From contig CAISEG010000027.1 of the NCBI GenBank assembly GCA_903884265.1, positions 1 through 61,675 on the forward strand: DNA of 61,675 bases, given 5' to 3'. The first letter of the stretch is position 1, and each line of letters starts with the position of its first letter. The notes below the pieces were generated by a model, which worked only from the letters and a program-made list of their open reading frames with translations, searched no databases and was not told the DNA's origin. The position numbers and the translations under genes were made by a program. This document shows positions 1-61,675 of the stretch, one piece after another. This DNA comes from an uncultured Anaerolineales bacterium. Lineage in GTDB: Bacteria; Chloroflexota; Anaerolineae; Anaerolineales; Villigracilaceae.

Positions 1-1
1 C

Positions 2-1192
2 GGTGTAGAGGAAAAACCTGGTGATGAAGGAGCAGTCGCGGTTACCCCGCCGGCTGACCCAGAGCCAAGTCGAAGCATCCGCTGGGAGGATTATCGGGGC
101 ATGCTCGCCTGGGGGTTGGGGACTTTGTTTGTTCTGGGCAGTTTGTTCATCCTTTCGCCAAAAGGGTTGTCCGCTATTATCCTGTCGTTTTGGGAATCCC
201 TGCGCGGCTGGTGGATGCTTTCGGATGTCTCGGTCTGGCGGCCTTTGCTGGCCCTGCCCGCCTATGAGATCGTGCCGCTCGGATTTGGTATTGCCGGCGC
301 GGTGCGCGGCATTCTCAAACATGACACCGGTTCCATCCGCCTCGGGATCTGGGCGCTGGTGGCGCTGGTGCTGGCGCTCATCTACCCTGGTAAGGCGACG
401 AGTGATCTCACCTGGGCGCTCCTGCCTCTATGGATTTTAACGGCCATTGAGCTGGGTCATCACTTCGATTTTGAAGGCTGCAACCGCTGGGAATTGGCCG
501 GTGTGATTACGCTGGTTGTCGCTCTGCTGGTCTTTGGTTGGCTCGACCTAGCAGGTGTTACCAATATGGATCCGGGCACGCCAGAGGCGCATATGCGTCT
601 CTATCTGCTGGGCGCGGTGGTACTCTTGATCGGCTTAAGCCTCCTGCTGGTGGGGGCGGGGTGGTCGGCAAATGTGGCTCGCCTGGGTGGGGTATGGGCC
701 GCCGTCCTTACATTGACAGCTTTCACGCTCGCCATGAGTACCGGTGCGGCGGGTCTGCGTGAGCCTCTGACGGCCGATCTCTGGCAGTCTGAGCCGCGCA
801 CCAGTCGTGTGGATGTGCTGCTGGAAGTCGCCAACCAGATCTCGGACCTGAATGCGGGCTATGCCGGACAACTGCCACTGACCGTCCTCGGTGTGGACTC
901 CCCGGCTTTGCAATGGTTGTTCCGTGACTGGCAGGTTCAAAATGTGAGCGCGCTTGCTCCGGATGCGAAACCTGAATTGATCATCTCTTCCATTGACCAG
1001 TTAAACCTGGTGGCGGATTATCGTGGCGAGGCGCTCCCGCTAAGCGAAGTCGCCGACTGGAGCCATGTCACCTCTTCCGGCTGGTTGAAATGGTTCGTCT
1101 ATCGCCAGATGCCCCTCCTGCGCCAGGATATTATCCTATGGGTGCGCTCTGACCTGATGCTCGATAGCCAGGGCCTTCCCACCACCCCTTAA
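2..1192 (+). CDS. Multi-pass membrane protein, C-terminal part (possible glycosyltransferase-39/TIGR03663-like); truncated at window start
   Basis: Frame open from base 2 (GVEEKPGDEGAVAVTPPADPEPSRSIRWEDYRGMLAWGLGTLF...) to stop at 1192; many hydrophobic segments. Confidence 0.7.
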   Translation, partial: GVEEKPGDEGAVAVTPPADPEPSRSIRWEDYRGMLAWGLGTLFVLGSLFILSPKGLSAIILSFWESLRGWWMLSDVSVWRPLLALPAYEIVPLGFGIAGAVRGILKHDTGSIRLGIWALVALVLALIYPGKATSDLTWALLPLWILTAIELGHHFDFEGCNRWELAGVITLVVALLVFGWLDLAGVTNMDPGTPEAHMRLYLLGAVVLLIGLSLLLVGAGWSANVARLGGVWAAVLTLTAFTLAMSTGAAGLREPLTADLWQSEPRTSRVDVLLEVANQISDLNAGYAGQLPLTVLGVDSPALQWLFRDWQVQNVSALAPDAKPELIISSIDQLNLVADYRGEALPLSEVADWSHVTSSGWLKWFVYRQMPLLRQDIILWVRSDLMLDSQGLPTTP

Positions 1193-1205
1193 TGATATTA
1201 ACCTG

Positions 1206-1880
1206 ATGCCTATTCCCAACATTATCGCCATAGATGGCCCAGCAGCCTCGGGCAAGTCCACCCTGGGTCGGCGGTTGGCCGATTCCCTCGGGTACCTGTT
1301 CTTCGATACCGGTGTCATGTATCGCGCCGTCACTTGGGGTGCCCTCTTGCGCGGCTTGCAGATCGGTGATGAGATCGTGGTCACGTATCTAGCCGAGACT
1401 GCCCAGATCGACGTTCGCCCTCCATCGAAAGACGATGGCCGCGCTTGCGACGTTCTTCTCGATGGCGTGGATATCACCTGGGAGACCCGCCGAACCGACG
1501 TGGAAGCCAGCGTTTCACCCGTTTCAGCCTACAGCGGGGTGCGCCAGGCCCTGGCTTCCCAGCAGCGGCGCATCGGTTTGCGCGGGCGGGTCGTTATGGT
1601 GGGACGCGATATCGGCACCGTCGTCCTGCCCGAAGCTGGTCTGAAGATCTATCTGGATGCCTCTGCGGAGGAACGCGCCCGCAGACGGTATGAAGAGATC
1701 CTCCAGCGCGGCGGCCAGGCCGATTACGCCAAAATTTTGGCCGGAGTTCGCAACCGAGACGAGATCGACTCCACCCGGGCTTTCTCCCCTTTGCGCGCCG
1801 CTGAAGATGCTATCATCCTCGACTCTGACAAATTGAATGCAGACGAAGTGTTTGCCAAAGTGGAGGCATTATGCCGGTAA
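1206..1880 (+). CDS. cmk: Cytidylate kinase
   Basis: IAIDGPAASGKSTLGRRLADSLGYLFFDTGVMYRAVTW; VVMVGRDIGTVVLPEAGLKIYLDASAEERARRR. Confidence 0.95.
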   Translation: MPIPNIIAIDGPAASGKSTLGRRLADSLGYLFFDTGVMYRAVTWGALLRGLQIGDEIVVTYLAETAQIDVRPPSKDDGRACDVLLDGVDITWETRRTDVEASVSPVSAYSGVRQALASQQRRIGLRGRVVMVGRDIGTVVLPEAGLKIYLDASAEERARRRYEEILQRGGQADYAKILAGVRNRDEIDSTRAFSPLRAAEDAIILDSDKLNADEVFAKVEALCR

Positions 1881-2572
1881 CAGAATATCACTTGGCCTGG
1901 TGGAGGCGTTGGCTGGCCCGCCCGTTCCTGCGGGTGGCTTTGCGCATTCTGTTCCACATCCTTGGACCAGTGAAGATCACTGGCAGGGAAAATGTCCCCT
2001 TCGGCAAACCTTATATCCTGGCTATCAACCATGTCTCGGTTTTCGACCCGCCCTTCACCGGGGTGTTCTGGCCGGAGCAGGTGGAGGCCATGGGTGCTGC
2101 GGAAGTCTGGGGTAAGCCTGGGCAGAACATCCTTGCCCGTCTTTGGGGAGGCATCCAGGTCCATCGCGGCGAATATGACCGGGCGATGTTTGAAACGGTC
2201 CTGGCGGTTCTGCGAACTGGATACCCGCTGTTGATCGCCCCCGAAGGTGGACGTTCTCATACCCCGGGCTTGCGGGTAGCCAAACCGGGAATTGCCTATC
2301 TCGCCGAACAGTCCGGCCTACCTGTCATCCCGGTGGCTATCGTTGGCACCACCGATGATTTCTGGCATAAGGCCACAAAAGGCAAACGACCGCAGTTGGA
2401 AATGCGCATCGGGAAGCCCATCCTTCTACCTGCAGTGGAAGGCAAGGGAGAGGCGCGCCGCCTCTCCCGCCAGCAGAATGCCGATCTGGTAATGCGTGTC
2501 ATCGCCGGAATGCTGCCCGAGGAATATCGCGGTGTCTACGCCGCTAATGCCATCCTCCCCGAAACCCGTTAG
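1871..2572 (+). CDS. 1-acyl-sn-glycerol-3-phosphate acyltransferase (PlsC family)
   Basis: AINHVSVFDPPF acyltransferase motif; APEGGRSHTPGL; overlaps the cmk end. Confidence 0.9.
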   Translation: MPVTEYHLAWWRRWLARPFLRVALRILFHILGPVKITGRENVPFGKPYILAINHVSVFDPPFTGVFWPEQVEAMGAAEVWGKPGQNILARLWGGIQVHRGEYDRAMFETVLAVLRTGYPLLIAPEGGRSHTPGLRVAKPGIAYLAEQSGLPVIPVAIVGTTDDFWHKATKGKRPQLEMRIGKPILLPAVEGKGEARRLSRQQNADLVMRVIAGMLPEEYRGVYAANAILPETR

Positions 2573-3251
2573 CAAAATTTGGCGCCCGGGTCTGACCCAC
2601 CTGCCTGTTCTGACCCCTGGCCGACGTCTCTTCCGGCGTATTCTTAAACTCCTTTGCCGGGTTGTCGTCTTCGCCTGTACTCGGATGACGATCACTGGGT
2701 TGGAAAATTATCCCCGCTACACACCGGCGCTGGTCGTCATCAATCACTTGGGCGACCCGGATGCGGTTCTGCTGCTGGCTGCTTTGCCGGATTTCCCCGA
2801 AATGATCGGAAAGATCGAATTGCGTGACATTCCCGTGCTCCGGCTTTTGGCGGGGTTGATCGGCGTTATTTGGGTGCACCGCGGCCAGCCGGACCGGGGC
2901 GCGATATCCGCCGTGCTGGAGGCTTTCCGCCATGGACGGAAGACCATCATCGCCCCAGAGGGGCGCGAATCCGTTAGCGGCGCGCTGGAGGTGGGTGCAG
3001 ACGGGGCCGCGTTCTTGGCGCTTAAGTCCGGGGTCCTGGTTGTTCCGGTGACGATGACCGGCAGCGAGTTCCGGCGTATCGAGAACAACCTGAAAAAGAT
3101 GCGCCGCACTCCGGTCACGATCAGGGTCGGACAACCGTTTGTATTATCGTTAAATGGGCGCCGTCAGGATACATTGCAGGAAGGGACGCGCATCATCATG
3201 GAGTCGCTGGCCCGCCAGCTCCCGCCCGAATACCGCGGCGTTTATGCGTAA
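2547..3251 (+). CDS. Second PlsC-family acyltransferase
   Basis: VVINHLGDPDAVLL, IAPEGRESVSG, ends LPPEYRGVYA like its upstream neighbour; ATG at 2547 in frame with the tracked ORF. Confidence 0.88.
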   Translation: MPSSPKPVSKIWRPGLTHLPVLTPGRRLFRRILKLLCRVVVFACTRMTITGLENYPRYTPALVVINHLGDPDAVLLLAALPDFPEMIGKIELRDIPVLRLLAGLIGVIWVHRGQPDRGAISAVLEAFRHGRKTIIAPEGRESVSGALEVGADGAAFLALKSGVLVVPVTMTGSEFRRIENNLKKMRRTPVTIRVGQPFVLSLNGRRQDTLQEGTRIIMESLARQLPPEYRGVYA

Positions 3252-3598
3252 GTGGAAGAATAATCTGGCTTAATAAGCCTTATCTCTATTGCTTTTCCAA
3301 AGAGGATATTGAAAAAAACAGATATTTGTTAGTATAGCTCCCAAATCCCTGTTTATTTAGGCTCCCTTCTTAGGATGATATAACAATTTTATTCCTCCTC
3401 ATGTAACATTTTTTTAGCTTATTATAGGTTTGATAATGAAGAAGCCCTCGAGGAAAAAAAGAGCAACTTGGTATGGGTTGTTTGTTCCTCCGGTTCAATA
3501 ATATCCTCCCCATAGGTTGTAAATCCATGAGTTCATCATGAGCCAAAACCGAAATGTCCCCAGAATATGAAGGGCGATATTTTCTAACCGATTTCCCT

Positions 3599-3627
3599 TT
3601 GACCGAATCACCCCCCTCGGTTATAAT
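3599..3627 (+). promoter_or_regulatory. Sigma70-like promoter for the rpmH operon
   Basis: TTGACC (3599-3604), 17-nt spacer, TATAAT (3622-3627). Confidence 0.7.
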
Positions 3628-3703
3628 TGCGACCCGTCCCTGTTCCATGCTGGAACCGGGATGACCATGTCTCGTGCAAGCACGGAGACAATCTCAAAAA
3701 CCC

Positions 3704-3720
3704 CAGCGGAAAAACCGCTG
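3704..3720 (+). promoter_or_regulatory. Leader hairpin upstream of rpmH
   Basis: CAGCGG-AAAAA-CCGCTG followed by a T-rich stretch. Confidence 0.4.
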
Positions 3721-3755
3721 TTTGGTGTTTTAATATATTAATTCGGAGTTAGTAG

Positions 3756-3926
3756 ATGCCTAAGCGTACTTATCAACCCAAAATCCGGCGGCGCGTGCGT
3801 GTACATGGCTTCCGCCAGCGCATGTCCAGTGCAGATGGCCGCCAAGTGCTCAAGCGGCGGCGTTTGAAAGGTCGTATCCGCCTGACCGTCCGCAGCAATT
3901 CGCACGTCAAGCACGTCCGCTGGTAG
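3756..3926 (+). CDS. rpmH: 50S ribosomal protein L34
   Basis: [56 protein letters not shown]; immediately upstream of rnpA; below the length cutoff of the ORF track. Confidence 0.93.
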
Positions 3927-3975
3927 GATTTCGGCAGCGCCGCGCTTTGTTTGCGCGGACGAAGGGGAGACGCAG

Positions 3976-4326
3976 GTGAAACGCTGTTTTCGCCTGACCA
4001 GGTCAACCGATATCAAGAGGGTGCGGCGTTCAGGCAAGTCGTATGCCCATCCGCTTGTGGTTTTATATGTGGTCAAATCGGATCTGCCTGCAACGCATGT
4101 TGGGGTGAGTGCCGGGTTGGCAGTTGGGAATGCGGTCAAACGCAACCGGGCCAAGCGTATGTTGCGGGCAGCGATGAATGATCTAATCCCGCTGACAGAT
4201 CCCGGATCCGACCTGCTGCTAATCGCCCGTGCTCCGCTCGCTGCTGCGAATATCGACCAGGTCCGTGAAGCTCTGTCCGTTTTACTGAAACGTGCCGGTC
4301 TCCTTTCCAAAGCCTATGGCGTTTGA
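3976..4326 (+). CDS. rnpA: Ribonuclease P protein component
   Basis: GTG start; VGVSAGLAVGNAVKRNRAKRMLRAAM signature; follows rpmH. Confidence 0.93.
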   Translation: MKRCFRLTRSTDIKRVRRSGKSYAHPLVVLYVVKSDLPATHVGVSAGLAVGNAVKRNRAKRMLRAAMNDLIPLTDPGSDLLLIARAPLAAANIDQVREALSVLLKRAGLLSKAYGV

Positions 4327-4606
4327 GTATTTACCTCACGATTATTCCCATGAACCACACCTGCGCGACCTGCCCCGCACGGTATGCTATTGGCCGCGCC
4401 TGGTTTTGCTGGGACTCATCCGTCTGTACCAGGCGAGTTTTGCCAAAACCCTTCCGCCCGATACTTGCCGCTTCTACCCGTCCTGCTCGCATTTCGGTTA
4501 CCAAGCGGTTTATAAGTATGGAGTGATGAAGGGCGGGGTCAAGGCCATTTGGCGCGTCTTGCGCTGCAACCCATTCAATCCCGGGGGCTATGACCCCGTT
4601 CATTAG
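4316..4606 (+). CDS. yidD: Membrane protein insertion efficiency factor YidD
   Basis: LIRLYQASFAKTLPPDTCRFYPSCSHFGYQAVYKYGVMKGGVKAIWRVLRCNPFNPGGYDPV. Confidence 0.93.
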   Translation: MAFEYLPHDYSHEPHLRDLPRTVCYWPRLVLLGLIRLYQASFAKTLPPDTCRFYPSCSHFGYQAVYKYGVMKGGVKAIWRVLRCNPFNPGGYDPVH

Positions 4607-4621
4607 GAGAGACAAGACTCC

Positions 4622-5686
4622 ATGAAGACAAAATACCTGCTTTTAATTGGTTTGGCGCTGGCCATGGCTGTGGTTCTGGGGGGCTGCGCCACCGGTCTGT
4701 CAGCCTCTTCCTGGCCGGGCGTGACTGCTGATGCCACCAATGCCTATATTGCCGGCGGTCCTTATGTTTACGCCGTCAACCTGCAGACTGGCGTGGAGGT
4801 TTGGCGTTACCCTGCCAAGGCGGCCACTGCCACGCCTTACTATGCCACACCAGTCTTAACCCCCGACGGGCAGTTGATCGTTGGCAGTTTCGATCATAAA
4901 CTCTACAGCCTCAACCCACAAAGCGGTGCCCAGAACTGGGTCTTTGATCAAGCCAGGGATCGGTGGATCGGCGGCGTGCTGGTTACCAGCGAGGGGATCT
5001 ATGCAACCAATGCTGATTACAACCTGTATGCCCTCACCTTCACCGGCACTCTTAAGTGGGTCTCGCCTTTCCAGGCAGACCAGGCGATTTGGGGAAGCCC
5101 GGTTTCGGACGGTACCAACATCTACTTTGGTACCCTCGGGCGGAAGGTTTATGCCGTGAATGCCCAGACCGGCAAGCAGGTATGGGTGAAGGCCGTGGAC
5201 GGAGCCATCCTCGGTTCACCGGTACTGGGACCGAATAATTCCCTTTATGTAGGTACTTATGGCGATGTGCTGGTGTCGTTGAACACGAGCAACGGTTCGA
5301 TCGTCAAACAGGAAACCGCTTCATCCTGGATCTGGTCTGGCCCGGTGCAGGATGGCACCAATATTTACGTGGGTGATGGCAATGGAATGCTTTATGCTTT
5401 CCCGATGACCGATGCTGGACAGCCTTGGACCCAGCAGTTGGGCGGAGCCATTGTAGGCTCTCCTCTGGTAAGCGGCAAAACCATAATTATCGGAACTGAA
5501 TTGGGAAACATATACTTCATCGACAATACCGGCCAGAACCTGCGGCCTATATCGATCACCGGGAAAATATACGCCTCTCCTGTTGCTGCTGGGACCCTGA
5601 TTCTGGTTGCGCCGACCAGCGGAGATAACACTCTCGTGGCCCTCGATCTTAACGGGGTCACCAAGTGGTCATTCAAAGCTAAATAA
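4622..5686 (+). CDS. PQQ-binding-like beta-propeller lipoprotein (BamB-like)
   Basis: Lipobox-like LGGC after a hydrophobic N-terminus; repeated blades such as VYAVNAQTGKQVWVKAVDGAILGSPVLG. Confidence 0.88.
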   Translation: MKTKYLLLIGLALAMAVVLGGCATGLSASSWPGVTADATNAYIAGGPYVYAVNLQTGVEVWRYPAKAATATPYYATPVLTPDGQLIVGSFDHKLYSLNPQSGAQNWVFDQARDRWIGGVLVTSEGIYATNADYNLYALTFTGTLKWVSPFQADQAIWGSPVSDGTNIYFGTLGRKVYAVNAQTGKQVWVKAVDGAILGSPVLGPNNSLYVGTYGDVLVSLNTSNGSIVKQETASSWIWSGPVQDGTNIYVGDGNGMLYAFPMTDAGQPWTQQLGGAIVGSPLVSGKTIIIGTELGNIYFIDNTGQNLRPISITGKIYASPVAAGTLILVAPTSGDNTLVALDLNGVTKWSFKAK

Positions 5687-5698
5687 GGAATTTGAACC

Positions 5699-6493
5699 AT
5701 GTGGGAAACCATCATTGTCAACCCTTTTTCTACAGCATTGCTGCTGATCTATAAATTGATCGGCGGGAACTTTGGGATTGCGATTATCCTGTTCACCATC
5801 CTGATCCGCCTGATCACCCATCCCCTGATGGCATCGCAGATCAAATCCAGCACCAAGATGACGGAGTTCCAGCAGTCAAAGCAATGGCAAGATATTCAAA
5901 AAAAGTATAAGGGGGATAAGGAGAAGCTGGCTCAGGAGCAGATGAACCTGTACAAGGAACTTGGCATCAGCCCATTTGCCTCCTGTTTGCCATCGATCAT
6001 CCAGATTCCGCTCATCTTTGGCCTTTATCAGAGCATCATGCGAGCCCTGGCCTCCACTCCCGGCCAGTTGCTCATCTTCACCCGGGCGGTATCTCCTCTC
6101 TTGAATTTTTTCCATATCAACTCCGCCGATCTGGTACCTCTCAACAGTAAATTCCTTTGGATGAATCTGGGTCAGCCGGAGCGTGTCTACATGTTCGGGG
6201 TTGGCATTCCATTACTGGCCCTTATTGTTGCCGTCACCACCTATGTCCAGTCCAAGGTGACCATGCCAGCTTCTCCGAATCCGAATGATCAAGGCGCCAT
6301 GATGAATAAGATGATGGCGCTCTACATGCCACTCCTGCTGGGTTATTTTGCCCTCACCTTTGCATCCGGTCTGTCCGTCTACTTCATCACGGGTAACTTG
6401 ATCGGTATTGCGCAATACGCCTTACTGGGTAAAGTCAACTGGCGTGCTCTAATTCCAGGTTATAAACCTAATACAACGGCGAGGAACAAATGA
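5699..6493 (+). CDS. yidC: YidC/Oxa1 membrane protein insertase
   Basis: GNFGIAIILFTILIRLITHPLMASQIKSSTKMTEFQ; SCLPSIIQIPLIFGLYQSIMRAL; five-TM bacterial layout. Confidence 0.95.
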   Translation: MWETIIVNPFSTALLLIYKLIGGNFGIAIILFTILIRLITHPLMASQIKSSTKMTEFQQSKQWQDIQKKYKGDKEKLAQEQMNLYKELGISPFASCLPSIIQIPLIFGLYQSIMRALASTPGQLLIFTRAVSPLLNFFHINSADLVPLNSKFLWMNLGQPERVYMFGVGIPLLALIVAVTTYVQSKVTMPASPNPNDQGAMMNKMMALYMPLLLGYFALTFASGLSVYFITGNLIGIAQYALLGKVNWRALIPGYKPNTTARNK

Positions 6494-7257
6494 ACGAACG
6501 CACTACTCTTGAAAAAATCGCTCCAACAGTTGAAGAAGCCGTCACTGAAGGTTTGACCGAACTTGGCCTGACCGCTGAGGCTGTGGATGTGGAAGTTTTG
6601 GATAACGGCAGCCGCGGGCTTTTTGGAGTCGGCAGCCGCCAGGCACGCGTCCGTCTGACGGTTAAAATCGTCCCTTCCGGATCTGAAACTGGTTCCGAAA
6701 AACATGGTGCGGCCCAGACGAAAGCCACCTCTCCTGCAAAAGAAGCTGTGACAGCGGAAATCTCGGAGGAGGCTTTTAACGTACTGGACGACAATCTCTT
6801 GTTTATCTCGCGTCAGACCGTGGCTGAATTACTGGAAAAGATGAAAATTCCCGCGAAAATCGAAGTCCGCTTCGGCGACCTCGACGAGGAAGGCCAACGG
6901 CCTGTCTTGGTGGACATTCAGGGCGATGACCTGGGTGTGCTGATTGGCCGTCGGGCTGAGATCCTGAATGCCCTGCAATATGTGGTCAATTTGATCGTCA
7001 GCAAGCAGGTGGAACACTGGGTGCAGGTAAATATAGATGTCCAGGGTTACCGGGCGCGCCACGAACGCCAGTTGCGCCAGATGGCGCAGCGCATGGCTGA
7101 ACAGGCTATTAAGGCTGGCCGTCGACAGGTCCTTGAACCGATGTCGGCCAGTGACCGACGCATTATTCATCTTGAACTGCGCGACCACCCGGGTGTGACC
7201 ACTCAATCTGTGGGAGAAGATCCAACCCGTAAAGTGACGATCGTACCAAAAGAGTAA
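6490..7257 (+). CDS. jag: Jag/KhpB RNA-binding protein (KH and R3H domains)
   Basis: Follows yidC; NGSRGLFGVGSRQARV; VLIGRRAEILNALQYVVN; R3H-like ARHERQLRQMAQRMAEQAIKAGRRQVLEPMSASDRRIIH. Confidence 0.92.
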   Translation: MNERTTLEKIAPTVEEAVTEGLTELGLTAEAVDVEVLDNGSRGLFGVGSRQARVRLTVKIVPSGSETGSEKHGAAQTKATSPAKEAVTAEISEEAFNVLDDNLLFISRQTVAELLEKMKIPAKIEVRFGDLDEEGQRPVLVDIQGDDLGVLIGRRAEILNALQYVVNLIVSKQVEHWVQVNIDVQGYRARHERQLRQMAQRMAEQAIKAGRRQVLEPMSASDRRIIHLELRDHPGVTTQSVGEDPTRKVTIVPKE

Positions 7258-7290
7258 TTACAGATTTTAAAATTAGGAATCATGTAACCT

Positions 7291-7319
7291 TTGCCCCTTT
7301 CTCTGAACGAGAGGGGCAA
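7291..7319 (+). terminator. Rho-independent-like hairpin after jag
   Basis: TTGCCCCTTTCTCTGAACGAGAGGGGCAA, imperfect stem. Confidence 0.55.
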
Positions 7320-7508
7320 TTCATTTATGGTTTGACTTCTTCCGTGATAAATCTTTGAACATGCTGTTTTCGAATAGTTCGCATTTCATTGAATTTGGTT
7401 CTAATATTAAGGTAGAAGCATGAAGAACCAGCAGAGGGTATTCCATCGCATGATATAATCTTAAGCGTCGGTTTTGCACAAAAGCCTTCAGGAAACGGTC
7501 AAAAGGAA

Positions 7509-8339
7509 ATGCCAGAGGTTAACGGGAAGGATACTTTTGAGGATCGTTTGAATATCGTCCTTGATGAGCTTTCGCTAGGAATTCGGTGGGAACGCCCCAG
7601 TCTCATTGTGGCGGTCTATTATTCAGAACACATCAAGAACATGGTTCAAGCCCGCCTTAACAAGTCTCTGGGAAAATTAAAACAGACTGTTCTATATTAT
7701 TCTGTCGATAAATTACATTATGATATACCGCTGGAATTGTTAAATCACCCCAACCATAATAAAGCCGTTATTTTTGTGAGTGGTTTGCGCTGGGGAGGCG
7801 GGCGAGGATATTCCAATGCTTTTCGCGCCTTGAACATGCATCGGGAATACCTAGTTGAAGGGAATATCAAAGCCATATTCTGGCTGACTAAAAAGGAAGC
7901 AAAACAATTGGCTCGGTTTTCACCTGATTTCTGGGCCTTCCGTCATAAAGTCGTTGAATTTTTCGATCTGCCTTCAAAGAATAATGGACTTCATGAATCA
8001 TCCAAAAGTTCATTTCACCATTTGTACACAAAGAATGCAAATGATTTTAGGTCATGGATTAGAACCGGTGAGACGTTTTATGCTCTGGGTTGTATGGATG
8101 ATGCCATCCTGAATTTTCGAAAAGCTCTTCATAAGTATCCAGATGAGACTGCAATCTATTTGCAAATCGCGGAAATCTATTTTTCCATGGGCCAGCTTCC
8201 AGCTGGGGACCGTAATCTAATAAAGGCCAAAAAAGGTAAGACCGATAAGATTGATTATTTGAGGGAGTTGGATCGCGTGAAAGAGATTGCAGGCTCAATT
8301 CAACTTGCTGGCGGCGGATTCTTGGAGGAATCTTCTTGA
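7509..8339 (+). CDS. Uncharacterised protein: N-terminal STAND-partner-like domain plus short C-terminal TPR
   Basis: DRLNIVLDELSLGIRWERPSLIVAVYYSE...HREYLVEGNIKAIFWLTKKEAKQLARFSPDFWAFRHKVVEFFD, alignable by eye to the N-terminus of the 14787 ORF; TPR-like GETFYALGCMDDAILNFRKALHKYPDETAIY. Confidence 0.8.
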   Translation: MPEVNGKDTFEDRLNIVLDELSLGIRWERPSLIVAVYYSEHIKNMVQARLNKSLGKLKQTVLYYSVDKLHYDIPLELLNHPNHNKAVIFVSGLRWGGGRGYSNAFRALNMHREYLVEGNIKAIFWLTKKEAKQLARFSPDFWAFRHKVVEFFDLPSKNNGLHESSKSSFHHLYTKNANDFRSWIRTGETFYALGCMDDAILNFRKALHKYPDETAIYLQIAEIYFSMGQLPAGDRNLIKAKKGKTDKIDYLRELDRVKEIAGSIQLAGGGFLEESS

Positions 8340-8346
8340 TTTTAAA

Positions 8347-10482
8347 ATGATGCAAGTCGTTGTGGAAGCTGTAATCTCTCTTACTGCGGTCATAGTTGGC
8401 GGATTGCTTATTTCCTTTCGCCGTCAAAGGGGAATTGGCTATGCCAGCACCATTGCTTTTGCAATTTGCCTCGGCTTGGATGCAATTTCCTTGTTCGCCA
8501 TCTCCCAAGTTAATAATCAACAATTTACCTTCGCATTGAAGATCATAACAAACCTTGTAATTGGTTATTCACCTGCGTTTGTTTTTATCTATATTTTAGG
8601 TTACATCATCCAAAGTCAACGTTTATCTTATCGAATACTACTTGTTTTGGTATTTATCCCTGCTTTTTTACTGGTCTTGTTTACCGTGCAGTCGGTCCCG
8701 GGCTTCCTGTTTTCAGGATTGGAATCCCAGAATATCATAGTGATGTCCTCATTGGATTTATGGGGATGGTTGATGTTGGTTTATTCCATCGGTATCCTGG
8801 TTGCATCTATAATCCTGACCATTACTACCTCCAGCAATGTACTTAAGCCACTCAAGGCAGGGCCGCAAATCGCCCTGAACAGCGCAATTCTTGCCAGCAT
8901 TGTCCTGGATAGTGTAAGTTTCACCAAACTCGGGCCGCTGACCATTGATCATTATCTGATCCTGGTAGGTCTTATCTTGATTGGGGGAGCGCTTCTTTAT
9001 TCCAATCTTAGAATCCCCCAAACGAACTTGATCACTAGGGATGAATTGTTTGATAGCATTAACGATGGCATCATTATCTTAAATAATGAAGATGTAATCT
9101 TAGACTTGAATCATGCCGCGGAGCTATTGATCGGCATTCCAACCCATCTGGCGTATGGGAATTCTGTCGAACAAATATTGACAAATTGGAATAGTATCTC
9201 GGGGCCCAATAATGCCAAGGAAACAGAGTTCAGAGGAAGTATAAATTTAAACAATCAATGGCGCCATATCAGTGTCAGAATTAATAAATTGGATGGTGAT
9301 AGGGGAAAAGTTATATTCCTGAGGGACATAACCGATCGAAAAGATACAACTGAATTTCGCCAACGCGCCCGGGAAGAAATGTTCAACCTCCTCAGGTCAT
9401 TTTTCACGTCAGCAAATACTTCTCAAAGCTCCAATGATTTCTTTAGAGATGTGCTTTTCCAAATTGCATATACTTTCCATGCAGAAAGCGGAGCCATTTG
9501 TTTGGTTGATTCCCTTCCAAATTCCAAGAAGTATAAATTCTCCATTATGGCAAAACATGGTGAACTGATGGAGGATAAAACTGCTTTACCAAATCTGCAG
9601 GAAGCATTGGTTGCATCCAAGTGGATCCTGGGGAATAAAGAACCTCTACTTATTTCTGATGCATCTCAGAACCCGCAGTTTGCTAAAGTGTCCCAACAAT
9701 TAGGGGATAACGCGGTTACCGTTTTCCCTATGGTATATAACCAACAACTAATGGGTGTGCTGATTCTTGCGCGAACAGAAGCAACCGGGTTCATCGCAGA
9801 TGAGATTGTCCGTTTGGGCGTTGTCACTGAAGAGCTGGCATCCTTTATATATTCCGATCGTAAGAGAAAATCCGATATTGCTCTGGCTGAGCGTCACCGC
9901 CTTGCCCAGGACCTGCACGATTCAATCACCCAGAAGTTATACGGTCTGGTAACATTGACAGAAGCTGTCAAGTTGGGATTAGAATCAGGAGCACCATTAA
10001 ACGAAAACAACATGGTGGAAAGAATTAGTGAAAATGCCCGTCAAGCTCTCAGAGAAATGCGCTTATTTCTTTTCGAGCTTGAACCAGTGGATATAGATAG
10101 AGATGGTTTGGTATCAACGATCCAACAACGTTTAGCTTCGGTAGAAGGTCGCTCTGGGATCCAGGCCCGGATGGTAACAGAAGGAGAGATTTTATTATCA
10201 ACCGATAAGGAAACAGAAGTCTACTATATCGTGGAAGAAGCCCTAAACAACATTCTCAAACACGCTAATGCAAAATCAGTGCTAGTGAAAATGAAGCCTC
10301 GGAAGGAATCAATATTTCTTGAGATCGTTGATGATGGAGTTGGTTTTGAACCTGATAATGTCAAGATTGGCGGTAAAGGTTTAAGAAATATAAAAGAGCG
10401 AGCTAAACGAATTAAAGGCAAACTCAAAATAGTTTCTTCTCCTAAGCAAGGGACTAAAATCACCTTGGTGATTCCACAATAA
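8347..10482 (+). CDS. Membrane histidine kinase: 7TM-type N-terminus, PAS, GAF, HisKA_3/HATPase
   Basis: Hydrophobic N-terminal third; LAERHRLAQDLHDSITQKLYGLVTL; VYYIVEEALNNILKHANAKSV; DDGVGFEPDN; GGKGLRNIKERA. Confidence 0.9.
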   Translation: MMQVVVEAVISLTAVIVGGLLISFRRQRGIGYASTIAFAICLGLDAISLFAISQVNNQQFTFALKIITNLVIGYSPAFVFIYILGYIIQSQRLSYRILLVLVFIPAFLLVLFTVQSVPGFLFSGLESQNIIVMSSLDLWGWLMLVYSIGILVASIILTITTSSNVLKPLKAGPQIALNSAILASIVLDSVSFTKLGPLTIDHYLILVGLILIGGALLYSNLRIPQTNLITRDELFDSINDGIIILNNEDVILDLNHAAELLIGIPTHLAYGNSVEQILTNWNSISGPNNAKETEFRGSINLNNQWRHISVRINKLDGDRGKVIFLRDITDRKDTTEFRQRAREEMFNLLRSFFTSANTSQSSNDFFRDVLFQIAYTFHAESGAICLVDSLPNSKKYKFSIMAKHGELMEDKTALPNLQEALVASKWILGNKEPLLISDASQNPQFAKVSQQLGDNAVTVFPMVYNQQLMGVLILARTEATGFIADEIVRLGVVTEELASFIYSDRKRKSDIALAERHRLAQDLHDSITQKLYGLVTLTEAVKLGLESGAPLNENNMVERISENARQALREMRLFLFELEPVDIDRDGLVSTIQQRLASVEGRSGIQARMVTEGEILLSTDKETEVYYIVEEALNNILKHANAKSVLVKMKPRKESIFLEIVDDGVGFEPDNVKIGGKGLRNIKERAKRIKGKLKIVSSPKQGTKITLVIPQ

Positions 10483-10503
10483 TCGATACAAGGAAGGACA
10501 TCC

Positions 10504-11145
10504 ATGAAAAAAATCCGTGTTCTTATCGTCGAAGATCAGGCAGTTGTAAGAGAAGGCTTGGCAGCCATTTTTTCCTACCAGTCCGATATCGAAGTCGTCG
10601 GACAGGCAAAAGATGGGATTGAAGCTGTCGAAATGTTGAACGAAACCAAGCCAGATGTTATCCTGCTTGACCTTGTTATGCCGAGACAGGATGGCCTAAC
10701 AACAATTCCAATCCTAAAAGAGAAGCGACCGGAAGCGCATATCCTGGTGCTGACGAGTTTTGCTGATAATGATCGCGTTTACCAGGCGATCAAATCTGGC
10801 GCGCAAGGGTATATGTTGAAAGACGCCACGCACACTCAATTATTACAGGGGATCCGCGATGTTGCCCAGGGTCAGGCAACTTTGTATCCTTCGATTGCCA
10901 TGCGTGTAATTCGAGAGTTGAATGACCCTACGGATCTAACGTTGACGACCGAACCTCTAACCCCACGTGAACTCGAGACATTGCGCCTGATATCGAGTGG
11001 TCTGAGCAATCAGGAAATCGGCCAAAAACTATTTGTGCAAGAATCCACGGTCGCAAAATATGTCAGCAATATTCTTGATAAGCTCCATTTAGCCAACCGG
11101 ACCCAGGCTGCCCTGTATGCTGTCCGTAAAGGGATAACCGAGTAG
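10504..11145 (+). CDS. NarL/LuxR-family response regulator
   Basis: Receiver KIRVLIVEDQAVVREGL...PDVILLDLVMPRQDG; LuxR HTH LTPRELETLRLISSGLSNQEIGQKLFVQESTVAKYVSNILDKL. Confidence 0.94.
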   Translation: MKKIRVLIVEDQAVVREGLAAIFSYQSDIEVVGQAKDGIEAVEMLNETKPDVILLDLVMPRQDGLTTIPILKEKRPEAHILVLTSFADNDRVYQAIKSGAQGYMLKDATHTQLLQGIRDVAQGQATLYPSIAMRVIRELNDPTDLTLTTEPLTPRELETLRLISSGLSNQEIGQKLFVQESTVAKYVSNILDKLHLANRTQAALYAVRKGITE

Positions 11146-11170
11146 AAAGAACCTCTGGCAATTCTCATAT

Positions 11171-11200
11171 AAGAGCCCCGCATAACCATGCGGGGCTCTT
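11171..11200 (+). terminator. Rho-independent terminator
   Basis: AAGAGCCCCGCAT-AACC-ATGCGGGGCTCTT, perfect 13-bp stem, followed by ATGTTTTT. Confidence 0.85.
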
Positions 11201-11496
11201 ATGTTTTTAAGAATGGAACTCCCTCATAGTTTCCACAAGCGAACGATCCGTTTTCCCACGGGGGAGGAGTATCGCAAAAACATGATGATTCCATGTAACA
11301 ATTACTTCCCAATTCTTACTCTTATATAGTCCAGAGAAATAACGGGTTTCTGCGGTTCCAAATTTATAAGGAAAGCGAGAAAATAAGCTTGTTCCATTAG
11401 AAAACCTGCTCCTTAATAAAGACCGCCAACCAGCTACCATACCAACCTCGGCGGAATGAATTTTGACAAGAGAAACTTTTTGGGACAAAAAGGAAA

Positions 11497-11937
11497 ATGA
11501 TGCTCTTCGGAAATTACACCCTACGGCTAAGTGGAAAAAACCAACTCGCCCTGCCATCGAATTATCGAGAGGCGATCAGCAATACCGCCTATATCACTCA
11601 AGGGTTTGATCGGAACCTTTTCCTTTTGTCTAAACAGGCCTTTAATGCCATTTATTCACATGTAAAAGCGACCAGCATTTCTGACCCCTTGGCCCGCCTT
11701 CTGAGCAGATTATTCCTGGGAAGCGCCGTAGAGGTAGCAATTGAAGACTCTGGGCAGATCGAACTTCCATCAAGCTTATGTGAGTATGCCGGGTTGGGCG
11801 AGGAAATCATTATCGTCGGGCAAGGCGAGTATTTAGAAATTTGGTCCCCGACCCTTTGGCAAAAACAAATGGACAGCCTGAATGATTTTGAAACGAATAC
11901 CCATCGTTTTGAAAAATTCCATGTTTCTCTTACTTGA
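11497..11937 (+). CDS. MraZ-like (SpoVT/AbrB fold) protein, orphan
   Basis: FGNYTLRLSGKNQLALPSNYREAI...ITQGFDRNLFLLSKQAF; LLSRLFLGSAVEVAIEDSGQIELPSSLCEYAGLGEEIIIVGQGEYLEIWSPTLWQ. Confidence 0.85.
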   Translation: MMLFGNYTLRLSGKNQLALPSNYREAISNTAYITQGFDRNLFLLSKQAFNAIYSHVKATSISDPLARLLSRLFLGSAVEVAIEDSGQIELPSSLCEYAGLGEEIIIVGQGEYLEIWSPTLWQKQMDSLNDFETNTHRFEKFHVSLT

Positions 11938-11990
11938 TCTCCTTCATAGTAAACTGAAATTCACCAGTAAAGAAATCCTGGAGAGCTGAT

Positions 11991-13454
11991 ATGACAATTC
12001 TTGGCATTGATATTTCAAAATGGGATGGCAATTGGGATGCTGCCAAAGCAAAACAGGCAGGCGCAACATTTGCTTTCATAAAAGCATCCCAAGCCACTTT
12101 TACTGATCCGGAATTCCGAGCGAACTGGCAGAAGGCCAAAGACGCTGGATTACTACGGGGAGCATACCATTATCTGGATTACACCAAGCCCGGCATTGAC
12201 CAGGCGAATTACTTTGCTGATCTTTTGAAAGATGATCCAGGGGAACTTCCTCCGGTAATTGATTATGAACTACGACGGACGGATAATAATCCGTCGGCTG
12301 CGATTGGATTTCTGCGCGATTGCTTGGACCAATTAACCAAGCGATCGGAGTTATTTGCAGATGCCACGATCAAACGACCTATATTGTACACTGGGCCTGG
12401 TTTTTGGGTCGAATATGGCGACCAGACCAAACGAGATTATTGGATTCAATTTCCCCTTTGGAATGCCCATTGGATAACATCCAGCGCCCCCATTATTCCA
12501 CCTCCATGGACCACCTGGCAATTCTGGCAGTTTACATCAAAGGGCCCGGGTGAAGCGTTTGGTTCTGAGAGCTTGACGATGGATATGAACCGGTTTAACG
12601 GAACGCTGAATGAGCTGATGGAATTTGCCGGGACCAGGATTCCGGTCGTAAACGTTAATGAGTTGTATGGGTCGTTAGAAGAAAAAGTTACCAACCTAGA
12701 AGGAATGGTTGCCTCAATAAATCAGACCGGAAATGCTTCGGCATCCAGTATATCCAGCCGTGTTGACGACCTGGAAGGGCAAATTTCGAATCTTAGCGGT
12801 TCGATAACTACGCTATCCACTTCTTTCACTCAGCAACTTGCCGCAGTTGAGCAGAAAATTGGTGATCTTGCATCTTCCATCTCGAACCCACCTGCACCGG
12901 CTGATCCTCCTTCGGAATCACCTGCCCAAATCAGTACACTTCCAGACCCTTCTTTACAAGCTAGTACCCCTTCAGACGTGCCAGTACTGGACAGTACCCT
13001 TCCAGATACGCATGTTCCAACCAATTCGACTTCTGCAAGTGATATTTACGCAATTTGCATCACCAGTGCTCTAAATGTACGCAAAGGTCCTGGCGCATCA
13101 TATCCAATGGTGGCGGGATTGCGATACGGGCAACGTGTGAAGGTCATTCAACGCCAGGATGGTTGGGCACAATTCGAGAATCCTGCTGGATGGAGTAGTG
13201 AGGCGTATCTTTCAATTGAACAATCCACAAGTCCTGATCCGATAGAAAGCCTCCCAGCGATAAATTCTCCTGAAAGCTATGGGATTTGTAATACAAGCGG
13301 GCTGAATGTGCGTGGCGGGCCTGGTGTCACATATCCAATTGCTGGAGGCCTGACGTATGGTCAACGGATCAAAATTCTCAGCCATCAAAACGGGTGGGCG
13401 CGAGTCGAGACTCCGTCCGGTTGGTGCAATGAGAGCTATTTAAGCTTCGCATAA
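11991..13454 (+). CDS. GH25 lysozyme-like glycoside hydrolase, coiled coil, low-complexity linker, two SH3b domains
   Basis: ILGIDISKWDGNWDAAKAKQAGATFAFIKASQ...LPPVIDYE; SH3 repeats SALNVRKGPGASYPMVAGLRYGQRVKVIQ and SGLNVRGGPGVTYPIAGGLTYGQRIKIL. Confidence 0.92.
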   Translation: MTILGIDISKWDGNWDAAKAKQAGATFAFIKASQATFTDPEFRANWQKAKDAGLLRGAYHYLDYTKPGIDQANYFADLLKDDPGELPPVIDYELRRTDNNPSAAIGFLRDCLDQLTKRSELFADATIKRPILYTGPGFWVEYGDQTKRDYWIQFPLWNAHWITSSAPIIPPPWTTWQFWQFTSKGPGEAFGSESLTMDMNRFNGTLNELMEFAGTRIPVVNVNELYGSLEEKVTNLEGMVASINQTGNASASSISSRVDDLEGQISNLSGSITTLSTSFTQQLAAVEQKIGDLASSISNPPAPADPPSESPAQISTLPDPSLQASTPSDVPVLDSTLPDTHVPTNSTSASDIYAICITSALNVRKGPGASYPMVAGLRYGQRVKVIQRQDGWAQFENPAGWSSEAYLSIEQSTSPDPIESLPAINSPESYGICNTSGLNVRGGPGVTYPIAGGLTYGQRIKILSHQNGWARVETPSGWCNESYLSFA

Positions 13455-13534
13455 GATCTTCCATCTACAACTCTTTTTAGCGGCGTTTTGTCCACCTACT
13501 GCTTCATACTCTATAATAAAAGCCGAGAATTGCA

Positions 13535-14797
13535 ATGACCAACTACGAATATATAAAAGCAAAAGATTTCGATCGGGCTTGGTTAAATTTCGAACTAGAC
13601 CTTCCCCTGGCACCTGGGAAAAATGGCCAACCTAATCCATTTTATATCTCCCGGCCGGGTAATCCAATTCATGAACTGACTGATGCGATCCTGGCACCAT
13701 TCTTCCGGCCGCCGAAATTCTTTTTTTCCGGTCATCGCGGTTGTGGAAAGAGTACAGAACTCCTGCATATCCTGTCACATCCTGAGATTCAGAAGAAATT
13801 TTGGCCGATCAACTTTAGTATTCGGGATGAGACAGACATAGTTGACCTCGATTTCCACGATGTTCTACTGGCTATTGGTAGCCAAATGTACAGGAATTAC
13901 AGAAAAAATGGTGGCGAGATTCCAGAACAGTTATTGAAACAATTAAATAGTTGGAAAGGAAAGGTTGAACAGGAAGTTAAAACTGTCTTATCGGGTCAGT
14001 CTTCTTATGAGTACAGTGGATCTTTGGATGCTTTTTTCTTAAATGCCGGCATGAAAATGAAACTGGAGCCTAAAACACGCATTGAATTACGGCAGGTTTT
14101 TGAAAAAGATATAACCGGTTTGATAGACGTCATAAACATGATTGCCGCAGCAATTTATGCAAAAGAGAAGCGAATTCCGCTATTACTGATTGATGATATG
14201 GATAAACCCGATCTCAATAAAGCTACAGCCATATTTCATGATCGGCGTGAAATTATGATGCAGCCAAATTGTGCCATCGTTTACACAGTTTCGAGTGCTT
14301 TATTTTACAGCAAAGAATTTGATGCCATTCGAGACCAGGCGATTTTTTTGCCTAACATTAATTTGCATCCTTACAGAGAACCCGAAAGGCATATTATCGA
14401 AGGTTATGATGCCATGCGACGCTTCGCTTATGTGAGGATGGATCAATCCCTGATCGACGGACAAGCGTTAGAAGACGCAATTACATATAGCGGTGGGGTA
14501 TTCCGGGAAATGGCAAGAATTATGCGTTCCGCCATTGGTTGTGCCAGGCGGCGTAAAGCCACGAGGATAATTGTAGATGATATTGAATGGGCTGCAACTG
14601 AAATCCGTAACGAATACCGGCGCATTTTAGATAAAAACGATTTAGCCTACCTAAGAAAAATTTCTGAGCATAATCGTCTTGAATACAACGATCGCTTGAG
14701 GCCTCTCCTGCAATTACTTGCCATCCTTGAATATCGCGATAGCGAAAACTGGTGCGATATACATCCTGTTCTAAAGAGACTAATAAATGAGCAATGA
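13535..14797 (+). CDS. P-loop (AAA/STAND-like) ATPase
   Basis: Walker A FFSGHRGCGKSTELLHIL; Walker B-like RIPLLLIDDMDK; YTVSSALFYSKEFDAIRDQ. Confidence 0.85.
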   Translation: MTNYEYIKAKDFDRAWLNFELDLPLAPGKNGQPNPFYISRPGNPIHELTDAILAPFFRPPKFFFSGHRGCGKSTELLHILSHPEIQKKFWPINFSIRDETDIVDLDFHDVLLAIGSQMYRNYRKNGGEIPEQLLKQLNSWKGKVEQEVKTVLSGQSSYEYSGSLDAFFLNAGMKMKLEPKTRIELRQVFEKDITGLIDVINMIAAAIYAKEKRIPLLLIDDMDKPDLNKATAIFHDRREIMMQPNCAIVYTVSSALFYSKEFDAIRDQAIFLPNINLHPYREPERHIIEGYDAMRRFAYVRMDQSLIDGQALEDAITYSGGVFREMARIMRSAIGCARRRKATRIIVDDIEWAATEIRNEYRRILDKNDLAYLRKISEHNRLEYNDRLRPLLQLLAILEYRDSENWCDIHPVLKRLINEQ

Positions 14798-17426
14798 TTC
14801 TCTTCATTTGGAACAAGATTCAAGTCTCTCGTTCCAAGACCGAATAGATATTCTTTTTCACGAGATTGAATTGGCAGTGAAGTGGGATCGGCCATCCATC
14901 TTATTCGCTATTTACAAATCCGATTTCGTTCGCGACGAAGTAAATCAGCTTCTAAATGAAGAATTATTAAAAATAGGCCAGAAAACACATCCCATAAAAA
15001 CAAATGATATCGATCAATTTGATTTCCTTTCACAGATATCTCAAATACCAGATTTGTCGCAAACCGTTTTGCTTATTGATGGGTTTAATTGGGAGTGTGG
15101 GCCTGAAGGCGTGCGCATCTTTACAGAGTTTAATAAGAATCGGGAATACTTCATTGACAATAACATCCGCGCAATATTTTGGTTATATGAAAATGAGGTA
15201 TCAGATTTTGCAGCGAATGCAACCGAGTGCTGGATCCTTCGACATCGTGTGGTCGAATTTGTGGATGTTTCTCAACATGCCCAAGGTTTAGTTCAATCAA
15301 TAGAACCGCTTGGGCAAAGTGCGAACAATTTTCCTGCAGATGAATATTTGTCGAAAGGCCCTTCTGATGCGATATTGAATTTACCGGATAGCGAAAAAGA
15401 GAATGCATCCCACGCAAATGCGTTACTGCGCCTGGGAATCCTTTTTTGGAGGAAGGGGAATCATCAACGAGCTCTTAAGTACTTACAAGCTTCTACGAAA
15501 ATTTCCAATTTGCTCGCCAACCACTCTCTTCAGACCCAATGTCAAAACGCACTTGCCCTGGTTCAAACCGAGCAAGGAAATATCGATGATATTGTATCTG
15601 CCTACCAGCAAGCTATTTCCCTCTCACCAGAATCTGATTTCCTCTGGAACAATCTGGGACAAGTCCTTGCGAAAAACGAGAGGAATGAAGATGCAATCAA
15701 TGCCTTTAAGAAAGCTCTATTATGCTCCCCTCAAGACTTTCTGAGTTGGGAAGGTCTTGGTCATACTTATAATAAGCTTGGAGTCTATCAGAACGCCATC
15801 TCTGCATTTGAAAAAGCCCTTGAACTTGCCCCATCCTACGCATTTTCCTGGGCAGGGATTGGAAAAGCATACTTGGAATCTGGTCAGTTGGAAAATGCGA
15901 AGAGTGCCCTTTGCAAGGCTGTTGAATTGAACGCCCAAATCATTGATGCCTGGATAAATCTGGGCAAGTGTTTTATTCAACAAAAACGTGATCTCGAAGG
16001 TATTGCCGTATACCATCGGGCGATTGAATTCAATCCCCAGAATGCTGAAATATGGGATGAGTTGGGAAAGCTTCACCTGCAAAGGCAAAACTACACTGAA
16101 AGCATTTCAGCATTTCAAAAAGTGATTTCTCTAAACCCCCAAAGAGGCGAAGCATATATTGCAATGGCGCATGCTCTATTTCAAATAGGCGATTATGAAA
16201 CCTCTGCCTCGATCTATGAAAACAGTATTCCACTTTTTGACGATAACGAAATCCGCTCGGCGCTTTGGAATCGTTTGGGTGATACCTTCTTGCAAATGAA
16301 AGATTATGAAAATGCCATATCAGCCTACAAACAATCGGATCAACTTCTCAAGGAACTCAAGAAACCTGATGACAAAAACGCTGAATTGATCCATGATACG
16401 GATCCCACCAACGATCATGAAATGGAACAAGATATTCCCGGAAAAGAAAGAGGTGAAAACATGATAGAGGCCAACCAGATATTAGAATTTAAAACCGCGG
16501 CCGAGTGGAATGAGCACGGAAATACTCACCTAAGAGCAGGTGCATACAACGATGCCATCGTTGCCTATACTAAAGCAATTGAGTTAGCCCCCAATGCATG
16601 TTGGCCCTATATCCAGAACCTAGCTTATGTACATTACCAGAAAGGCAAGGCAAAGGGCAAACTTACTGCTGGGAAAATTGAGGACCCCGATATTTGGGAG
16701 GGAGAGGACGAGTCGGATTTGGTTTCCGTCTTTGGCTGTGAGGCCATTACAAATCCAGATCAGAGTAATGCCATTGAAGAACCGCGATCGGAAGAACTTC
16801 ACAAGAATTCGTCTATCGGCCAATTTCCAGTCAGTCAAGATATCGGAATGGTGAACCCGAGCATTCCTGATCCTGTTGGAAGCTGCCCGAATCGGAAAAA
16901 GGAAACCGTTTTAGAGCCGGAGGGAAAACTGTCCAAGTCAATCATAGGTGACGTCAATCCAAAAAAAGATGCTCCAGAAATGGCTGCGATCGGAATGAAG
17001 GTTTCATCCGCGAATTCTAAAACAACTATCCCCGTTGAAAATACCCCTCAAAACTCCATCGACTGGAACGAGTTGGGAAATTCGTACACCAGTTCCAAAA
17101 AATTCGACGAGGCAATGGCAGCTTATAAAAAGTCAATCGAGATGAATCCTAAATTTGGTCAGCCGTATAGCAATATGGGTTTTATTTGCTATCGCTTAAA
17201 AAAGTATGAATTTGCAGTTCTACTTTACAAGAAAAGCATAGATCTCCTGGACACCCAGGAAGACAAAGCCATTTCCTGGAACAGGCTGGGTGATACTTAT
17301 AGACGTTTAGGAGACTATGGGAATGCATTGGCTGCATATCAAAAATCAAGTGAAATGGCACCCGCAGTGAGTCCTGTAATGGCTCGTGCAAGGGCAACTT
17401 TGTTGGAGAATAGTGTTGCAGGTTAG
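14787..17426 (+). CDS. Large TPR protein with N-terminal STAND-partner-like domain
   Basis: N-terminus DRIDILFHEIELAVKWDRPSILFAIYKSD...NREYFIDNNIRAIFWLYENEVSDFAANATECWILRHRVVEFVD; then many TPRs (AISAFEKALELAPSYAFSWAGIGKAYLESGQ...); start overlaps the ATPase stop. Confidence 0.88.
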   Translation: MSNDSLHLEQDSSLSFQDRIDILFHEIELAVKWDRPSILFAIYKSDFVRDEVNQLLNEELLKIGQKTHPIKTNDIDQFDFLSQISQIPDLSQTVLLIDGFNWECGPEGVRIFTEFNKNREYFIDNNIRAIFWLYENEVSDFAANATECWILRHRVVEFVDVSQHAQGLVQSIEPLGQSANNFPADEYLSKGPSDAILNLPDSEKENASHANALLRLGILFWRKGNHQRALKYLQASTKISNLLANHSLQTQCQNALALVQTEQGNIDDIVSAYQQAISLSPESDFLWNNLGQVLAKNERNEDAINAFKKALLCSPQDFLSWEGLGHTYNKLGVYQNAISAFEKALELAPSYAFSWAGIGKAYLESGQLENAKSALCKAVELNAQIIDAWINLGKCFIQQKRDLEGIAVYHRAIEFNPQNAEIWDELGKLHLQRQNYTESISAFQKVISLNPQRGEAYIAMAHALFQIGDYETSASIYENSIPLFDDNEIRSALWNRLGDTFLQMKDYENAISAYKQSDQLLKELKKPDDKNAELIHDTDPTNDHEMEQDIPGKERGENMIEANQILEFKTAAEWNEHGNTHLRAGAYNDAIVAYTKAIELAPNACWPYIQNLAYVHYQKGKAKGKLTAGKIEDPDIWEGEDESDLVSVFGCEAITNPDQSNAIEEPRSEELHKNSSIGQFPVSQDIGMVNPSIPDPVGSCPNRKKETVLEPEGKLSKSIIGDVNPKKDAPEMAAIGMKVSSANSKTTIPVENTPQNSIDWNELGNSYTSSKKFDEAMAAYKKSIEMNPKFGQPYSNMGFICYRLKKYEFAVLLYKKSIDLLDTQEDKAISWNRLGDTYRRLGDYGNALAAYQKSSEMAPAVSPVMARARATLLENSVAG

Positions 17427-17439
17427 ATTTGAGGCCAAA

Positions 17440-18942
17440 ATGAGCGATACACTACTCTGGAATGAAATAGGTAACATATATCTGAAAATCGGATCCCCTG
17501 AGGATGCGATTGCTGCTTATGCAAAAGCAATTGAAATGGATCCTGATTCTGGATGGCCTTATTGCAATCTTGGCCATGCATATTTTCTGACAGGAGAATT
17601 TGGGCAAGCGCTTTTCCTGTTCCGAAAAAGCATTCAATTAATGGATACACCTGAGAACCAGTCAGTCGTCTGGAATAAAATCGGCGACGCGTATCGTGCA
17701 TTGAAAGATGTTGATAATGCGATCCTGGCATATAAGAAGGCCGATGATTTGGATATGGGAACATCGTCGTCGGATAAGAATGGAAAAAGTAAACCTGACA
17801 ACCTGACCAACCTCCGCGAAATGCTCAAGACGGAAAAGATTGGTCCAATTACAAACAGTTCTTCAACAGTGCCTTCAAAGAAGGTAGCCTTCAACGATCC
17901 ATCATCTGAAAAACAGACACTTGTTGATGGATTACAACCTGATAATATCGATAAAATTTATGGGGAAAACCCTCTACCATCGGATGAAACCGAAACGAAA
18001 TCCCCGGTTTCAACGAACCGAACCGAGATCGAAGATCAGGACATTCGACCACTGGTTGAAAACCCCCTAGGCGGATCTCGCTTTGTCAGGAACGCGGATA
18101 AGGCTCCTCTTCCCAATGAAAAATCTATCATTGTCATTCCTAATTTGAATGAAACGGTTGAAGACCTTCCTAACGAAAGACCATCCCTCACCGAACCTGA
18201 GCAAATTAGTAATTCTGATCCAGCCCTTAAGCAAAATGAAAACCTGGACGGAAAGGCAAAAGGCGGTCCCAATACCTACCCAGGGATAGATGATTTGGAA
18301 GAAACCCTTGCCAAGGTCAATATTTATGAAAATATTACCCGGGTAAATCCGACCAGTGACCGGGCCTGGGATACGTTAGGTAAATTATATAAGTCATTGG
18401 GCAGGTACAAAGATGCCATCTGTGCATACCAGAAGGCTATTGATATCGCTCCCGAGAGAGAAGTTTATTATTACTATTTGGGGTTACTCTACTCGGTTGA
18501 ACAACAACACGATGACGCAGTCCGAGCCTTCCTATTTGTTCTCAGTAAGAACCCGGATTATGTACTGGCGCATAGCGCCCTTGCAGGTGTTTATCATAGG
18601 ATGGGGCTTGAAAACAAAGCGAACCATCACATCGCAACTGCATTGCCCAAGATGAATAATGAAAGCGCATATAATCGCGCCTGTTTTTATGCGATTTGTG
18701 GGGACATAGAACTCGCCTTCGAGTTCCTTCGGCTTGCACTTATCAATAAAGACACAACAGTCGAGTGGATAAAATCTGATCCAGACTTGGATCCAATCCG
18801 AACTGATCGGCGCTTTCAGGGTTTGATCTCAGAGAAAGATCAAACTGTCCCAGAAAATACCAATGAAAATTACTTTTCATCTGAATTGGAAGGGACTCAA
18901 AACCGTCTTCTACCCATATTAAACCATTCCTTGGCGAGGTAA
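17440..18942 (+). CDS. TPR-repeat protein
   Basis: LWNEIGNIYLKIGSPEDAIAAYAKAIEMDPDSGWPYCNLGHAYF; C-terminal TPRs SDRAWDTLGKLYKSLGRYKDAICAYQKAIDIAP; ATG at 17440 in frame. Confidence 0.88.
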   Translation: MSDTLLWNEIGNIYLKIGSPEDAIAAYAKAIEMDPDSGWPYCNLGHAYFLTGEFGQALFLFRKSIQLMDTPENQSVVWNKIGDAYRALKDVDNAILAYKKADDLDMGTSSSDKNGKSKPDNLTNLREMLKTEKIGPITNSSSTVPSKKVAFNDPSSEKQTLVDGLQPDNIDKIYGENPLPSDETETKSPVSTNRTEIEDQDIRPLVENPLGGSRFVRNADKAPLPNEKSIIVIPNLNETVEDLPNERPSLTEPEQISNSDPALKQNENLDGKAKGGPNTYPGIDDLEETLAKVNIYENITRVNPTSDRAWDTLGKLYKSLGRYKDAICAYQKAIDIAPEREVYYYYLGLLYSVEQQHDDAVRAFLFVLSKNPDYVLAHSALAGVYHRMGLENKANHHIATALPKMNNESAYNRACFYAICGDIELAFEFLRLALINKDTTVEWIKSDPDLDPIRTDRRFQGLISEKDQTVPENTNENYFSSELEGTQNRLLPILNHSLAR

Positions 18943-18947
18943 ATTTT

Positions 18948-20300
18948 ATGTCCATTATAATTTTGCTCAACGTGTTGCTCGGACTTTTCCTTACTTGGTC
19001 TTTACTAAGCCTCGCATCCATGCAAATACAGGAATGGATAGCCGCAAGGTTAAAATGGCGTTCTCAAATGCTTGAGAAAACGATTGGGAAAATGCTCACA
19101 GATTTTACCCTCGTGGATCAATTTTATAACCATCCGTTGGTCCGCAGCCTATATACTGGAAAGGATAATGGAGACAAACCTTCCTATATACCTACGAGCC
19201 AGTTCTCCAAGGCAATGATTGATATCCTCTCAGCGACTGGAACCGAAGCATCCCTTCTCCAGCAACAACTTTACAAGCTATATAGTGAAACCCAGAGGCT
19301 GCCAAGGAAGAACCGTTTTGAAGCGCGTCGGAGGATTAGTTTGATGTTGGGAATGATCCGCAAGGCATTAGTCTCTGAAACGGGGGAAGATGCTTGTGCT
19401 GAAATTCTGGATACTGTAAAAAACGACCTGTTAACAATGGGGCAGGATCTTCCCCGGTTTCAAGGCTCGGTGGATTCTTTGTTTGACACACTTCGAGTTC
19501 AGAAACAGCAGATCAACGACGCGTTGATTAAATTATCCTTCAAGGCGAACACATCTACAGATGAGACGACCAACAGAATCCGGGCTGGCGTCACTGCGCT
19601 CAGTATCACGCATCCCCAATTAAAACAGACGTTGTATGCTCTGATGAATAGTATGCCGCAATCACTGCTACAAAAAGAAAGTGAACTGGATTTGGTTCGC
19701 AGTAATATTGAGGAATGGTTCAATAACGCCATGAATCGTTTGACCGGTTGGTACAAACGCCGCTGCCTCATTACAACCCTGCTTTTGGGTATTCTCCTGG
19801 CAACAATTGTGAACGTTGACGCAATAAACCTTGTCAGTCGTTTGTGGAGAGAACCCGATTTGCGTATCGCTATCCTGAGTAATATTGAAAATATTCTTAC
19901 CCAAAATAACACAACCATATTAGATGTTGGACAATTATCCTCCATACAACAACAATTTTCAGATATCAATCTTCCCGTGGGTTGGTTAGGATCTCCTATA
20001 AAGCCTTCAATTAGTCTGGACACAAAAATCTCTGAAGTCTGTACGCTTTTTCCCCAACAAGAAAGTGAAATCTATGGCGTTTTAATTTCAGGTGAATGTT
20101 ATCCAATCATCAACTCTCCCCATGTAACTGACGTGACTGGTTGGCTTATAAAACTTTTTGGGATCTTGATGTCTGGGGTTGCGGCCAGCCCAGGTGCATC
20201 CTTCTGGTTTGATATGTTAAAGAAGATCATAAACGTGCGCCTTTCCGGGGTCAATCCATCTGAGTTAAAAACCGGAGCTATTACAGCCAAAGTGGGATAG
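18948..20300 (+). CDS. Uncharacterised membrane protein of the island operon
   Basis: N-terminal TM (IIILLNVLLGLFLTWSLLSLASM), central helical region, TM CLITTLLLGILLATIVNV, C-terminal TM and GASFWFDMLKKIINVRLSGVNP. Confidence 0.85.
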   Translation: MSIIILLNVLLGLFLTWSLLSLASMQIQEWIAARLKWRSQMLEKTIGKMLTDFTLVDQFYNHPLVRSLYTGKDNGDKPSYIPTSQFSKAMIDILSATGTEASLLQQQLYKLYSETQRLPRKNRFEARRRISLMLGMIRKALVSETGEDACAEILDTVKNDLLTMGQDLPRFQGSVDSLFDTLRVQKQQINDALIKLSFKANTSTDETTNRIRAGVTALSITHPQLKQTLYALMNSMPQSLLQKESELDLVRSNIEEWFNNAMNRLTGWYKRRCLITTLLLGILLATIVNVDAINLVSRLWREPDLRIAILSNIENILTQNNTTILDVGQLSSIQQQFSDINLPVGWLGSPIKPSISLDTKISEVCTLFPQQESEIYGVLISGECYPIINSPHVTDVTGWLIKLFGILMSGVAASPGASFWFDMLKKIINVRLSGVNPSELKTGAITAKVG

Positions 20301-20345
20301 AAGAGGTTATCCCGGAGAATATATGAAGAACAATTAGAATTAATT

Positions 20346-20390
20346 AATGTGCTCTATTGTCCGATCTTTACTAGGACAAAAGAGCACATT
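20346..20390 (+). terminator. Terminator-like hairpin closing the island operon
   Basis: AATGTGCTCT ... AGAGCACATT followed by TTT, with inner ATTGTCC/GGACAAA pairing. Confidence 0.75.
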
Positions 20391-20650
20391 TTTAATATCG
20401 CCATCAGCTGGTTGATCTGGGGTGCGGATGAGGGGGCGGATAATAAGAATTCTTAGGACAACAAATGCTTCAGGCAAAGGAACTCCTGCGGTCTTTCAAG
20501 GAGTATTTAACTATTTGACACCTTCCGGCACGTTTTCTGCATAGACGTTTCAAGATACTCCGGCAGCGAGTGTTTGCTCATAGTTCTGCTTTCGAACAAT
20601 TAGCCCCGATTACCTTGGAGTTGATGGGCTTACCTTTATCCCTCCTCATG

Positions 20651-20656
20651 TATAAT
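20651..20656 (+). promoter_or_regulatory. -10 element, predicted leaderless start for the pfkB-like gene
   Basis: TATAAT-N6-ATG(20663). Confidence 0.55.
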
Positions 20657-20662
20657 GTGTTT

Positions 20663-21511
20663 ATGTCTTTTTTGGTTCCGCTCGACCCTGTGGATTATCT
20701 GATCATTGGTCATCTCTCTTGCGACATTACCCCCGATGGTCCACGTTTGGGTGGTACCGCCGCTTATGCTGCATTGATGAGCCGTGCCTTGGGTTTGCGC
20801 GTGGGTGTGGTTACGGCTTGGGGTGGTGAAGTACCCTTGGATATGCTGAGCGGGATCCAGGTCCAGAGTGTTCAGGTCCAACACAGTACAACCTTTGAGA
20901 ACAAATACACGCCTGAGGGTCGCATTCAACATATCTATCATATTGCCCCGGACCTGACCTTTGAAAATATTCCCGAAACCTGGCGGCATGCGCCGATCGT
21001 CCATGTAGGTCCAATTGCCGGGGAAGCCAAATCGCTGATTAAAGGAAATTTTCGGTCTTCCTTGTTAGGACTGACTCCTCAAGGTTGGTTACGGAAGTGG
21101 GATGATGCCGGTCAGGTGGGACCCGGTGACTGGCCTGAAGCCCACGAGATACTCGGTATGGTAGGTGCAGCGGTGATCAGCGTCGAAGATGTTGACGGAG
21201 ACGAGGATTGCATCGAAGCGATGGCTGCCGCCTGCCGAGTTCTGGCTGTGACAGAAGGCGCGGTGGGAGCGCGTCTTTACTGGAACGGTGATTTGCGCCG
21301 ATTCCATGCACCTTCCCTTGAGGAAGTAGATGCAACCGGAGCTGGTGATATATTTGCAGCAGCTTTCTTTTGGCGGCTCTATATGACACGCGATCCATGG
21401 GCAGCTGCGAGGTTCGCCACTCATCTGGCATCACTCTCAGTAAGGCGGTATGGTCTGGATGGAATCCCAACGCAGGCAGAGATCCAGAATTGCCTTGTGG
21501 AGGTTTTATAG
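20663..21511 (+). CDS. PfkB-family carbohydrate kinase
   Basis: DYLIIGHLSCDITPDGPRLGGTAAYAALMSRALGLRVGVVT; C-terminal EEVDATGAGDIFAAAFFW. Confidence 0.88.
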   Translation: MSFLVPLDPVDYLIIGHLSCDITPDGPRLGGTAAYAALMSRALGLRVGVVTAWGGEVPLDMLSGIQVQSVQVQHSTTFENKYTPEGRIQHIYHIAPDLTFENIPETWRHAPIVHVGPIAGEAKSLIKGNFRSSLLGLTPQGWLRKWDDAGQVGPGDWPEAHEILGMVGAAVISVEDVDGDEDCIEAMAAACRVLAVTEGAVGARLYWNGDLRRFHAPSLEEVDATGAGDIFAAAFFWRLYMTRDPWAAARFATHLASLSVRRYGLDGIPTQAEIQNCLVEVL

Positions 21512-22302
21512 TGGGACGCGTTTACACGCTAGTTAATCAAAAAGGCGGGGTTGGGAAAACTACCACAGCCATCAATCTTGGTGCTTATCTTGTGCAATTA
21601 GGACAACGCGTTTTGATTGTTGATATTGACCCGCAGGCCAATGCTACTTCCTCGCTTGGTGTGGATAAACATACTGTTAAAGGGGGCACTTATGAGGCAT
21701 TGATGGGTGGGGCACCTGCACCAGCGCTGGTGTTGCAGAACCCTCGCCTGAAACTGGCTATTTTGCCATCTTCGCCGTCTCTGGCGGGGGCGGAGGTTGA
21801 ACTGGTCAACGAGCTTGGTCGGGAAATAAAACTGCGCCAGGTCATTGCTCCGCTAGTGGATCGTTATGATTACATATTGATCGATTGTCCGCCCTCGCTC
21901 GGTATGTTGACTATCAATGGATTGGTGGCCGCCCAGGATGGCGTTCTCATCCCTGTGCAATGCGAGTATCTGGCACTGGAAGGGTTGAGCGAACTAACCC
22001 ATACCCTTCAGCGTGTCCGTTCGGCACTATTCCCAACCCTCAAAGTTCGGGGTGTGATCCTGACTATGTTCGACAGCCGTACTAACCTTTCCAATGATGT
22101 GGTGGCTGAAGTAAAAAAGTACTTTAACGAACGGGTCTTTGAAACGATCATTCCGCGCAGCATCCGCCTTGCAGAAGCGCCTTCTTACGGATTACCAATC
22201 TCGGCGTATGCCCCGGAATCAAATGCTGCCAAGTCTTATGAATCCCTGGCGCGCGAGTTGCTTACGGGCGATGGCGTTGCTGTTATGGAAAGCACTGAGT
22301 AG
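21511..22302 (+). CDS. parA: ParA/Soj chromosome partitioning ATPase
   Basis: YTLVNQKGGVGKTTTAINLGAYL; DIDPQANATSSLGV; IDCPPSLGMLT; GTG start overlaps the previous stop (TAGTG). Confidence 0.94.
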   Translation: MGRVYTLVNQKGGVGKTTTAINLGAYLVQLGQRVLIVDIDPQANATSSLGVDKHTVKGGTYEALMGGAPAPALVLQNPRLKLAILPSSPSLAGAEVELVNELGREIKLRQVIAPLVDRYDYILIDCPPSLGMLTINGLVAAQDGVLIPVQCEYLALEGLSELTHTLQRVRSALFPTLKVRGVILTMFDSRTNLSNDVVAEVKKYFNERVFETIIPRSIRLAEAPSYGLPISAYAPESNAAKSYESLARELLTGDGVAVMESTE

Positions 22303-22311
22303 GAGGAGACT

Positions 22312-23166
22312 ATGCCACAAAAATCAGGACTTGGTCGTGGATTGGGAGCCTTGATCCCTGGCGGGGATAATATTCAAATGGAAAATGGCGTGATGCTGGT
22401 TCCGGTTAAGATGGTTTTACCGAACCCCCGCCAGCCACGCAACATGATGCACCCCGAAGAGCTCGAAGAATTAACTGTTTCGGTGCGTGAACACGGCGTG
22501 CTCCAGCCGCTGATCGTTACCGTGGGTGAGTCGGCGGGGCAGTATATCCTGATTGCCGGGGAACGCCGCCTCCAGGCGGCCCGGTTGGCAGGTTTGGCCT
22601 CTGTACCGGTGCTTGTTCGCCAGGCAACGGACCAACAGCGGCTGGAATTGGCGATCATCGAAAATGTCCAACGCTCGGATCTGTCTGCACTTGAGGAGGC
22701 AGAGGCTTACCGCCAATTGGCTGAGGATTTTGATCTTTCCCACGAAGGCATCGCCGCTCGGGTTGGCAAGAGTCGTGTGGCGGTTACAAATACCCTGCGC
22801 CTTCTCCGGTTGCCTGACTCGGTCAAGAATGCCCTGATCGAAAAGCGCATTTCCGAGGGACATGCGCGGGCACTTCTAGCCCTTTCTACGCCGGAGGCTC
22901 AGACCGCAGCACTGCGCTCTGTCCTTGGGCAGGAACTCAATGTACGCCAGACCGAAGAATTGGTGCGGAAATTATCTGGAGAAAAACCAGTTCGCAAGCT
23001 AAAACCGGCTGTTTCTCCAGATATTGCTGAATTGGAAGATCGTTTGCGCTCGAGCCTGGGGACAAAAGTTACGTTACGCTCAGGGCGGAAGGGCGGGACG
23101 TTAACCATCCATTATTATTCCAACGAGGAGTTGAACGCCCTTACGGGGCGACTATTGGATGAATGA
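22312..23166 (+). CDS. parB: ParB/Spo0J partition protein
   Basis: KSGLGRGLGALIP; PNPRQPR; YILIAGERRLQAARLAGLASVPVLVR; SEGHARALLAL. Confidence 0.95.
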   Translation: MPQKSGLGRGLGALIPGGDNIQMENGVMLVPVKMVLPNPRQPRNMMHPEELEELTVSVREHGVLQPLIVTVGESAGQYILIAGERRLQAARLAGLASVPVLVRQATDQQRLELAIIENVQRSDLSALEEAEAYRQLAEDFDLSHEGIAARVGKSRVAVTNTLRLLRLPDSVKNALIEKRISEGHARALLALSTPEAQTAALRSVLGQELNVRQTEELVRKLSGEKPVRKLKPAVSPDIAELEDRLRSSLGTKVTLRSGRKGGTLTIHYYSNEELNALTGRLLDE

Positions 23167-23204
23167 TCGGCAGGGACATCCTAACGTGACTCTACGAGAT
23201 TGAT

Positions 23205-24782
23205 ATGAGACTTCTCCATAATGCTCGCATCCATACCTTAGACACGGCTCGTCCCATCGCCACGGCCATTGCCATCGAAGGCGGAGAGATTCTTGCCGTG
23301 GGTGGAGATGAACTCCTGTTTGAATGCGATCGTGCCGAGTGTGAAAACATGGGCGGGCGTGTCATTCTGCCTGGCCTGACCGATGCGCATATTCATCTCC
23401 AGGAGTATGCCCTCAGCTTATCAGTCGTGAATTGCGAGGTAGAAACTAAAGGAGAAATTCTTGGCCGAATTGCAGAATGTATTCATCAAACACCGCACGG
23501 AAAATGGGTGCGCGGACATGGTTGGAATCAAAATAATTGGGGTGGTGAGTGGCCTACTGCCGTCGATTTGGATGGGGTTACTCCTGATAACCCAGCTTAC
23601 CTGACAGCCAAGTCCCTGCACGCCGCGTGGGCAAACACCACTGCGCTGAATATGGCGGGAATCACTCCATCCACCCCTGACCCGGTCAATGGCCGAATTC
23701 AGCGAAATGAACGTGGAGTTCCGACCGGTATCCTGTTCGAGGAAGCGGTAAGACTGGTTGAAGCCATTATCCCCGAACCGAAACCCGAAGTACTTGCAAA
23801 TAACTTAAAGCAGATCATTGCTGACCTATGCCGTATGGGGTTGACTGGTGTTCACGATTTCGACAAGCGCACCTGTTTCCAAGCTTTGCAGATCCTCCAT
23901 GAGGAATGTGATTTAAACTTCCGAGTAGTCAAATCCATTCCGTTTGAGCTACTTTCGCAAGCAGCGGATCTAGGTTTGCGCAGTGGGTTTGGGGACAATT
24001 TCCTTCGTATCGGTTCAATCAAATACTTTGCTGATGGCGCGCTGGGACCACACACTGGGGCAATGATCGAACCATATGTTGACGAGCCGCAAAATCGTGG
24101 TATTCTAATCTTGGACAATGAACAATTATTCGAGCAAGCCTGTATTGCAGCTGAAAACGGACTCAGCTTGGCCGTTCATGCCATTGGGGATCGGGCTGTC
24201 CATGAAGTATTGGAAGGGTTCTCCCGGTTGCGTGCGTTCGAGCAAGAACGCGGACTTCCTGCATTACGCCATCGTATCGAACACGTGCAAACGATTCATC
24301 CCAGCGATTTTGGGAGGCTGGCGGAGTTGAATATTATTGCCTCGATGCAACCGGTTCATGCCCCGTCTGATATGCTTGTAGCGGACCGTTTTTTGGGTGG
24401 GAGGGCGGCTTATTCCTATGCTTGGCGGACTCTTGTGCAACATGGCACCCAGCTTGTTTTTGGGTCGGATGCGCCAGTTGAAAGTCCGAATCCTTTCCGA
24501 GGTTTACACGCCGCAGTTACCAGGCGCCGTGCGGACGGTTCTCCGGGGTCGGAGGGTTGGTTTTCAGAGCAGAGATTGACAGTCCGCGAAGCGCTCAAAG
24601 GGTATACACTTGGACCGGCTTTCGCAGCCGGGATGGAAAACCGCCTCGGTCGGTTATCTGTTGGCTTCCTTGCTGATTTGACCGTTATTGAAACGGACCC
24701 ATTCACCTGCGATCCCGCTGATCTATACCATATCCAGTCGACAGCAACAATGGTTGGTGGTGAGTGGGTTTGGCAGGGGTAA
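23205..24782 (+). CDS. Amidohydrolase, YtcJ-like
   Basis: LPGLTDAHIHLQEYAL; VRGHGWNQNNWG; RIEHVQTIHPSDFGRLAELNIIASMQPVHAPSDM; FGSDAPVESPNPFRGLHAAVTR. Confidence 0.9.
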   Translation: MRLLHNARIHTLDTARPIATAIAIEGGEILAVGGDELLFECDRAECENMGGRVILPGLTDAHIHLQEYALSLSVVNCEVETKGEILGRIAECIHQTPHGKWVRGHGWNQNNWGGEWPTAVDLDGVTPDNPAYLTAKSLHAAWANTTALNMAGITPSTPDPVNGRIQRNERGVPTGILFEEAVRLVEAIIPEPKPEVLANNLKQIIADLCRMGLTGVHDFDKRTCFQALQILHEECDLNFRVVKSIPFELLSQAADLGLRSGFGDNFLRIGSIKYFADGALGPHTGAMIEPYVDEPQNRGILILDNEQLFEQACIAAENGLSLAVHAIGDRAVHEVLEGFSRLRAFEQERGLPALRHRIEHVQTIHPSDFGRLAELNIIASMQPVHAPSDMLVADRFLGGRAAYSYAWRTLVQHGTQLVFGSDAPVESPNPFRGLHAAVTRRRADGSPGSEGWFSEQRLTVREALKGYTLGPAFAAGMENRLGRLSVGFLADLTVIETDPFTCDPADLYHIQSTATMVGGEWVWQG

Positions 24783-24792
24783 GGAGCATCCG

Positions 24793-25812
24793 ATGACAAC
24801 CCCTTTGACTCCCGAAGTCCTCGTTCCTCGTCTGGGTGAAACTCTTGTCCAGAGAGGTCTCATTTCTGATGCAGATTTGCAGAAAGCCCTGGCTTACCAG
24901 AATGAGAAAAAAAAGGCGGGGGAGACCTGCATCTTGGGACAAGCATTGATGGATCTCAACCTTCTTACCCGCCGGCAAATTGATCATGCCGTCACTGAGC
25001 AGATCATTCAACTGCGGAATGCGCTCGAGGATGCGAATCGCTTTCTGGAGCGCCGCGTTGCAGAAAGGACTGCTGAATTACAGGAAGCGCTGCGCAAGCT
25101 ATCTGAGTTGAGCCAGATGAAGGCTAATTTCGTTGCCAATATTTCGCATGAGTTGCGTACACCGCTGACTCATGTCAAAGGATATTTGGAGTTAATGACG
25201 TCCGAATCTCTTGGTCCGTTGAGCGCTGAACAGAAGAACGCGTTACAGATCAGCCAGCGGGCAGCGGGACGGCTCGAAAGCCTGATCGACAATCTCATTC
25301 TTTTCTCGCTGGCTGCGCGTGGAGAGATGACTTTGCGCCTGGCGCCAGTCAATCTGAATAAAGTGGCGGGGGAAATTATCAGTTACTCACGCACGAAAGC
25401 GGATGATCGAAATGTGACTCTGAACTCCAATGTACCGCCTGACATTCCTTACGTCCAGGCGGATGAAGAAAAAATCTCCTGGGCGATTCTCCAGTTGATT
25501 GATAATGCCATCAAATTCACGCCACATGGCGGTGAAGTAACCCTCTCCATCCAGCAGGAATCGGATACACTGATTATGGTTTCAGTCACTGATACCGGTA
25601 TCGGCATTCCGGCTAGTCGTATGAATGAGATATTTGAACCTTTCCACCAATTGGATTCTTCCCCCACCCGACGATACGGTGGTACCGGCCTAGGACTGGC
25701 TTTAGTGCGCGAGATTGTTAATGCACATGGTTCGGTGATCGAAGTGCAGTCAGAAGATGGAAAAGGCACCAAGTTCCGTTTCCCTGTGCTTGCAGTTAAC
25801 AAAAGTTCATGA
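24793..25812 (+). CDS. Histidine kinase with N-terminal MshEN/GspE-N-like segment
   Basis: LGETLVQRGLISDADLQKALAYQNEKKKAGETCILGQALMDLNLLTRRQIDHAV; HisKA NFVANISHELRTPLTHVKGYLELM; HATPase DTGIGIP, GGTGLGLALVREIVNAHG. Confidence 0.9.
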   Translation: MTTPLTPEVLVPRLGETLVQRGLISDADLQKALAYQNEKKKAGETCILGQALMDLNLLTRRQIDHAVTEQIIQLRNALEDANRFLERRVAERTAELQEALRKLSELSQMKANFVANISHELRTPLTHVKGYLELMTSESLGPLSAEQKNALQISQRAAGRLESLIDNLILFSLAARGEMTLRLAPVNLNKVAGEIISYSRTKADDRNVTLNSNVPPDIPYVQADEEKISWAILQLIDNAIKFTPHGGEVTLSIQQESDTLIMVSVTDTGIGIPASRMNEIFEPFHQLDSSPTRRYGGTGLGLALVREIVNAHGSVIEVQSEDGKGTKFRFPVLAVNKSS

Positions 25813-25827
25813 TTTGGATGGCAGTCA

Positions 25828-27012
25828 ATGGATAGCGAAACGCTTGAAACCTTCACTCGCTTGGGTAATTCCATCGTTAGGGATGGTTGGAAGAAATCCC
25901 TGGATGTCCTGTTTGCTTTGCTTCGCAAGAAATTTGTTTTTGACAATCTAGTGATCTACATTATAGAAGGAAGTGGCAGCACACCGGAAGTAATTTATGC
26001 CCGCGCAGCTGGCCGGGGACGCAGTAAGGAGGCCGATGCATCCTGGGGCGAGGAGATAGCAATTCAGGTCATCACAACGGGTAAAGCCGTTGAATCCCAA
26101 CCTGCAAATCCTCCCTCTACTGACCGGACCACCACACCTCACTTGCTTGGACTGCCATTGATTTTCCCGGACCGACGTGGCGCCCTGGTTTTTATCCGGT
26201 TTGGAGGGCCAGAATTTACAGCTGAGCAAATGCCATTGGCAATCCTCGCTGCCACCCAGACCGCTCGGGTGCTCGAACTGAATATTCTTCAGGAAAACAT
26301 GACTCAGTTGGAACTTGCCCGCCATCGCGCTCAACTTCAGGATGATTTTATCGCCACGATATCCCATGAGTTGCACACCCCGCTTGGCTTTATCAAAGGA
26401 TATACTACCTCTCTCCTGCGCTCTGACACTACCTGGGATACAGCAACACAGAAGGAATTCTTAACCATCATTGATGAAGAATCCGACCACCTGCTCACCT
26501 TAATTGACCGTATGCTTGACTCTGCCCGTCTGCAAAGTGGAACAATGAGCATGGATTTCCAGCCTATTAGACTCGACTCCCATCTGCGGAATGTAGCCCA
26601 GAAAGCTCAAGGTCGGCAAGAGGGCCTGGATGTTGTACTTGACCTGACATCTGCCCCACCTATTCAGGCAGATACAGTTCGCTTAGTTGAAGTTTTCGAC
26701 AACTTGTTTGATAATGCTATCAAGTATGCACCCGGCGCAACAATAACCATCTCACTTCAAGTAAAAGATAATTGGCAGATCGTTACATTTACTGACTTGG
26801 GGCCGGGTATTCCGACCGAACACATTCCATTCCTCTTCGAACGGTTCTACCGTGTGCCGGGTCAATTCAGCAAGAGCGGGACGGGGCTGGGTCTTTTCAT
26901 CTGCAAACAAATAATTCAAGCTCATCATGGCCGAATTTCGGTTAAAACTTCACCCGGTAAAGGAACTGCTTTTAAAATCGAACTTCCTTTTCATCCGGAG
27001 AAAGCTGTATAA
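25828..27012 (+). CDS. Histidine kinase with GAF-like N-terminus
   Basis: DFIATISHELHTPLGFIKGYTTSLL; LVEVFDNLFDNAIKYAPGA; SGTGLGLFICKQIIQAHHG. Confidence 0.92.
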   Translation: MDSETLETFTRLGNSIVRDGWKKSLDVLFALLRKKFVFDNLVIYIIEGSGSTPEVIYARAAGRGRSKEADASWGEEIAIQVITTGKAVESQPANPPSTDRTTTPHLLGLPLIFPDRRGALVFIRFGGPEFTAEQMPLAILAATQTARVLELNILQENMTQLELARHRAQLQDDFIATISHELHTPLGFIKGYTTSLLRSDTTWDTATQKEFLTIIDEESDHLLTLIDRMLDSARLQSGTMSMDFQPIRLDSHLRNVAQKAQGRQEGLDVVLDLTSAPPIQADTVRLVEVFDNLFDNAIKYAPGATITISLQVKDNWQIVTFTDLGPGIPTEHIPFLFERFYRVPGQFSKSGTGLGLFICKQIIQAHHGRISVKTSPGKGTAFKIELPFHPEKAV

Positions 27013-27026
27013 GGAGCACCCAAGCC

Positions 27027-27719
27027 ATGTCCATACGCATTCTGGTTGTTGACGATGAACCACGCTATCTCCGCTTGCTTGAAGCCAATCTGCTGACCAA
27101 AGATTATGAGGTATATACCGCCACGGATGGCGAGGAAGCGCTCGAATCTTTTTCAGCCAATCCGGTAGACCTGGTTCTGCTGGATGTAATGTTACCCCGC
27201 ATGGATGGCTTTGCAGTCTGCCAGCGCATCCGTCAATTCTCCAACGTACCGATTATCATGCTGACTGCAAAAGGCGAAGAACAGGATCGAGTCAAAGGCC
27301 TCGACGTGGGTGCTGATGATTATCTGGTCAAACCATTCTCGGTAATGGAATTACTTGCCCGAGTACGGGCGGTGTTGCGTCGCTCTCAAGTTGACGAAAC
27401 CGGGCAGGACCGTTTTTTCACACATGGTAATCTGCGAATTGATTTTGCCCGTGCCGAGGTCTGGCTGGGCGACCAGCCGGTCTCTCTATCAGCGACAGAA
27501 TACCGTCTCTTACTGCAATTTACCCATAATATTGGTAAAGTCCTGTCAGCCGAGGAACTGCTGACTGGTGTGTGGGGGCCGGAATATCGTGATGATAAAG
27601 AAATCCTGTGGGTGACCATTGCCCGACTGCGCCAGAAAGTGGAAGATGATCCGCATATGCCGAAGCATATTGCAACCCGATCCGGGCTTGGTTACCTGAT
27701 GACTCCCATCGAAGAGTGA
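27027..27719 (+). CDS. OmpR/PhoB-family response regulator
   Basis: IRILVVDDEPRYLRLLE; VDLVLLDVMLPRMDGFAVC; winged-helix C-terminus SLSATEYRLLLQFTHNIGKVLSAEELLTGVWG. Confidence 0.95.
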   Translation: MSIRILVVDDEPRYLRLLEANLLTKDYEVYTATDGEEALESFSANPVDLVLLDVMLPRMDGFAVCQRIRQFSNVPIIMLTAKGEEQDRVKGLDVGADDYLVKPFSVMELLARVRAVLRRSQVDETGQDRFFTHGNLRIDFARAEVWLGDQPVSLSATEYRLLLQFTHNIGKVLSAEELLTGVWGPEYRDDKEILWVTIARLRQKVEDDPHMPKHIATRSGLGYLMTPIEE

Positions 27720-27735
27720 ATTCCAGCTGGCATTA

Positions 27736-28890
27736 ATGGATATACAACCGATTTCAATCTTGGTCATTGATGGGGATGCAGCCAGCCGCAATTATCTAAC
27801 ACATATGTTGCATAAAAGCAGCTTTACTGTGCTGTCGGTGGCTCTGGGGCGAGAAGGTTTGATTTCAGCTTGGAAAGACCTGCCGGATATCATCATTCTG
27901 GATCCTGTACTACCCGATCTCGCAGGTCTGGAGCTGGTGACTCGCCTCCGCCAGGATCGCCGCACGGCCAAGGTACCTTGCATTGCTCTCAGCAGTCGAC
28001 GAGATTCAAGCGATATGAATGCCCTCCTTTCGGCTGGTTGTAACGATTATATGGCTAAATCCAGCCAGGCTCTGCCTCGTCTTCTGGAACTAATTCCGCG
28101 TTTATTACGAGGAGAATCTACGGCAGCCAAAAAACGCGGGATGCTCGTAGCTTTCTTAAGCGCAAAAGGTGGAACGGGGACATCTTCCTTGTGTGCCAAT
28201 ATTGCAATGTGTTTGGGAAGCGAAAAAATCGAAGCCCGCGTTGCAGTGATGGACCTGGTGCTACCGATCGGTTCGATTGCCGATATCGTCGGTTATACCG
28301 ATCGATTGAACCTGCTCACAGTGATGATGCAGAATCCGGCTGAGACGACTTCTGATTTTTTCAAAGATAATCTCCCGCGTGTGCCTAGTTGGTATTTCCA
28401 TTTACTGGCAGGTTCAACAGACCCAGACTCAGCCGGTCAACTGGATGCAAATCGCCTTGAAGGGATTTTAAACTCAATCATGGAATCCCATGATTACATT
28501 CTTGTGGATATAGGGCGTACCCTTTCGCGTATCAGTATGCCAATCATCCAAATGGCGGATGTGGTAGTTCTAATCGTTGGTACCGACCTTTCCACTGCTG
28601 TCCTGACCAGGACGGTTTGGGAGTACTTGAAGACTCAGGGTATCGATCCAAGGCGTTTGTATACTCTTCAGAACCGCTCGGTTGGTCTGGAAGGTCTGTC
28701 CAAGACCGAGCTCGAACAGATGACCGGCTTGCAGATCCGGTTGACCTTGCCTTATATGAGCGGTAATTTTACGCTAGCCAATAATCGCCATGAACCCGTC
28801 GTCACCAAATTCCCATATGACTCGTCATCCTTCACTCTTAAGCAGGCTGCGATTCAAATTGCTGAATTGGGACAACAATCACGAGGCTAG
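27736..28890 (+). CDS. Receiver domain plus CpaE/MinD-like ATPase
   Basis: Receiver-like PDIIILDPVLPDLAGLELVTRLR; CpaE-type P-loop FLSAKGGTGTSSLCANIA. Confidence 0.87.
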   Translation: MDIQPISILVIDGDAASRNYLTHMLHKSSFTVLSVALGREGLISAWKDLPDIIILDPVLPDLAGLELVTRLRQDRRTAKVPCIALSSRRDSSDMNALLSAGCNDYMAKSSQALPRLLELIPRLLRGESTAAKKRGMLVAFLSAKGGTGTSSLCANIAMCLGSEKIEARVAVMDLVLPIGSIADIVGYTDRLNLLTVMMQNPAETTSDFFKDNLPRVPSWYFHLLAGSTDPDSAGQLDANRLEGILNSIMESHDYILVDIGRTLSRISMPIIQMADVVVLIVGTDLSTAVLTRTVWEYLKTQGIDPRRLYTLQNRSVGLEGLSKTELEQMTGLQIRLTLPYMSGNFTLANNRHEPVVTKFPYDSSSFTLKQAAIQIAELGQQSRG

Positions 28891-29231
28891 AATTAATCGT
28901 CGAGGCAAATAGCAATCGCGTTACTCGGAGTCTCATATAACAATTGAATTTGACGATAATGGAAATATTTCTTACAGTTATTTTTACCAGAAACACAGTT
29001 CCTGTCGTGGTCCAGACAGTCACTCATCGGATCGATGGAAGTATCCAGGTATAACCGACAGGCATCCGTCCGTTATTTGGTCCACCTTTAGAGTCAGCTG
29101 GTTTCAAACTTGGTTCAAAGATCTTTGGCGCCACGGCTGCCGATATCCTAGCAGCCGCCACCGGCGTTATCCGTTGCGTGGCTTTCTGCTATAATGATTT
29201 AACCTTTTTTGTAATTTGGTGAGGAAAACTA

Positions 29232-29909
29232 ATGAGCATTCAAGCCCAGGTTACCATTCGTTCGAGAAAATTAGGTGTCTTGATCCGGGACGCGCGCCTA
29301 GCGGCGTGTAAGACCATCCCGGAATGTGCGCGCACAATTGGTGTGACGGCGGGTATATTCCGAGCCTGGGAGGAGGGTCGCAGATCGCCTTCCCTGCCGG
29401 AACTGGAAGTACTGTCATATGCCCTGAACCTACCCCTGCGCCGTTTCTGGAGCAAGGACGCCACATCAGACGATGCGCTGCCAACCGAGAACCTGAACTT
29501 GCCTGCTTTTGTCGGTATCCGTCAGCGCCTGATTGGGGCTCTTATCCGTCAGATGCGCGAGAAAGCCAGTCTTTCACCGAGCGCCCTCTCCGGGCTAACA
29601 GGAATCTCAACCGCGCGCCTCAAGGCCTACGAGTTGGGTATACGCCCCGTCTCATTACCCGAATTGGAAGGTTTGACCGCCGTGCTGGGCGGACAGATCG
29701 AAACGCTTTTTGACCAGACTGGTACCATCGGTCTTTGGATGGTCCAGCAAAAAGCCATCCAGGATTTCTTACAACTTCCGCCTGAAATGCAGAATTTCGT
29801 ATCCAAGCCAGTTAACCGTCCATACCTGGAACTGGCGAAGAAATTAAGCGGTATGTCCACCGATAAACTTCGATCGGTGGCCGAAGATTTACTGGACATT
29901 ACTTTCTAA
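29232..29909 (+). CDS. XRE-type regulator with two tandem HTH domains
   Basis: LGVLIRDARLAACKTIPECARTIGVTAGIFRAWEEGRRSPSLPELEVLSYAL and IGALIRQMREKASLSPSALSGLTGISTARLKAYELGIRPVSLPELEGLTAVL. Confidence 0.85.
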   Translation: MSIQAQVTIRSRKLGVLIRDARLAACKTIPECARTIGVTAGIFRAWEEGRRSPSLPELEVLSYALNLPLRRFWSKDATSDDALPTENLNLPAFVGIRQRLIGALIRQMREKASLSPSALSGLTGISTARLKAYELGIRPVSLPELEGLTAVLGGQIETLFDQTGTIGLWMVQQKAIQDFLQLPPEMQNFVSKPVNRPYLELAKKLSGMSTDKLRSVAEDLLDITF

Positions 29910-29910
29910 A

Positions 29911-30438
29911 ATGGCAAACGAACTAACTCCACAAGAGATTGCAGACCAGGCCAAACAGATTTATCAAACTGGTGACTATCCCGCTGCCGTACAGGCATTT
30001 GCAGAAGCCGCATCTGCTTATTCGGACGAAGGCGATGCGCCTATGTCTGCTGAGATGAAGAATAACCAGTCTGTGGCTCTGCTGCGTGATAAACAAGCCC
30101 AGGCTGCTTTAGAAGCCGCCCAAGGCACAGATTTGGTTTTCGCTGAAGCTGGTGATTCTCGCCGTGAGGGGATGGCCCTAGCCAATCAAGCCTCAGCTTT
30201 GGATGCTCTTAAGCGCTTTAAAGAAGCAATCGACATTTACACCCGGGCTGGTGATGCTCTTGAACTAGCAGGTGAAATAGATTTACGACTCGAAGTGATG
30301 CAATTGCTCTCAGCACTGTATCTGCGCCGCTTTAAATTTCTTGATGCCATTATTACTTTGCAATCCGGGTTGGCGGCTGTCAAGAACCCTACACCAAAGC
30401 AGCGCTTCATGAAGAAACTTCTTTTCTTCAGACTATGA
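29911..30438 (+). CDS. TPR-repeat protein
   Basis: AKQIYQTGDYPAAVQAFAEAASAYSDEGD...AEMKNNQSVALL. Confidence 0.8.
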   Translation: MANELTPQEIADQAKQIYQTGDYPAAVQAFAEAASAYSDEGDAPMSAEMKNNQSVALLRDKQAQAALEAAQGTDLVFAEAGDSRREGMALANQASALDALKRFKEAIDIYTRAGDALELAGEIDLRLEVMQLLSALYLRRFKFLDAIITLQSGLAAVKNPTPKQRFMKKLLFFRL

Positions 30439-31295
30439 TTTTTGGCGAGGATCTCCTTGTGCGCCCGGCTGTTCAGACTGACCAGCGGCAAATTGCGAAT
30501 CTGATTCATTTCAGTTCACATGTTCACCGTCACCTGGATTGGCGCAATCCACTCGATTGGATCGGTTCACCGCCTTTCTATGTGGTTGAAAGCCAGGGTC
30601 AGATTGTCTCAGCTCTGGGATGCCCGCCGGATCCGCCATCCGTAGCCTGGGTGAGGCTATTTGTGAACTCGGGCAGGATTCCAGTTCAGGAATCCTGGCA
30701 GATGCTCTGGGATAAGGCACACGCAGAACTTGCTCAACAAGGCCACTATGTTATTGCTGCCATCGTTTTACAAGAGTGGCTTCACGATATACTCCTCTCC
30801 AGCGGATTTAACAGTCACCAGTCTATAGTCATGCTGGAACGGGACGGTGAATCTCCCCATGAAATAGCTTTACCCCCAGAGATTTCCATGCGGTCGATGA
30901 TGGCGTTTGACTTGGAGGCTGTTGCCGAAGTGGATGCTTCTGCGTTCGAACTGCTCTGGCAGAATTCGCAGGCAGTGTTGGAACGCGCTTATCCACAGGC
31001 TGTATGGGCAACCGTGGCCGAGGCGGATGGGGAGGTGATTGGCTACCAGCTTAGTACCCGCAATCCGCTTGGGGTGCATCTTGCCAGGCTTGCGGTCCGT
31101 CCGGCTGCACAGGGGAAAGGATTGGGATATGCCTTGGTGGCGAACCTGATCGAACAGGCTGCTCGGCATGGTATATCCCACCTAACGGTCAACACACAGG
31201 ATGATAATGCCACATCGTTGGCGCTTTACCAGCGAATGGGCTTTCGTGAAACCGGGGAAAGATACCCGGTCTACCAGTTGCTTGATTCATTGTGA
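30435..31295 (+). CDS. GNAT-family N-acetyltransferase
   Basis: C-terminal LARLAVRPAAQGKGLGYALVANLIEQAARHGISHLTVNTQDDNATSLALYQRMGFRETGERYPVYQL. Confidence 0.9.
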   Translation: MIFGEDLLVRPAVQTDQRQIANLIHFSSHVHRHLDWRNPLDWIGSPPFYVVESQGQIVSALGCPPDPPSVAWVRLFVNSGRIPVQESWQMLWDKAHAELAQQGHYVIAAIVLQEWLHDILLSSGFNSHQSIVMLERDGESPHEIALPPEISMRSMMAFDLEAVAEVDASAFELLWQNSQAVLERAYPQAVWATVAEADGEVIGYQLSTRNPLGVHLARLAVRPAAQGKGLGYALVANLIEQAARHGISHLTVNTQDDNATSLALYQRMGFRETGERYPVYQLLDSL

Positions 31296-31377
31296 GGAGA
31301 TGGTCTGGTCGATCCTGAAGAGGCCGTCATCGTATATGCCTTGGTGCGACAGGCGCGGGTTTCAGCCCAGTGAGTAA

Positions 31378-31725
31378 CGGGCGAGAACGGATTGAATGCA
31401 GTTTTACACAATTTAGGTTTGAAGCGTTTTGTCCGTAATTTCCCACCCAATGATACTAATTCCGGTATCAAGACAATTGAATATGCAGCGTTTACTGAAA
31501 CCATCAATGCCTTTTATGGACGGGGGATGAAAGGAATGCTGCGTCGAATCGGTAAGGCATCCTTTCGGCAAGGATTACATGAGCAGGGCGCCATCATGGG
31601 CGTGGCAGGTGAAGCGCTCAGGCTATGCCCCAAAGAGGGCGTATTATGAGATCATTGAAACGCATTGCATTGTAAAAGGCGATAAATATTGCTGCTTTAA
31701 AGTAAGTGAAGTCAAAGAGTGAGTC
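31378..31725 (+). pseudogene. Degraded V4R / hydrocarbon-binding-like protein
   Basis: VTGENGLNAVLHNLGLKRFVRNFPPNDTNSG...EYAAFTETINAFYGRGMKGMLRRIGKASFRQGL...GVAGEALRL, then in another frame AYYEIIETHCIVKGDKYCCFKVSEVKE*; no intact start, frame change and short spacing. Confidence 0.65.
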
Positions 31726-31888
31726 AGGGTTTTGTCAGTAATGGGCCTCAGAAAAAGGCCATTTTGAAATGCAAGCTGGTCTCGACCATGAAATCTTTCA
31801 CAATGGGCGGGGGGAAATGGATGTTTTTAAGATGGTGCTAAGTTCGTCTGGTTATTACTTAATTGACTTGCATGAGAGTTGGATTAGA

Positions 31889-31921
31889 ACAACCCCGTTT
31901 CTCTCGAGAAGACGGGGTTGT
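31889..31921 (+). other. Strong hairpin upstream of the thioredoxin-like gene
   Basis: ACAACCCCG-TTTCTCTCGAGAAGA-CGGGGTTGT; no clear T-tract. Confidence 0.45.
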
Positions 31922-31982
31922 GTCTGGACAAACATCTCCGAATATGGGAAAATTCCATAAGTCGAATTTAAGGAGATATGAG

Positions 31983-32711
31983 ATGAGTAAACGTCAAGAA
32001 ATCCGCCAACGCCGCCAGCGTGAGAGAACCCGCAACCGCATTCTGGTTATTGTTCTGGTGGCTGCGGGAGCATTGCTGATCGCTTTTGCTTTCATCAAAC
32101 CGCTATTGTTCCAAACTCAAGCGACGGCGAGTGCGACTCAGTCCCTGGTGATTGTGATTACCCCGAAGGCGATCGTTGCAAAGGTGAATGGGGTTCACCT
32201 CGGTGACCCAAACGCTCTTGTAAAAGTGGATGTCTATGAGGATTTTCGTTGTTCAGCCTGCTCAAATTACACGACCAATTACGAGCCCCAAATCATCCAA
32301 ACCTATGTGGACACTGGTAAGGTATATTACACCTTTCATTCTTTCATTGTGATCGATGGGAATGATGGCACAGATGCATCCTTTCGGTCGGCTAATGCTG
32401 CCTTGTGCGCTTCAGAACAAGGACATTTCTGGGATTATCACGATACCCTCTACGCAAACCAGGTCACTGAAAGCGCCTCGCTTTTTACCGATGAGCGCTT
32501 GGTCACCATGGCCAAGAATCTCAACCTGGATATGACAGCTTTTACCCAATGCTACCAGGCAAAAAAATATGCCAGCGATATCAACAATGACATCTCTCAG
32601 GCTCATACTCTAAATCTAACATTCACTCCGAGCATCTTGGTGGATGGGACTCTTGTCCAAAACTTTGATCAATTGAATACAATCATTGACGCTGCACTGG
32701 CAGGCAAGTAG
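31983..32711 (+). CDS. Membrane-anchored DsbA/thioredoxin-like protein
   Basis: Single N-terminal TM; VDVYEDFRCSACSNYTTNYEPQIIQTYVDTGKVYYTFHSF with CxxC; C-terminal NLTFTPSILVDG. Confidence 0.87.
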   Translation: MSKRQEIRQRRQRERTRNRILVIVLVAAGALLIAFAFIKPLLFQTQATASATQSLVIVITPKAIVAKVNGVHLGDPNALVKVDVYEDFRCSACSNYTTNYEPQIIQTYVDTGKVYYTFHSFIVIDGNDGTDASFRSANAALCASEQGHFWDYHDTLYANQVTESASLFTDERLVTMAKNLNLDMTAFTQCYQAKKYASDINNDISQAHTLNLTFTPSILVDGTLVQNFDQLNTIIDAALAGK

Positions 32712-32764
32712 TTTTCCTCCCTTTCCATACCAACAAACCCCAGGGAGGGTCGCTGCGCCTTGGG

Positions 32765-33505
32765 TTATTTAACACCAATAAATGTCAGGATCGCTATAAT
32801 AAGCGGGGCGACCGCTAGCGAAGGAAGGAAATTCCCTACCCGAATGGGTTTGATTTCCAGCAGACTGCTTATGGCAATGCCAAGCAGGAGTACACCACCG
32901 ACAGCGGTCATCTCAGACATCATCGCCGGAGTAACGACTGTGCTCAACTGGGCTGCGAGAAGGCTGATGCCTCCCTGGAAAAATAAAATGACGATCACCG
33001 AAAATAAAACCCCCACACCCAGAGTAGATGCAAAGGCAAGCGCCGCGAATCCATCCAGAACCGACTTTATTGCCAGAAGACTGTAATCACCTTTCAAACC
33101 GTCCTGGATAGATCCGAGAATGGTCACCGGACCAACGCAGAAGACGAGCGATGCCGTGAGGAAGCCGCGGACGAAGTTCTTGGAGGGTGGGGTTAAACTG
33201 CTGAGATCGTTTTTGGGACTGGCTGCTTGTTTCCCGATAAAGCGGGCCTCAAGCCATTTCCCGATGTTTTGAAGGCCATCCTCGATTTTCCACCACTCAC
33301 CGAGTAGTGCGCCAATCAACAGGCTGCCCAGGACAATAAGCGGATTTTGCGTTTTCAGAAAATTGTACAGGCCATAAGCCAATGTGAACAAGCCCAATCC
33401 GGCGATGACGGTCTTACGCAGGCGGTCGGGAAGCCGCGAACCGAAGAGCAGTCCAAGCGTCCCACCCAGCAGTACAGTTCCTATGTTGAGCAGAGTCCCA
33501 ATCAT
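32765..33505 (-). CDS. DUF554-family membrane protein
   Basis: MIGTLLNIGTVLLGGTLGLLFGSRLPDRLRKTVIAGLGLFTLAYGLYNFLKT; FVRGFLTASLVFCVGPVTILGSIQDGLKGD. Confidence 0.9.
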   Translation of the reverse strand: MIGTLLNIGTVLLGGTLGLLFGSRLPDRLRKTVIAGLGLFTLAYGLYNFLKTQNPLIVLGSLLIGALLGEWWKIEDGLQNIGKWLEARFIGKQAASPKNDLSSLTPPSKNFVRGFLTASLVFCVGPVTILGSIQDGLKGDYSLLAIKSVLDGFAALAFASTLGVGVLFSVIVILFFQGGISLLAAQLSTVVTPAMMSEMTAVGGVLLLGIAISSLLEIKPIRVGNFLPSLAVAPLIIAILTFIGVK

Positions 33506-34047
33506 TTCTTTGCCAGGGTGGTATCGTGACCTGCGGACTGGTTCTCAAGCAGTTCCAAGGCAAAACAAAGGGATGAGAGTCGATTCAGGTATTGCAGCAA
33601 GATGGGGTTCTTGATCTCACCGGCATCGAGCAGCTCAGCTACCCGCCGTTCGGCGCGACGTACGACCGTCCGAGAGAGAGCCATGGCTGCGCCAGAAAGC
33701 GAATCTCCGGGCAAGATGAATTCAGCCGGGAGAGGGACGGTATTGGAGATGTCGTTTGCCTGGGATTCCAGCCATTGGATGCGTAGTGGTTCGAGGGCCT
33801 GAAAGCGTTCTGTGTTTTCAGGAGTGGCGGCGATTTCGGCCATTAATGCATAAAGGTCGCGTTGTATGTCCATAAGGATTGGTTTTGCCTGCGGAGCCTG
33901 GCATAGGGCGCGGGCAAGACCCAGTGCTGCAGAAGCCTCGTCCAGCGCACCCAGAGCTTCGATGCGAGGGTGGTACTTTAGCAGGCGACTCTCACCAAGC
34001 AGACCGGTGCTGCCGTCGTCGCCCGTGCGAGTGTAGAAAGGGGACAT
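33502..34047 (-). CDS. Cob(I)yrinic acid a,c-diamide adenosyltransferase, PduO type
   Basis: FYTRTGDDGSTGLLGESRLLKYHPRIEALGALDEASAALGLAR; RTVVRRAERRVAEL; YLNRLSSLCFAL. Confidence 0.92.
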   Translation of the reverse strand: MSPFYTRTGDDGSTGLLGESRLLKYHPRIEALGALDEASAALGLARALCQAPQAKPILMDIQRDLYALMAEIAATPENTERFQALEPLRIQWLESQANDISNTVPLPAEFILPGDSLSGAAMALSRTVVRRAERRVAELLDAGEIKNPILLQYLNRLSSLCFALELLENQSAGHDTTLAKK

Positions 34048-34053
34048 ACTGGA

Positions 34054-34059
34054 ATTATA
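34054..34059 (-). promoter_or_regulatory. -10 element, predicted leaderless start for the PduO-type gene
   Basis: Minus strand TATAAT-TCCAGT-ATG. Confidence 0.6.
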
Positions 34060-34356
34060 ACCAGATTAATTGAAAATGAAACCTATTAGCGTAAAAGAAG
34101 AGGATTGTTATTGACCAGTATCAATGCTTTGAATTCCAAATCCTCACACTTACACTTTACGTTCTCAAAGGTCTTAAATAGGATAAGGGGGAAAGAAAGA
34201 ATGCTTATAGTCTATCACCGCACCATAACGGACAAGAGCTATAAACGGTTCCGGCGGGGGTTAAACAAATACATTCCGAATTCAAACAGAAAGCGTGAGG
34301 ATTTTCATCGAAATTCTTAATTCATTTCTTTGGCAAGAAGAAATCATCCCACGAGG

Positions 34357-34362
34357 TATAAT
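34357..34362 (+). promoter_or_regulatory. -10 element, predicted leaderless start for the YqeY gene
   Basis: TATAAT-GAAACC-ATG(34369). Confidence 0.6.
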
Positions 34363-34368
34363 GAAACC

Positions 34369-34815
34369 ATGGAAACCAAAGTTCAACTAGAAATGGCTTT
34401 GAAAGATGCTATGAAAGCTGGAGACGACGTGCGCAAGCGTACCGTCCGCATGGTGCTTGCGGCGATTCGGCAGGTGGAAATTGACCGGCAAGTGAAACTG
34501 GATGAAGCCGCAGTACTGACGATCGTCCAAAAGGAAATCAAGACACGTAAGGAAGCGGTCGAAGAAGCGCGTGGTGCCAACCGCTCCGATATTGTGGCAG
34601 CCACGGAAGCTGAGATTGTTGTTCTTCAGGCTTATCTACCGGAGGCAATGAGTGCAGATGAGCTCAAGGCATTAGTCGAAGCAGCCATTGCCGAAGCAGG
34701 TGCTGCCAATCCGGCAGATATGGGCAAGGTGATGAAACTGATTATGCCTCGAGTTGCTGGCCGGGCTCAAGGCGACCAGGTCAGCTCTGCTGTCCGGGAG
34801 TTGTTACAGAAATAA
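34369..34815 (+). CDS. GatB/YqeY domain protein
   Basis: METKVQLEMALKDAMKAGDDVRKRTVRMVLAAIRQVEID; YLPEAMSADEL; GKVMKLIMPRVAGRAQGDQVSSAVRELL. Confidence 0.93.
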   Translation: METKVQLEMALKDAMKAGDDVRKRTVRMVLAAIRQVEIDRQVKLDEAAVLTIVQKEIKTRKEAVEEARGANRSDIVAATEAEIVVLQAYLPEAMSADELKALVEAAIAEAGAANPADMGKVMKLIMPRVAGRAQGDQVSSAVRELLQK

Positions 34816-34859
34816 GATGTGCGGGGAAGCTTGTTGTCCTTCCCCGACCGGTAAACTGG

Positions 34860-37004
34860 ATGGCTTCCCCCCGCTCCTCACGATTTTTCTCACGCAGAAC
34901 CTTGCTTCCCACCCTCTTGCTGGCATGCATCAGCATCCTGGCATACATTGCTATTGTCCAGCCTTGGTCCCTGCGTCAGATCAGCCTGCAGCTCTCCGTG
35001 GGGGATGTGGCTCCCCAGGATTTACGGGCTCCCCGCAACATCCAATATACCAGCGAAGTGTTGACCGAGGCGGCGAGGGTTGAAGCCGAGCGCGCTGTGG
35101 TTCCCGTTTATATTCCCCCTGATACTGCGATTGCTCGTGCCCAGAGCGAGGCGCTTAATTCCATCCTGGTATCTATTTCCGATATCCGAACAAACCAGGA
35201 TACGGCCCCGATACAGAAGAAATCTGAGCTGAATACAATTCCGAATCTCAATCTCCAGCCTGGTTCACAGGATGTTCTACTTGCGTTAACTGATACGCGT
35301 TGGGAGTTGGTGCAAACCGAAGCATTCAAGGTATTGGAGCAGGCGCTACAGAATCCTATACGAACCGAGAACGTTGATTCGATCCGGCAAAACCTACCAT
35401 CGCTGGTCAGTCTCACGCTGATAGAGAATGAAGCGGCGTTGGTTGTTGAGATCACAGCGCCTCTGGTTGTGGCGAACAGTTTCTACAGCCCGGAAATGAC
35501 CGATGCAGCTCGCCAGACGGCACGTGAGGCTGTTGAGCCAGTGACACAATCTTATATTGCAGGGCAGACAGTTGTAACCCGCGGGCAGGTGATCACCACT
35601 GCTGACCTGGAAGCTTTGACTGCCCTTGGCTTGGTGCAGCCGAAGAACCTGTCATTCAACTATCTGGGTGCGGCTGCTCTGGTGATGATTTCAGCTATTT
35701 TTACCGCCCTATATTTCTTCCGCCGAAAACCGGTGGCAATTTCCGATCTGCGCAGCCTGATCTTGCTGGCCCTGCTTTTCGCTGTCTTCCTGGTGGGGGC
35801 GCGTATCAGCAATCCAAACCGGACCATCGTACCGTATCTCTTCCCCGTCCCGGCTTTTGCGCTGCTGGTCTCGGCGCTCTTTGGGATGGAGCGCGGTCTT
35901 GTCTTTGGTTTGCTGATGAGCATACTGGCTGCTTATGGAATGCCAGATGCGCTAGGCTTGCTGCCGTATTACACATTGAGTAGTTTATTTGGTGTGCTGG
36001 CGTTGGGGCAGGCACGCCGTGTAGGGCAGTTTCTTTATGCAGCTGTTGCCATCGCTGTGGCTGGTATGGCCATTGTGGCGGCTTACCGTCTACCTTTCAC
36101 CGATATCGATTGGATTGGGCTGGCCACACTGATGGGCGCGGCGGTTTTTGCTGGGATCGCATCCAGCAGCATTGCACTACCAATGCAGTATTTGTTGGCT
36201 CAATTTTTGGGTTTGACAACAGCCCTCCAATTGCTTGAAATTTCCCGCCCCGATTCACCCCTGCTGAACTTCTTCCTTCAGCGGGCTCCTGGGACCTACC
36301 AGCACAGCTTGCAGGTGGCCAATCTCGCAGAACAGGCTGCTGAAAGTATTCATGCCGATACCCTGCTGGTCCGGGTAGGCGCTCTGTTTCACGATGTAGG
36401 AAAGTCAACCAATCCGCTTTTCTTTATTGAGAACCAGCCGCCCAGCCAGATTGATTCCCACGATGATCTGGATCCTAGAATCAGTTCTGAAGCCATCATT
36501 CGTCATGTTTCGGATGGGTTGGAACTAGCCCACAAATACCGCCTGCCGCGTCGCCTGTACGATTTCATTGCTGAGCATCACGGCACGCTTGTCACCCGGT
36601 ACCAGTACAACCGTGCCCTGCAGGGTGTACAAGGCGATGCATCCCAAGTGGATGAGCGACAATTTCGCTACCCCGGTCCGTCACCACGCTCGAAGGAGAC
36701 AGCCATACTGATGTTAGCTGACGGGGTAGAAGCGCGTGCACGCGCTGAACGCCCACACGATGATGACGAGATGCACATCCTGGTCGGCAATGTGATTGAA
36801 CGCTGCCAGAAGGATGGCCAATTGGATAACACCCCGCTCTCCCAGCGCGACCTGGCCTGTATAACCGAGTCCTTTATCTCCACCCTGCGTGTAACCTACC
36901 ACCCGCGGCTAGAATATCCGAAAGATCAACTTGCTTTGCAACCCTCCAACACAGTTGAAGTTCCGACCATATCCAGACCATCTCCCTTGAAGAAGCGCAA
37001 ATGA
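34860..37004 (+). CDS. 7TM-HD family phosphohydrolase (PgpH-like)
   Basis: Extracytoplasmic N-terminal domain, several TMs, APGTYQHSLQVANLAEQAAESIHADTLLVRVGALFHDVGKS HD motif; AEHHGT; upstream of ybeY. Confidence 0.92.
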   Translation: MASPRSSRFFSRRTLLPTLLLACISILAYIAIVQPWSLRQISLQLSVGDVAPQDLRAPRNIQYTSEVLTEAARVEAERAVVPVYIPPDTAIARAQSEALNSILVSISDIRTNQDTAPIQKKSELNTIPNLNLQPGSQDVLLALTDTRWELVQTEAFKVLEQALQNPIRTENVDSIRQNLPSLVSLTLIENEAALVVEITAPLVVANSFYSPEMTDAARQTAREAVEPVTQSYIAGQTVVTRGQVITTADLEALTALGLVQPKNLSFNYLGAAALVMISAIFTALYFFRRKPVAISDLRSLILLALLFAVFLVGARISNPNRTIVPYLFPVPAFALLVSALFGMERGLVFGLLMSILAAYGMPDALGLLPYYTLSSLFGVLALGQARRVGQFLYAAVAIAVAGMAIVAAYRLPFTDIDWIGLATLMGAAVFAGIASSSIALPMQYLLAQFLGLTTALQLLEISRPDSPLLNFFLQRAPGTYQHSLQVANLAEQAAESIHADTLLVRVGALFHDVGKSTNPLFFIENQPPSQIDSHDDLDPRISSEAIIRHVSDGLELAHKYRLPRRLYDFIAEHHGTLVTRYQYNRALQGVQGDASQVDERQFRYPGPSPRSKETAILMLADGVEARARAERPHDDDEMHILVGNVIERCQKDGQLDNTPLSQRDLACITESFISTLRVTYHPRLEYPKDQLALQPSNTVEVPTISRPSPLKKRK

Positions 37005-37453
37005 TAAATATTGAAATTCTTCCGGACTTCAGACGCGTTTTTATGCCCGCTATTTTGGAAAGGGCTGCCCAGGCAGCGTTGCTTCAACAGTTTGCTCCAG
37101 ATGCAGATCTGACCTTGGTACTGACCGGCGATACCCAAATCCAAGCTCTCGACCGTGATTTTCTGGGAAAGGATGCGTCGACCGATGTGCTGTCGTTTCC
37201 AGCCTGTGAAACAGACCCGGAAACGGGCCGTCGGTACCTGGGGGATATCATCATTTCTGTTCCACGCGCTGAAGCACAATCCATTACCGCGGGGCATTCT
37301 CTCGAAGCGGAATTATCACTGCTGGTTATCCACGGTGTGCTTCACCTGCTGGGCCACGACCATGCGGAGCCGGAAGAAAAAGCCCGCATGTGGGCAGCCC
37401 AGTCCGAGGTGTTGACACGGCTCGGTATTCCTCCCACCATCGTGCATGAATAG
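37001..37453 (+). CDS. ybeY: Endoribonuclease YbeY
   Basis: STDVLSFP; YLGDIIISVPRAEAQ; LLVIHGVLHLLGHDHAEPEEKARM. Confidence 0.96.
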   Translation: MINIEILPDFRRVFMPAILERAAQAALLQQFAPDADLTLVLTGDTQIQALDRDFLGKDASTDVLSFPACETDPETGRRYLGDIIISVPRAEAQSITAGHSLEAELSLLVIHGVLHLLGHDHAEPEEKARMWAAQSEVLTRLGIPPTIVHE

Positions 37454-37841
37454 ATTCTCTCGTTTTATTGTCTCACGTGCACATTCCTTCCGGCATGCTT
37501 TTCGGGGCTGGTGGTTTGTCCTCCGCACTCAGCGCAATGCCTGGATCCATGCTTTGATAACAACCTTGGTGGTGTTGGTGGCTTTCTGGCTACACTTACA
37601 GCTCCGGGATTGGGCAGTGTTGGTACTGACTATTGCACTGGTCTGGACGGCGGAATTCATCAATACAGCCTTGGAGGCGGTTGTGGACCTTGCCAGCCCG
37701 GAGCTTCATCCCCTGGCGAAAGTGGGAAAAGATGTAGGAGCTGCGGCGGTTTTAATCGCTGCCTTGACCTCGATCCTGGTGGGCTTGCTCATCCTGGGTC
37801 CACCTTTGTGGGGGAAAATTGTGCTCTTGGTAACTAGGTAG
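37446..37841 (+). CDS. dgkA: Diacylglycerol/undecaprenol kinase family protein
   Basis: SFRHAFRGWWFVLRTQRNAWIHA; WTAEFINTALEAVVDL; KVGKDVGAAAVL. Confidence 0.93.
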   Translation: MNRFSRFIVSRAHSFRHAFRGWWFVLRTQRNAWIHALITTLVVLVAFWLHLQLRDWAVLVLTIALVWTAEFINTALEAVVDLASPELHPLAKVGKDVGAAAVLIAALTSILVGLLILGPPLWGKIVLLVTR

Positions 37842-37853
37842 TTTGGAATCCTT

Positions 37854-38705
37854 ATGCCTCTCTCTTTTCGTTTTGGTACTGTGGGTTCTCCTAAAGCCAC
37901 CCCATCCAAACCCAGCGGGACGGTAGGTGGGATCCATTATGCAGCCTCCATCGGTTTGGACGCCCTCGAACTAGCCTGGGTGCAGGGAGTGCGCGCCGGT
38001 GAGACAGCCTGTGCGACCATCAAACAGGCGGCCACAGAGACTGGAGTAGTACTCTCTGTTCATGCGCCATATTACATCAACTTGAACGGCGACAATAAAA
38101 AGTGGCCGCGTTTGCGGCAGTACCTGATCGATGCAGCACACTTCGGCAACCTGGCCGGAGCAACTGACATCATCTTCCATCCCGGCACATACTTTGGTCG
38201 CCCAGCGAACGAAGTCCTCCAAGTATCCATCCCACGCTTGCAGGGCTGCGTGGACGAACTGCGCGCTAACGGCAACTTGGTTACTCTGCGCCCAGAGATT
38301 AGCGGCAAGGCAGCCATGCTTGGGTCGCTGGCTGATGTTCTGGAAATGTCGAAAACCATACCAGGCGTGATCCCTTGTCTTGACTTTGCTCACCTGCATG
38401 CCCGTCTCGGCGACGGGGCGATGAATACCTACGATGAGTGGATGACCGCATTGGATATTTATCGGAAGGCGCTTGGTGATGCGGCCATGCAGCAACTACA
38501 CATTCATTTATCGGGCATCAATTACGGTCCGAAAGGCGAGAAAAACCACTTGATTATGGAAGAGGCCGACCTGGATTTCAGGAACCTGATGCGCGCATTA
38601 CACGCTTCGAATGCGGAAGGCCGCATCCTGTGCGAAAGCCCGGTCCTGGAAGTGGACGCGCTGAAATTCAGACAATTGTGGATGGAAGTGAGCGGTGAAG
38701 GCTAA
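37854..38705 (+). CDS. TIM-barrel AP endonuclease family 2 (endonuclease IV-like)
   Basis: GGIHYAASIGLDALELAWVQG; LSVHAPYYINL; IIFHPGTYFG; IPCLDFAHLHAR; QLHIHLSGINYGPKGEKNHL. Confidence 0.88.
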   Translation: MPLSFRFGTVGSPKATPSKPSGTVGGIHYAASIGLDALELAWVQGVRAGETACATIKQAATETGVVLSVHAPYYINLNGDNKKWPRLRQYLIDAAHFGNLAGATDIIFHPGTYFGRPANEVLQVSIPRLQGCVDELRANGNLVTLRPEISGKAAMLGSLADVLEMSKTIPGVIPCLDFAHLHARLGDGAMNTYDEWMTALDIYRKALGDAAMQQLHIHLSGINYGPKGEKNHLIMEEADLDFRNLMRALHASNAEGRILCESPVLEVDALKFRQLWMEVSGEG

Positions 38706-38748
38706 AAGCAGACTTCCGAATTCTCCAGGAATTCGGAAGTCTGCTTTT
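38704..38748. terminator. Bidirectional terminator between convergent genes
   Basis: AAAAGCAGACTTCCGAATTC-TCCAG-GAATTCGGAAGTCTGCTTTT, perfect 20-bp stem with A/T flanks. Confidence 0.92.
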
Positions 38749-39151
38749 ATACAGCTTTCATTGATGGCCTGAACTTGTAGCCATAGATCAACATGCCGCG
38801 CTCATCACCATCCGAGTGCAACCGGCGGGTGATCATCTCGACCGGCATGCCAATCTCGGGTTTATCGTCGCCCAAGTCGGTCAGTTGTGCGGTTACCATA
38901 GGGCCTTCCTCCAGTTTGACCAGTGCCACGGTGTATGGGGCAGTTTCTTCGAAACCAGTCGGGGCTTCGTAGATCGTGGTAAACGAAAAAACCTCGCCTC
39001 GTCCGCTGAAAGCGAAAGACGTTTTGGCTTCGTGTCCGCAGGCAGGGCAAATGTCACGCGGAGGGAAAATCTTGGTATCACAGTGCGGACATAATTCCCC
39101 TATCAATCCGTACCGTTGTTGTCTAAGTCGCCAGTGGCGGGGAATTTCCAT
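38747..39151 (-). CDS. Zn-ribbon OB-fold (DUF35) acyl-CoA-associated protein
   Basis: PRHWRLRQQRYGLIGELCPHCDTKIFPPRDICPACG; FTTIYEAPTGFEETAPYTVALVKLEEGPMVTAQL. Confidence 0.9.
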   Translation of the reverse strand: MEIPRHWRLRQQRYGLIGELCPHCDTKIFPPRDICPACGHEAKTSFAFSGRGEVFSFTTIYEAPTGFEETAPYTVALVKLEEGPMVTAQLTDLGDDKPEIGMPVEMITRRLHSDGDERGMLIYGYKFRPSMKAV

Positions 39152-39239
39152 GTTGTACTCCTTGATTGACCTTGATTGAGATTCTATCCGACCAGCCTAT
39201 CAGGACCTATCAGGCATTCTATTTATTAGAACATTAATC

Positions 39240-40406
39240 TTACTCAATACTTTCCAGGATGTGGGTCACCGCGATGGAACCAGGCCCGCCCAAGCATTGA
39301 ATAAGGGCGGTGCGTGCTCCATAAATTTGGTTCACCCCGGCCTGACCGCGCAGTTGGTCCACAGCTTCAACAGCCTGGTATATACCGGTCGCGCCTCCGG
39401 GGTTGCCGCGTGCTTTGAGTCCACCCTGGGTGGCGCAGGGGAGTTGCCCTGAGCGCGCGATGGATCCGTCCCCAGCCAGTTTCCAACCCTGGCCGCGTGG
39501 GCCAAATCCGGCTGCTTCCAGCGACATTGCCGCAAAAATGGAAAAGGCATCGTAATACTCGAACAGATCCACTTGTTCGCGGGTAATGCTAGCTTTCTGG
39601 AATGCCTGCTCCACAGAAGCCTGCGCGGCAGCGAACCACAGCAGATCGTTGCGTTCGGCCAGGGAGAGCGTGTCCGAAGCGATGGTCGAAGCTGCCAGGC
39701 GGACAATAGGGTGTGGAAAATCTTTCGGGAGCAATTCCCTCCGGGTGAGCATTAATGCGGCTGCCCCGTCGGCATTGGGAGCCACATCGTATAAATTCAG
39801 TGGATCGCTGACGGTATCAGCTTTTAGATAGTCATCCAGCGTGATTGCCTTGCGATACATAGCGTTCTTGTTCCCAGCTCCATTTGCGTGGGCGGTCAGC
39901 GGAAATCCCGCCAACCCGTCTACAGGGATATGATTTTCATGCATATAGCGTTGGGCGAGGAGTGCGGCCTGGGTGGTGAGCGTCATCCCGTGGATTGACT
40001 CATAGTCCGCGTCGATTGTGGTGGCAAGAGCAACCTCCAGGTCCGGCCCGATCACGTCGGTAAATTTCTCCGCGCCAACTACCAATACCACGTCCACCAG
40101 TCCGCTGGCGATGGCCAGATACCCCTGGCGAAGAGCTGCGCCTCCGGATGCGCCTCCAGCTTCGACAGTCTCGGCCTCGATGCCGGTCAAACCGGCAAAG
40201 TCGGCCAGCAAGGCCCCCAGGTGCGCCTGGCGGGAAATATTGGCAGCCAGCATATTACCGACGTAGAGTGCCTGTGGTTTCAGCCCGCCCGAATCCTGGA
40301 TGGCGATTTGAATGGCCTGCAATGCCAGCGAACGCAGGGATATGTTCCAATGCTCGCCGACAGAGGTTTGTCCAATTCCGGCAATGATGATTTCGGTCAT
40401 GATCAC
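39240..40406 (-). CDS. Thiolase family protein (acetyl-CoA acetyltransferase-like)
   Basis: [56 protein letters not shown]; adjacent to HMG-CoA synthase and DUF35. Confidence 0.9.
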
Positions 40407-41473
40407 TTCATCGCAATCTTGCCGCGCATGCGGGCATACATGGCGTAGTCGATCTCGGTGCGGCGGGCGATGTAGTCCTGCGTTTTGAGTGCCTTGTCAC
40501 GCCGCTCGAGCAATTTGTCGGTAACGGTGATGTCGAACGCATCCGACCCGGCACCGGAGCCGAACGAGACCATCAGAATACGGTCACCAGGTTTGGCCAC
40601 GTCGAGGGTGGCAGTCAGACCAATGATGGCCGCGCCGGCGTAGGTGTTACCAATGACGGGTGACAGGAGTCCCGGTTTGATCTGCTCTGGGGTGAAACCA
40701 AGCAGGGAGGCGACACGCTGCGGGAATTTGGCGTTCGGCTGGTGGAAGATAGCCCAGGTGTAATCGGAAGGTTTGGTTCCCAATTCTTCCAGCATGATCT
40801 TCCCAGCGGCAGTGCTGTGCTTGAAATAAGCCGGTTCACCGGTGAAACGGTTGCCGTGCTCGGGGTAGTGCTGGTACTCGCGCCGCCAGAAGTCGGGCGT
40901 GTCGGTCACATAGGAGTAGGCGGCGTTGAGAGTAGCCAGGCTTTCTTCAGCTGGGCCGATGACAAAGGCAGCTCCACCTGCAGCGGCAGTGTATTCCAGC
41001 GCATCGCCGGGCTTGCCCTGGGCAGTGTCGAGACCGGCAGCTACAGCGTAGCGCGCCATCCCCGACCCGACCAACCCCATAGCCATAACCATTGCCTCCG
41101 TCCCGGCTTTGCAGGCGAACTCCATGTCAGCGGCCTGAATGTGTGGCGTGGCCCCGATGGCTTCGGCCACGATTGTCGAAGTGGGTTTAACTGCGTACGG
41201 GTGGGATTCGGACCCAATCCAGACTGCCCGGATCTCAGCCGGATCGATCCTGGCACGTTTCAGCGCGTTCCTTACCGCTTCGAGAGACATGGTGACCACG
41301 TCCTCGTCCAGCCCAGGGACAGCTTTCTCTTTGATGGGTAATCCGGATACCCGCCCACCGACCCAGATTCGGGCGACTTCATTGGCGGGCAGGCGGTAGC
41401 GCGGCACGTAGGCTCCGTAACCAATGATGCCAACCGGCCGGGATGGTTTGAGTAGGGCTTTGTTTTCGGTCAT
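40403..41473 (-). CDS. Hydroxymethylglutaryl-CoA synthase (archaeal-like)
   Basis: [100 protein letters not shown]. Confidence 0.94.
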
Positions 41474-41559
41474 GAATTTTCTCCTAACATTATTCCATTC
41501 TTAAAAAATCTAAAATGTTCACCCGATTAGTGGTAAAAATTCCGAGTCTTCCTGGGTGG

Positions 41560-41889
41560 CTATTTGATATCAAGACCTGTTCGCTGCAAAATGATTCTCA
41601 CTCGTTGGACCTCTTCGACTAATCTTGGAATGTCCTGGCGAGCATGTGCAATAAAATCCTGGTCTGTTTCAAGGCGAGTTGTGAAATATAAATCATCGAA
41701 CTGTCTTTGTTCTCCACGCAGAATGACGCTAGTGCCACCTAAAGGATGGTCTCGGCCTTCCCATGAAGAGATCCAAGAGCCAGGCGTCGCCTTCTCGGAT
41801 CTTAAGCGTATTTCATCAAGATCCTCTTCTATGAGAATTGGTGCTACCTTATGACCTCTTTGTATTGTCGATTGATTTGAATTATCAGA
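41560..41889 (-). pseudogene. Start-less ORF remnant, uncharacterised family
   Basis: Minus strand, in frame behind the HMG-CoA reductase stop: ...VAPILIEEDLDEIRLRSEKATPGSWISSWEGRDHPLGGTSVILRGEQRQFDDLYFTTRLETDQDFIAHARQDIPRLVEEVQRVRIILQRTGLDIK*; no ATG/GTG/TTG start before the domain. Confidence 0.5.
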
Positions 41890-43188
41890 CTACATGTCCT
41901 TCAAAGACTTGATAATCTCTTCTGCTCTGTCAATCCTGACCACCTTCTCTATCACCATCTGCGCGGCAACCTTCTCGATCAGGTCCCCGGTCGCTCCGGC
42001 GGCGATTGCCACCTGGCGGGCATGCAGGGTCATATGCCCGCGCTGGATGCCCTCGGTGGCTAAAGCGCGCAGGGCGGCAAGGTTTTGCGCCAGCCCGACT
42101 GAGGCGATTATCCCAGCCAGTTCAGAGGCGGTTTTGACACCCATTAATTTTAAAGCAGCCTTGGCAGCCGGATGAACTTTAGTCGCGCCACCGACGATGC
42201 CAATCGCCATCGGCATCTCCAGTTCGCCGGTCAAGTTTCCATCCCCATCCCTGCCCCATGTGCTTAGGCTGGTGTAGCGACCGTCACGGGCAGCGTAGGC
42301 ATGCGCCCCAGCCTCGATGGCGCGCCAGTCATTGCCAGTCGCGATGACGACCGCGTCCACGCCGTTCATGATGCCCTTGTTGTGTGTGGTGGCGCGGTAG
42401 GGATCGGCGGCTGCGAAGGCCCAGGCCTCGATGATCCCGTCCCGCACCTGCTCACCGGTGAATGTGCGCCCGTCAGCATTCGTGAAAGCCAGTTCCTTGA
42501 GCAGGACAGAACAACTCACTTTTGCCAGCCGCTGGTCGGCCAGATTGGAAAGAATGCGCAGGTGGACGCGTCCACCGGTAATCCGCTCGATTTGTGGAGC
42601 CAACTTTTCGCAGGCGGTGTTGACGGCATTGGCCCCCATGGCATCCCGCACGTCGTAGATTAGATGAACGACTATAAACGGCCCGATGGGAGACTCCTCA
42701 ATGATGCGGACTTCCAAGTCACGTGCCCCTCCACCGAATTTCTTAAGCAGCGGGTCAACCCCGTCAGCTTCGGCCAGCAATTCAGCTTTGTGTTCAAGCA
42801 GCCGCAGGCTGGCCGCCATCAGATCCTTGCCCTCCAGCACCTGCATCTGTCCGATCATCTCCGGTGCAGACGTTATGGCAGTGAAGCCACCTCCAGACCG
42901 CACAAGCTTGGCCATGAACGAGGCCCCGGCCACCACCGAAGGTTCTTCGATCGCCATTGGAATAAGAACCTCGCGCCCATTGACAACAAAGTTCAGCCCT
43001 ATTCCGAGTGGCAGGCCAAAGGTTCCGACGGCATTCTCGACCATATGGTCAGCTTGTTCGTCCCCCAACCCGTTCAAGGTTCGAAAGGATGCGAGTTCTT
43101 CGGGGGAAAGCTCTGCGGCTTCAGCCAGTCTATCAAGCCTTTCGCCCAGCGGTAAATTGTAAAATCCAGCAATTCGGGATGTAACCAT
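41890..43188 (-). CDS. Hydroxymethylglutaryl-CoA reductase, class II-like
   Basis: FYNLPLGERLDRL; ENAVGTFGLPLGIGLNFVVNGREVLIPMAIEEPSVVAGASFMAKLVR; AMGANAVNTACE; GIVGGATKVHPAAKAAL. Confidence 0.95.
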   Translation of the reverse strand: MVTSRIAGFYNLPLGERLDRLAEAAELSPEELASFRTLNGLGDEQADHMVENAVGTFGLPLGIGLNFVVNGREVLIPMAIEEPSVVAGASFMAKLVRSGGGFTAITSAPEMIGQMQVLEGKDLMAASLRLLEHKAELLAEADGVDPLLKKFGGGARDLEVRIIEESPIGPFIVVHLIYDVRDAMGANAVNTACEKLAPQIERITGGRVHLRILSNLADQRLAKVSCSVLLKELAFTNADGRTFTGEQVRDGIIEAWAFAAADPYRATTHNKGIMNGVDAVVIATGNDWRAIEAGAHAYAARDGRYTSLSTWGRDGDGNLTGELEMPMAIGIVGGATKVHPAAKAALKLMGVKTASELAGIIASVGLAQNLAALRALATEGIQRGHMTLHARQVAIAAGATGDLIEKVAAQMVIEKVVRIDRAEEIIKSLKDM

Positions 43189-43194
43189 GCACCC

Positions 43195-43200
43195 ATTTTA
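43195..43200 (-). promoter_or_regulatory. -10 element, predicted leaderless start for HMG-CoA reductase
   Basis: Minus strand TAAAAT-GGGTGC-ATG. Confidence 0.5.
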
Positions 43201-43280
43201 TCAGGATGGGCTGGCAAAATCTATCAAACTTGTCTAAAAGCGGATATGTAGAGTAAAATTGTCTGTATTGAGGTATCTAA

Positions 43281-44969
43281 ATGCTCCTGACGCGTGAAGA
43301 GCTGCAAGACAGATTGTTAGCCTTACACCGGGCGAGTCTGGAATTGGTCAAGGATGTCTCGCTCGAAACCTTATTGGAAAGAATTGCTTCCCTGGCCTGC
43401 GAACAGGCCGGGGCAAAGTTTGCTGCATTGGGTGTGTTGGACGATGAGGGGAAACTCAAACAATTTATCACTGTAGGTATGATAGCCGAAGATATTAAAA
43501 AGATCCCCCACCCGCCACGCGGCTTGGGCTTGATCGGGGCGCTGATGCACGGTGATAGCGGGAACATCCGCATCCCGGAGATCGAAAATGACCCGCGCGC
43601 GGTCGGATTCCCGACAGGCCATGCCGAAATGCATGCTTTGTTGGGCGTGCCCATCCGTATCGGGGGAAGGCAATTGGGGCAGATCTACCTGACGGAAAAA
43701 ATTGGGGATTCCGAATTCAACCCTGATGACGAAAAGATTATTGAAATATTAGCTGCTTATGCAGGGGCAGCCATTGAAAATGCCCGTCTTTATGAGCGGT
43801 TGCAGGAACACGAAGTAACCCTAACCCGCCGCAATAATCAACTGGGCCTGCTCAATCAAATTGGGACAGCGCTAGCATCCTCACTGGAACTTGAAGATAT
43901 CCTGAATAAAACACTCGCGCTGCTGATGGCTCATTTCCAGGTGGAAGCCGGGGAAATATTCTTGAAAGAAGAAGATGATGAGTCCCTGCGCTTGGTTCTG
44001 CACCGCGGGGAGGCCGCTGAAGCGTTCTGGACCCGTAACCGGTTTAAGATTGGAGAAGGGATGGTTGGTCAGGCCGCGCAGACGCTCCAGCCGGTCATCA
44101 GCCATCACCTCGACAGAGATGACCAAGGCACCCGCCAAGCGGTGGTTGATGCGGGATTCAAGCAGATCGCGTGCATCCCTTTGACGGCACGGGGTGAAAT
44201 AGTTGGCGTGCTGACCATTGCCACACGCAGCCGTAAAACGATCTCCAAGAGTGAACTCCAACTACTGGTTTCGGTGGCTTCCGGGGCTGGAACGGCGATC
44301 GAAAATGCCCGCCTGCACTCCAATGTCCGCCGTCTGGCGGTGCTGGAAGAGCGCGAACGCATCGGCATGGATTTGCACGATGGCATTATCCAATCCATCT
44401 ACGGTGTTGGCCTGACATTGGAAAACGCACGCCCGTTGCTACGGGAGAATCCAACGCTTGCCGAAGACCGTCTGCAGAAGGCGATGGAAGACCTGAACCA
44501 TACCATTCGTGATATTCGTAGTTATATTCTTGACCTGCGGCCGCGTCAGTTACAGGGGGAGACGCTTATTGAGGGCTTGGGACGGCTGGTTTCAGAGTTC
44601 CGCCTGAATACGAAGGTGGAGGTCAGCCTAGCTGGGCCGAAAGAACCATTATCTGACCTGCCGCAAATGTATGCCGTGTCTCTTTTCCACATCTGCCAGG
44701 AGGCCCTGGCGAATATCGCCAAACATGCCAAAGCCTCCAAGGTCAGGATAGATCTTTGGACCACATCCGACCGAGTGCTTTTGGAAATCACGGATGATGG
44801 GCAAGGATTTGAATTTGAAAAAACAAATAAGAATGTTGGCCATGGCCTAGCCAATATGCAGACGCGCGTCGAGAATGTGGGCGGTGATTTGGATATCTCA
44901 TCTGCCTCTGGTGAAGGCACGTCCATTCTTGCTTGGGTGCCGCGGCTCCCGACCCATCCGGATGACTGA
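43281..44969 (+). CDS. Histidine kinase with two GAF domains and HisKA_3 (DevS-like)
   Basis: Two GAF-like blocks; LEERERIGMDLHDGIIQSIYGVGLTLENARPLL; ICQEALANIAKHAKASKV; GHGLANMQTRVENVGG. Confidence 0.93.
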   Translation: MLLTREELQDRLLALHRASLELVKDVSLETLLERIASLACEQAGAKFAALGVLDDEGKLKQFITVGMIAEDIKKIPHPPRGLGLIGALMHGDSGNIRIPEIENDPRAVGFPTGHAEMHALLGVPIRIGGRQLGQIYLTEKIGDSEFNPDDEKIIEILAAYAGAAIENARLYERLQEHEVTLTRRNNQLGLLNQIGTALASSLELEDILNKTLALLMAHFQVEAGEIFLKEEDDESLRLVLHRGEAAEAFWTRNRFKIGEGMVGQAAQTLQPVISHHLDRDDQGTRQAVVDAGFKQIACIPLTARGEIVGVLTIATRSRKTISKSELQLLVSVASGAGTAIENARLHSNVRRLAVLEERERIGMDLHDGIIQSIYGVGLTLENARPLLRENPTLAEDRLQKAMEDLNHTIRDIRSYILDLRPRQLQGETLIEGLGRLVSEFRLNTKVEVSLAGPKEPLSDLPQMYAVSLFHICQEALANIAKHAKASKVRIDLWTTSDRVLLEITDDGQGFEFEKTNKNVGHGLANMQTRVENVGGDLDISSASGEGTSILAWVPRLPTHPDD

Positions 44970-45433
44970 ATCCCTGTTTTTTTAGTAAACGAAACGCTGG
45001 ATTGTGCGTTTCACGTTTCCCACACATCCTTCAGAATTCAAAAAGGAAATTTTAAGGTTGCTCAGAGATCTTACAGTAGCCCTGTTAGTGCTCTTTCCGA
45101 AACCCAAGATATGGCGATATGCGACCTGCCTCCGGCGCCAGTGGGGGGGATCGTTTTGTAAAAGTCTGGCTAGATAAAGGATTTTTCAAAAAGCCGTGTT
45201 AAGGTTGGACCCATCTTAAATATTTGAAAATTTTTAAGATAGCGTAGGTTTCGCGTATGGAACAAATCCGTTTTTTCTGCTAGAATGAACTCGTGAAGGA
45301 TAGCGGGTTCTGTCCTCCCCCCTGAGAAGTAAGTTGGTAAGAATTGAATAATACGATAGGATCCCCACTGCAAGAGCAGCGGGCTTATATCCCTGTACCA
45401 AAACGCCGAAAATCAGCATGTTTGGAGGAAGAG

Positions 45434-46768
45434 ATGGACGCCGAGCAAGCCTGGCAGTCAGCATTGGGGCAACTCCAAATGGAGATGCCAAAAGCATCTT
45501 TTGATACCTGGGTGCGTGATACCCAGATCTATTCTTATGATGAAGGAGTATTCACGATTGGCGTGCGCAACGCCTATGTGCGCGATTGGCTGGAAAGCCG
45601 TCTCTCCAGCACTGTGACACGTTTATTGATGGGTATCATGAATCGGGCTGTGAACGTGGCCTTTGTCGTCGATGCCAATGGAAATGGCGAATTGGTAGCG
45701 GAACCAGTCGAAGTGGATGAGATTCCCAACATTACACTAAACACGGCGCAATATCCGCACAGCGTCACACTCAATCCTCGTTACACATTCGAGAATTTTA
45801 TTGTCGGTCCAAATAACCGCTTGGCGCACGCCGTCAGCCAGGCTGTCGCTGAGAATCCAGCCACGGCTTATAACCCGCTCTTCCTCTACGGGGGGGTGGG
45901 CCTCGGGAAGACTCATTTATTACATGCTATTGGGAATTTTTGTCAGGAGCACGGTCAACGGGTGCTCTATGTCTCTTCTGAGGAATTTACAAACGATATG
46001 ATTAATGCCATCCGGTCGCATACCACCCAGGCGTTCCGGGACAAGTATCGTTCTGCAGATGTACTCCTGGTGGATGATATCCAGTTCATCGCGGGTAAGG
46101 AATCGACCCAAGAAGAGTTTTTTCACACTTTTAATACCTTGCATGGACAAAACAAGCAGATTATTGTTTCCTCTGACCGCCCGCCCAAGTCACTGGTGAC
46201 GTTGGAAGAACGCCTGCGTTCGCGTTTTGAATGGGGTTTGACAGCCGATATACAACTACCGGATCTGGAAACCCGTCTGGCAATTTTACGGTCGAAAGCC
46301 GAACGATTGGGACATGCAGTTCCTGCCGAGATTATGGACTTGATCGCCCGCCGTGTCCAGTCCAACATCCGCGAACTGGAGGGGGCGCTTAATCGCATTG
46401 TGGCTTTTGCCGACTTGAGCGGGATGGCTCTGACCCCCCAATTAGCCGATGTAGCCCTTGCCGACCTCCTGCCCCAGCGCGGCGATGTGAAACCTGCGGA
46501 GGTGGTAGATATGGTCGCCAAGACATTCAATCTGTCTGTGGACCGTCTGCTCAGTCCCGATCGGTCGCGGGATGTGGCCCTACCGCGCCAGATCGCCATG
46601 TACCTGATGCGTGAGACAAATATCTCCCTGCCACAAATTGGAATGGCTTTAGGCGGCCGCGACCATACCACGGTCATGTATGCCTGCGAGAAAGTTGCCG
46701 ACCTGCTCGAACGGGATGACAAGGTACGCCGGCAGGTGGTGCAGATCCGGCAGTTGTTGTACGCGTGA
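45434..46768 (+). CDS. dnaA: Chromosomal replication initiator DnaA
   Basis: NPRYTFENFIVGPNNRLAHAVSQAVAENPATAYNPLFLYGGVGLGKTHLLHAIGNF; C-terminal GGRDHTTVMYACEKV; GGAGG-like RBS before ATG 45434. Confidence 0.97.
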   Translation: MDAEQAWQSALGQLQMEMPKASFDTWVRDTQIYSYDEGVFTIGVRNAYVRDWLESRLSSTVTRLLMGIMNRAVNVAFVVDANGNGELVAEPVEVDEIPNITLNTAQYPHSVTLNPRYTFENFIVGPNNRLAHAVSQAVAENPATAYNPLFLYGGVGLGKTHLLHAIGNFCQEHGQRVLYVSSEEFTNDMINAIRSHTTQAFRDKYRSADVLLVDDIQFIAGKESTQEEFFHTFNTLHGQNKQIIVSSDRPPKSLVTLEERLRSRFEWGLTADIQLPDLETRLAILRSKAERLGHAVPAEIMDLIARRVQSNIRELEGALNRIVAFADLSGMALTPQLADVALADLLPQRGDVKPAEVVDMVAKTFNLSVDRLLSPDRSRDVALPRQIAMYLMRETNISLPQIGMALGGRDHTTVMYACEKVADLLERDDKVRRQVVQIRQLLYA

Positions 46769-46794
46769 GAAGACTCCTATCCTAATAATGAAAA

Positions 46795-46824
46795 ATAATC
46801 CCGGTGAATCATCGCCGGGATTAT
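46795..46824 (+). terminator. Hairpin after dnaA
   Basis: ATAATCCCGG-TGAATCATCG-CCGGGATTAT. Confidence 0.65.
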
Positions 46825-46856
46825 CGCTTAATGAATTATTCTCCGTAATTTTGTCG

Positions 46857-47843
46857 CTAAGGAGATACGATATTTGTGCCCTCGTTGCAGACTTGCAAAT
46901 ACGTTGCGGAGCCACTTTCTGTCGGCACGAGACAAGTGACCGTATAACCGTCTTTGAACTGGATGGTGATATCCATGGAACCAGCCTCGCTGGTTGACAT
47001 GCGTGCATATAACATATAACCCATGCCGAAATGCTCTCTCAGGGCTGGCAGTTTCGCGATTGGAAATCGTACTTCCTGGGAAGGATCGGTTGCTACTTTT
47101 TGCAGGCTTTCATTCAGGGTGCGAATTGCATATTCGGAAGTATAACCGAAGCGAGAAAACACGCCTGGGATGAAACCAACCAGGAAAACGATGACCAGTA
47201 GCTGCACAAACAATTTCCGACGAACATCTGGAAGCTCTTGTAGTTTTATAAATAGATGACGGTTGATCGCCACTCTGATCGCTCCGGCAAGTAAGATACC
47301 TGCTCCTACCAACGGCAGGGCGGTGATAAACGATTGTACAGTCAGGGCAGCACTTCCGCCGCCCAATAAGGTAGCGACCAAATTCCCGACCAGAAGGAGA
47401 ATGGTGAGTACAACTCCGCCCCAGACAATCCCTCCGTATTCTTCTGTGAACCAACCGACTATCGCTCCAGCCAGCGCAAGAGCGATCCCGAACTCGATCC
47501 AATGGATCAGAAGGCGGATCCAATCCACCCCCAGGTGCAAGTCCGGGAAAAACATGATGTTGATGATCGAAGACACCAGCACAAAAACTGTTGTGGTAAT
47601 GATGCCGTAGATTGCACCCGGAACCATACGCAAACCGCGTTCCGCTAGGGTTTCCTGACGATAAGATGAAATGACTGCTGCTTTGAACCGTTTGAACAAA
47701 TTAATACAATCCTTTTTTTCGAAACAAGGTATGTGGCTATGATCAGTTTTCGACGAACTCCCCGCCGATGATCTCACGGTCGAGTACGCGTTTGCCTGCA
47801 TCGAATTTGAAGAGTACTTCAATCTGCTGGAAACAATGCTCAT
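46857..47843 (-). CDS. Uncharacterised multi-pass membrane protein (true start probably downstream of the tracked one)
   Basis: Four to five hydrophobic segments from MVPGAIYGIITTTVFVLVSSIINIMFF onward; tracked ORF start overlaps the neighbouring gene. Confidence 0.6.
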   Translation of the reverse strand: MSIVSSRLKYSSNSMQANAYSTVRSSAGSSSKTDHSHIPCFEKKDCINLFKRFKAAVISSYRQETLAERGLRMVPGAIYGIITTTVFVLVSSIINIMFFPDLHLGVDWIRLLIHWIEFGIALALAGAIVGWFTEEYGGIVWGGVVLTILLLVGNLVATLLGGGSAALTVQSFITALPLVGAGILLAGAIRVAINRHLFIKLQELPDVRRKLFVQLLVIVFLVGFIPGVFSRFGYTSEYAIRTLNESLQKVATDPSQEVRFPIAKLPALREHFGMGYMLYARMSTSEAGSMDITIQFKDGYTVTCLVPTESGSATYLQVCNEGTNIVSP

Positions 47844-48027
47844 TGCCCATGATTACCTTGCGGCAGGTGTAATAAGGCTTGCCTTTTTGATCCAGCTCCA
47901 TGCTGGGTTCATTATAAACATTGACCTGCCCATGGATGGTCTCACCACAGCGCTTGCATTTTACAGAAAAGGTATAAAACTTTCCAGTGGGGTTGGGAGG
48001 AGAAAGTAGATTTTTAAGGAATTTCAT
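47743..48027 (-). CDS. Small conserved-looking Cys-containing protein
   Basis: MKFLKNLLSPPNPTGKFYTFSVKCKRCGETIHGQVNVYNEPSMELDQKG; strong RBS AGGAGGACGCC before ATG. Confidence 0.75.
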   Translation of the reverse strand: MKFLKNLLSPPNPTGKFYTFSVKCKRCGETIHGQVNVYNEPSMELDQKGKPYYTCRKVIMGNEHCFQQIEVLFKFDAGKRVLDREIIGGEFVEN

Positions 48028-48064
48028 GGCGTCCTCCTACTTTTATATGAAGTATAGCACGACA

Positions 48065-49663
48065 CTACTTTGCAGTCCTGGTCTGCGGTTGGGCGATCGT
48101 GAAAATACAGAACAATTGCTTTAGCCTTGATGGCTCCGCATCTTTGAGAGGTGCATAGTGGACTCCCAAACGCTCCAGGCGAATCAGGAATTTTTCCAGC
48201 CTACGGAGGAATTCCTTGAAGTCCTTTTTGTCTTTTAGCGTCCACCCGGTCTCAGCCATGGCGGTCAGCCGTGGATATACTTGATAATCTAAGCGGGCGC
48301 GGTTCGGGATCCATTCAGACCAAAGCGGAAATTCCAGCCCGAGAATGGATCCTCCATTGTTGTCATCCAACTCTACCGGGACAGGTTCGTAACGGTAAGC
48401 CCGGCTCAACGGCATCAGGCAGTAACTATGGTCTAGATACGTGTCGAGATAGGTAGACATGACAACCGCCCGCTTATCGGTCCGAATGGCGTCGAGCAAA
48501 TGCAGGCGGTCTCTCACCCAGAATTGGACAACCGCACTCTGGATCAGGTTTTTTTGCAGGATCTCGTTCCAACCCACCACACGCCGCCCTTTTGTGTCAA
48601 GATAATCAGCGATGCGGTTGGTGAAATAGACTTGTAGGGCGTGCTCGTCTTTCAGTCCTTCCTCCCGGATGCGCCGTTGGCAGGCAGAACACTTCTTCCA
48701 GCGAGCTTTCGGAGCTTCATCTCCCCCGATGTGGATAAAGGGTGAGGGGAAGAGTTCCAGGATTTCATCGAGGACTTCTTGTAGGAAGGTGAAAACGGTC
48801 TCCTTGCCGGCGCAGTAAATATCGGGAAAAATGCCAAAGTGCAGGGCAACTTCGAACGGACCGCCTGAGCAAGATAATTCGGGGTAGGCTGCCAGCGCAG
48901 CCAGAGAGTGACCAGGCATCTCGATCTCCGGCACGATCGTGATGTGCCGTTCGGTGGCATATGCTACAACTTCACGAATCTCGTCCTGGGTGTAAAACCC
49001 GGAATGCGGAATTCCGTCATGCTGTTTACCGAGCATGGTTTTACTTGTCCCAGCACGCTGCGAGCCGATCTCGGTCAGTTTGGGATATTTCTTGATCTCG
49101 ATTCGCCAGCCTTGGTCTTCGGTCAGATGCCAGTGCAATACGTTCAGTTTTTGAAAGGCCATCAGATCGAGGGTCAGGAGTACGGTCTCTTTACCCTGAA
49201 AATGACGGCCTTCATCGAGCATGAAACCGCGCCAGGAAAAACGCGGAGTATCTTCGATAAATACACACGGGAGGCACCAATCCACTCCGGAGACGAGATG
49301 TCTTTCTTCGATTTCTTCAGGAAATAGTTGTCGCAGGGTTTGGATGCCGTAGAAAACCCCGGCGATTCCAGGCGCTTCGATTACTATTGCTTCGGGCCGG
49401 ACATCGAGCCGATAGCCTTCGCGGCTGAGTTGCTTAAGTTCAGGATTCAAACGGAGGCTGATAACGTTTTTTACACCCTTGGCCTCGGTCATGACATTAA
49501 TCGGGAAATCCTTCAGGTGAGATCCAGTGGGAGCGGAAAGCAGTCCACGTAAATAGTCCGCGTTCCAGTGGTTGGCGGAATCAACTAGAATCCCTGTCTC
49601 GTTTTCCAGGCGGAATTCACCAGGATGAGGTTCAATTCTAGCAGGGAGGGGGATGATATCCAT
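48065..49663 (-). CDS. Beta-N-acetylhexosaminidase (GH20)
   Basis: FSWRGFMLDEGRHFQGKETVLLTLDLMAFQKLNVLHWHLTEDQGWRIEIKKYPKLTEIGSQR; FIHIGGDEAPKARWKKC; VVGWNEIL. Confidence 0.95.
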   Translation of the reverse strand: MDIIPLPARIEPHPGEFRLENETGILVDSANHWNADYLRGLLSAPTGSHLKDFPINVMTEAKGVKNVISLRLNPELKQLSREGYRLDVRPEAIVIEAPGIAGVFYGIQTLRQLFPEEIEERHLVSGVDWCLPCVFIEDTPRFSWRGFMLDEGRHFQGKETVLLTLDLMAFQKLNVLHWHLTEDQGWRIEIKKYPKLTEIGSQRAGTSKTMLGKQHDGIPHSGFYTQDEIREVVAYATERHITIVPEIEMPGHSLAALAAYPELSCSGGPFEVALHFGIFPDIYCAGKETVFTFLQEVLDEILELFPSPFIHIGGDEAPKARWKKCSACQRRIREEGLKDEHALQVYFTNRIADYLDTKGRRVVGWNEILQKNLIQSAVVQFWVRDRLHLLDAIRTDKRAVVMSTYLDTYLDHSYCLMPLSRAYRYEPVPVELDDNNGGSILGLEFPLWSEWIPNRARLDYQVYPRLTAMAETGWTLKDKKDFKEFLRRLEKFLIRLERLGVHYAPLKDAEPSRLKQLFCIFTIAQPQTRTAK

Positions 49664-49669
49664 AAGACT

Positions 49670-49675
49670 ATTTTA
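49670..49675 (-). promoter_or_regulatory. -10 element, predicted leaderless start for the GH20 gene
   Basis: Minus strand TAAAAT-AGTCTT-ATG. Confidence 0.5.
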
Positions 49676-49734
49676 CATCGTCTTGCCGGGATTCGTGGTA
49701 TACTAGCGCCGCTTCCAAAAAAGGGAGCACATTC

Positions 49735-49783
49735 TGCCCGGGACGGGCAATAAGCGTCCCTGAGCGGGTTGATTACCCCCGCT
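49735..49783 (+). promoter_or_regulatory. Structured rpsB leader (candidate regulatory RNA)
   Basis: TGCCCG-GGA-CGGGCA (49735-49749) competes with GGGACG...CGTCCC (49740-49760); further stem AGCGGG...CCCGCT (49763-49783). Confidence 0.45.
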
Positions 49784-49829
49784 AAACTTACAGATCCGTC
49801 AAGTGGAGGATCAATTTAGAAGGAGAAAA

Positions 49830-50771
49830 ATGGCTGTTGTTTCTATGAAAGCGCTGCTGGAAAGTGGCGTCCATTTCGGCCACCGGACCAATAAGTGGAA
49901 TCCCGGTATGAAGCCGTATATTTTTACCGAGCGCAATGGTATCCATATCATTGACTTGCAGCAAACGGTGAAGGCGATCACCAACGCTTATAATGCGATC
50001 CGTGACGTCGTTGCAACCGGCGGTTCGGTGATGTTTGTTGGCACCAAGCGCCAGGCGCAGGAGACGGTGCATGATGAGGCTATCCGTTGTGGAATGCCTT
50101 ACGTCACCGAGCGCTGGCTGGGCGGCATGTTGACGAACTGGTCAACAATGCATCAACGAATTGTAGAACTCGAACGCATGGAGAAGTTGTTTGAAACCGG
50201 CGATATTGAAAAGCTGACTAAAAAAGAGGCTCTACTGATCCAGCGCGAAATCACCCGCCTCAATATCCATCTCTCTGGCGTGCGTAACATGCAACGCGTA
50301 CCGGACCTGGTCTTTGTGGTGGATGTGAGCCGGGAGTATGCGGCTGTACACGAAGCCAATCTTTTGAAGATCCCTGTGATTGCCCTCGTGGATACAAACT
50401 GCGATCCCAATAACGTGGACTATGTTATCCCTTCCAATGACGACGCGATCCGCGCCATCAAACTGCTGGTAGCCAAGATGGCCGATGCTGTTGAAGAAGG
50501 CAAGGCGCTGCGTAAGGACGAAGAACTTGAAGCTGAAGCTGCCGAATCCCGCCTCCCTGAAACTGCGACTGACTCGGCCAAAAGACCCGCGCATGCAATC
50601 GATACGGACGAAGAACTCAAAGATGATGAGTTGCTGGGTGAAGCCACTCTGGCCAAGCTGGTTCCCGCACCTGAGATAAGAGAAGTCACGGTGGAAGAAG
50701 TTGTAAAAGAAGAACCTGCAACGGAAGAAGCCGTGAGCGACGACGATGCAGGAAAAGAAGAGAAAAAATAA
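49830..50771 (+). CDS. rpsB: 30S ribosomal protein S2 with acidic C-terminal extension
   Basis: [67 protein letters not shown]. Confidence 0.97.
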
Positions 50772-50787
50772 AATCTGAGGAACTGGC

Positions 50788-51390
50788 ATGGAAATTACAA
50801 CTGAAATGATCAAAGAACTACGCGAAGCCACCAAAGCTGGAGTGCTTGATTGCCGCAAAGCCTTGGAATCTTCCAATGGTGATTACAAGAAAGCAGTGGA
50901 CTTCCTGCGAGAAAAAGGGATGGCTACCGCAGCCAAGCGCGCTGACCGCCAGGCTTTGAACGGTATCGTGGAACTCTATTCACACGGCAATGGCCGCGTA
51001 GGTGTGATGGTGGAAGTCAACTGCGAGACCGATTTTGTTGCTCGGGCGGAACAATTCCGCAAATTTGCCCATGAGGTAGCTCTGCAGGTTGCTGCTGCCG
51101 CGCCAAAGTACATAAAAGAAGAAGACATTCCTGCAGCTGTGCTTGAGCATGAAGTTGGAATAGCCAAAGCGCGCGCTCTTGAGGAAGGCAAACCCGAAGC
51201 CATGTTGGAAAAGATCGCCCAAGGTCGCGTTGAGAAGTATAAGGATGAAGTTGTCTTGATGCGCCAAGCTTATATCCGTGATGACAAGGTCACTTTGGGG
51301 AAGCTCCTGCTTGAGCAGGTCGCCGCCCTCGGAGAGAATATTATTGTCCGGCGATTCGCTCGCTGGGAATTGGGCGAAGTGAGTGAGTAA
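50788..51390 (+). CDS. tsf: Elongation factor Ts
   Basis: MIKELREATKAGVLDCRKALESSNGDYKKAVDFLREKGMATAAKRADRQALNG; EVNCETDFVAR. Confidence 0.97.
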   Translation: MEITTEMIKELREATKAGVLDCRKALESSNGDYKKAVDFLREKGMATAAKRADRQALNGIVELYSHGNGRVGVMVEVNCETDFVARAEQFRKFAHEVALQVAAAAPKYIKEEDIPAAVLEHEVGIAKARALEEGKPEAMLEKIAQGRVEKYKDEVVLMRQAYIRDDKVTLGKLLLEQVAALGENIIVRRFARWELGEVSE

Positions 51391-51393
51391 TTG

Positions 51394-51421
51394 AAAAGGC
51401 CAACCATTCGGTTGGCCTTTT
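51394..51421 (+). terminator. Rho-independent terminator after tsf
   Basis: AAAAGGCCAACC-ATTC-GGTTGGCCTTTT. Confidence 0.9.
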
Positions 51422-51436
51422 ATTACTGGAATATAA

Positions 51437-52165
<729 letters not shown>

Positions 52166-52343
52166 AGTAATAGTTTTAAAAGTCTGATGAGACTATTGGA
52201 CGGGGTCGTTTGGTGATACTACCGGCGACTCTGTTTTCTTTTTTCCTTTCTTTCGATTTTTAGAGTCCCTATTTTTATTGGCGTTTTTTACGGTTTTAAG
52301 GTATCCTTATGGAAGACAAATTTGTTCATCCCAGGAGGCCGAC

Positions 52344-52901
52344 GTGATAAAAGACATTCTTAAAGAAGCTGAGATGCGTATGCACGCCGCAATCCAGAAT
52401 TTGGATGATGACTTGGCTACAATTCGTACTGGCCGGGCCACCCCGGCATTGGTGGAAAAATTGGCCATAGATTACTACGGCACGCCAACGCCGTTGATGC
52501 AACTCGCATCCATATCGGTGCCTGAGCCGCGCGGTCTTCTCATCAAACCATTTGATCCGTCTTCAATTAAGGGCATCGAACGGGCAATCCTTGCTTCGGA
52601 CTTAGGCCTTACTCCCAATAATGACGGAAAACAAATACGACTGAACCTGCCCACACTCACTGAAGAGCGCCGTCGCGATCTGGTCAAGGTTGTCCATGGC
52701 CGGCTGGAAGAGTGTCGTATCGCGGTTCGAAACGTTAGGCGTGATCTCCACAACGATATGCGCGATTTCGAAAAGGAGAAACTCATCTCCGAGGATGACT
52801 TGAAGCGCGGCGAAGAAGAACTCCAGAAGATCACTGATCATAATATAGAAGAGATCAATAAACACGGCGTGCATAAAGAACAGGAGATAATGGAGGTGTA
52901 G
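52344..52901 (+). CDS. frr: Ribosome recycling factor
   Basis: LDDDLATIRTGRATPALVEKLAIDYYGTPTPLMQLASISVPEPR; GTG 52344 after AGGAGG. Confidence 0.96.
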   Translation: MIKDILKEAEMRMHAAIQNLDDDLATIRTGRATPALVEKLAIDYYGTPTPLMQLASISVPEPRGLLIKPFDPSSIKGIERAILASDLGLTPNNDGKQIRLNLPTLTEERRRDLVKVVHGRLEECRIAVRNVRRDLHNDMRDFEKEKLISEDDLKRGEEELQKITDHNIEEINKHGVHKEQEIMEV

Positions 52902-52930
52902 TGGCGGTCTAAATCGTCGCTACCACATTT

Positions 52931-53662
52931 ATGGCAAAGAAAAACACGGTTTCCAGGGGCCGAATCCCCACTCACGTCGCAATTATTATGGACGGGAATG
53001 GACGCTGGGCAATTTCGCGCGGCCTGCCCCGTCTTGCTGGGCACCGCGCCGGTACTGAGAACTTGCGCCGTATCATCACTGCCTGTACTGAATTTGGGGT
53101 TAAATATCTCACTATATACGCATTTTCCACCGAGAATTGGGGTCGCCCACGTGAAGAAGTTGAAGGCCTCATGCACATACTCGAAGATGTGATCGATAAA
53201 GAACTGGCTGAACTAAATAAGGAAGGGGTGCAATTACGCCACATCGGTCATCTGGAACGGTTGGATCCGAAACTTCAGGAAAAAGTTCTGGAGGCGATTG
53301 AGCTGACCAAGAACAATAAACGGTTGATATTAAATGTTGCATTTAACTACGGCGGGCGCGATGAAATTGTCTGCGCAATCCAACGTATCCTAAAAGATGG
53401 CATATTACCCGAAGATGTGAACGCCGACCTTGTTAGCCAATACATGTTCACTGCGGGTGTCCCGGATCCGGACTTGATCATCCGCACTTCGGGCGAATTG
53501 CGTGTCTCCAATTTTCTGATATGGCAGGGGGCTTATTCCGAGTGGTATGTCACATCCGTTTACTGGCCTGATTTTGATAAAGAAGAACTCCAAAAAGCAT
53601 TGGATACATTTTCCCAACGAGATCGTCGTTACGGTGGTTTATCCAGGACAATTAAGGATTAA
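52931..53662 (+). CDS. uppS: Isoprenyl transferase (undecaprenyl diphosphate synthase family)
   Basis: PTHVAIIMDGNGRWAISRGLPRLAGHRAGTENLRRII; LTIYAFSTENWGRPREEVEGLM; DLIIRTSGELRVSNFLIWQGAYSEWYVT. Confidence 0.97.
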   Translation: MAKKNTVSRGRIPTHVAIIMDGNGRWAISRGLPRLAGHRAGTENLRRIITACTEFGVKYLTIYAFSTENWGRPREEVEGLMHILEDVIDKELAELNKEGVQLRHIGHLERLDPKLQEKVLEAIELTKNNKRLILNVAFNYGGRDEIVCAIQRILKDGILPEDVNADLVSQYMFTAGVPDPDLIIRTSGELRVSNFLIWQGAYSEWYVTSVYWPDFDKEELQKALDTFSQRDRRYGGLSRTIKD

Positions 53663-53669
53663 TCTTTGC

Positions 53670-54479
53670 ATGTTGATAAAACGTGTCCTTACGGCCCTTG
53701 CACTTGCAGCCATTGGCTTACCAGCCATGATCATTGGGGGGCTTTTTTATTTTGGCATTATCACCATCCTGCTGGGAATTGCCGCTTGGGAATATGGCAA
53801 GATCTACCACACTGCTGGTTATAACGCCTCCACTCTTCTTCTGGTGGGAGGGGTTGTACTGCTTGTCATTGTAAGAGTGTACTTTCCTGGCATGGCACCT
53901 GCCGCTCTGGCGCTGCTCATACTTGCAGCAATGACTTGGCATCTGATTGATTACGAAAATGGCCGCAACAAGGCAGCTTCAGACTTCACCATCACTGTTG
54001 CTGGAATTGTCTACCTCGGTTGGATCGGCGCGTACTTAATTGATATCCGCAATTTACCAGATGGACTATGGTGGCTGGCACTTGTTTTCCCGGCCGTCTG
54101 GTTTGCTGATACGGCGGCTTATTTTATCGGCAGCCGTTTTGGCAAACACCAGCTCACCCCCCGGCTTAGCCCGAAAAAAACATGGGAAGGCTATTGGGGC
54201 GGGGTTATTTTTGGTACGATTGGTACTGCAGGACTGGCTGTCCTGTGGCATAGTCTTGGGGGCCTGGCAGTGACTTGGTGGCAGGGAGCCGCGTTGGGAG
54301 CGGCACTATCTATCCTGACGACATTGGGCGACTTGGGCGAGTCCATGTTCAAACGAGAGGCGGGAGTAAAAGATTCGAGCAACATTATCCCTGGACACGG
54401 TGGTGTATTGGATCGCATCGATTCATGGCTGTGGGCGGGTGTACTGGGCTATCTGCTCATTGTCTGGTTTCTAATTTAG
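53670..54479 (+). CDS. cdsA: Phosphatidate cytidylyltransferase
   Basis: DTAAYFIGSRFGKHQLTPRLSPKKTWEGYWGGVIFG; DLGESMFKREAGVKDSSNIIPGHGGVLDRIDSWL. Confidence 0.96.
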   Translation: MLIKRVLTALALAAIGLPAMIIGGLFYFGIITILLGIAAWEYGKIYHTAGYNASTLLLVGGVVLLVIVRVYFPGMAPAALALLILAAMTWHLIDYENGRNKAASDFTITVAGIVYLGWIGAYLIDIRNLPDGLWWLALVFPAVWFADTAAYFIGSRFGKHQLTPRLSPKKTWEGYWGGVIFGTIGTAGLAVLWHSLGGLAVTWWQGAALGAALSILTTLGDLGESMFKREAGVKDSSNIIPGHGGVLDRIDSWLWAGVLGYLLIVWFLI

Positions 54480-54503
54480 GATTGAGATCCCGGGAGGCCA
54501 GAA

Positions 54504-55487
54504 ATGATTACTGAACCGACACGAAATTTGGCCCTCGAGCTGGTACGCGTGACTGAGGCGGCAGCGCTTTCAGCGGGTCGCTACATGGGACGCGGCGATA
54601 AAAACGCCGCTGATCATGCCGCAGTGGAAGCCATGCGACTCATACTAAATACCATCTACATGAATGCGGTTATCGTTATTGGCGAAGGGGAGAAAGATCA
54701 TGCACCGATGTTGTTCAATGGTGAACATGTCGGCAAGGGTGACGGATCGGAGATGGATATTGCCGTGGATCCGATCGACGGCACACGCCCGCTGGCAAAT
54801 GGAACTTGGAGCGCTCTCTCAACGGTTGCCTTGGCACCACGCGGGACGATGTTTGACCCAGGCCCTTTCCTTTACATGGATAAGATCGCGGTTGGACCCC
54901 AAGCAAAAGGCAAAGTGGAAATTGAAGCCCCGGTGAAACATAACCTTGCTGCGATTGCGAAAGCAGGGGGTAAATCAGTAGAAGATGTGACAGTGATTAT
55001 CCTTGATCGCTCACGCCATGAGGAGTTGATTTCTGAGGTGCGCAGTGCTGGAGCGCGTATCCGCCTGATCCCAGACGGAGATGTTGCTGGTGCCTTAATG
55101 ACTGCCTGGCCTGATTCTGGGATCGATGCTTTATTGGGAATTGGCGGCACACCGGAGGGGGTGCTTTCTGCCTGTGCTTTACGTGCCATGGGTGGGGAGA
55201 TCCAGGGTAAACTATTTGCCCGCAATAATGACGAACTCCAACGTGGACGCGAGATGGGCTACGATTTTGAAAAAGTGTTGACCATGAACGATCTAGTCTC
55301 GACGGAAGATGTTTTCTTCGCTGCGACCGGGATCACCGATGGCGAATTTCTGGACGGCGTGAAATACTCTGGTTCTGGAGCACGAACTGACAGCTTGGTG
55401 GTGCGCGGTCATACCGGCACTGTACGTCAAATTATAGCTACCCATCGCTGGGACAAGCTCAACCAGTTCAGCGCAATCAAATATTAG
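54504..55487 (+). CDS. glpX: Fructose-1,6-bisphosphatase class II
   Basis: [73 protein letters not shown]. Confidence 0.96.
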
Positions 55488-55584
55488 GCAGAATCCTGTC
55501 CGTCTGCATGCCTGTCCCATCCATTCTGCAGCCTTGTCAGACATTCCACTCTCGAATATACTCTTGCCGGAGGCAAGATTACCC

Positions 55585-56244
55585 ATGGCTAAACAACGAA
55601 TTTTACTGGTAGATGATCATGAAGTTGTCCGTTTGGGGTTGAAATCGCTCCTGGAACGCCACCCTCAGTTTGATGTGGTCGGCGAGGCGTCCTCCGCGCG
55701 CGAGGCGATGGAAATTGTGAATAGTGCCCATCCTGATGTGGTTGTGATGGATATCCGCCTTCCGGGTACTTCTGGGATCGAAGCCTGCGAGGAAATTACC
55801 GGGCGTTTTCCGGAGATCAAGGTTATCATGTTGACCTCCTACGCTGAAGATGAAATGCTTTTCTCTGCCATTCGCGCTGGAGCGTCTGGTTATATTCTGA
55901 AGCAGATTGGCGGTGAGGATCTTGTCCGGGCTCTTGAAGCTGTCGGGCGTGGCGAGGCAATGCTTGACCCGACAGTGACACAACGGGTTTTCCAGGAAGT
56001 ACGCCGGGCAGTAAAAGACGAGGAAGCCTCTGCTTTTGCCCATCTCAGTCAACAGGAAAAACACGTTTTACTGCTTGTATCGGAAGGCAAAACTAACCGA
56101 GAGATTGCCAAGGCACTCTTTCTTGGCGAAGGGACGGTGCGCAACTATGTCAGCAGCATCCTTTCCAAACTGGGTGTCAACAACCGTGCTGAGGCCGCCG
56201 CTTATGCGGTAGGGCATAATCTGCGCGAATACATTGCAATGTAG
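55585..56244 (+). CDS. NarL/LuxR-family response regulator
   Basis: [88 protein letters not shown]. Confidence 0.95.
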
Positions 56245-56262
56245 TTCAGGTGTGCTTGCAGG

Positions 56263-56290
56263 TTGACAAAATCTTAGTTTCGGATAAAAT
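56263..56290 (+). promoter_or_regulatory. Promoter of the tRNA-Leu gene
   Basis: TTGACA (56263-56268), 16-nt spacer, TAAAAT (56285-56290). Confidence 0.75.
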
Positions 56291-56301
56291 ACAACCCGCA
56301 C

Positions 56302-56385
56302 GCCGAAGTGGCGGAACTGGCAGACGCGCTAGGTTCAGGGCTTAGTGGCCTTACGGTCGTGAGGGTTCAAGTCCCTCCTTCGGCA
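56302..56385 (+). tRNA. tRNA-Leu (CAG anticodon); CCA not encoded
   Basis: GCCGAAG acceptor pairs with CTTCGGC; loop TTCAGGG; long variable arm; GGTTCAAGTCC T-loop. Confidence 0.93.
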
Positions 56386-56389
56386 CTGC

Positions 56390-56411
56390 AAACCCGCGGA
56401 AACGCGGGTTT
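56390..56411 (+). terminator. Terminator after tRNA-Leu
   Basis: AAACCCGCG-GAAA-CGCGGGTTT followed by ATTGTTTT. Confidence 0.85.
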
Positions 56412-56491
56412 ATTGTTTTAATCACCACCCCTCCCCCGAACTTTTAGCCTCCCGTTCACCTGCATCAGGAGCAGATTTACTGATTCTGTGG

Positions 56492-56497
56492 TAAAAA
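56492..56497 (+). promoter_or_regulatory. -10-like element, predicted leaderless start for the lysA-like gene
   Basis: TAAAAA-GACCCT-ATG(56504). Confidence 0.4.
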
Positions 56498-56503
56498 GAC
56501 CCT

Positions 56504-57814
56504 ATGAATCGCTTAAATCTTTTTCCCGATACGACTACGATAGAACGCGACTCTTTGACCATCAGTGGCTGCGACCTGACGAACCTGGCCGATCAATTTG
56601 GCACGCCTCTTTATATCTACGACCGTGCGACGTTGGATAATGCGGTCGAAGCATACCGGACCGCATTATCCAAATTCTATCCTGGTGTGAGTAGCCTCAC
56701 ATATGCTGGGAAAGCCTTTTTATGCCTCGCTATCGCCGAGTGGACACAACAGAACAATCTTAGGCTGGATTGCACCGGGTTGGGCGAAATTGCCATTGCT
56801 GTTGCCGCAGGAGTATCGAGAAGTCGGGTGCTTGCTCATGGAGTGAATAAATCATTGGCGGACCTCGAAGCAGCTTGTGAACACAGCGGGATTCTGGTCG
56901 TAGATAATTTAATTGAACTCCGGCATTTGGTTGAAATATCCCGCCGCCTGAGAGTGCCTGACTTGTGGCTGCGGTTCCAGCCCGGATTGGCGGTCGAGAC
57001 GCATGCATACACTCAGACTGGTCATACAGGCAGCAAGTTTGGCATGGATAACGCACAAATCCTGCAGGCGGTTCAAACCTGCCAGGAAAATGCTCTATCC
57101 CTTACCGGCCTCCATTTTCATCAGGGCTCCCAGTTTCGCGATCCTGCTCCGCTTGTTTTTGGAATTGAACGCGCTCTTGACCTAGCACGGACAATCGGTT
57201 TTGGGGTAGACTGGACCCTTAGCCCTGGTGGGGGTTGGGGTGTGGCTTATCACGAGGACGAATTGCCACAGCCTGATCTGTCGGATTACATTCGGCTCGT
57301 GGCTGAAACTTTGGTGCGAGGCTGCAGAGACCGGAGGCTTGCCCTACCACGGCTACAATTGGAACCAGGACGAAGTCTGGTGGCGCGGGCGGGAGTGGCA
57401 CTATACCGCGTGGGGGCGATAAAACTGGTGGGCAGCCGTACCTGGGCGCTACTGGACGGTGGTTTAGCCGATAATCCTCGGCCTGCTTTGTACGCGGCAC
57501 GCTATTCGGCTCTACCAGTACGATATCCGGATAGATCGATCAAAGAACCGGTATGGTTCGCTGGGCCTTACTGTGAGAGTGGGGATGTGTTGATCGAGGC
57601 GCTGCCCTTCCCGGAGGTTCTGGAAGGAGATTTAGTGGCTGTCCCGGTCAGCGGGGCATACCAATTGAGTATGTCCAGCAATTACAACGGTAGTCGCCGT
57701 CCTGCAGTCGTCTGGTTGGATCGTGGGCAGGTGCAGGTTATCCAAGCGCGCGAATCGGCCTATGACCTCTTCAGGCGTGACCACCGGCTTGTCAAACCAG
57801 CTGGGACGGGGTAA
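56504..57814 (+). CDS. PLP-dependent decarboxylase, diaminopimelate decarboxylase-like
   Basis: FGTPLYIYDRATLDNAVEAYRTALSKFYPGVSSLTYAGKAFLC; GLHFHQGSQFRD; LSPGGGWGVAYHEDELPQP; LEPGRSLVARAGVALYRV; GPYCESGDVL. Confidence 0.92.
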   Translation: MNRLNLFPDTTTIERDSLTISGCDLTNLADQFGTPLYIYDRATLDNAVEAYRTALSKFYPGVSSLTYAGKAFLCLAIAEWTQQNNLRLDCTGLGEIAIAVAAGVSRSRVLAHGVNKSLADLEAACEHSGILVVDNLIELRHLVEISRRLRVPDLWLRFQPGLAVETHAYTQTGHTGSKFGMDNAQILQAVQTCQENALSLTGLHFHQGSQFRDPAPLVFGIERALDLARTIGFGVDWTLSPGGGWGVAYHEDELPQPDLSDYIRLVAETLVRGCRDRRLALPRLQLEPGRSLVARAGVALYRVGAIKLVGSRTWALLDGGLADNPRPALYAARYSALPVRYPDRSIKEPVWFAGPYCESGDVLIEALPFPEVLEGDLVAVPVSGAYQLSMSSNYNGSRRPAVVWLDRGQVQVIQARESAYDLFRRDHRLVKPAGTG

Positions 57815-57823
57815 GATATTGCT

Positions 57824-58195
57824 ATGACCCACAAGTGGCGTAATATCCTAATTGTCATTGGTCTTGTTCTGGCGGTGGTTCTACTGGTAGATTTCAACCG
57901 CCGCATGGAGGAACTTAATCGCTTGACAACGCAGTTAAATGCAGTACGCGTCGAGGCAACTGCGGTAATACAGACTCAGACTGCTTTGGCTGGCCAGGTA
58001 GCGTACGCAACTTCTGATGTGGCAGTGGAAGAGTGGGCTTATGATAATAAGATGGTGCAACCGGGCGAACACCCTGTTGGGGTGGTACCAAGTGTAAATG
58101 TAACACCTACACCTGAACCAACACTTGTGCCTCAAGTAAATGATCTGCCCAATTGGCGTATCTGGTGGGAACTATTTTTCGGAAACCACCCTTAA
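57824..58195 (+). CDS. Small membrane protein, FtsB/DivIC-like topology
   Basis: Short cytoplasmic N-terminus, one TM (ILIVIGLVLAVVLLVDF), coiled coil, then YATSDVAVEEWAYDNKMVQPGEHPVGVVP. Confidence 0.65.
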   Translation: MTHKWRNILIVIGLVLAVVLLVDFNRRMEELNRLTTQLNAVRVEATAVIQTQTALAGQVAYATSDVAVEEWAYDNKMVQPGEHPVGVVPSVNVTPTPEPTLVPQVNDLPNWRIWWELFFGNHP

Positions 58196-58202
58196 TCTAT
58201 TT

Positions 58203-58224
58203 AGCCCGGACTCAAGCCCGGGCT
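58203..58224 (+). terminator. Rho-independent terminator
   Basis: AGCCCGG-ACTCAAGC-CCGGGCT then T8. Confidence 0.88.
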
Positions 58225-58250
58225 TTTTTTTATCTCTTGCAAGCTTACCT

Positions 58251-60305
58251 TTATCGTGCGACCACAATGATGCCTTTTTGTCCCTGTTTAGCCTGGTGTT
58301 CGGCGCAGTTGGCGCGGTCAATCAAAGCGGACAGATTGGGCTTGTCTTCTGAAAGTCCCGTTACTCCAATTGAGATGGAGACGCCCAATTCTCCAAAGGG
58401 AGTGACAATTTTGTTGTAGGAAATCTCGTCTACCATTCGACGGGCAACAGCCTCAGCGCTGGTAATATCAGTTTCGGGCAGGAGGGCAACGAATTCATCT
58501 CCACCATACCGGGCAAGAACATCCACCGTGCGCAAGATAGATCGACAGCGTTCCGAAATGACTTTTAGAATGATGTTTCCGGTAGAGTGGCTGTATGTGT
58601 TGTTGAAGTTCCGAAAGTTATCAATATCGAAGAATAGTGCAGAAAGCGGACGATGAAAACGATAGGCGCGCTCGACTTCGCGAGCGCCAAGCTCCTGCAG
58701 GCCGCGGTAGTTATAGATTCCGGTCAGTTCATCAATGATGGCAAGGCGCTGGACTTCTGAGTAGAGACGAGCGTTTTCAACGGCGATGGCTGCCTGGATA
58801 CCTATCCTTTCCAGAATGCGGACATGATTTTCGGTGTAGGCATACGGGTGGTAATTCTGGATGGACATGACGCCTATCAACCGTTCCCGGATAGTAAGCG
58901 GAATTCCTATGGAAGAACGAGTCGGTTTATCAAATTTAGAAAGAGATGATTCGAGGGGACGTGTATCTGGGTTGACGGTATTGTTCAAGTAAAGAGTTTT
59001 CCGTGTTCGAATGACCTCCCCGATTGTTCTCGGACGGTCGTTGATAAAGCGTGAAGGTCCAGCCTGATAATGTCCACGCTCATAAAATAAAGGTATATGG
59101 ATCAGGGAGTTGGCCTCGTCGTATAGTGCAATATAGAAGATATCAATTGGCACGACCTGGCTGCATTGCTCATGCAAGGTCTTGAGGACATGCTCCATAT
59201 CCAGACCGTAAGTGGCTGCCAGGCTTATGTGGTTAATGATTCCCATTTCTTCGTTGTTATGTGCCAACTCCGCTTCTGCCTGTTGTCGCCGGGTGACATC
59301 GCGAAAGACGAGCATACTACCGGTTATTTGTTTAAGCTCGCCATATAGTGGGGAAACATTGAGATGGATTTGTCGGGGTGGGTTTGTGCCCAAGCGGAAC
59401 TCGGTCTCGATCTTCTTCGTGTCCAAGCGCTTGGCTATCAGAGGCCATGATTTGAGCACTTTTGTAATGGGCTGTCCCAGATTTTCCTTTGCTGAGGCAC
59501 CGAGGATTTTTTGCGCTGCTGGATTTATTTCCACCACGCGGTTTTGTAGGTTCATTATAAGAATGCCCTCGTCCAAGTATTCCATAAGAATATCGTGGGT
59601 AACGGGAGTGAGATCGAATAATGGAAGTTTTAGAATACCGAAGGCAATTACCAGGCTGGATAGTAAGAATGCGACCGGTGTCACATCGAGGCCAGGTAAG
59701 AAATCCGGGATAAAGGAAATAATGATCCCGCCGACAAACGGAAAAAGGGAGCCTAACAATAGGAGGCCGAACTGGCGGCGGTATGGCTGCTTTGCTTGGT
59801 ACCATACTACCAACAGGGTGATGATACCTGTTGAGATGATCAAGTAATCATAAACAATCAGAAAATAATATCCGAAGCCATGCCCAAAAATTAGTACATT
59901 CGAAAGCATCGGACTTGGCGTGAAACTTGGCCATATTAAACCCCGCCATGCTTTTGTTGAAGCGACAATAAAACCGCAGATTGGAACGATGGAAATCAAA
60001 ACCAGATTAAGGGGTTTCAACCAGCGGGCATTATGGCTATATTCCAATGTAAAGAGCAGAAAAAGGATCGGTGAACTGGCTGCTCCCAGATATGCAATGA
60101 TCGACCAAAAAATCTTGTTTTGAATGCCAATTACAGAGGATTCCAGCCCGGAGGTTAAAGCCCACTCGGAGATCGCGAACAGAAGAAGCGCCAGTTTACC
60201 GGCACCGACGGTATTGCGGCGACGCAAAGCCATGAAACCGACAATGGTGGAAATCATGGCTGTGGCATGAAGTATCCCCGCATAAAGCGTATAAGTCCAA
60301 GTCAC
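58251..60305 (-). CDS. 7TM-PAS-GAF-GGDEF protein (putative diguanylate cyclase)
   Basis: Hydrophobic N-terminal third; PAS YLDEGILIMNLQNRVVEINPAAQKILG; GAF block; GGDEF core LARYGGDEFVALLPETD. Confidence 0.93.
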   Translation of the reverse strand: MTWTYTLYAGILHATAMISTIVGFMALRRRNTVGAGKLALLLFAISEWALTSGLESSVIGIQNKIFWSIIAYLGAASSPILFLLFTLEYSHNARWLKPLNLVLISIVPICGFIVASTKAWRGLIWPSFTPSPMLSNVLIFGHGFGYYFLIVYDYLIISTGIITLLVVWYQAKQPYRRQFGLLLLGSLFPFVGGIIISFIPDFLPGLDVTPVAFLLSSLVIAFGILKLPLFDLTPVTHDILMEYLDEGILIMNLQNRVVEINPAAQKILGASAKENLGQPITKVLKSWPLIAKRLDTKKIETEFRLGTNPPRQIHLNVSPLYGELKQITGSMLVFRDVTRRQQAEAELAHNNEEMGIINHISLAATYGLDMEHVLKTLHEQCSQVVPIDIFYIALYDEANSLIHIPLFYERGHYQAGPSRFINDRPRTIGEVIRTRKTLYLNNTVNPDTRPLESSLSKFDKPTRSSIGIPLTIRERLIGVMSIQNYHPYAYTENHVRILERIGIQAAIAVENARLYSEVQRLAIIDELTGIYNYRGLQELGAREVERAYRFHRPLSALFFDIDNFRNFNNTYSHSTGNIILKVISERCRSILRTVDVLARYGGDEFVALLPETDITSAEAVARRMVDEISYNKIVTPFGELGVSISIGVTGLSEDKPNLSALIDRANCAEHQAKQGQKGIIVVAR

Positions 60306-60612
60306 GTCACCCTCGGTTTAATACAATCACCCCAGGAGATAGATTCTCTTTGCCCTTCCGTAGTCCGTGTTGACCTTAGTATAGCATATCAGTATTGCGG
60401 TTGGTATTAATTCTCATATATATGAAAGATAACCGGCTATTCGGAAAAGGCTGGAATGCAAATACCCAAATTGGCCCAGACGTGCTAGATCAGCGGTTAA
60501 CCATTAGTGTTGAGCCCATTGGAGGCGTTATGTTCCAAATATATAACCAAGTTCTAAAATATATAAGAGATCATCATGTCGAGATGGTGGGGTTATGCCA
60601 GATATAAAAAAG

Positions 60613-60640
60613 TCAGCCTTCCTGAAAACGGGAGGGTTGA
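60613..60640 (-). terminator. Terminator-like hairpin for the minus-strand gene at the window end
   Basis: Minus strand TCAACCCTCCC-GTTTTCA-GGAAGGCTGA followed by CTTTTTT. Confidence 0.55.
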
Positions 60641-60642
60641 CA

Positions 60643-61675
60643 CTATGCTGGTAGGATTCGTTTGCTGCCAGTGACTGTCCGGTAAATTGTCCGGATAATA
60701 TCGATGCTTCCGCTGATGATGGAAATCCACAGGAGAATTCGTAACCCGTCCGTGAGCAAGTTGATCAGTAATGAGGCTCCTTGCGCATCCCCGAACACGG
60801 TGGTCACGGTGGGAGCGGTCACAGCGATCAAGGAAGGGCCAGCTAGCATGGCGACAGCGATGAGAATGTTGACAACTTTCAGGCCAATGGAAAAGATCCG
60901 GGTGATGATCGCCCAGCGCCCAATGCGAAGCAGGACGATGTCCAGGATGATGGTCAGCGCCCAGACCAGGGTCAGGTAGGGGATATAGTAAAAGAAGGCC
61001 TGGGAGAGCAAAGGGAAAATCGTTCCACTGCCAAAGCCGACATACCATACCTCCCCGGCCAAATTACCGAGCCCGAAGATCTGAGGGTAGAAATTGAAGA
61101 TCACGATTGCAGCGAAACAACCGACAATTTCCAAAATGGTTTCGCCTATCTTGATTTGGTTGGGGGAAGATACCTTGGCAAGCGACCGTGGATCCCATCC
61201 TTTTTCTTTCGGCAGGCCTTTGAGATCTACTTTCGTACCGGCACGATAGAGTGCCCATTCCAGGATGGCGAAGATTAGCACGATGTTGCCCAAGACGGTT
61301 ATGACGGATACGCCAAAGTTGGTAATGGCTTTGATGATGGTGTCGAATGTATTCAGGGGAGAAAGGGTAGTTTGATATACTGCAACGCCTAATCCCATGG
61401 CTGCTAGGATGCCTATCACCATCAACGCGATGCGCAGCACGGTTATAAAGACAGGATACAGTCTCGGGCCGATCAAATACCTTTCTCCCACATAGGTGGA
61501 AGCAACTATTTCGGGCGCGCCATAGGTTTTCAGGACATCAAGGGTCATTTCTTCATCCACAGGTTTGCCAGTTTTCTGGCAGCGCTCATCGAGCATATCC
61601 TGCAGGATCGAGCGGATCTCGGCCTCGATATCGGCGCGTGTCTTCTTGGGCAGGTGACGACCGATCTCAGAAACG
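60643..61675 (-). CDS. HAAS-like N-terminus plus multi-pass membrane protein; 5' end beyond the window
   Basis: Frame continues upstream of the tracked start (VSEIGRHLPKKTRADIEAEIRSILQDMLDERCQKTG...TLDVLKTYGAPEIVASTY); several TMs. Confidence 0.75.
   Translation of the reverse strand, partial: VSEIGRHLPKKTRADIEAEIRSILQDMLDERCQKTGKPVDEEMTLDVLKTYGAPEIVASTYVGERYLIGPRLYPVFITVLRIALMVIGILAAMGLGVAVYQTTLSPLNTFDTIIKAITNFGVSVITVLGNIVLIFAILEWALYRAGTKVDLKGLPKEKGWDPRSLAKVSSPNQIKIGETILEIVGCFAAIVIFNFYPQIFGLGNLAGEVWYVGFGSGTIFPLLSQAFFYYIPYLTLVWALTIILDIVLLRIGRWAIITRIFSIGLKVVNILIAVAMLAGPSLIAVTAPTVTTVFGDAQGASLLINLLTDGLRILLWISIISGSIDIIRTIYRTVTGSKRILPA

Follow-up and report, generated by a model that had tools for sequence, protein, structure and literature searches.

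An ATPase and a P-loop-less, TPR-bearing partner in a two-operon locus of Anaerolineae: a candidate accessory stress or conflict switch

The locus and its genes

The window considered here is a whole stretch of 61,675 nucleotides (positions 1-61,675, forward strand, contig CAISEG010000027.1) from the assembly GCA_903884265.1 of an uncultured Anaerolineales bacterium of the Villigracilaceae. It carries a ~13-kb locus organised as two operons (7509-20390), the features of which are collected in Table 1. The original prediction had singled out four tightly packed genes of operon B as a candidate conflict or signalling operon, consisting of a P-loop ATPase, a STAND-partner TPR protein, a further TPR protein and a membrane protein. 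The physical description of this run is accurate: the four open reading frames are co-directional on the + strand at the predicted positions, the first two genes overlap by 11 nt and the remaining gaps are 13 and 5 nt. Both the Walker A (GHRGCGKST) and the Walker B (LLLIDDMDK) motifs are found in P0001, and the TPRs of the run are genuine by Pfam. The closing hairpin also folds as anticipated and is followed by a T run; it escaped a simple terminator scan, its loop being longer than 8. For P0003, the ATG start at 17440 has a possible longer alternative at GTG 17386, and homologues of this protein occupy the downstream position in most related loci.

Table 1. Features of the two-operon locus in the window (z, folding energy against dinucleotide shuffles).
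Feature	Coordinates	Strand	Size	Description	Basis
P0006	7509..8339	+		Second P2N domain, followed by a short TPR tail; opens operon A	AlphaFold model, Foldseek, domain common to P0002
P0007	8287..10482	+		7TM-PAS-GAF-HisKA_3-HATPase histidine kinase	Pfam
P0008	10504..11145	+		NarL/LuxR-type response regulator	Response_reg + GerE; conserved neighbour
Hairpin A	11170..11210	+		Strong terminator ending operon A, then T run	-30.6 kcal/mol, z -8.1
MraZ paralogue	11497..11937	+	146 aa	MraZ paralogue	PF02381
P0005	11991..13454	+		GH25 lysozyme, two SH3_3 domains; clade-specific accessory	Pfam
P0001	13535..14797	+	420 aa	Predicted active AAA+/STAND-like ATPase, C-terminal winged-helix-like region	Walker A/B, GGVFRE, AlphaFold, Foldseek
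P0002	14787..17426	+	879 aa	Putative inactive AAA+/STAND-like N-terminal domain (~residues 15-165), ~10 TPRs	
P0003	17440..18942	+	500 aa	TPR protein, C-terminal TPR_END_plus (NF047558)	
P0004	18948..20300	+	450 aa	Membrane protein, C-terminal GASFWFDMLKKIINVR motif; clade-specific accessory	
Hairpin B	20346..20390	+		Terminator, end of operon B	-23.1 kcal/mol, z -7.7

The borders first drawn around these genes were, on the contrary, too narrow. The conserved unit starts ~6 kb further upstream, at the beginning of P0006, and includes a histidine kinase, a response regulator, an MraZ paralogue and a second protein with the inactive domain described below (P2N), all of which had been left out. 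Neighbour clustering across related loci gives for operon A the order [Y1 transposase - Mrr-type -] P2N/TPR - 7TM-PAS-GAF histidine kinase - NarL regulator, and for operon B the order MraZ paralogue - [second NarL regulator or GH25] - ATPase - P2N/TPR - TPR - TPR [- membrane protein], where brackets mark the variable genes. Twenty loci extend 6.5 kb or more upstream of the ATPase; all of them have MraZ, and 19 have the P2N/kinase block, which is co-directional in 18 and divergent in one. A division into two operons is supported by the short internal gaps (medians of -8, -4, 36 and 18 nt), the 263-nt median gap from regulator to MraZ and, in the window, the strong hairpin between the two. No description of an arrangement of histidine kinase, response regulator, MraZ, ATPase and P2N was found in the open literature; one elsewhere is possible.

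The kinase P0007 has an intact H-box (DLHDSITQK), and its true start probably lies downstream of TTG 8287, for example at ATG 8347. MraZ is a regulator of the division and cell-wall cluster. The paralogue at this locus matches PF02381 in two stretches (76.1 bits against a cut-off of 23), and in the window its first repeat has SGKNQ instead of the canonical DxxxR DNA-binding motif, while the motif is kept in the paralogues of five other loci (L038, L044, L047, L055, L057). Another MraZ is encoded on a different contig of the same genome (C73). The surroundings are of the origin type, with yidC-jag on one side (5699-7257) and parA/parB-like genes on the other (21370-23166).

The ATPase and its inactive partner

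Studies of P0001 and its relatives by alignment and modelling bear out its earlier assignment as an AAA+/STAND-like NTPase. The Walker A motif, which begins at residue 66 (GHRGCGKS), is kept in 75 of the 79 relatives, with K72 and D223 conserved at 97% and 99%, respectively. Further landmarks are the Walker B motif with D223/K224, a GG(V)FRE motif at residues 320-325 and a conserved W406/D408/H410/P411 set near the C-terminus. R266 is 75% conserved and precedes the presumed strand 5. The AlphaFold model (pLDDT 84.1, pTM 0.82) has an AAA+ core fold, a helical lid and a C-terminal winged helix, the last judged solely from secondary structure, as residues 347-419 form helices and a beta hairpin compatible with such a domain. 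Foldseek matches include RUVBL, Cdc6/Orc1 (2qby, E 2.6e-7; 1w5t, 1fnn), RdrA of RADAR (8hra) and TnsC. Since the TM-scores are just ~0.3-0.5, the AAA+ likeness of the model is a fold-level statement.

Comparison with curated collections placed P0001 in no established family. No STAND or AAA model scored above its cut-off, the best from Pfam being AAA_16 (18.7 bits against 32.6); the Sll1717-family model NF047389 gave 19.2 bits over residues 56-229 against a cut-off of 75 bits, and KAP (PF07693) did not match at E<=1. Neither P0001 nor P0004 matched a PADLOC model, and PADLOC matches of P0002 and P0003 were confined to their TPR parts. Searches of PDB sequences with P0001, its profile A1 and P0004 returned nothing meaningful, and relatives of P0001 were absent from the phage collection searched.

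The neighbouring protein P0002 had been described as having a globular N-terminus. Such a domain is indeed present; what had been missed is that, according to its fold matches, it looks like an inactive AAA+-like domain. This N-terminal domain of P0002, named P2N here, recurs in P0006. A pattern scan detected no Walker A motif in P0002, P0003 or P0004, and the motif is missing from 99 of 100 P2N members. The P0006 model (pLDDT 86.6) is a five-stranded alpha/beta domain, whose Foldseek matches, apart from those to TPR proteins, are mostly AAA+ cores (Skd3, RFC, MuB, TnsC, ORC), with AAA+ cores likewise found in a viral structure library. These matches are weak, with a best AAA+ E-value of 1.2e-3, and suggest an AAA+-like fold that has no P-loop. 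No Pfam model recognised the domain here. A paralogous relationship between P2N and the ATPase was considered and dropped, as the profile-profile comparison was not significant (hhalign probability 0.1%) and gave no sequence relationship between the two.

AAA+ proteins carry an arginine finger between a helix and the last strand of the core. The sole invariant column of the P2N alignment A2 is an arginine, R145 of P0006 (79% conserved in the wider set), which in the model occupies the corresponding place, before the presumed strand 5. Its counterpart in P0002 is R152.

Distribution of the pair

The ATPase and P2N recur together far beyond chance. A P2N gene lies downstream in 70 of the 81 ATPase homologues with readable downstream DNA, 61 of them overlapping. 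When P2N was searched independently in 199 Chloroflexota genomes, 49 of the 55 matches lay directly downstream of an ATPase match; among the remaining six, two represent the second copy belonging to the window-type locus, while another (genome G008) follows an ATPase fragment. Counted per genome, 41 have both, nine the ATPase only, one P2N only, and 148 have neither (Fisher p 1.6e-32 with no correction for relatedness). These neighbourhood counts support the proposed partnership of the TPR neighbour with the ATPase, as an obligate one, and the two very probably constitute an obligate pair of one active and one inactive member.

The expectation of co-conservation thus held for the first two genes, which recur as a pair in dozens of genomes, but not for the four genes as a unit, because the membrane protein is downstream in just nine of ~35 related loci. 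The ATPase lies outside any characterised housekeeping family and is patchily distributed, which leaves the original prediction standing for that pair. Relatives of the ATPase were found in 66 of the 298 genomes of the class, so that ~78% of the class is without it, and 11 of the 14 genomes of the window's family have none. A contig scan yielded 49 loci, ten of which, with ~40% identity, belong to records outside the Chloroflexota, Methanosarcinales and ANME among them. Nine records (L064-L067, L069, L071, L073, L074, L076), from Methanosarcinales, ANME-2, Methanophagales and Syntrophoarchaeum, have the ATPase-P2N/TPR pair alone, without kinase or MraZ; in L065 the archaeal pair adjoins pyruvate:ferredoxin oxidoreductase genes. 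Three contigs filed as Gallionella, Gammaproteobacteria and Bacteroidia MAGs (L043, L053, L058) are placed by the tree among Chloroflexota and were probably misbinned.

Accessory genes

The GH25 lysozyme P0005 starts with MTILGIDISKW, has no evident signal peptide and retains its active-site motif DxE (IDYE). GH25 is confined to eight loci of a single clade; each of the seven loci that show both positions has the membrane protein as well. In the tree, the loci with GH25 and the membrane protein fall in one clade (97/89), and all nine loci with the membrane protein downstream fall in the window's clade where tree placement is available. The two genes were probably acquired once, and their linkage therefore counts as a single event. 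P0004 has three hydrophobic segments (~1-28, 270-300, 396-419), and elsewhere its family is a stand-alone protein found in ~12% of genomes. Members of this family (L153-L163) are widespread in Chloroflexota and share a C-terminal QGAPFWFDLLxKL motif, and Pfam has no adequate model for them. A phage-type holin-endolysin cassette of P0005 and P0004 was considered and downgraded, given the single appearance in one clade and the commonness of the membrane protein alone; P0004, with 450 residues and three hydrophobic segments, resembled no holin family, and Pfam gave only a weak match to DUF4404.

In the sister arrangement, a second response regulator fills the GH25 slot, and operon A is preceded by the gene of an Mrr-type protein. 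This protein matches the PADLOC candidate PDC-S02; given an irregular catalytic motif (D or N, then QxxxK), it is not claimed to be an active nuclease. Directly before the Mrr-type gene, in a constant position, is a Y1 (IS200-like) transposase (L042:1883-2416; also L041, L045, L049, L057, L068), which is more like a domesticated RAYT than a random insertion.

Distant relatives with other modules

In distant relatives, P2N is joined to a range of other modules. Five loci (L094, L111, L112, L201, L202) carry P2N fused to NACHT-TPR-cNMP_binding-guanylate cyclase, and the cyclase of L094 matches Pycsar cyclase models. At L094:10281-13820, L111:10638-14630 and L202:2312-6364, one protein each combines the inactive AAA+-like domain with NACHT, TPRs, cyclic-nucleotide-binding domain(s) and a nucleotidyl cyclase. 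In L196 and L197, P2N is fused to NACHT-HEAT, and other distant P2N proteins have TPRs alone. Plasmids of Nostoc and Acaryochloris encode an ATPase relative with 23-26% identity, and the next gene codes for a giant protein with a weak P2N, a TPR-like region, nSTAND1 and WD40. An apparent fusion of 1,478 aa in L117 was set aside, as it looks like a spurious open-frame read-through before an ordinary ATPase start.

On plasmid p057_J of Nostoc sp. C057 (L132:4285-7209), the ATPase domain (257 bits) is itself fused to the C-terminus of a SAV_2336-related vWA-like protein, which adjoins a MoxR gene; there is no P2N downstream of this fusion. The start of the neighbouring MoxR (WLIFQG...PPKWREF) fits the WxhapG/MoxR motifs given for VMAP systems (PMC7159879). 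Judged by these sequence features, the kind of ATPase domain found in the window here takes the putative place of the effector in a conflict system of known type.

Function of the locus and competing explanations

The best account of the locus as a whole, to which a probability of roughly one half may be given, is an NTP-dependent accessory signalling switch for stress or conflict, built around the ATPase-P2N pair. Its purpose would most likely be an accessory response to stress or biological conflict (immune or cell-death), and the role in conflict or apoptosis proposed originally is plausible by association. Conflict systems are marked, according to published work (PMC7159879), by exchange of modules around a core that stays constant, and the variable C-terminal modules seen here point in this direction, as do the patchy distribution in the class and in the window's family, the Pycsar-like cyclase, the VMAP-type fusion in Nostoc and the Mrr neighbour of the PDC-S02 kind. 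Counting against it are the lack of PADLOC matches other than those to TPR parts, the weak fold matches of P2N and the absence of a sequence relationship between its profile and that of the ATPase, the incomplete conservation of R145 (79%) and R266 (75%), and the probable single gain of GH25 and the membrane protein. The stable gene order within Anaerolineae also counts against it, as defence islands shuffle rapidly.

That stability is also what might be expected of envelope or division homeostasis, in which the kinase, regulator and MraZ would sense wall stress and tune wall remodelling by GH25, with the ATPase and TPR proteins acting in a chaperone-like manner. The nucleases vary among loci whereas the histidine kinase, NarL regulator and MraZ do not, GH25 acts on peptidoglycan, and the window locus sits between yidC-jag and parA-parB. 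However, the locus is missing from most of the class and of the window's family, GH25 is confined to one clade, and the distant pairs, some on plasmids, do without kinase or MraZ and carry NACHT, WD40 and cyclase modules typical of conflict signalling, which makes this explanation rather unlikely. It appears improbable that P0001 is a MalT- or ORC-like regulatory ATPase whose winged-helix region binds DNA and which, together with P0002, would form a ligand-dependent regulator of transcription or replication. DNA-bound Cdc6/Orc1 and TnsC are indeed among the top structural matches, the C-terminal region is compatible with a winged helix, and MraZ and LuxR-type regulators adjoin; yet a winged helix is also standard in STAND proteins with no action on DNA, the origin-side location does not extend to relatives in general (as the pair beside the pyruvate oxidoreductase genes illustrates), and the partners carry cyclase or WD40 modules. 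More improbable still is a toxin-like system of just the four genes originally singled out, with the membrane protein as output: tight packing and a common terminator speak for it, but the membrane protein is missing downstream in ~3/4 of related loci, is an independent stand-alone family elsewhere, and arose together with GH25 in one clade.

For the accessory switch, a working mechanism can be outlined. P0001 would form a mixed AAA+ assembly with the inactive domains of P0002 (and P0006), and the inactive partner would supply its conserved arginine (R152 or R145) at the AAA+ arginine-finger position. The TPR array may hold or sense a ligand or client protein, ATP binding and hydrolysis by P0001 would set the threshold, and the output would proceed via the TPR proteins. 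Operon A (P2N, kinase and regulator) probably responds to a signal from the envelope or from within the cell, and its products, together with MraZ, probably govern how operon B is expressed. Regulated wall damage or lysis, through the unexported GH25 with the membrane protein, may be part of the output in the window's clade. A more specific version, which we regard as speculative and on balance unlikely, is a cell-fate switch gated by the two-component system, in which two dead TPR partners share one ATPase, P0006 on the sensor side and P0002 on the output side. Kinase signalling and TPR ligand binding would then compete for the mixed ring, lysis would be triggered in the window's clade through the unexported GH25 and the membrane protein, and the core pair would serve other outputs in ANME/Methanosarcinales archaea and on cyanobacterial plasmids.

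If the accessory-switch reading is right, a widespread split design, with an active ATPase and a dead repeat-bearing partner, would join the prokaryotic STAND-like switches, and the P-loop-less P2N family would gain a defined partner. With a two-component system and an MraZ paralogue tied to the switch, trigger and output would become testable within about ten genes. Moreover, one module would link Chloroflexota, cyanobacterial plasmids and methane-oxidising archaea.

Comparison with known systems

Several known systems share parts of this design. With Cdc6/ORC, RdrA and AVAST proteins, P0001 has in common the AAA+ core, a GG-R motif after the core and a C-terminal winged-helix-like region, whereas here the ATPase is small and separate and the repeat scaffold is on a second, inactive protein. 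The likeness to the Sll1717 family (NF047389) is a weak match, far under the cut-off; that to KAP (PF07693) consists of the DDxDK/R Walker B and a score of 34.4 bits for the distant cyanobacterial member L132. The ternary iSTAND MoxR-vWA systems (Kaur et al., 2020, eLife, PMC7159879) likewise pair an AAA+ ATPase with an adjacent inactive STAND-like component, and they too have repeats and variable effectors. However, the ATPase here is not MoxR, and membership is excluded for the locus because MoxR and vWA genes are missing (Pfam, all main genes within 4622-20300).

The nearest in design, compared by description, appears to be the nSTAND2 two-gene system, both proteins of which are reported to keep the arginine finger (Kaur et al., 2021, eLife, PMC8195603). 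The candidate residues here are R266 of P0001 (75% conserved) and R145 of P0006 (79%), each in front of the presumed strand 5. Its inactive member is fused to an effector, commonly GT4 or HEPN (PMC8195603). Here the modules are instead TPR, NACHT, HEAT, WD40 and cyclase, with no GT4 or HEPN found, and the Anaerolineae loci additionally include a two-component system and MraZ. In both, STAND-type genes are adjacent, one intact and one eroded, and the eroded one bears variable C-terminal modules; the adjacency is plain at this locus, and the STAND-type nature of P2N is suggested by its weak fold matches.
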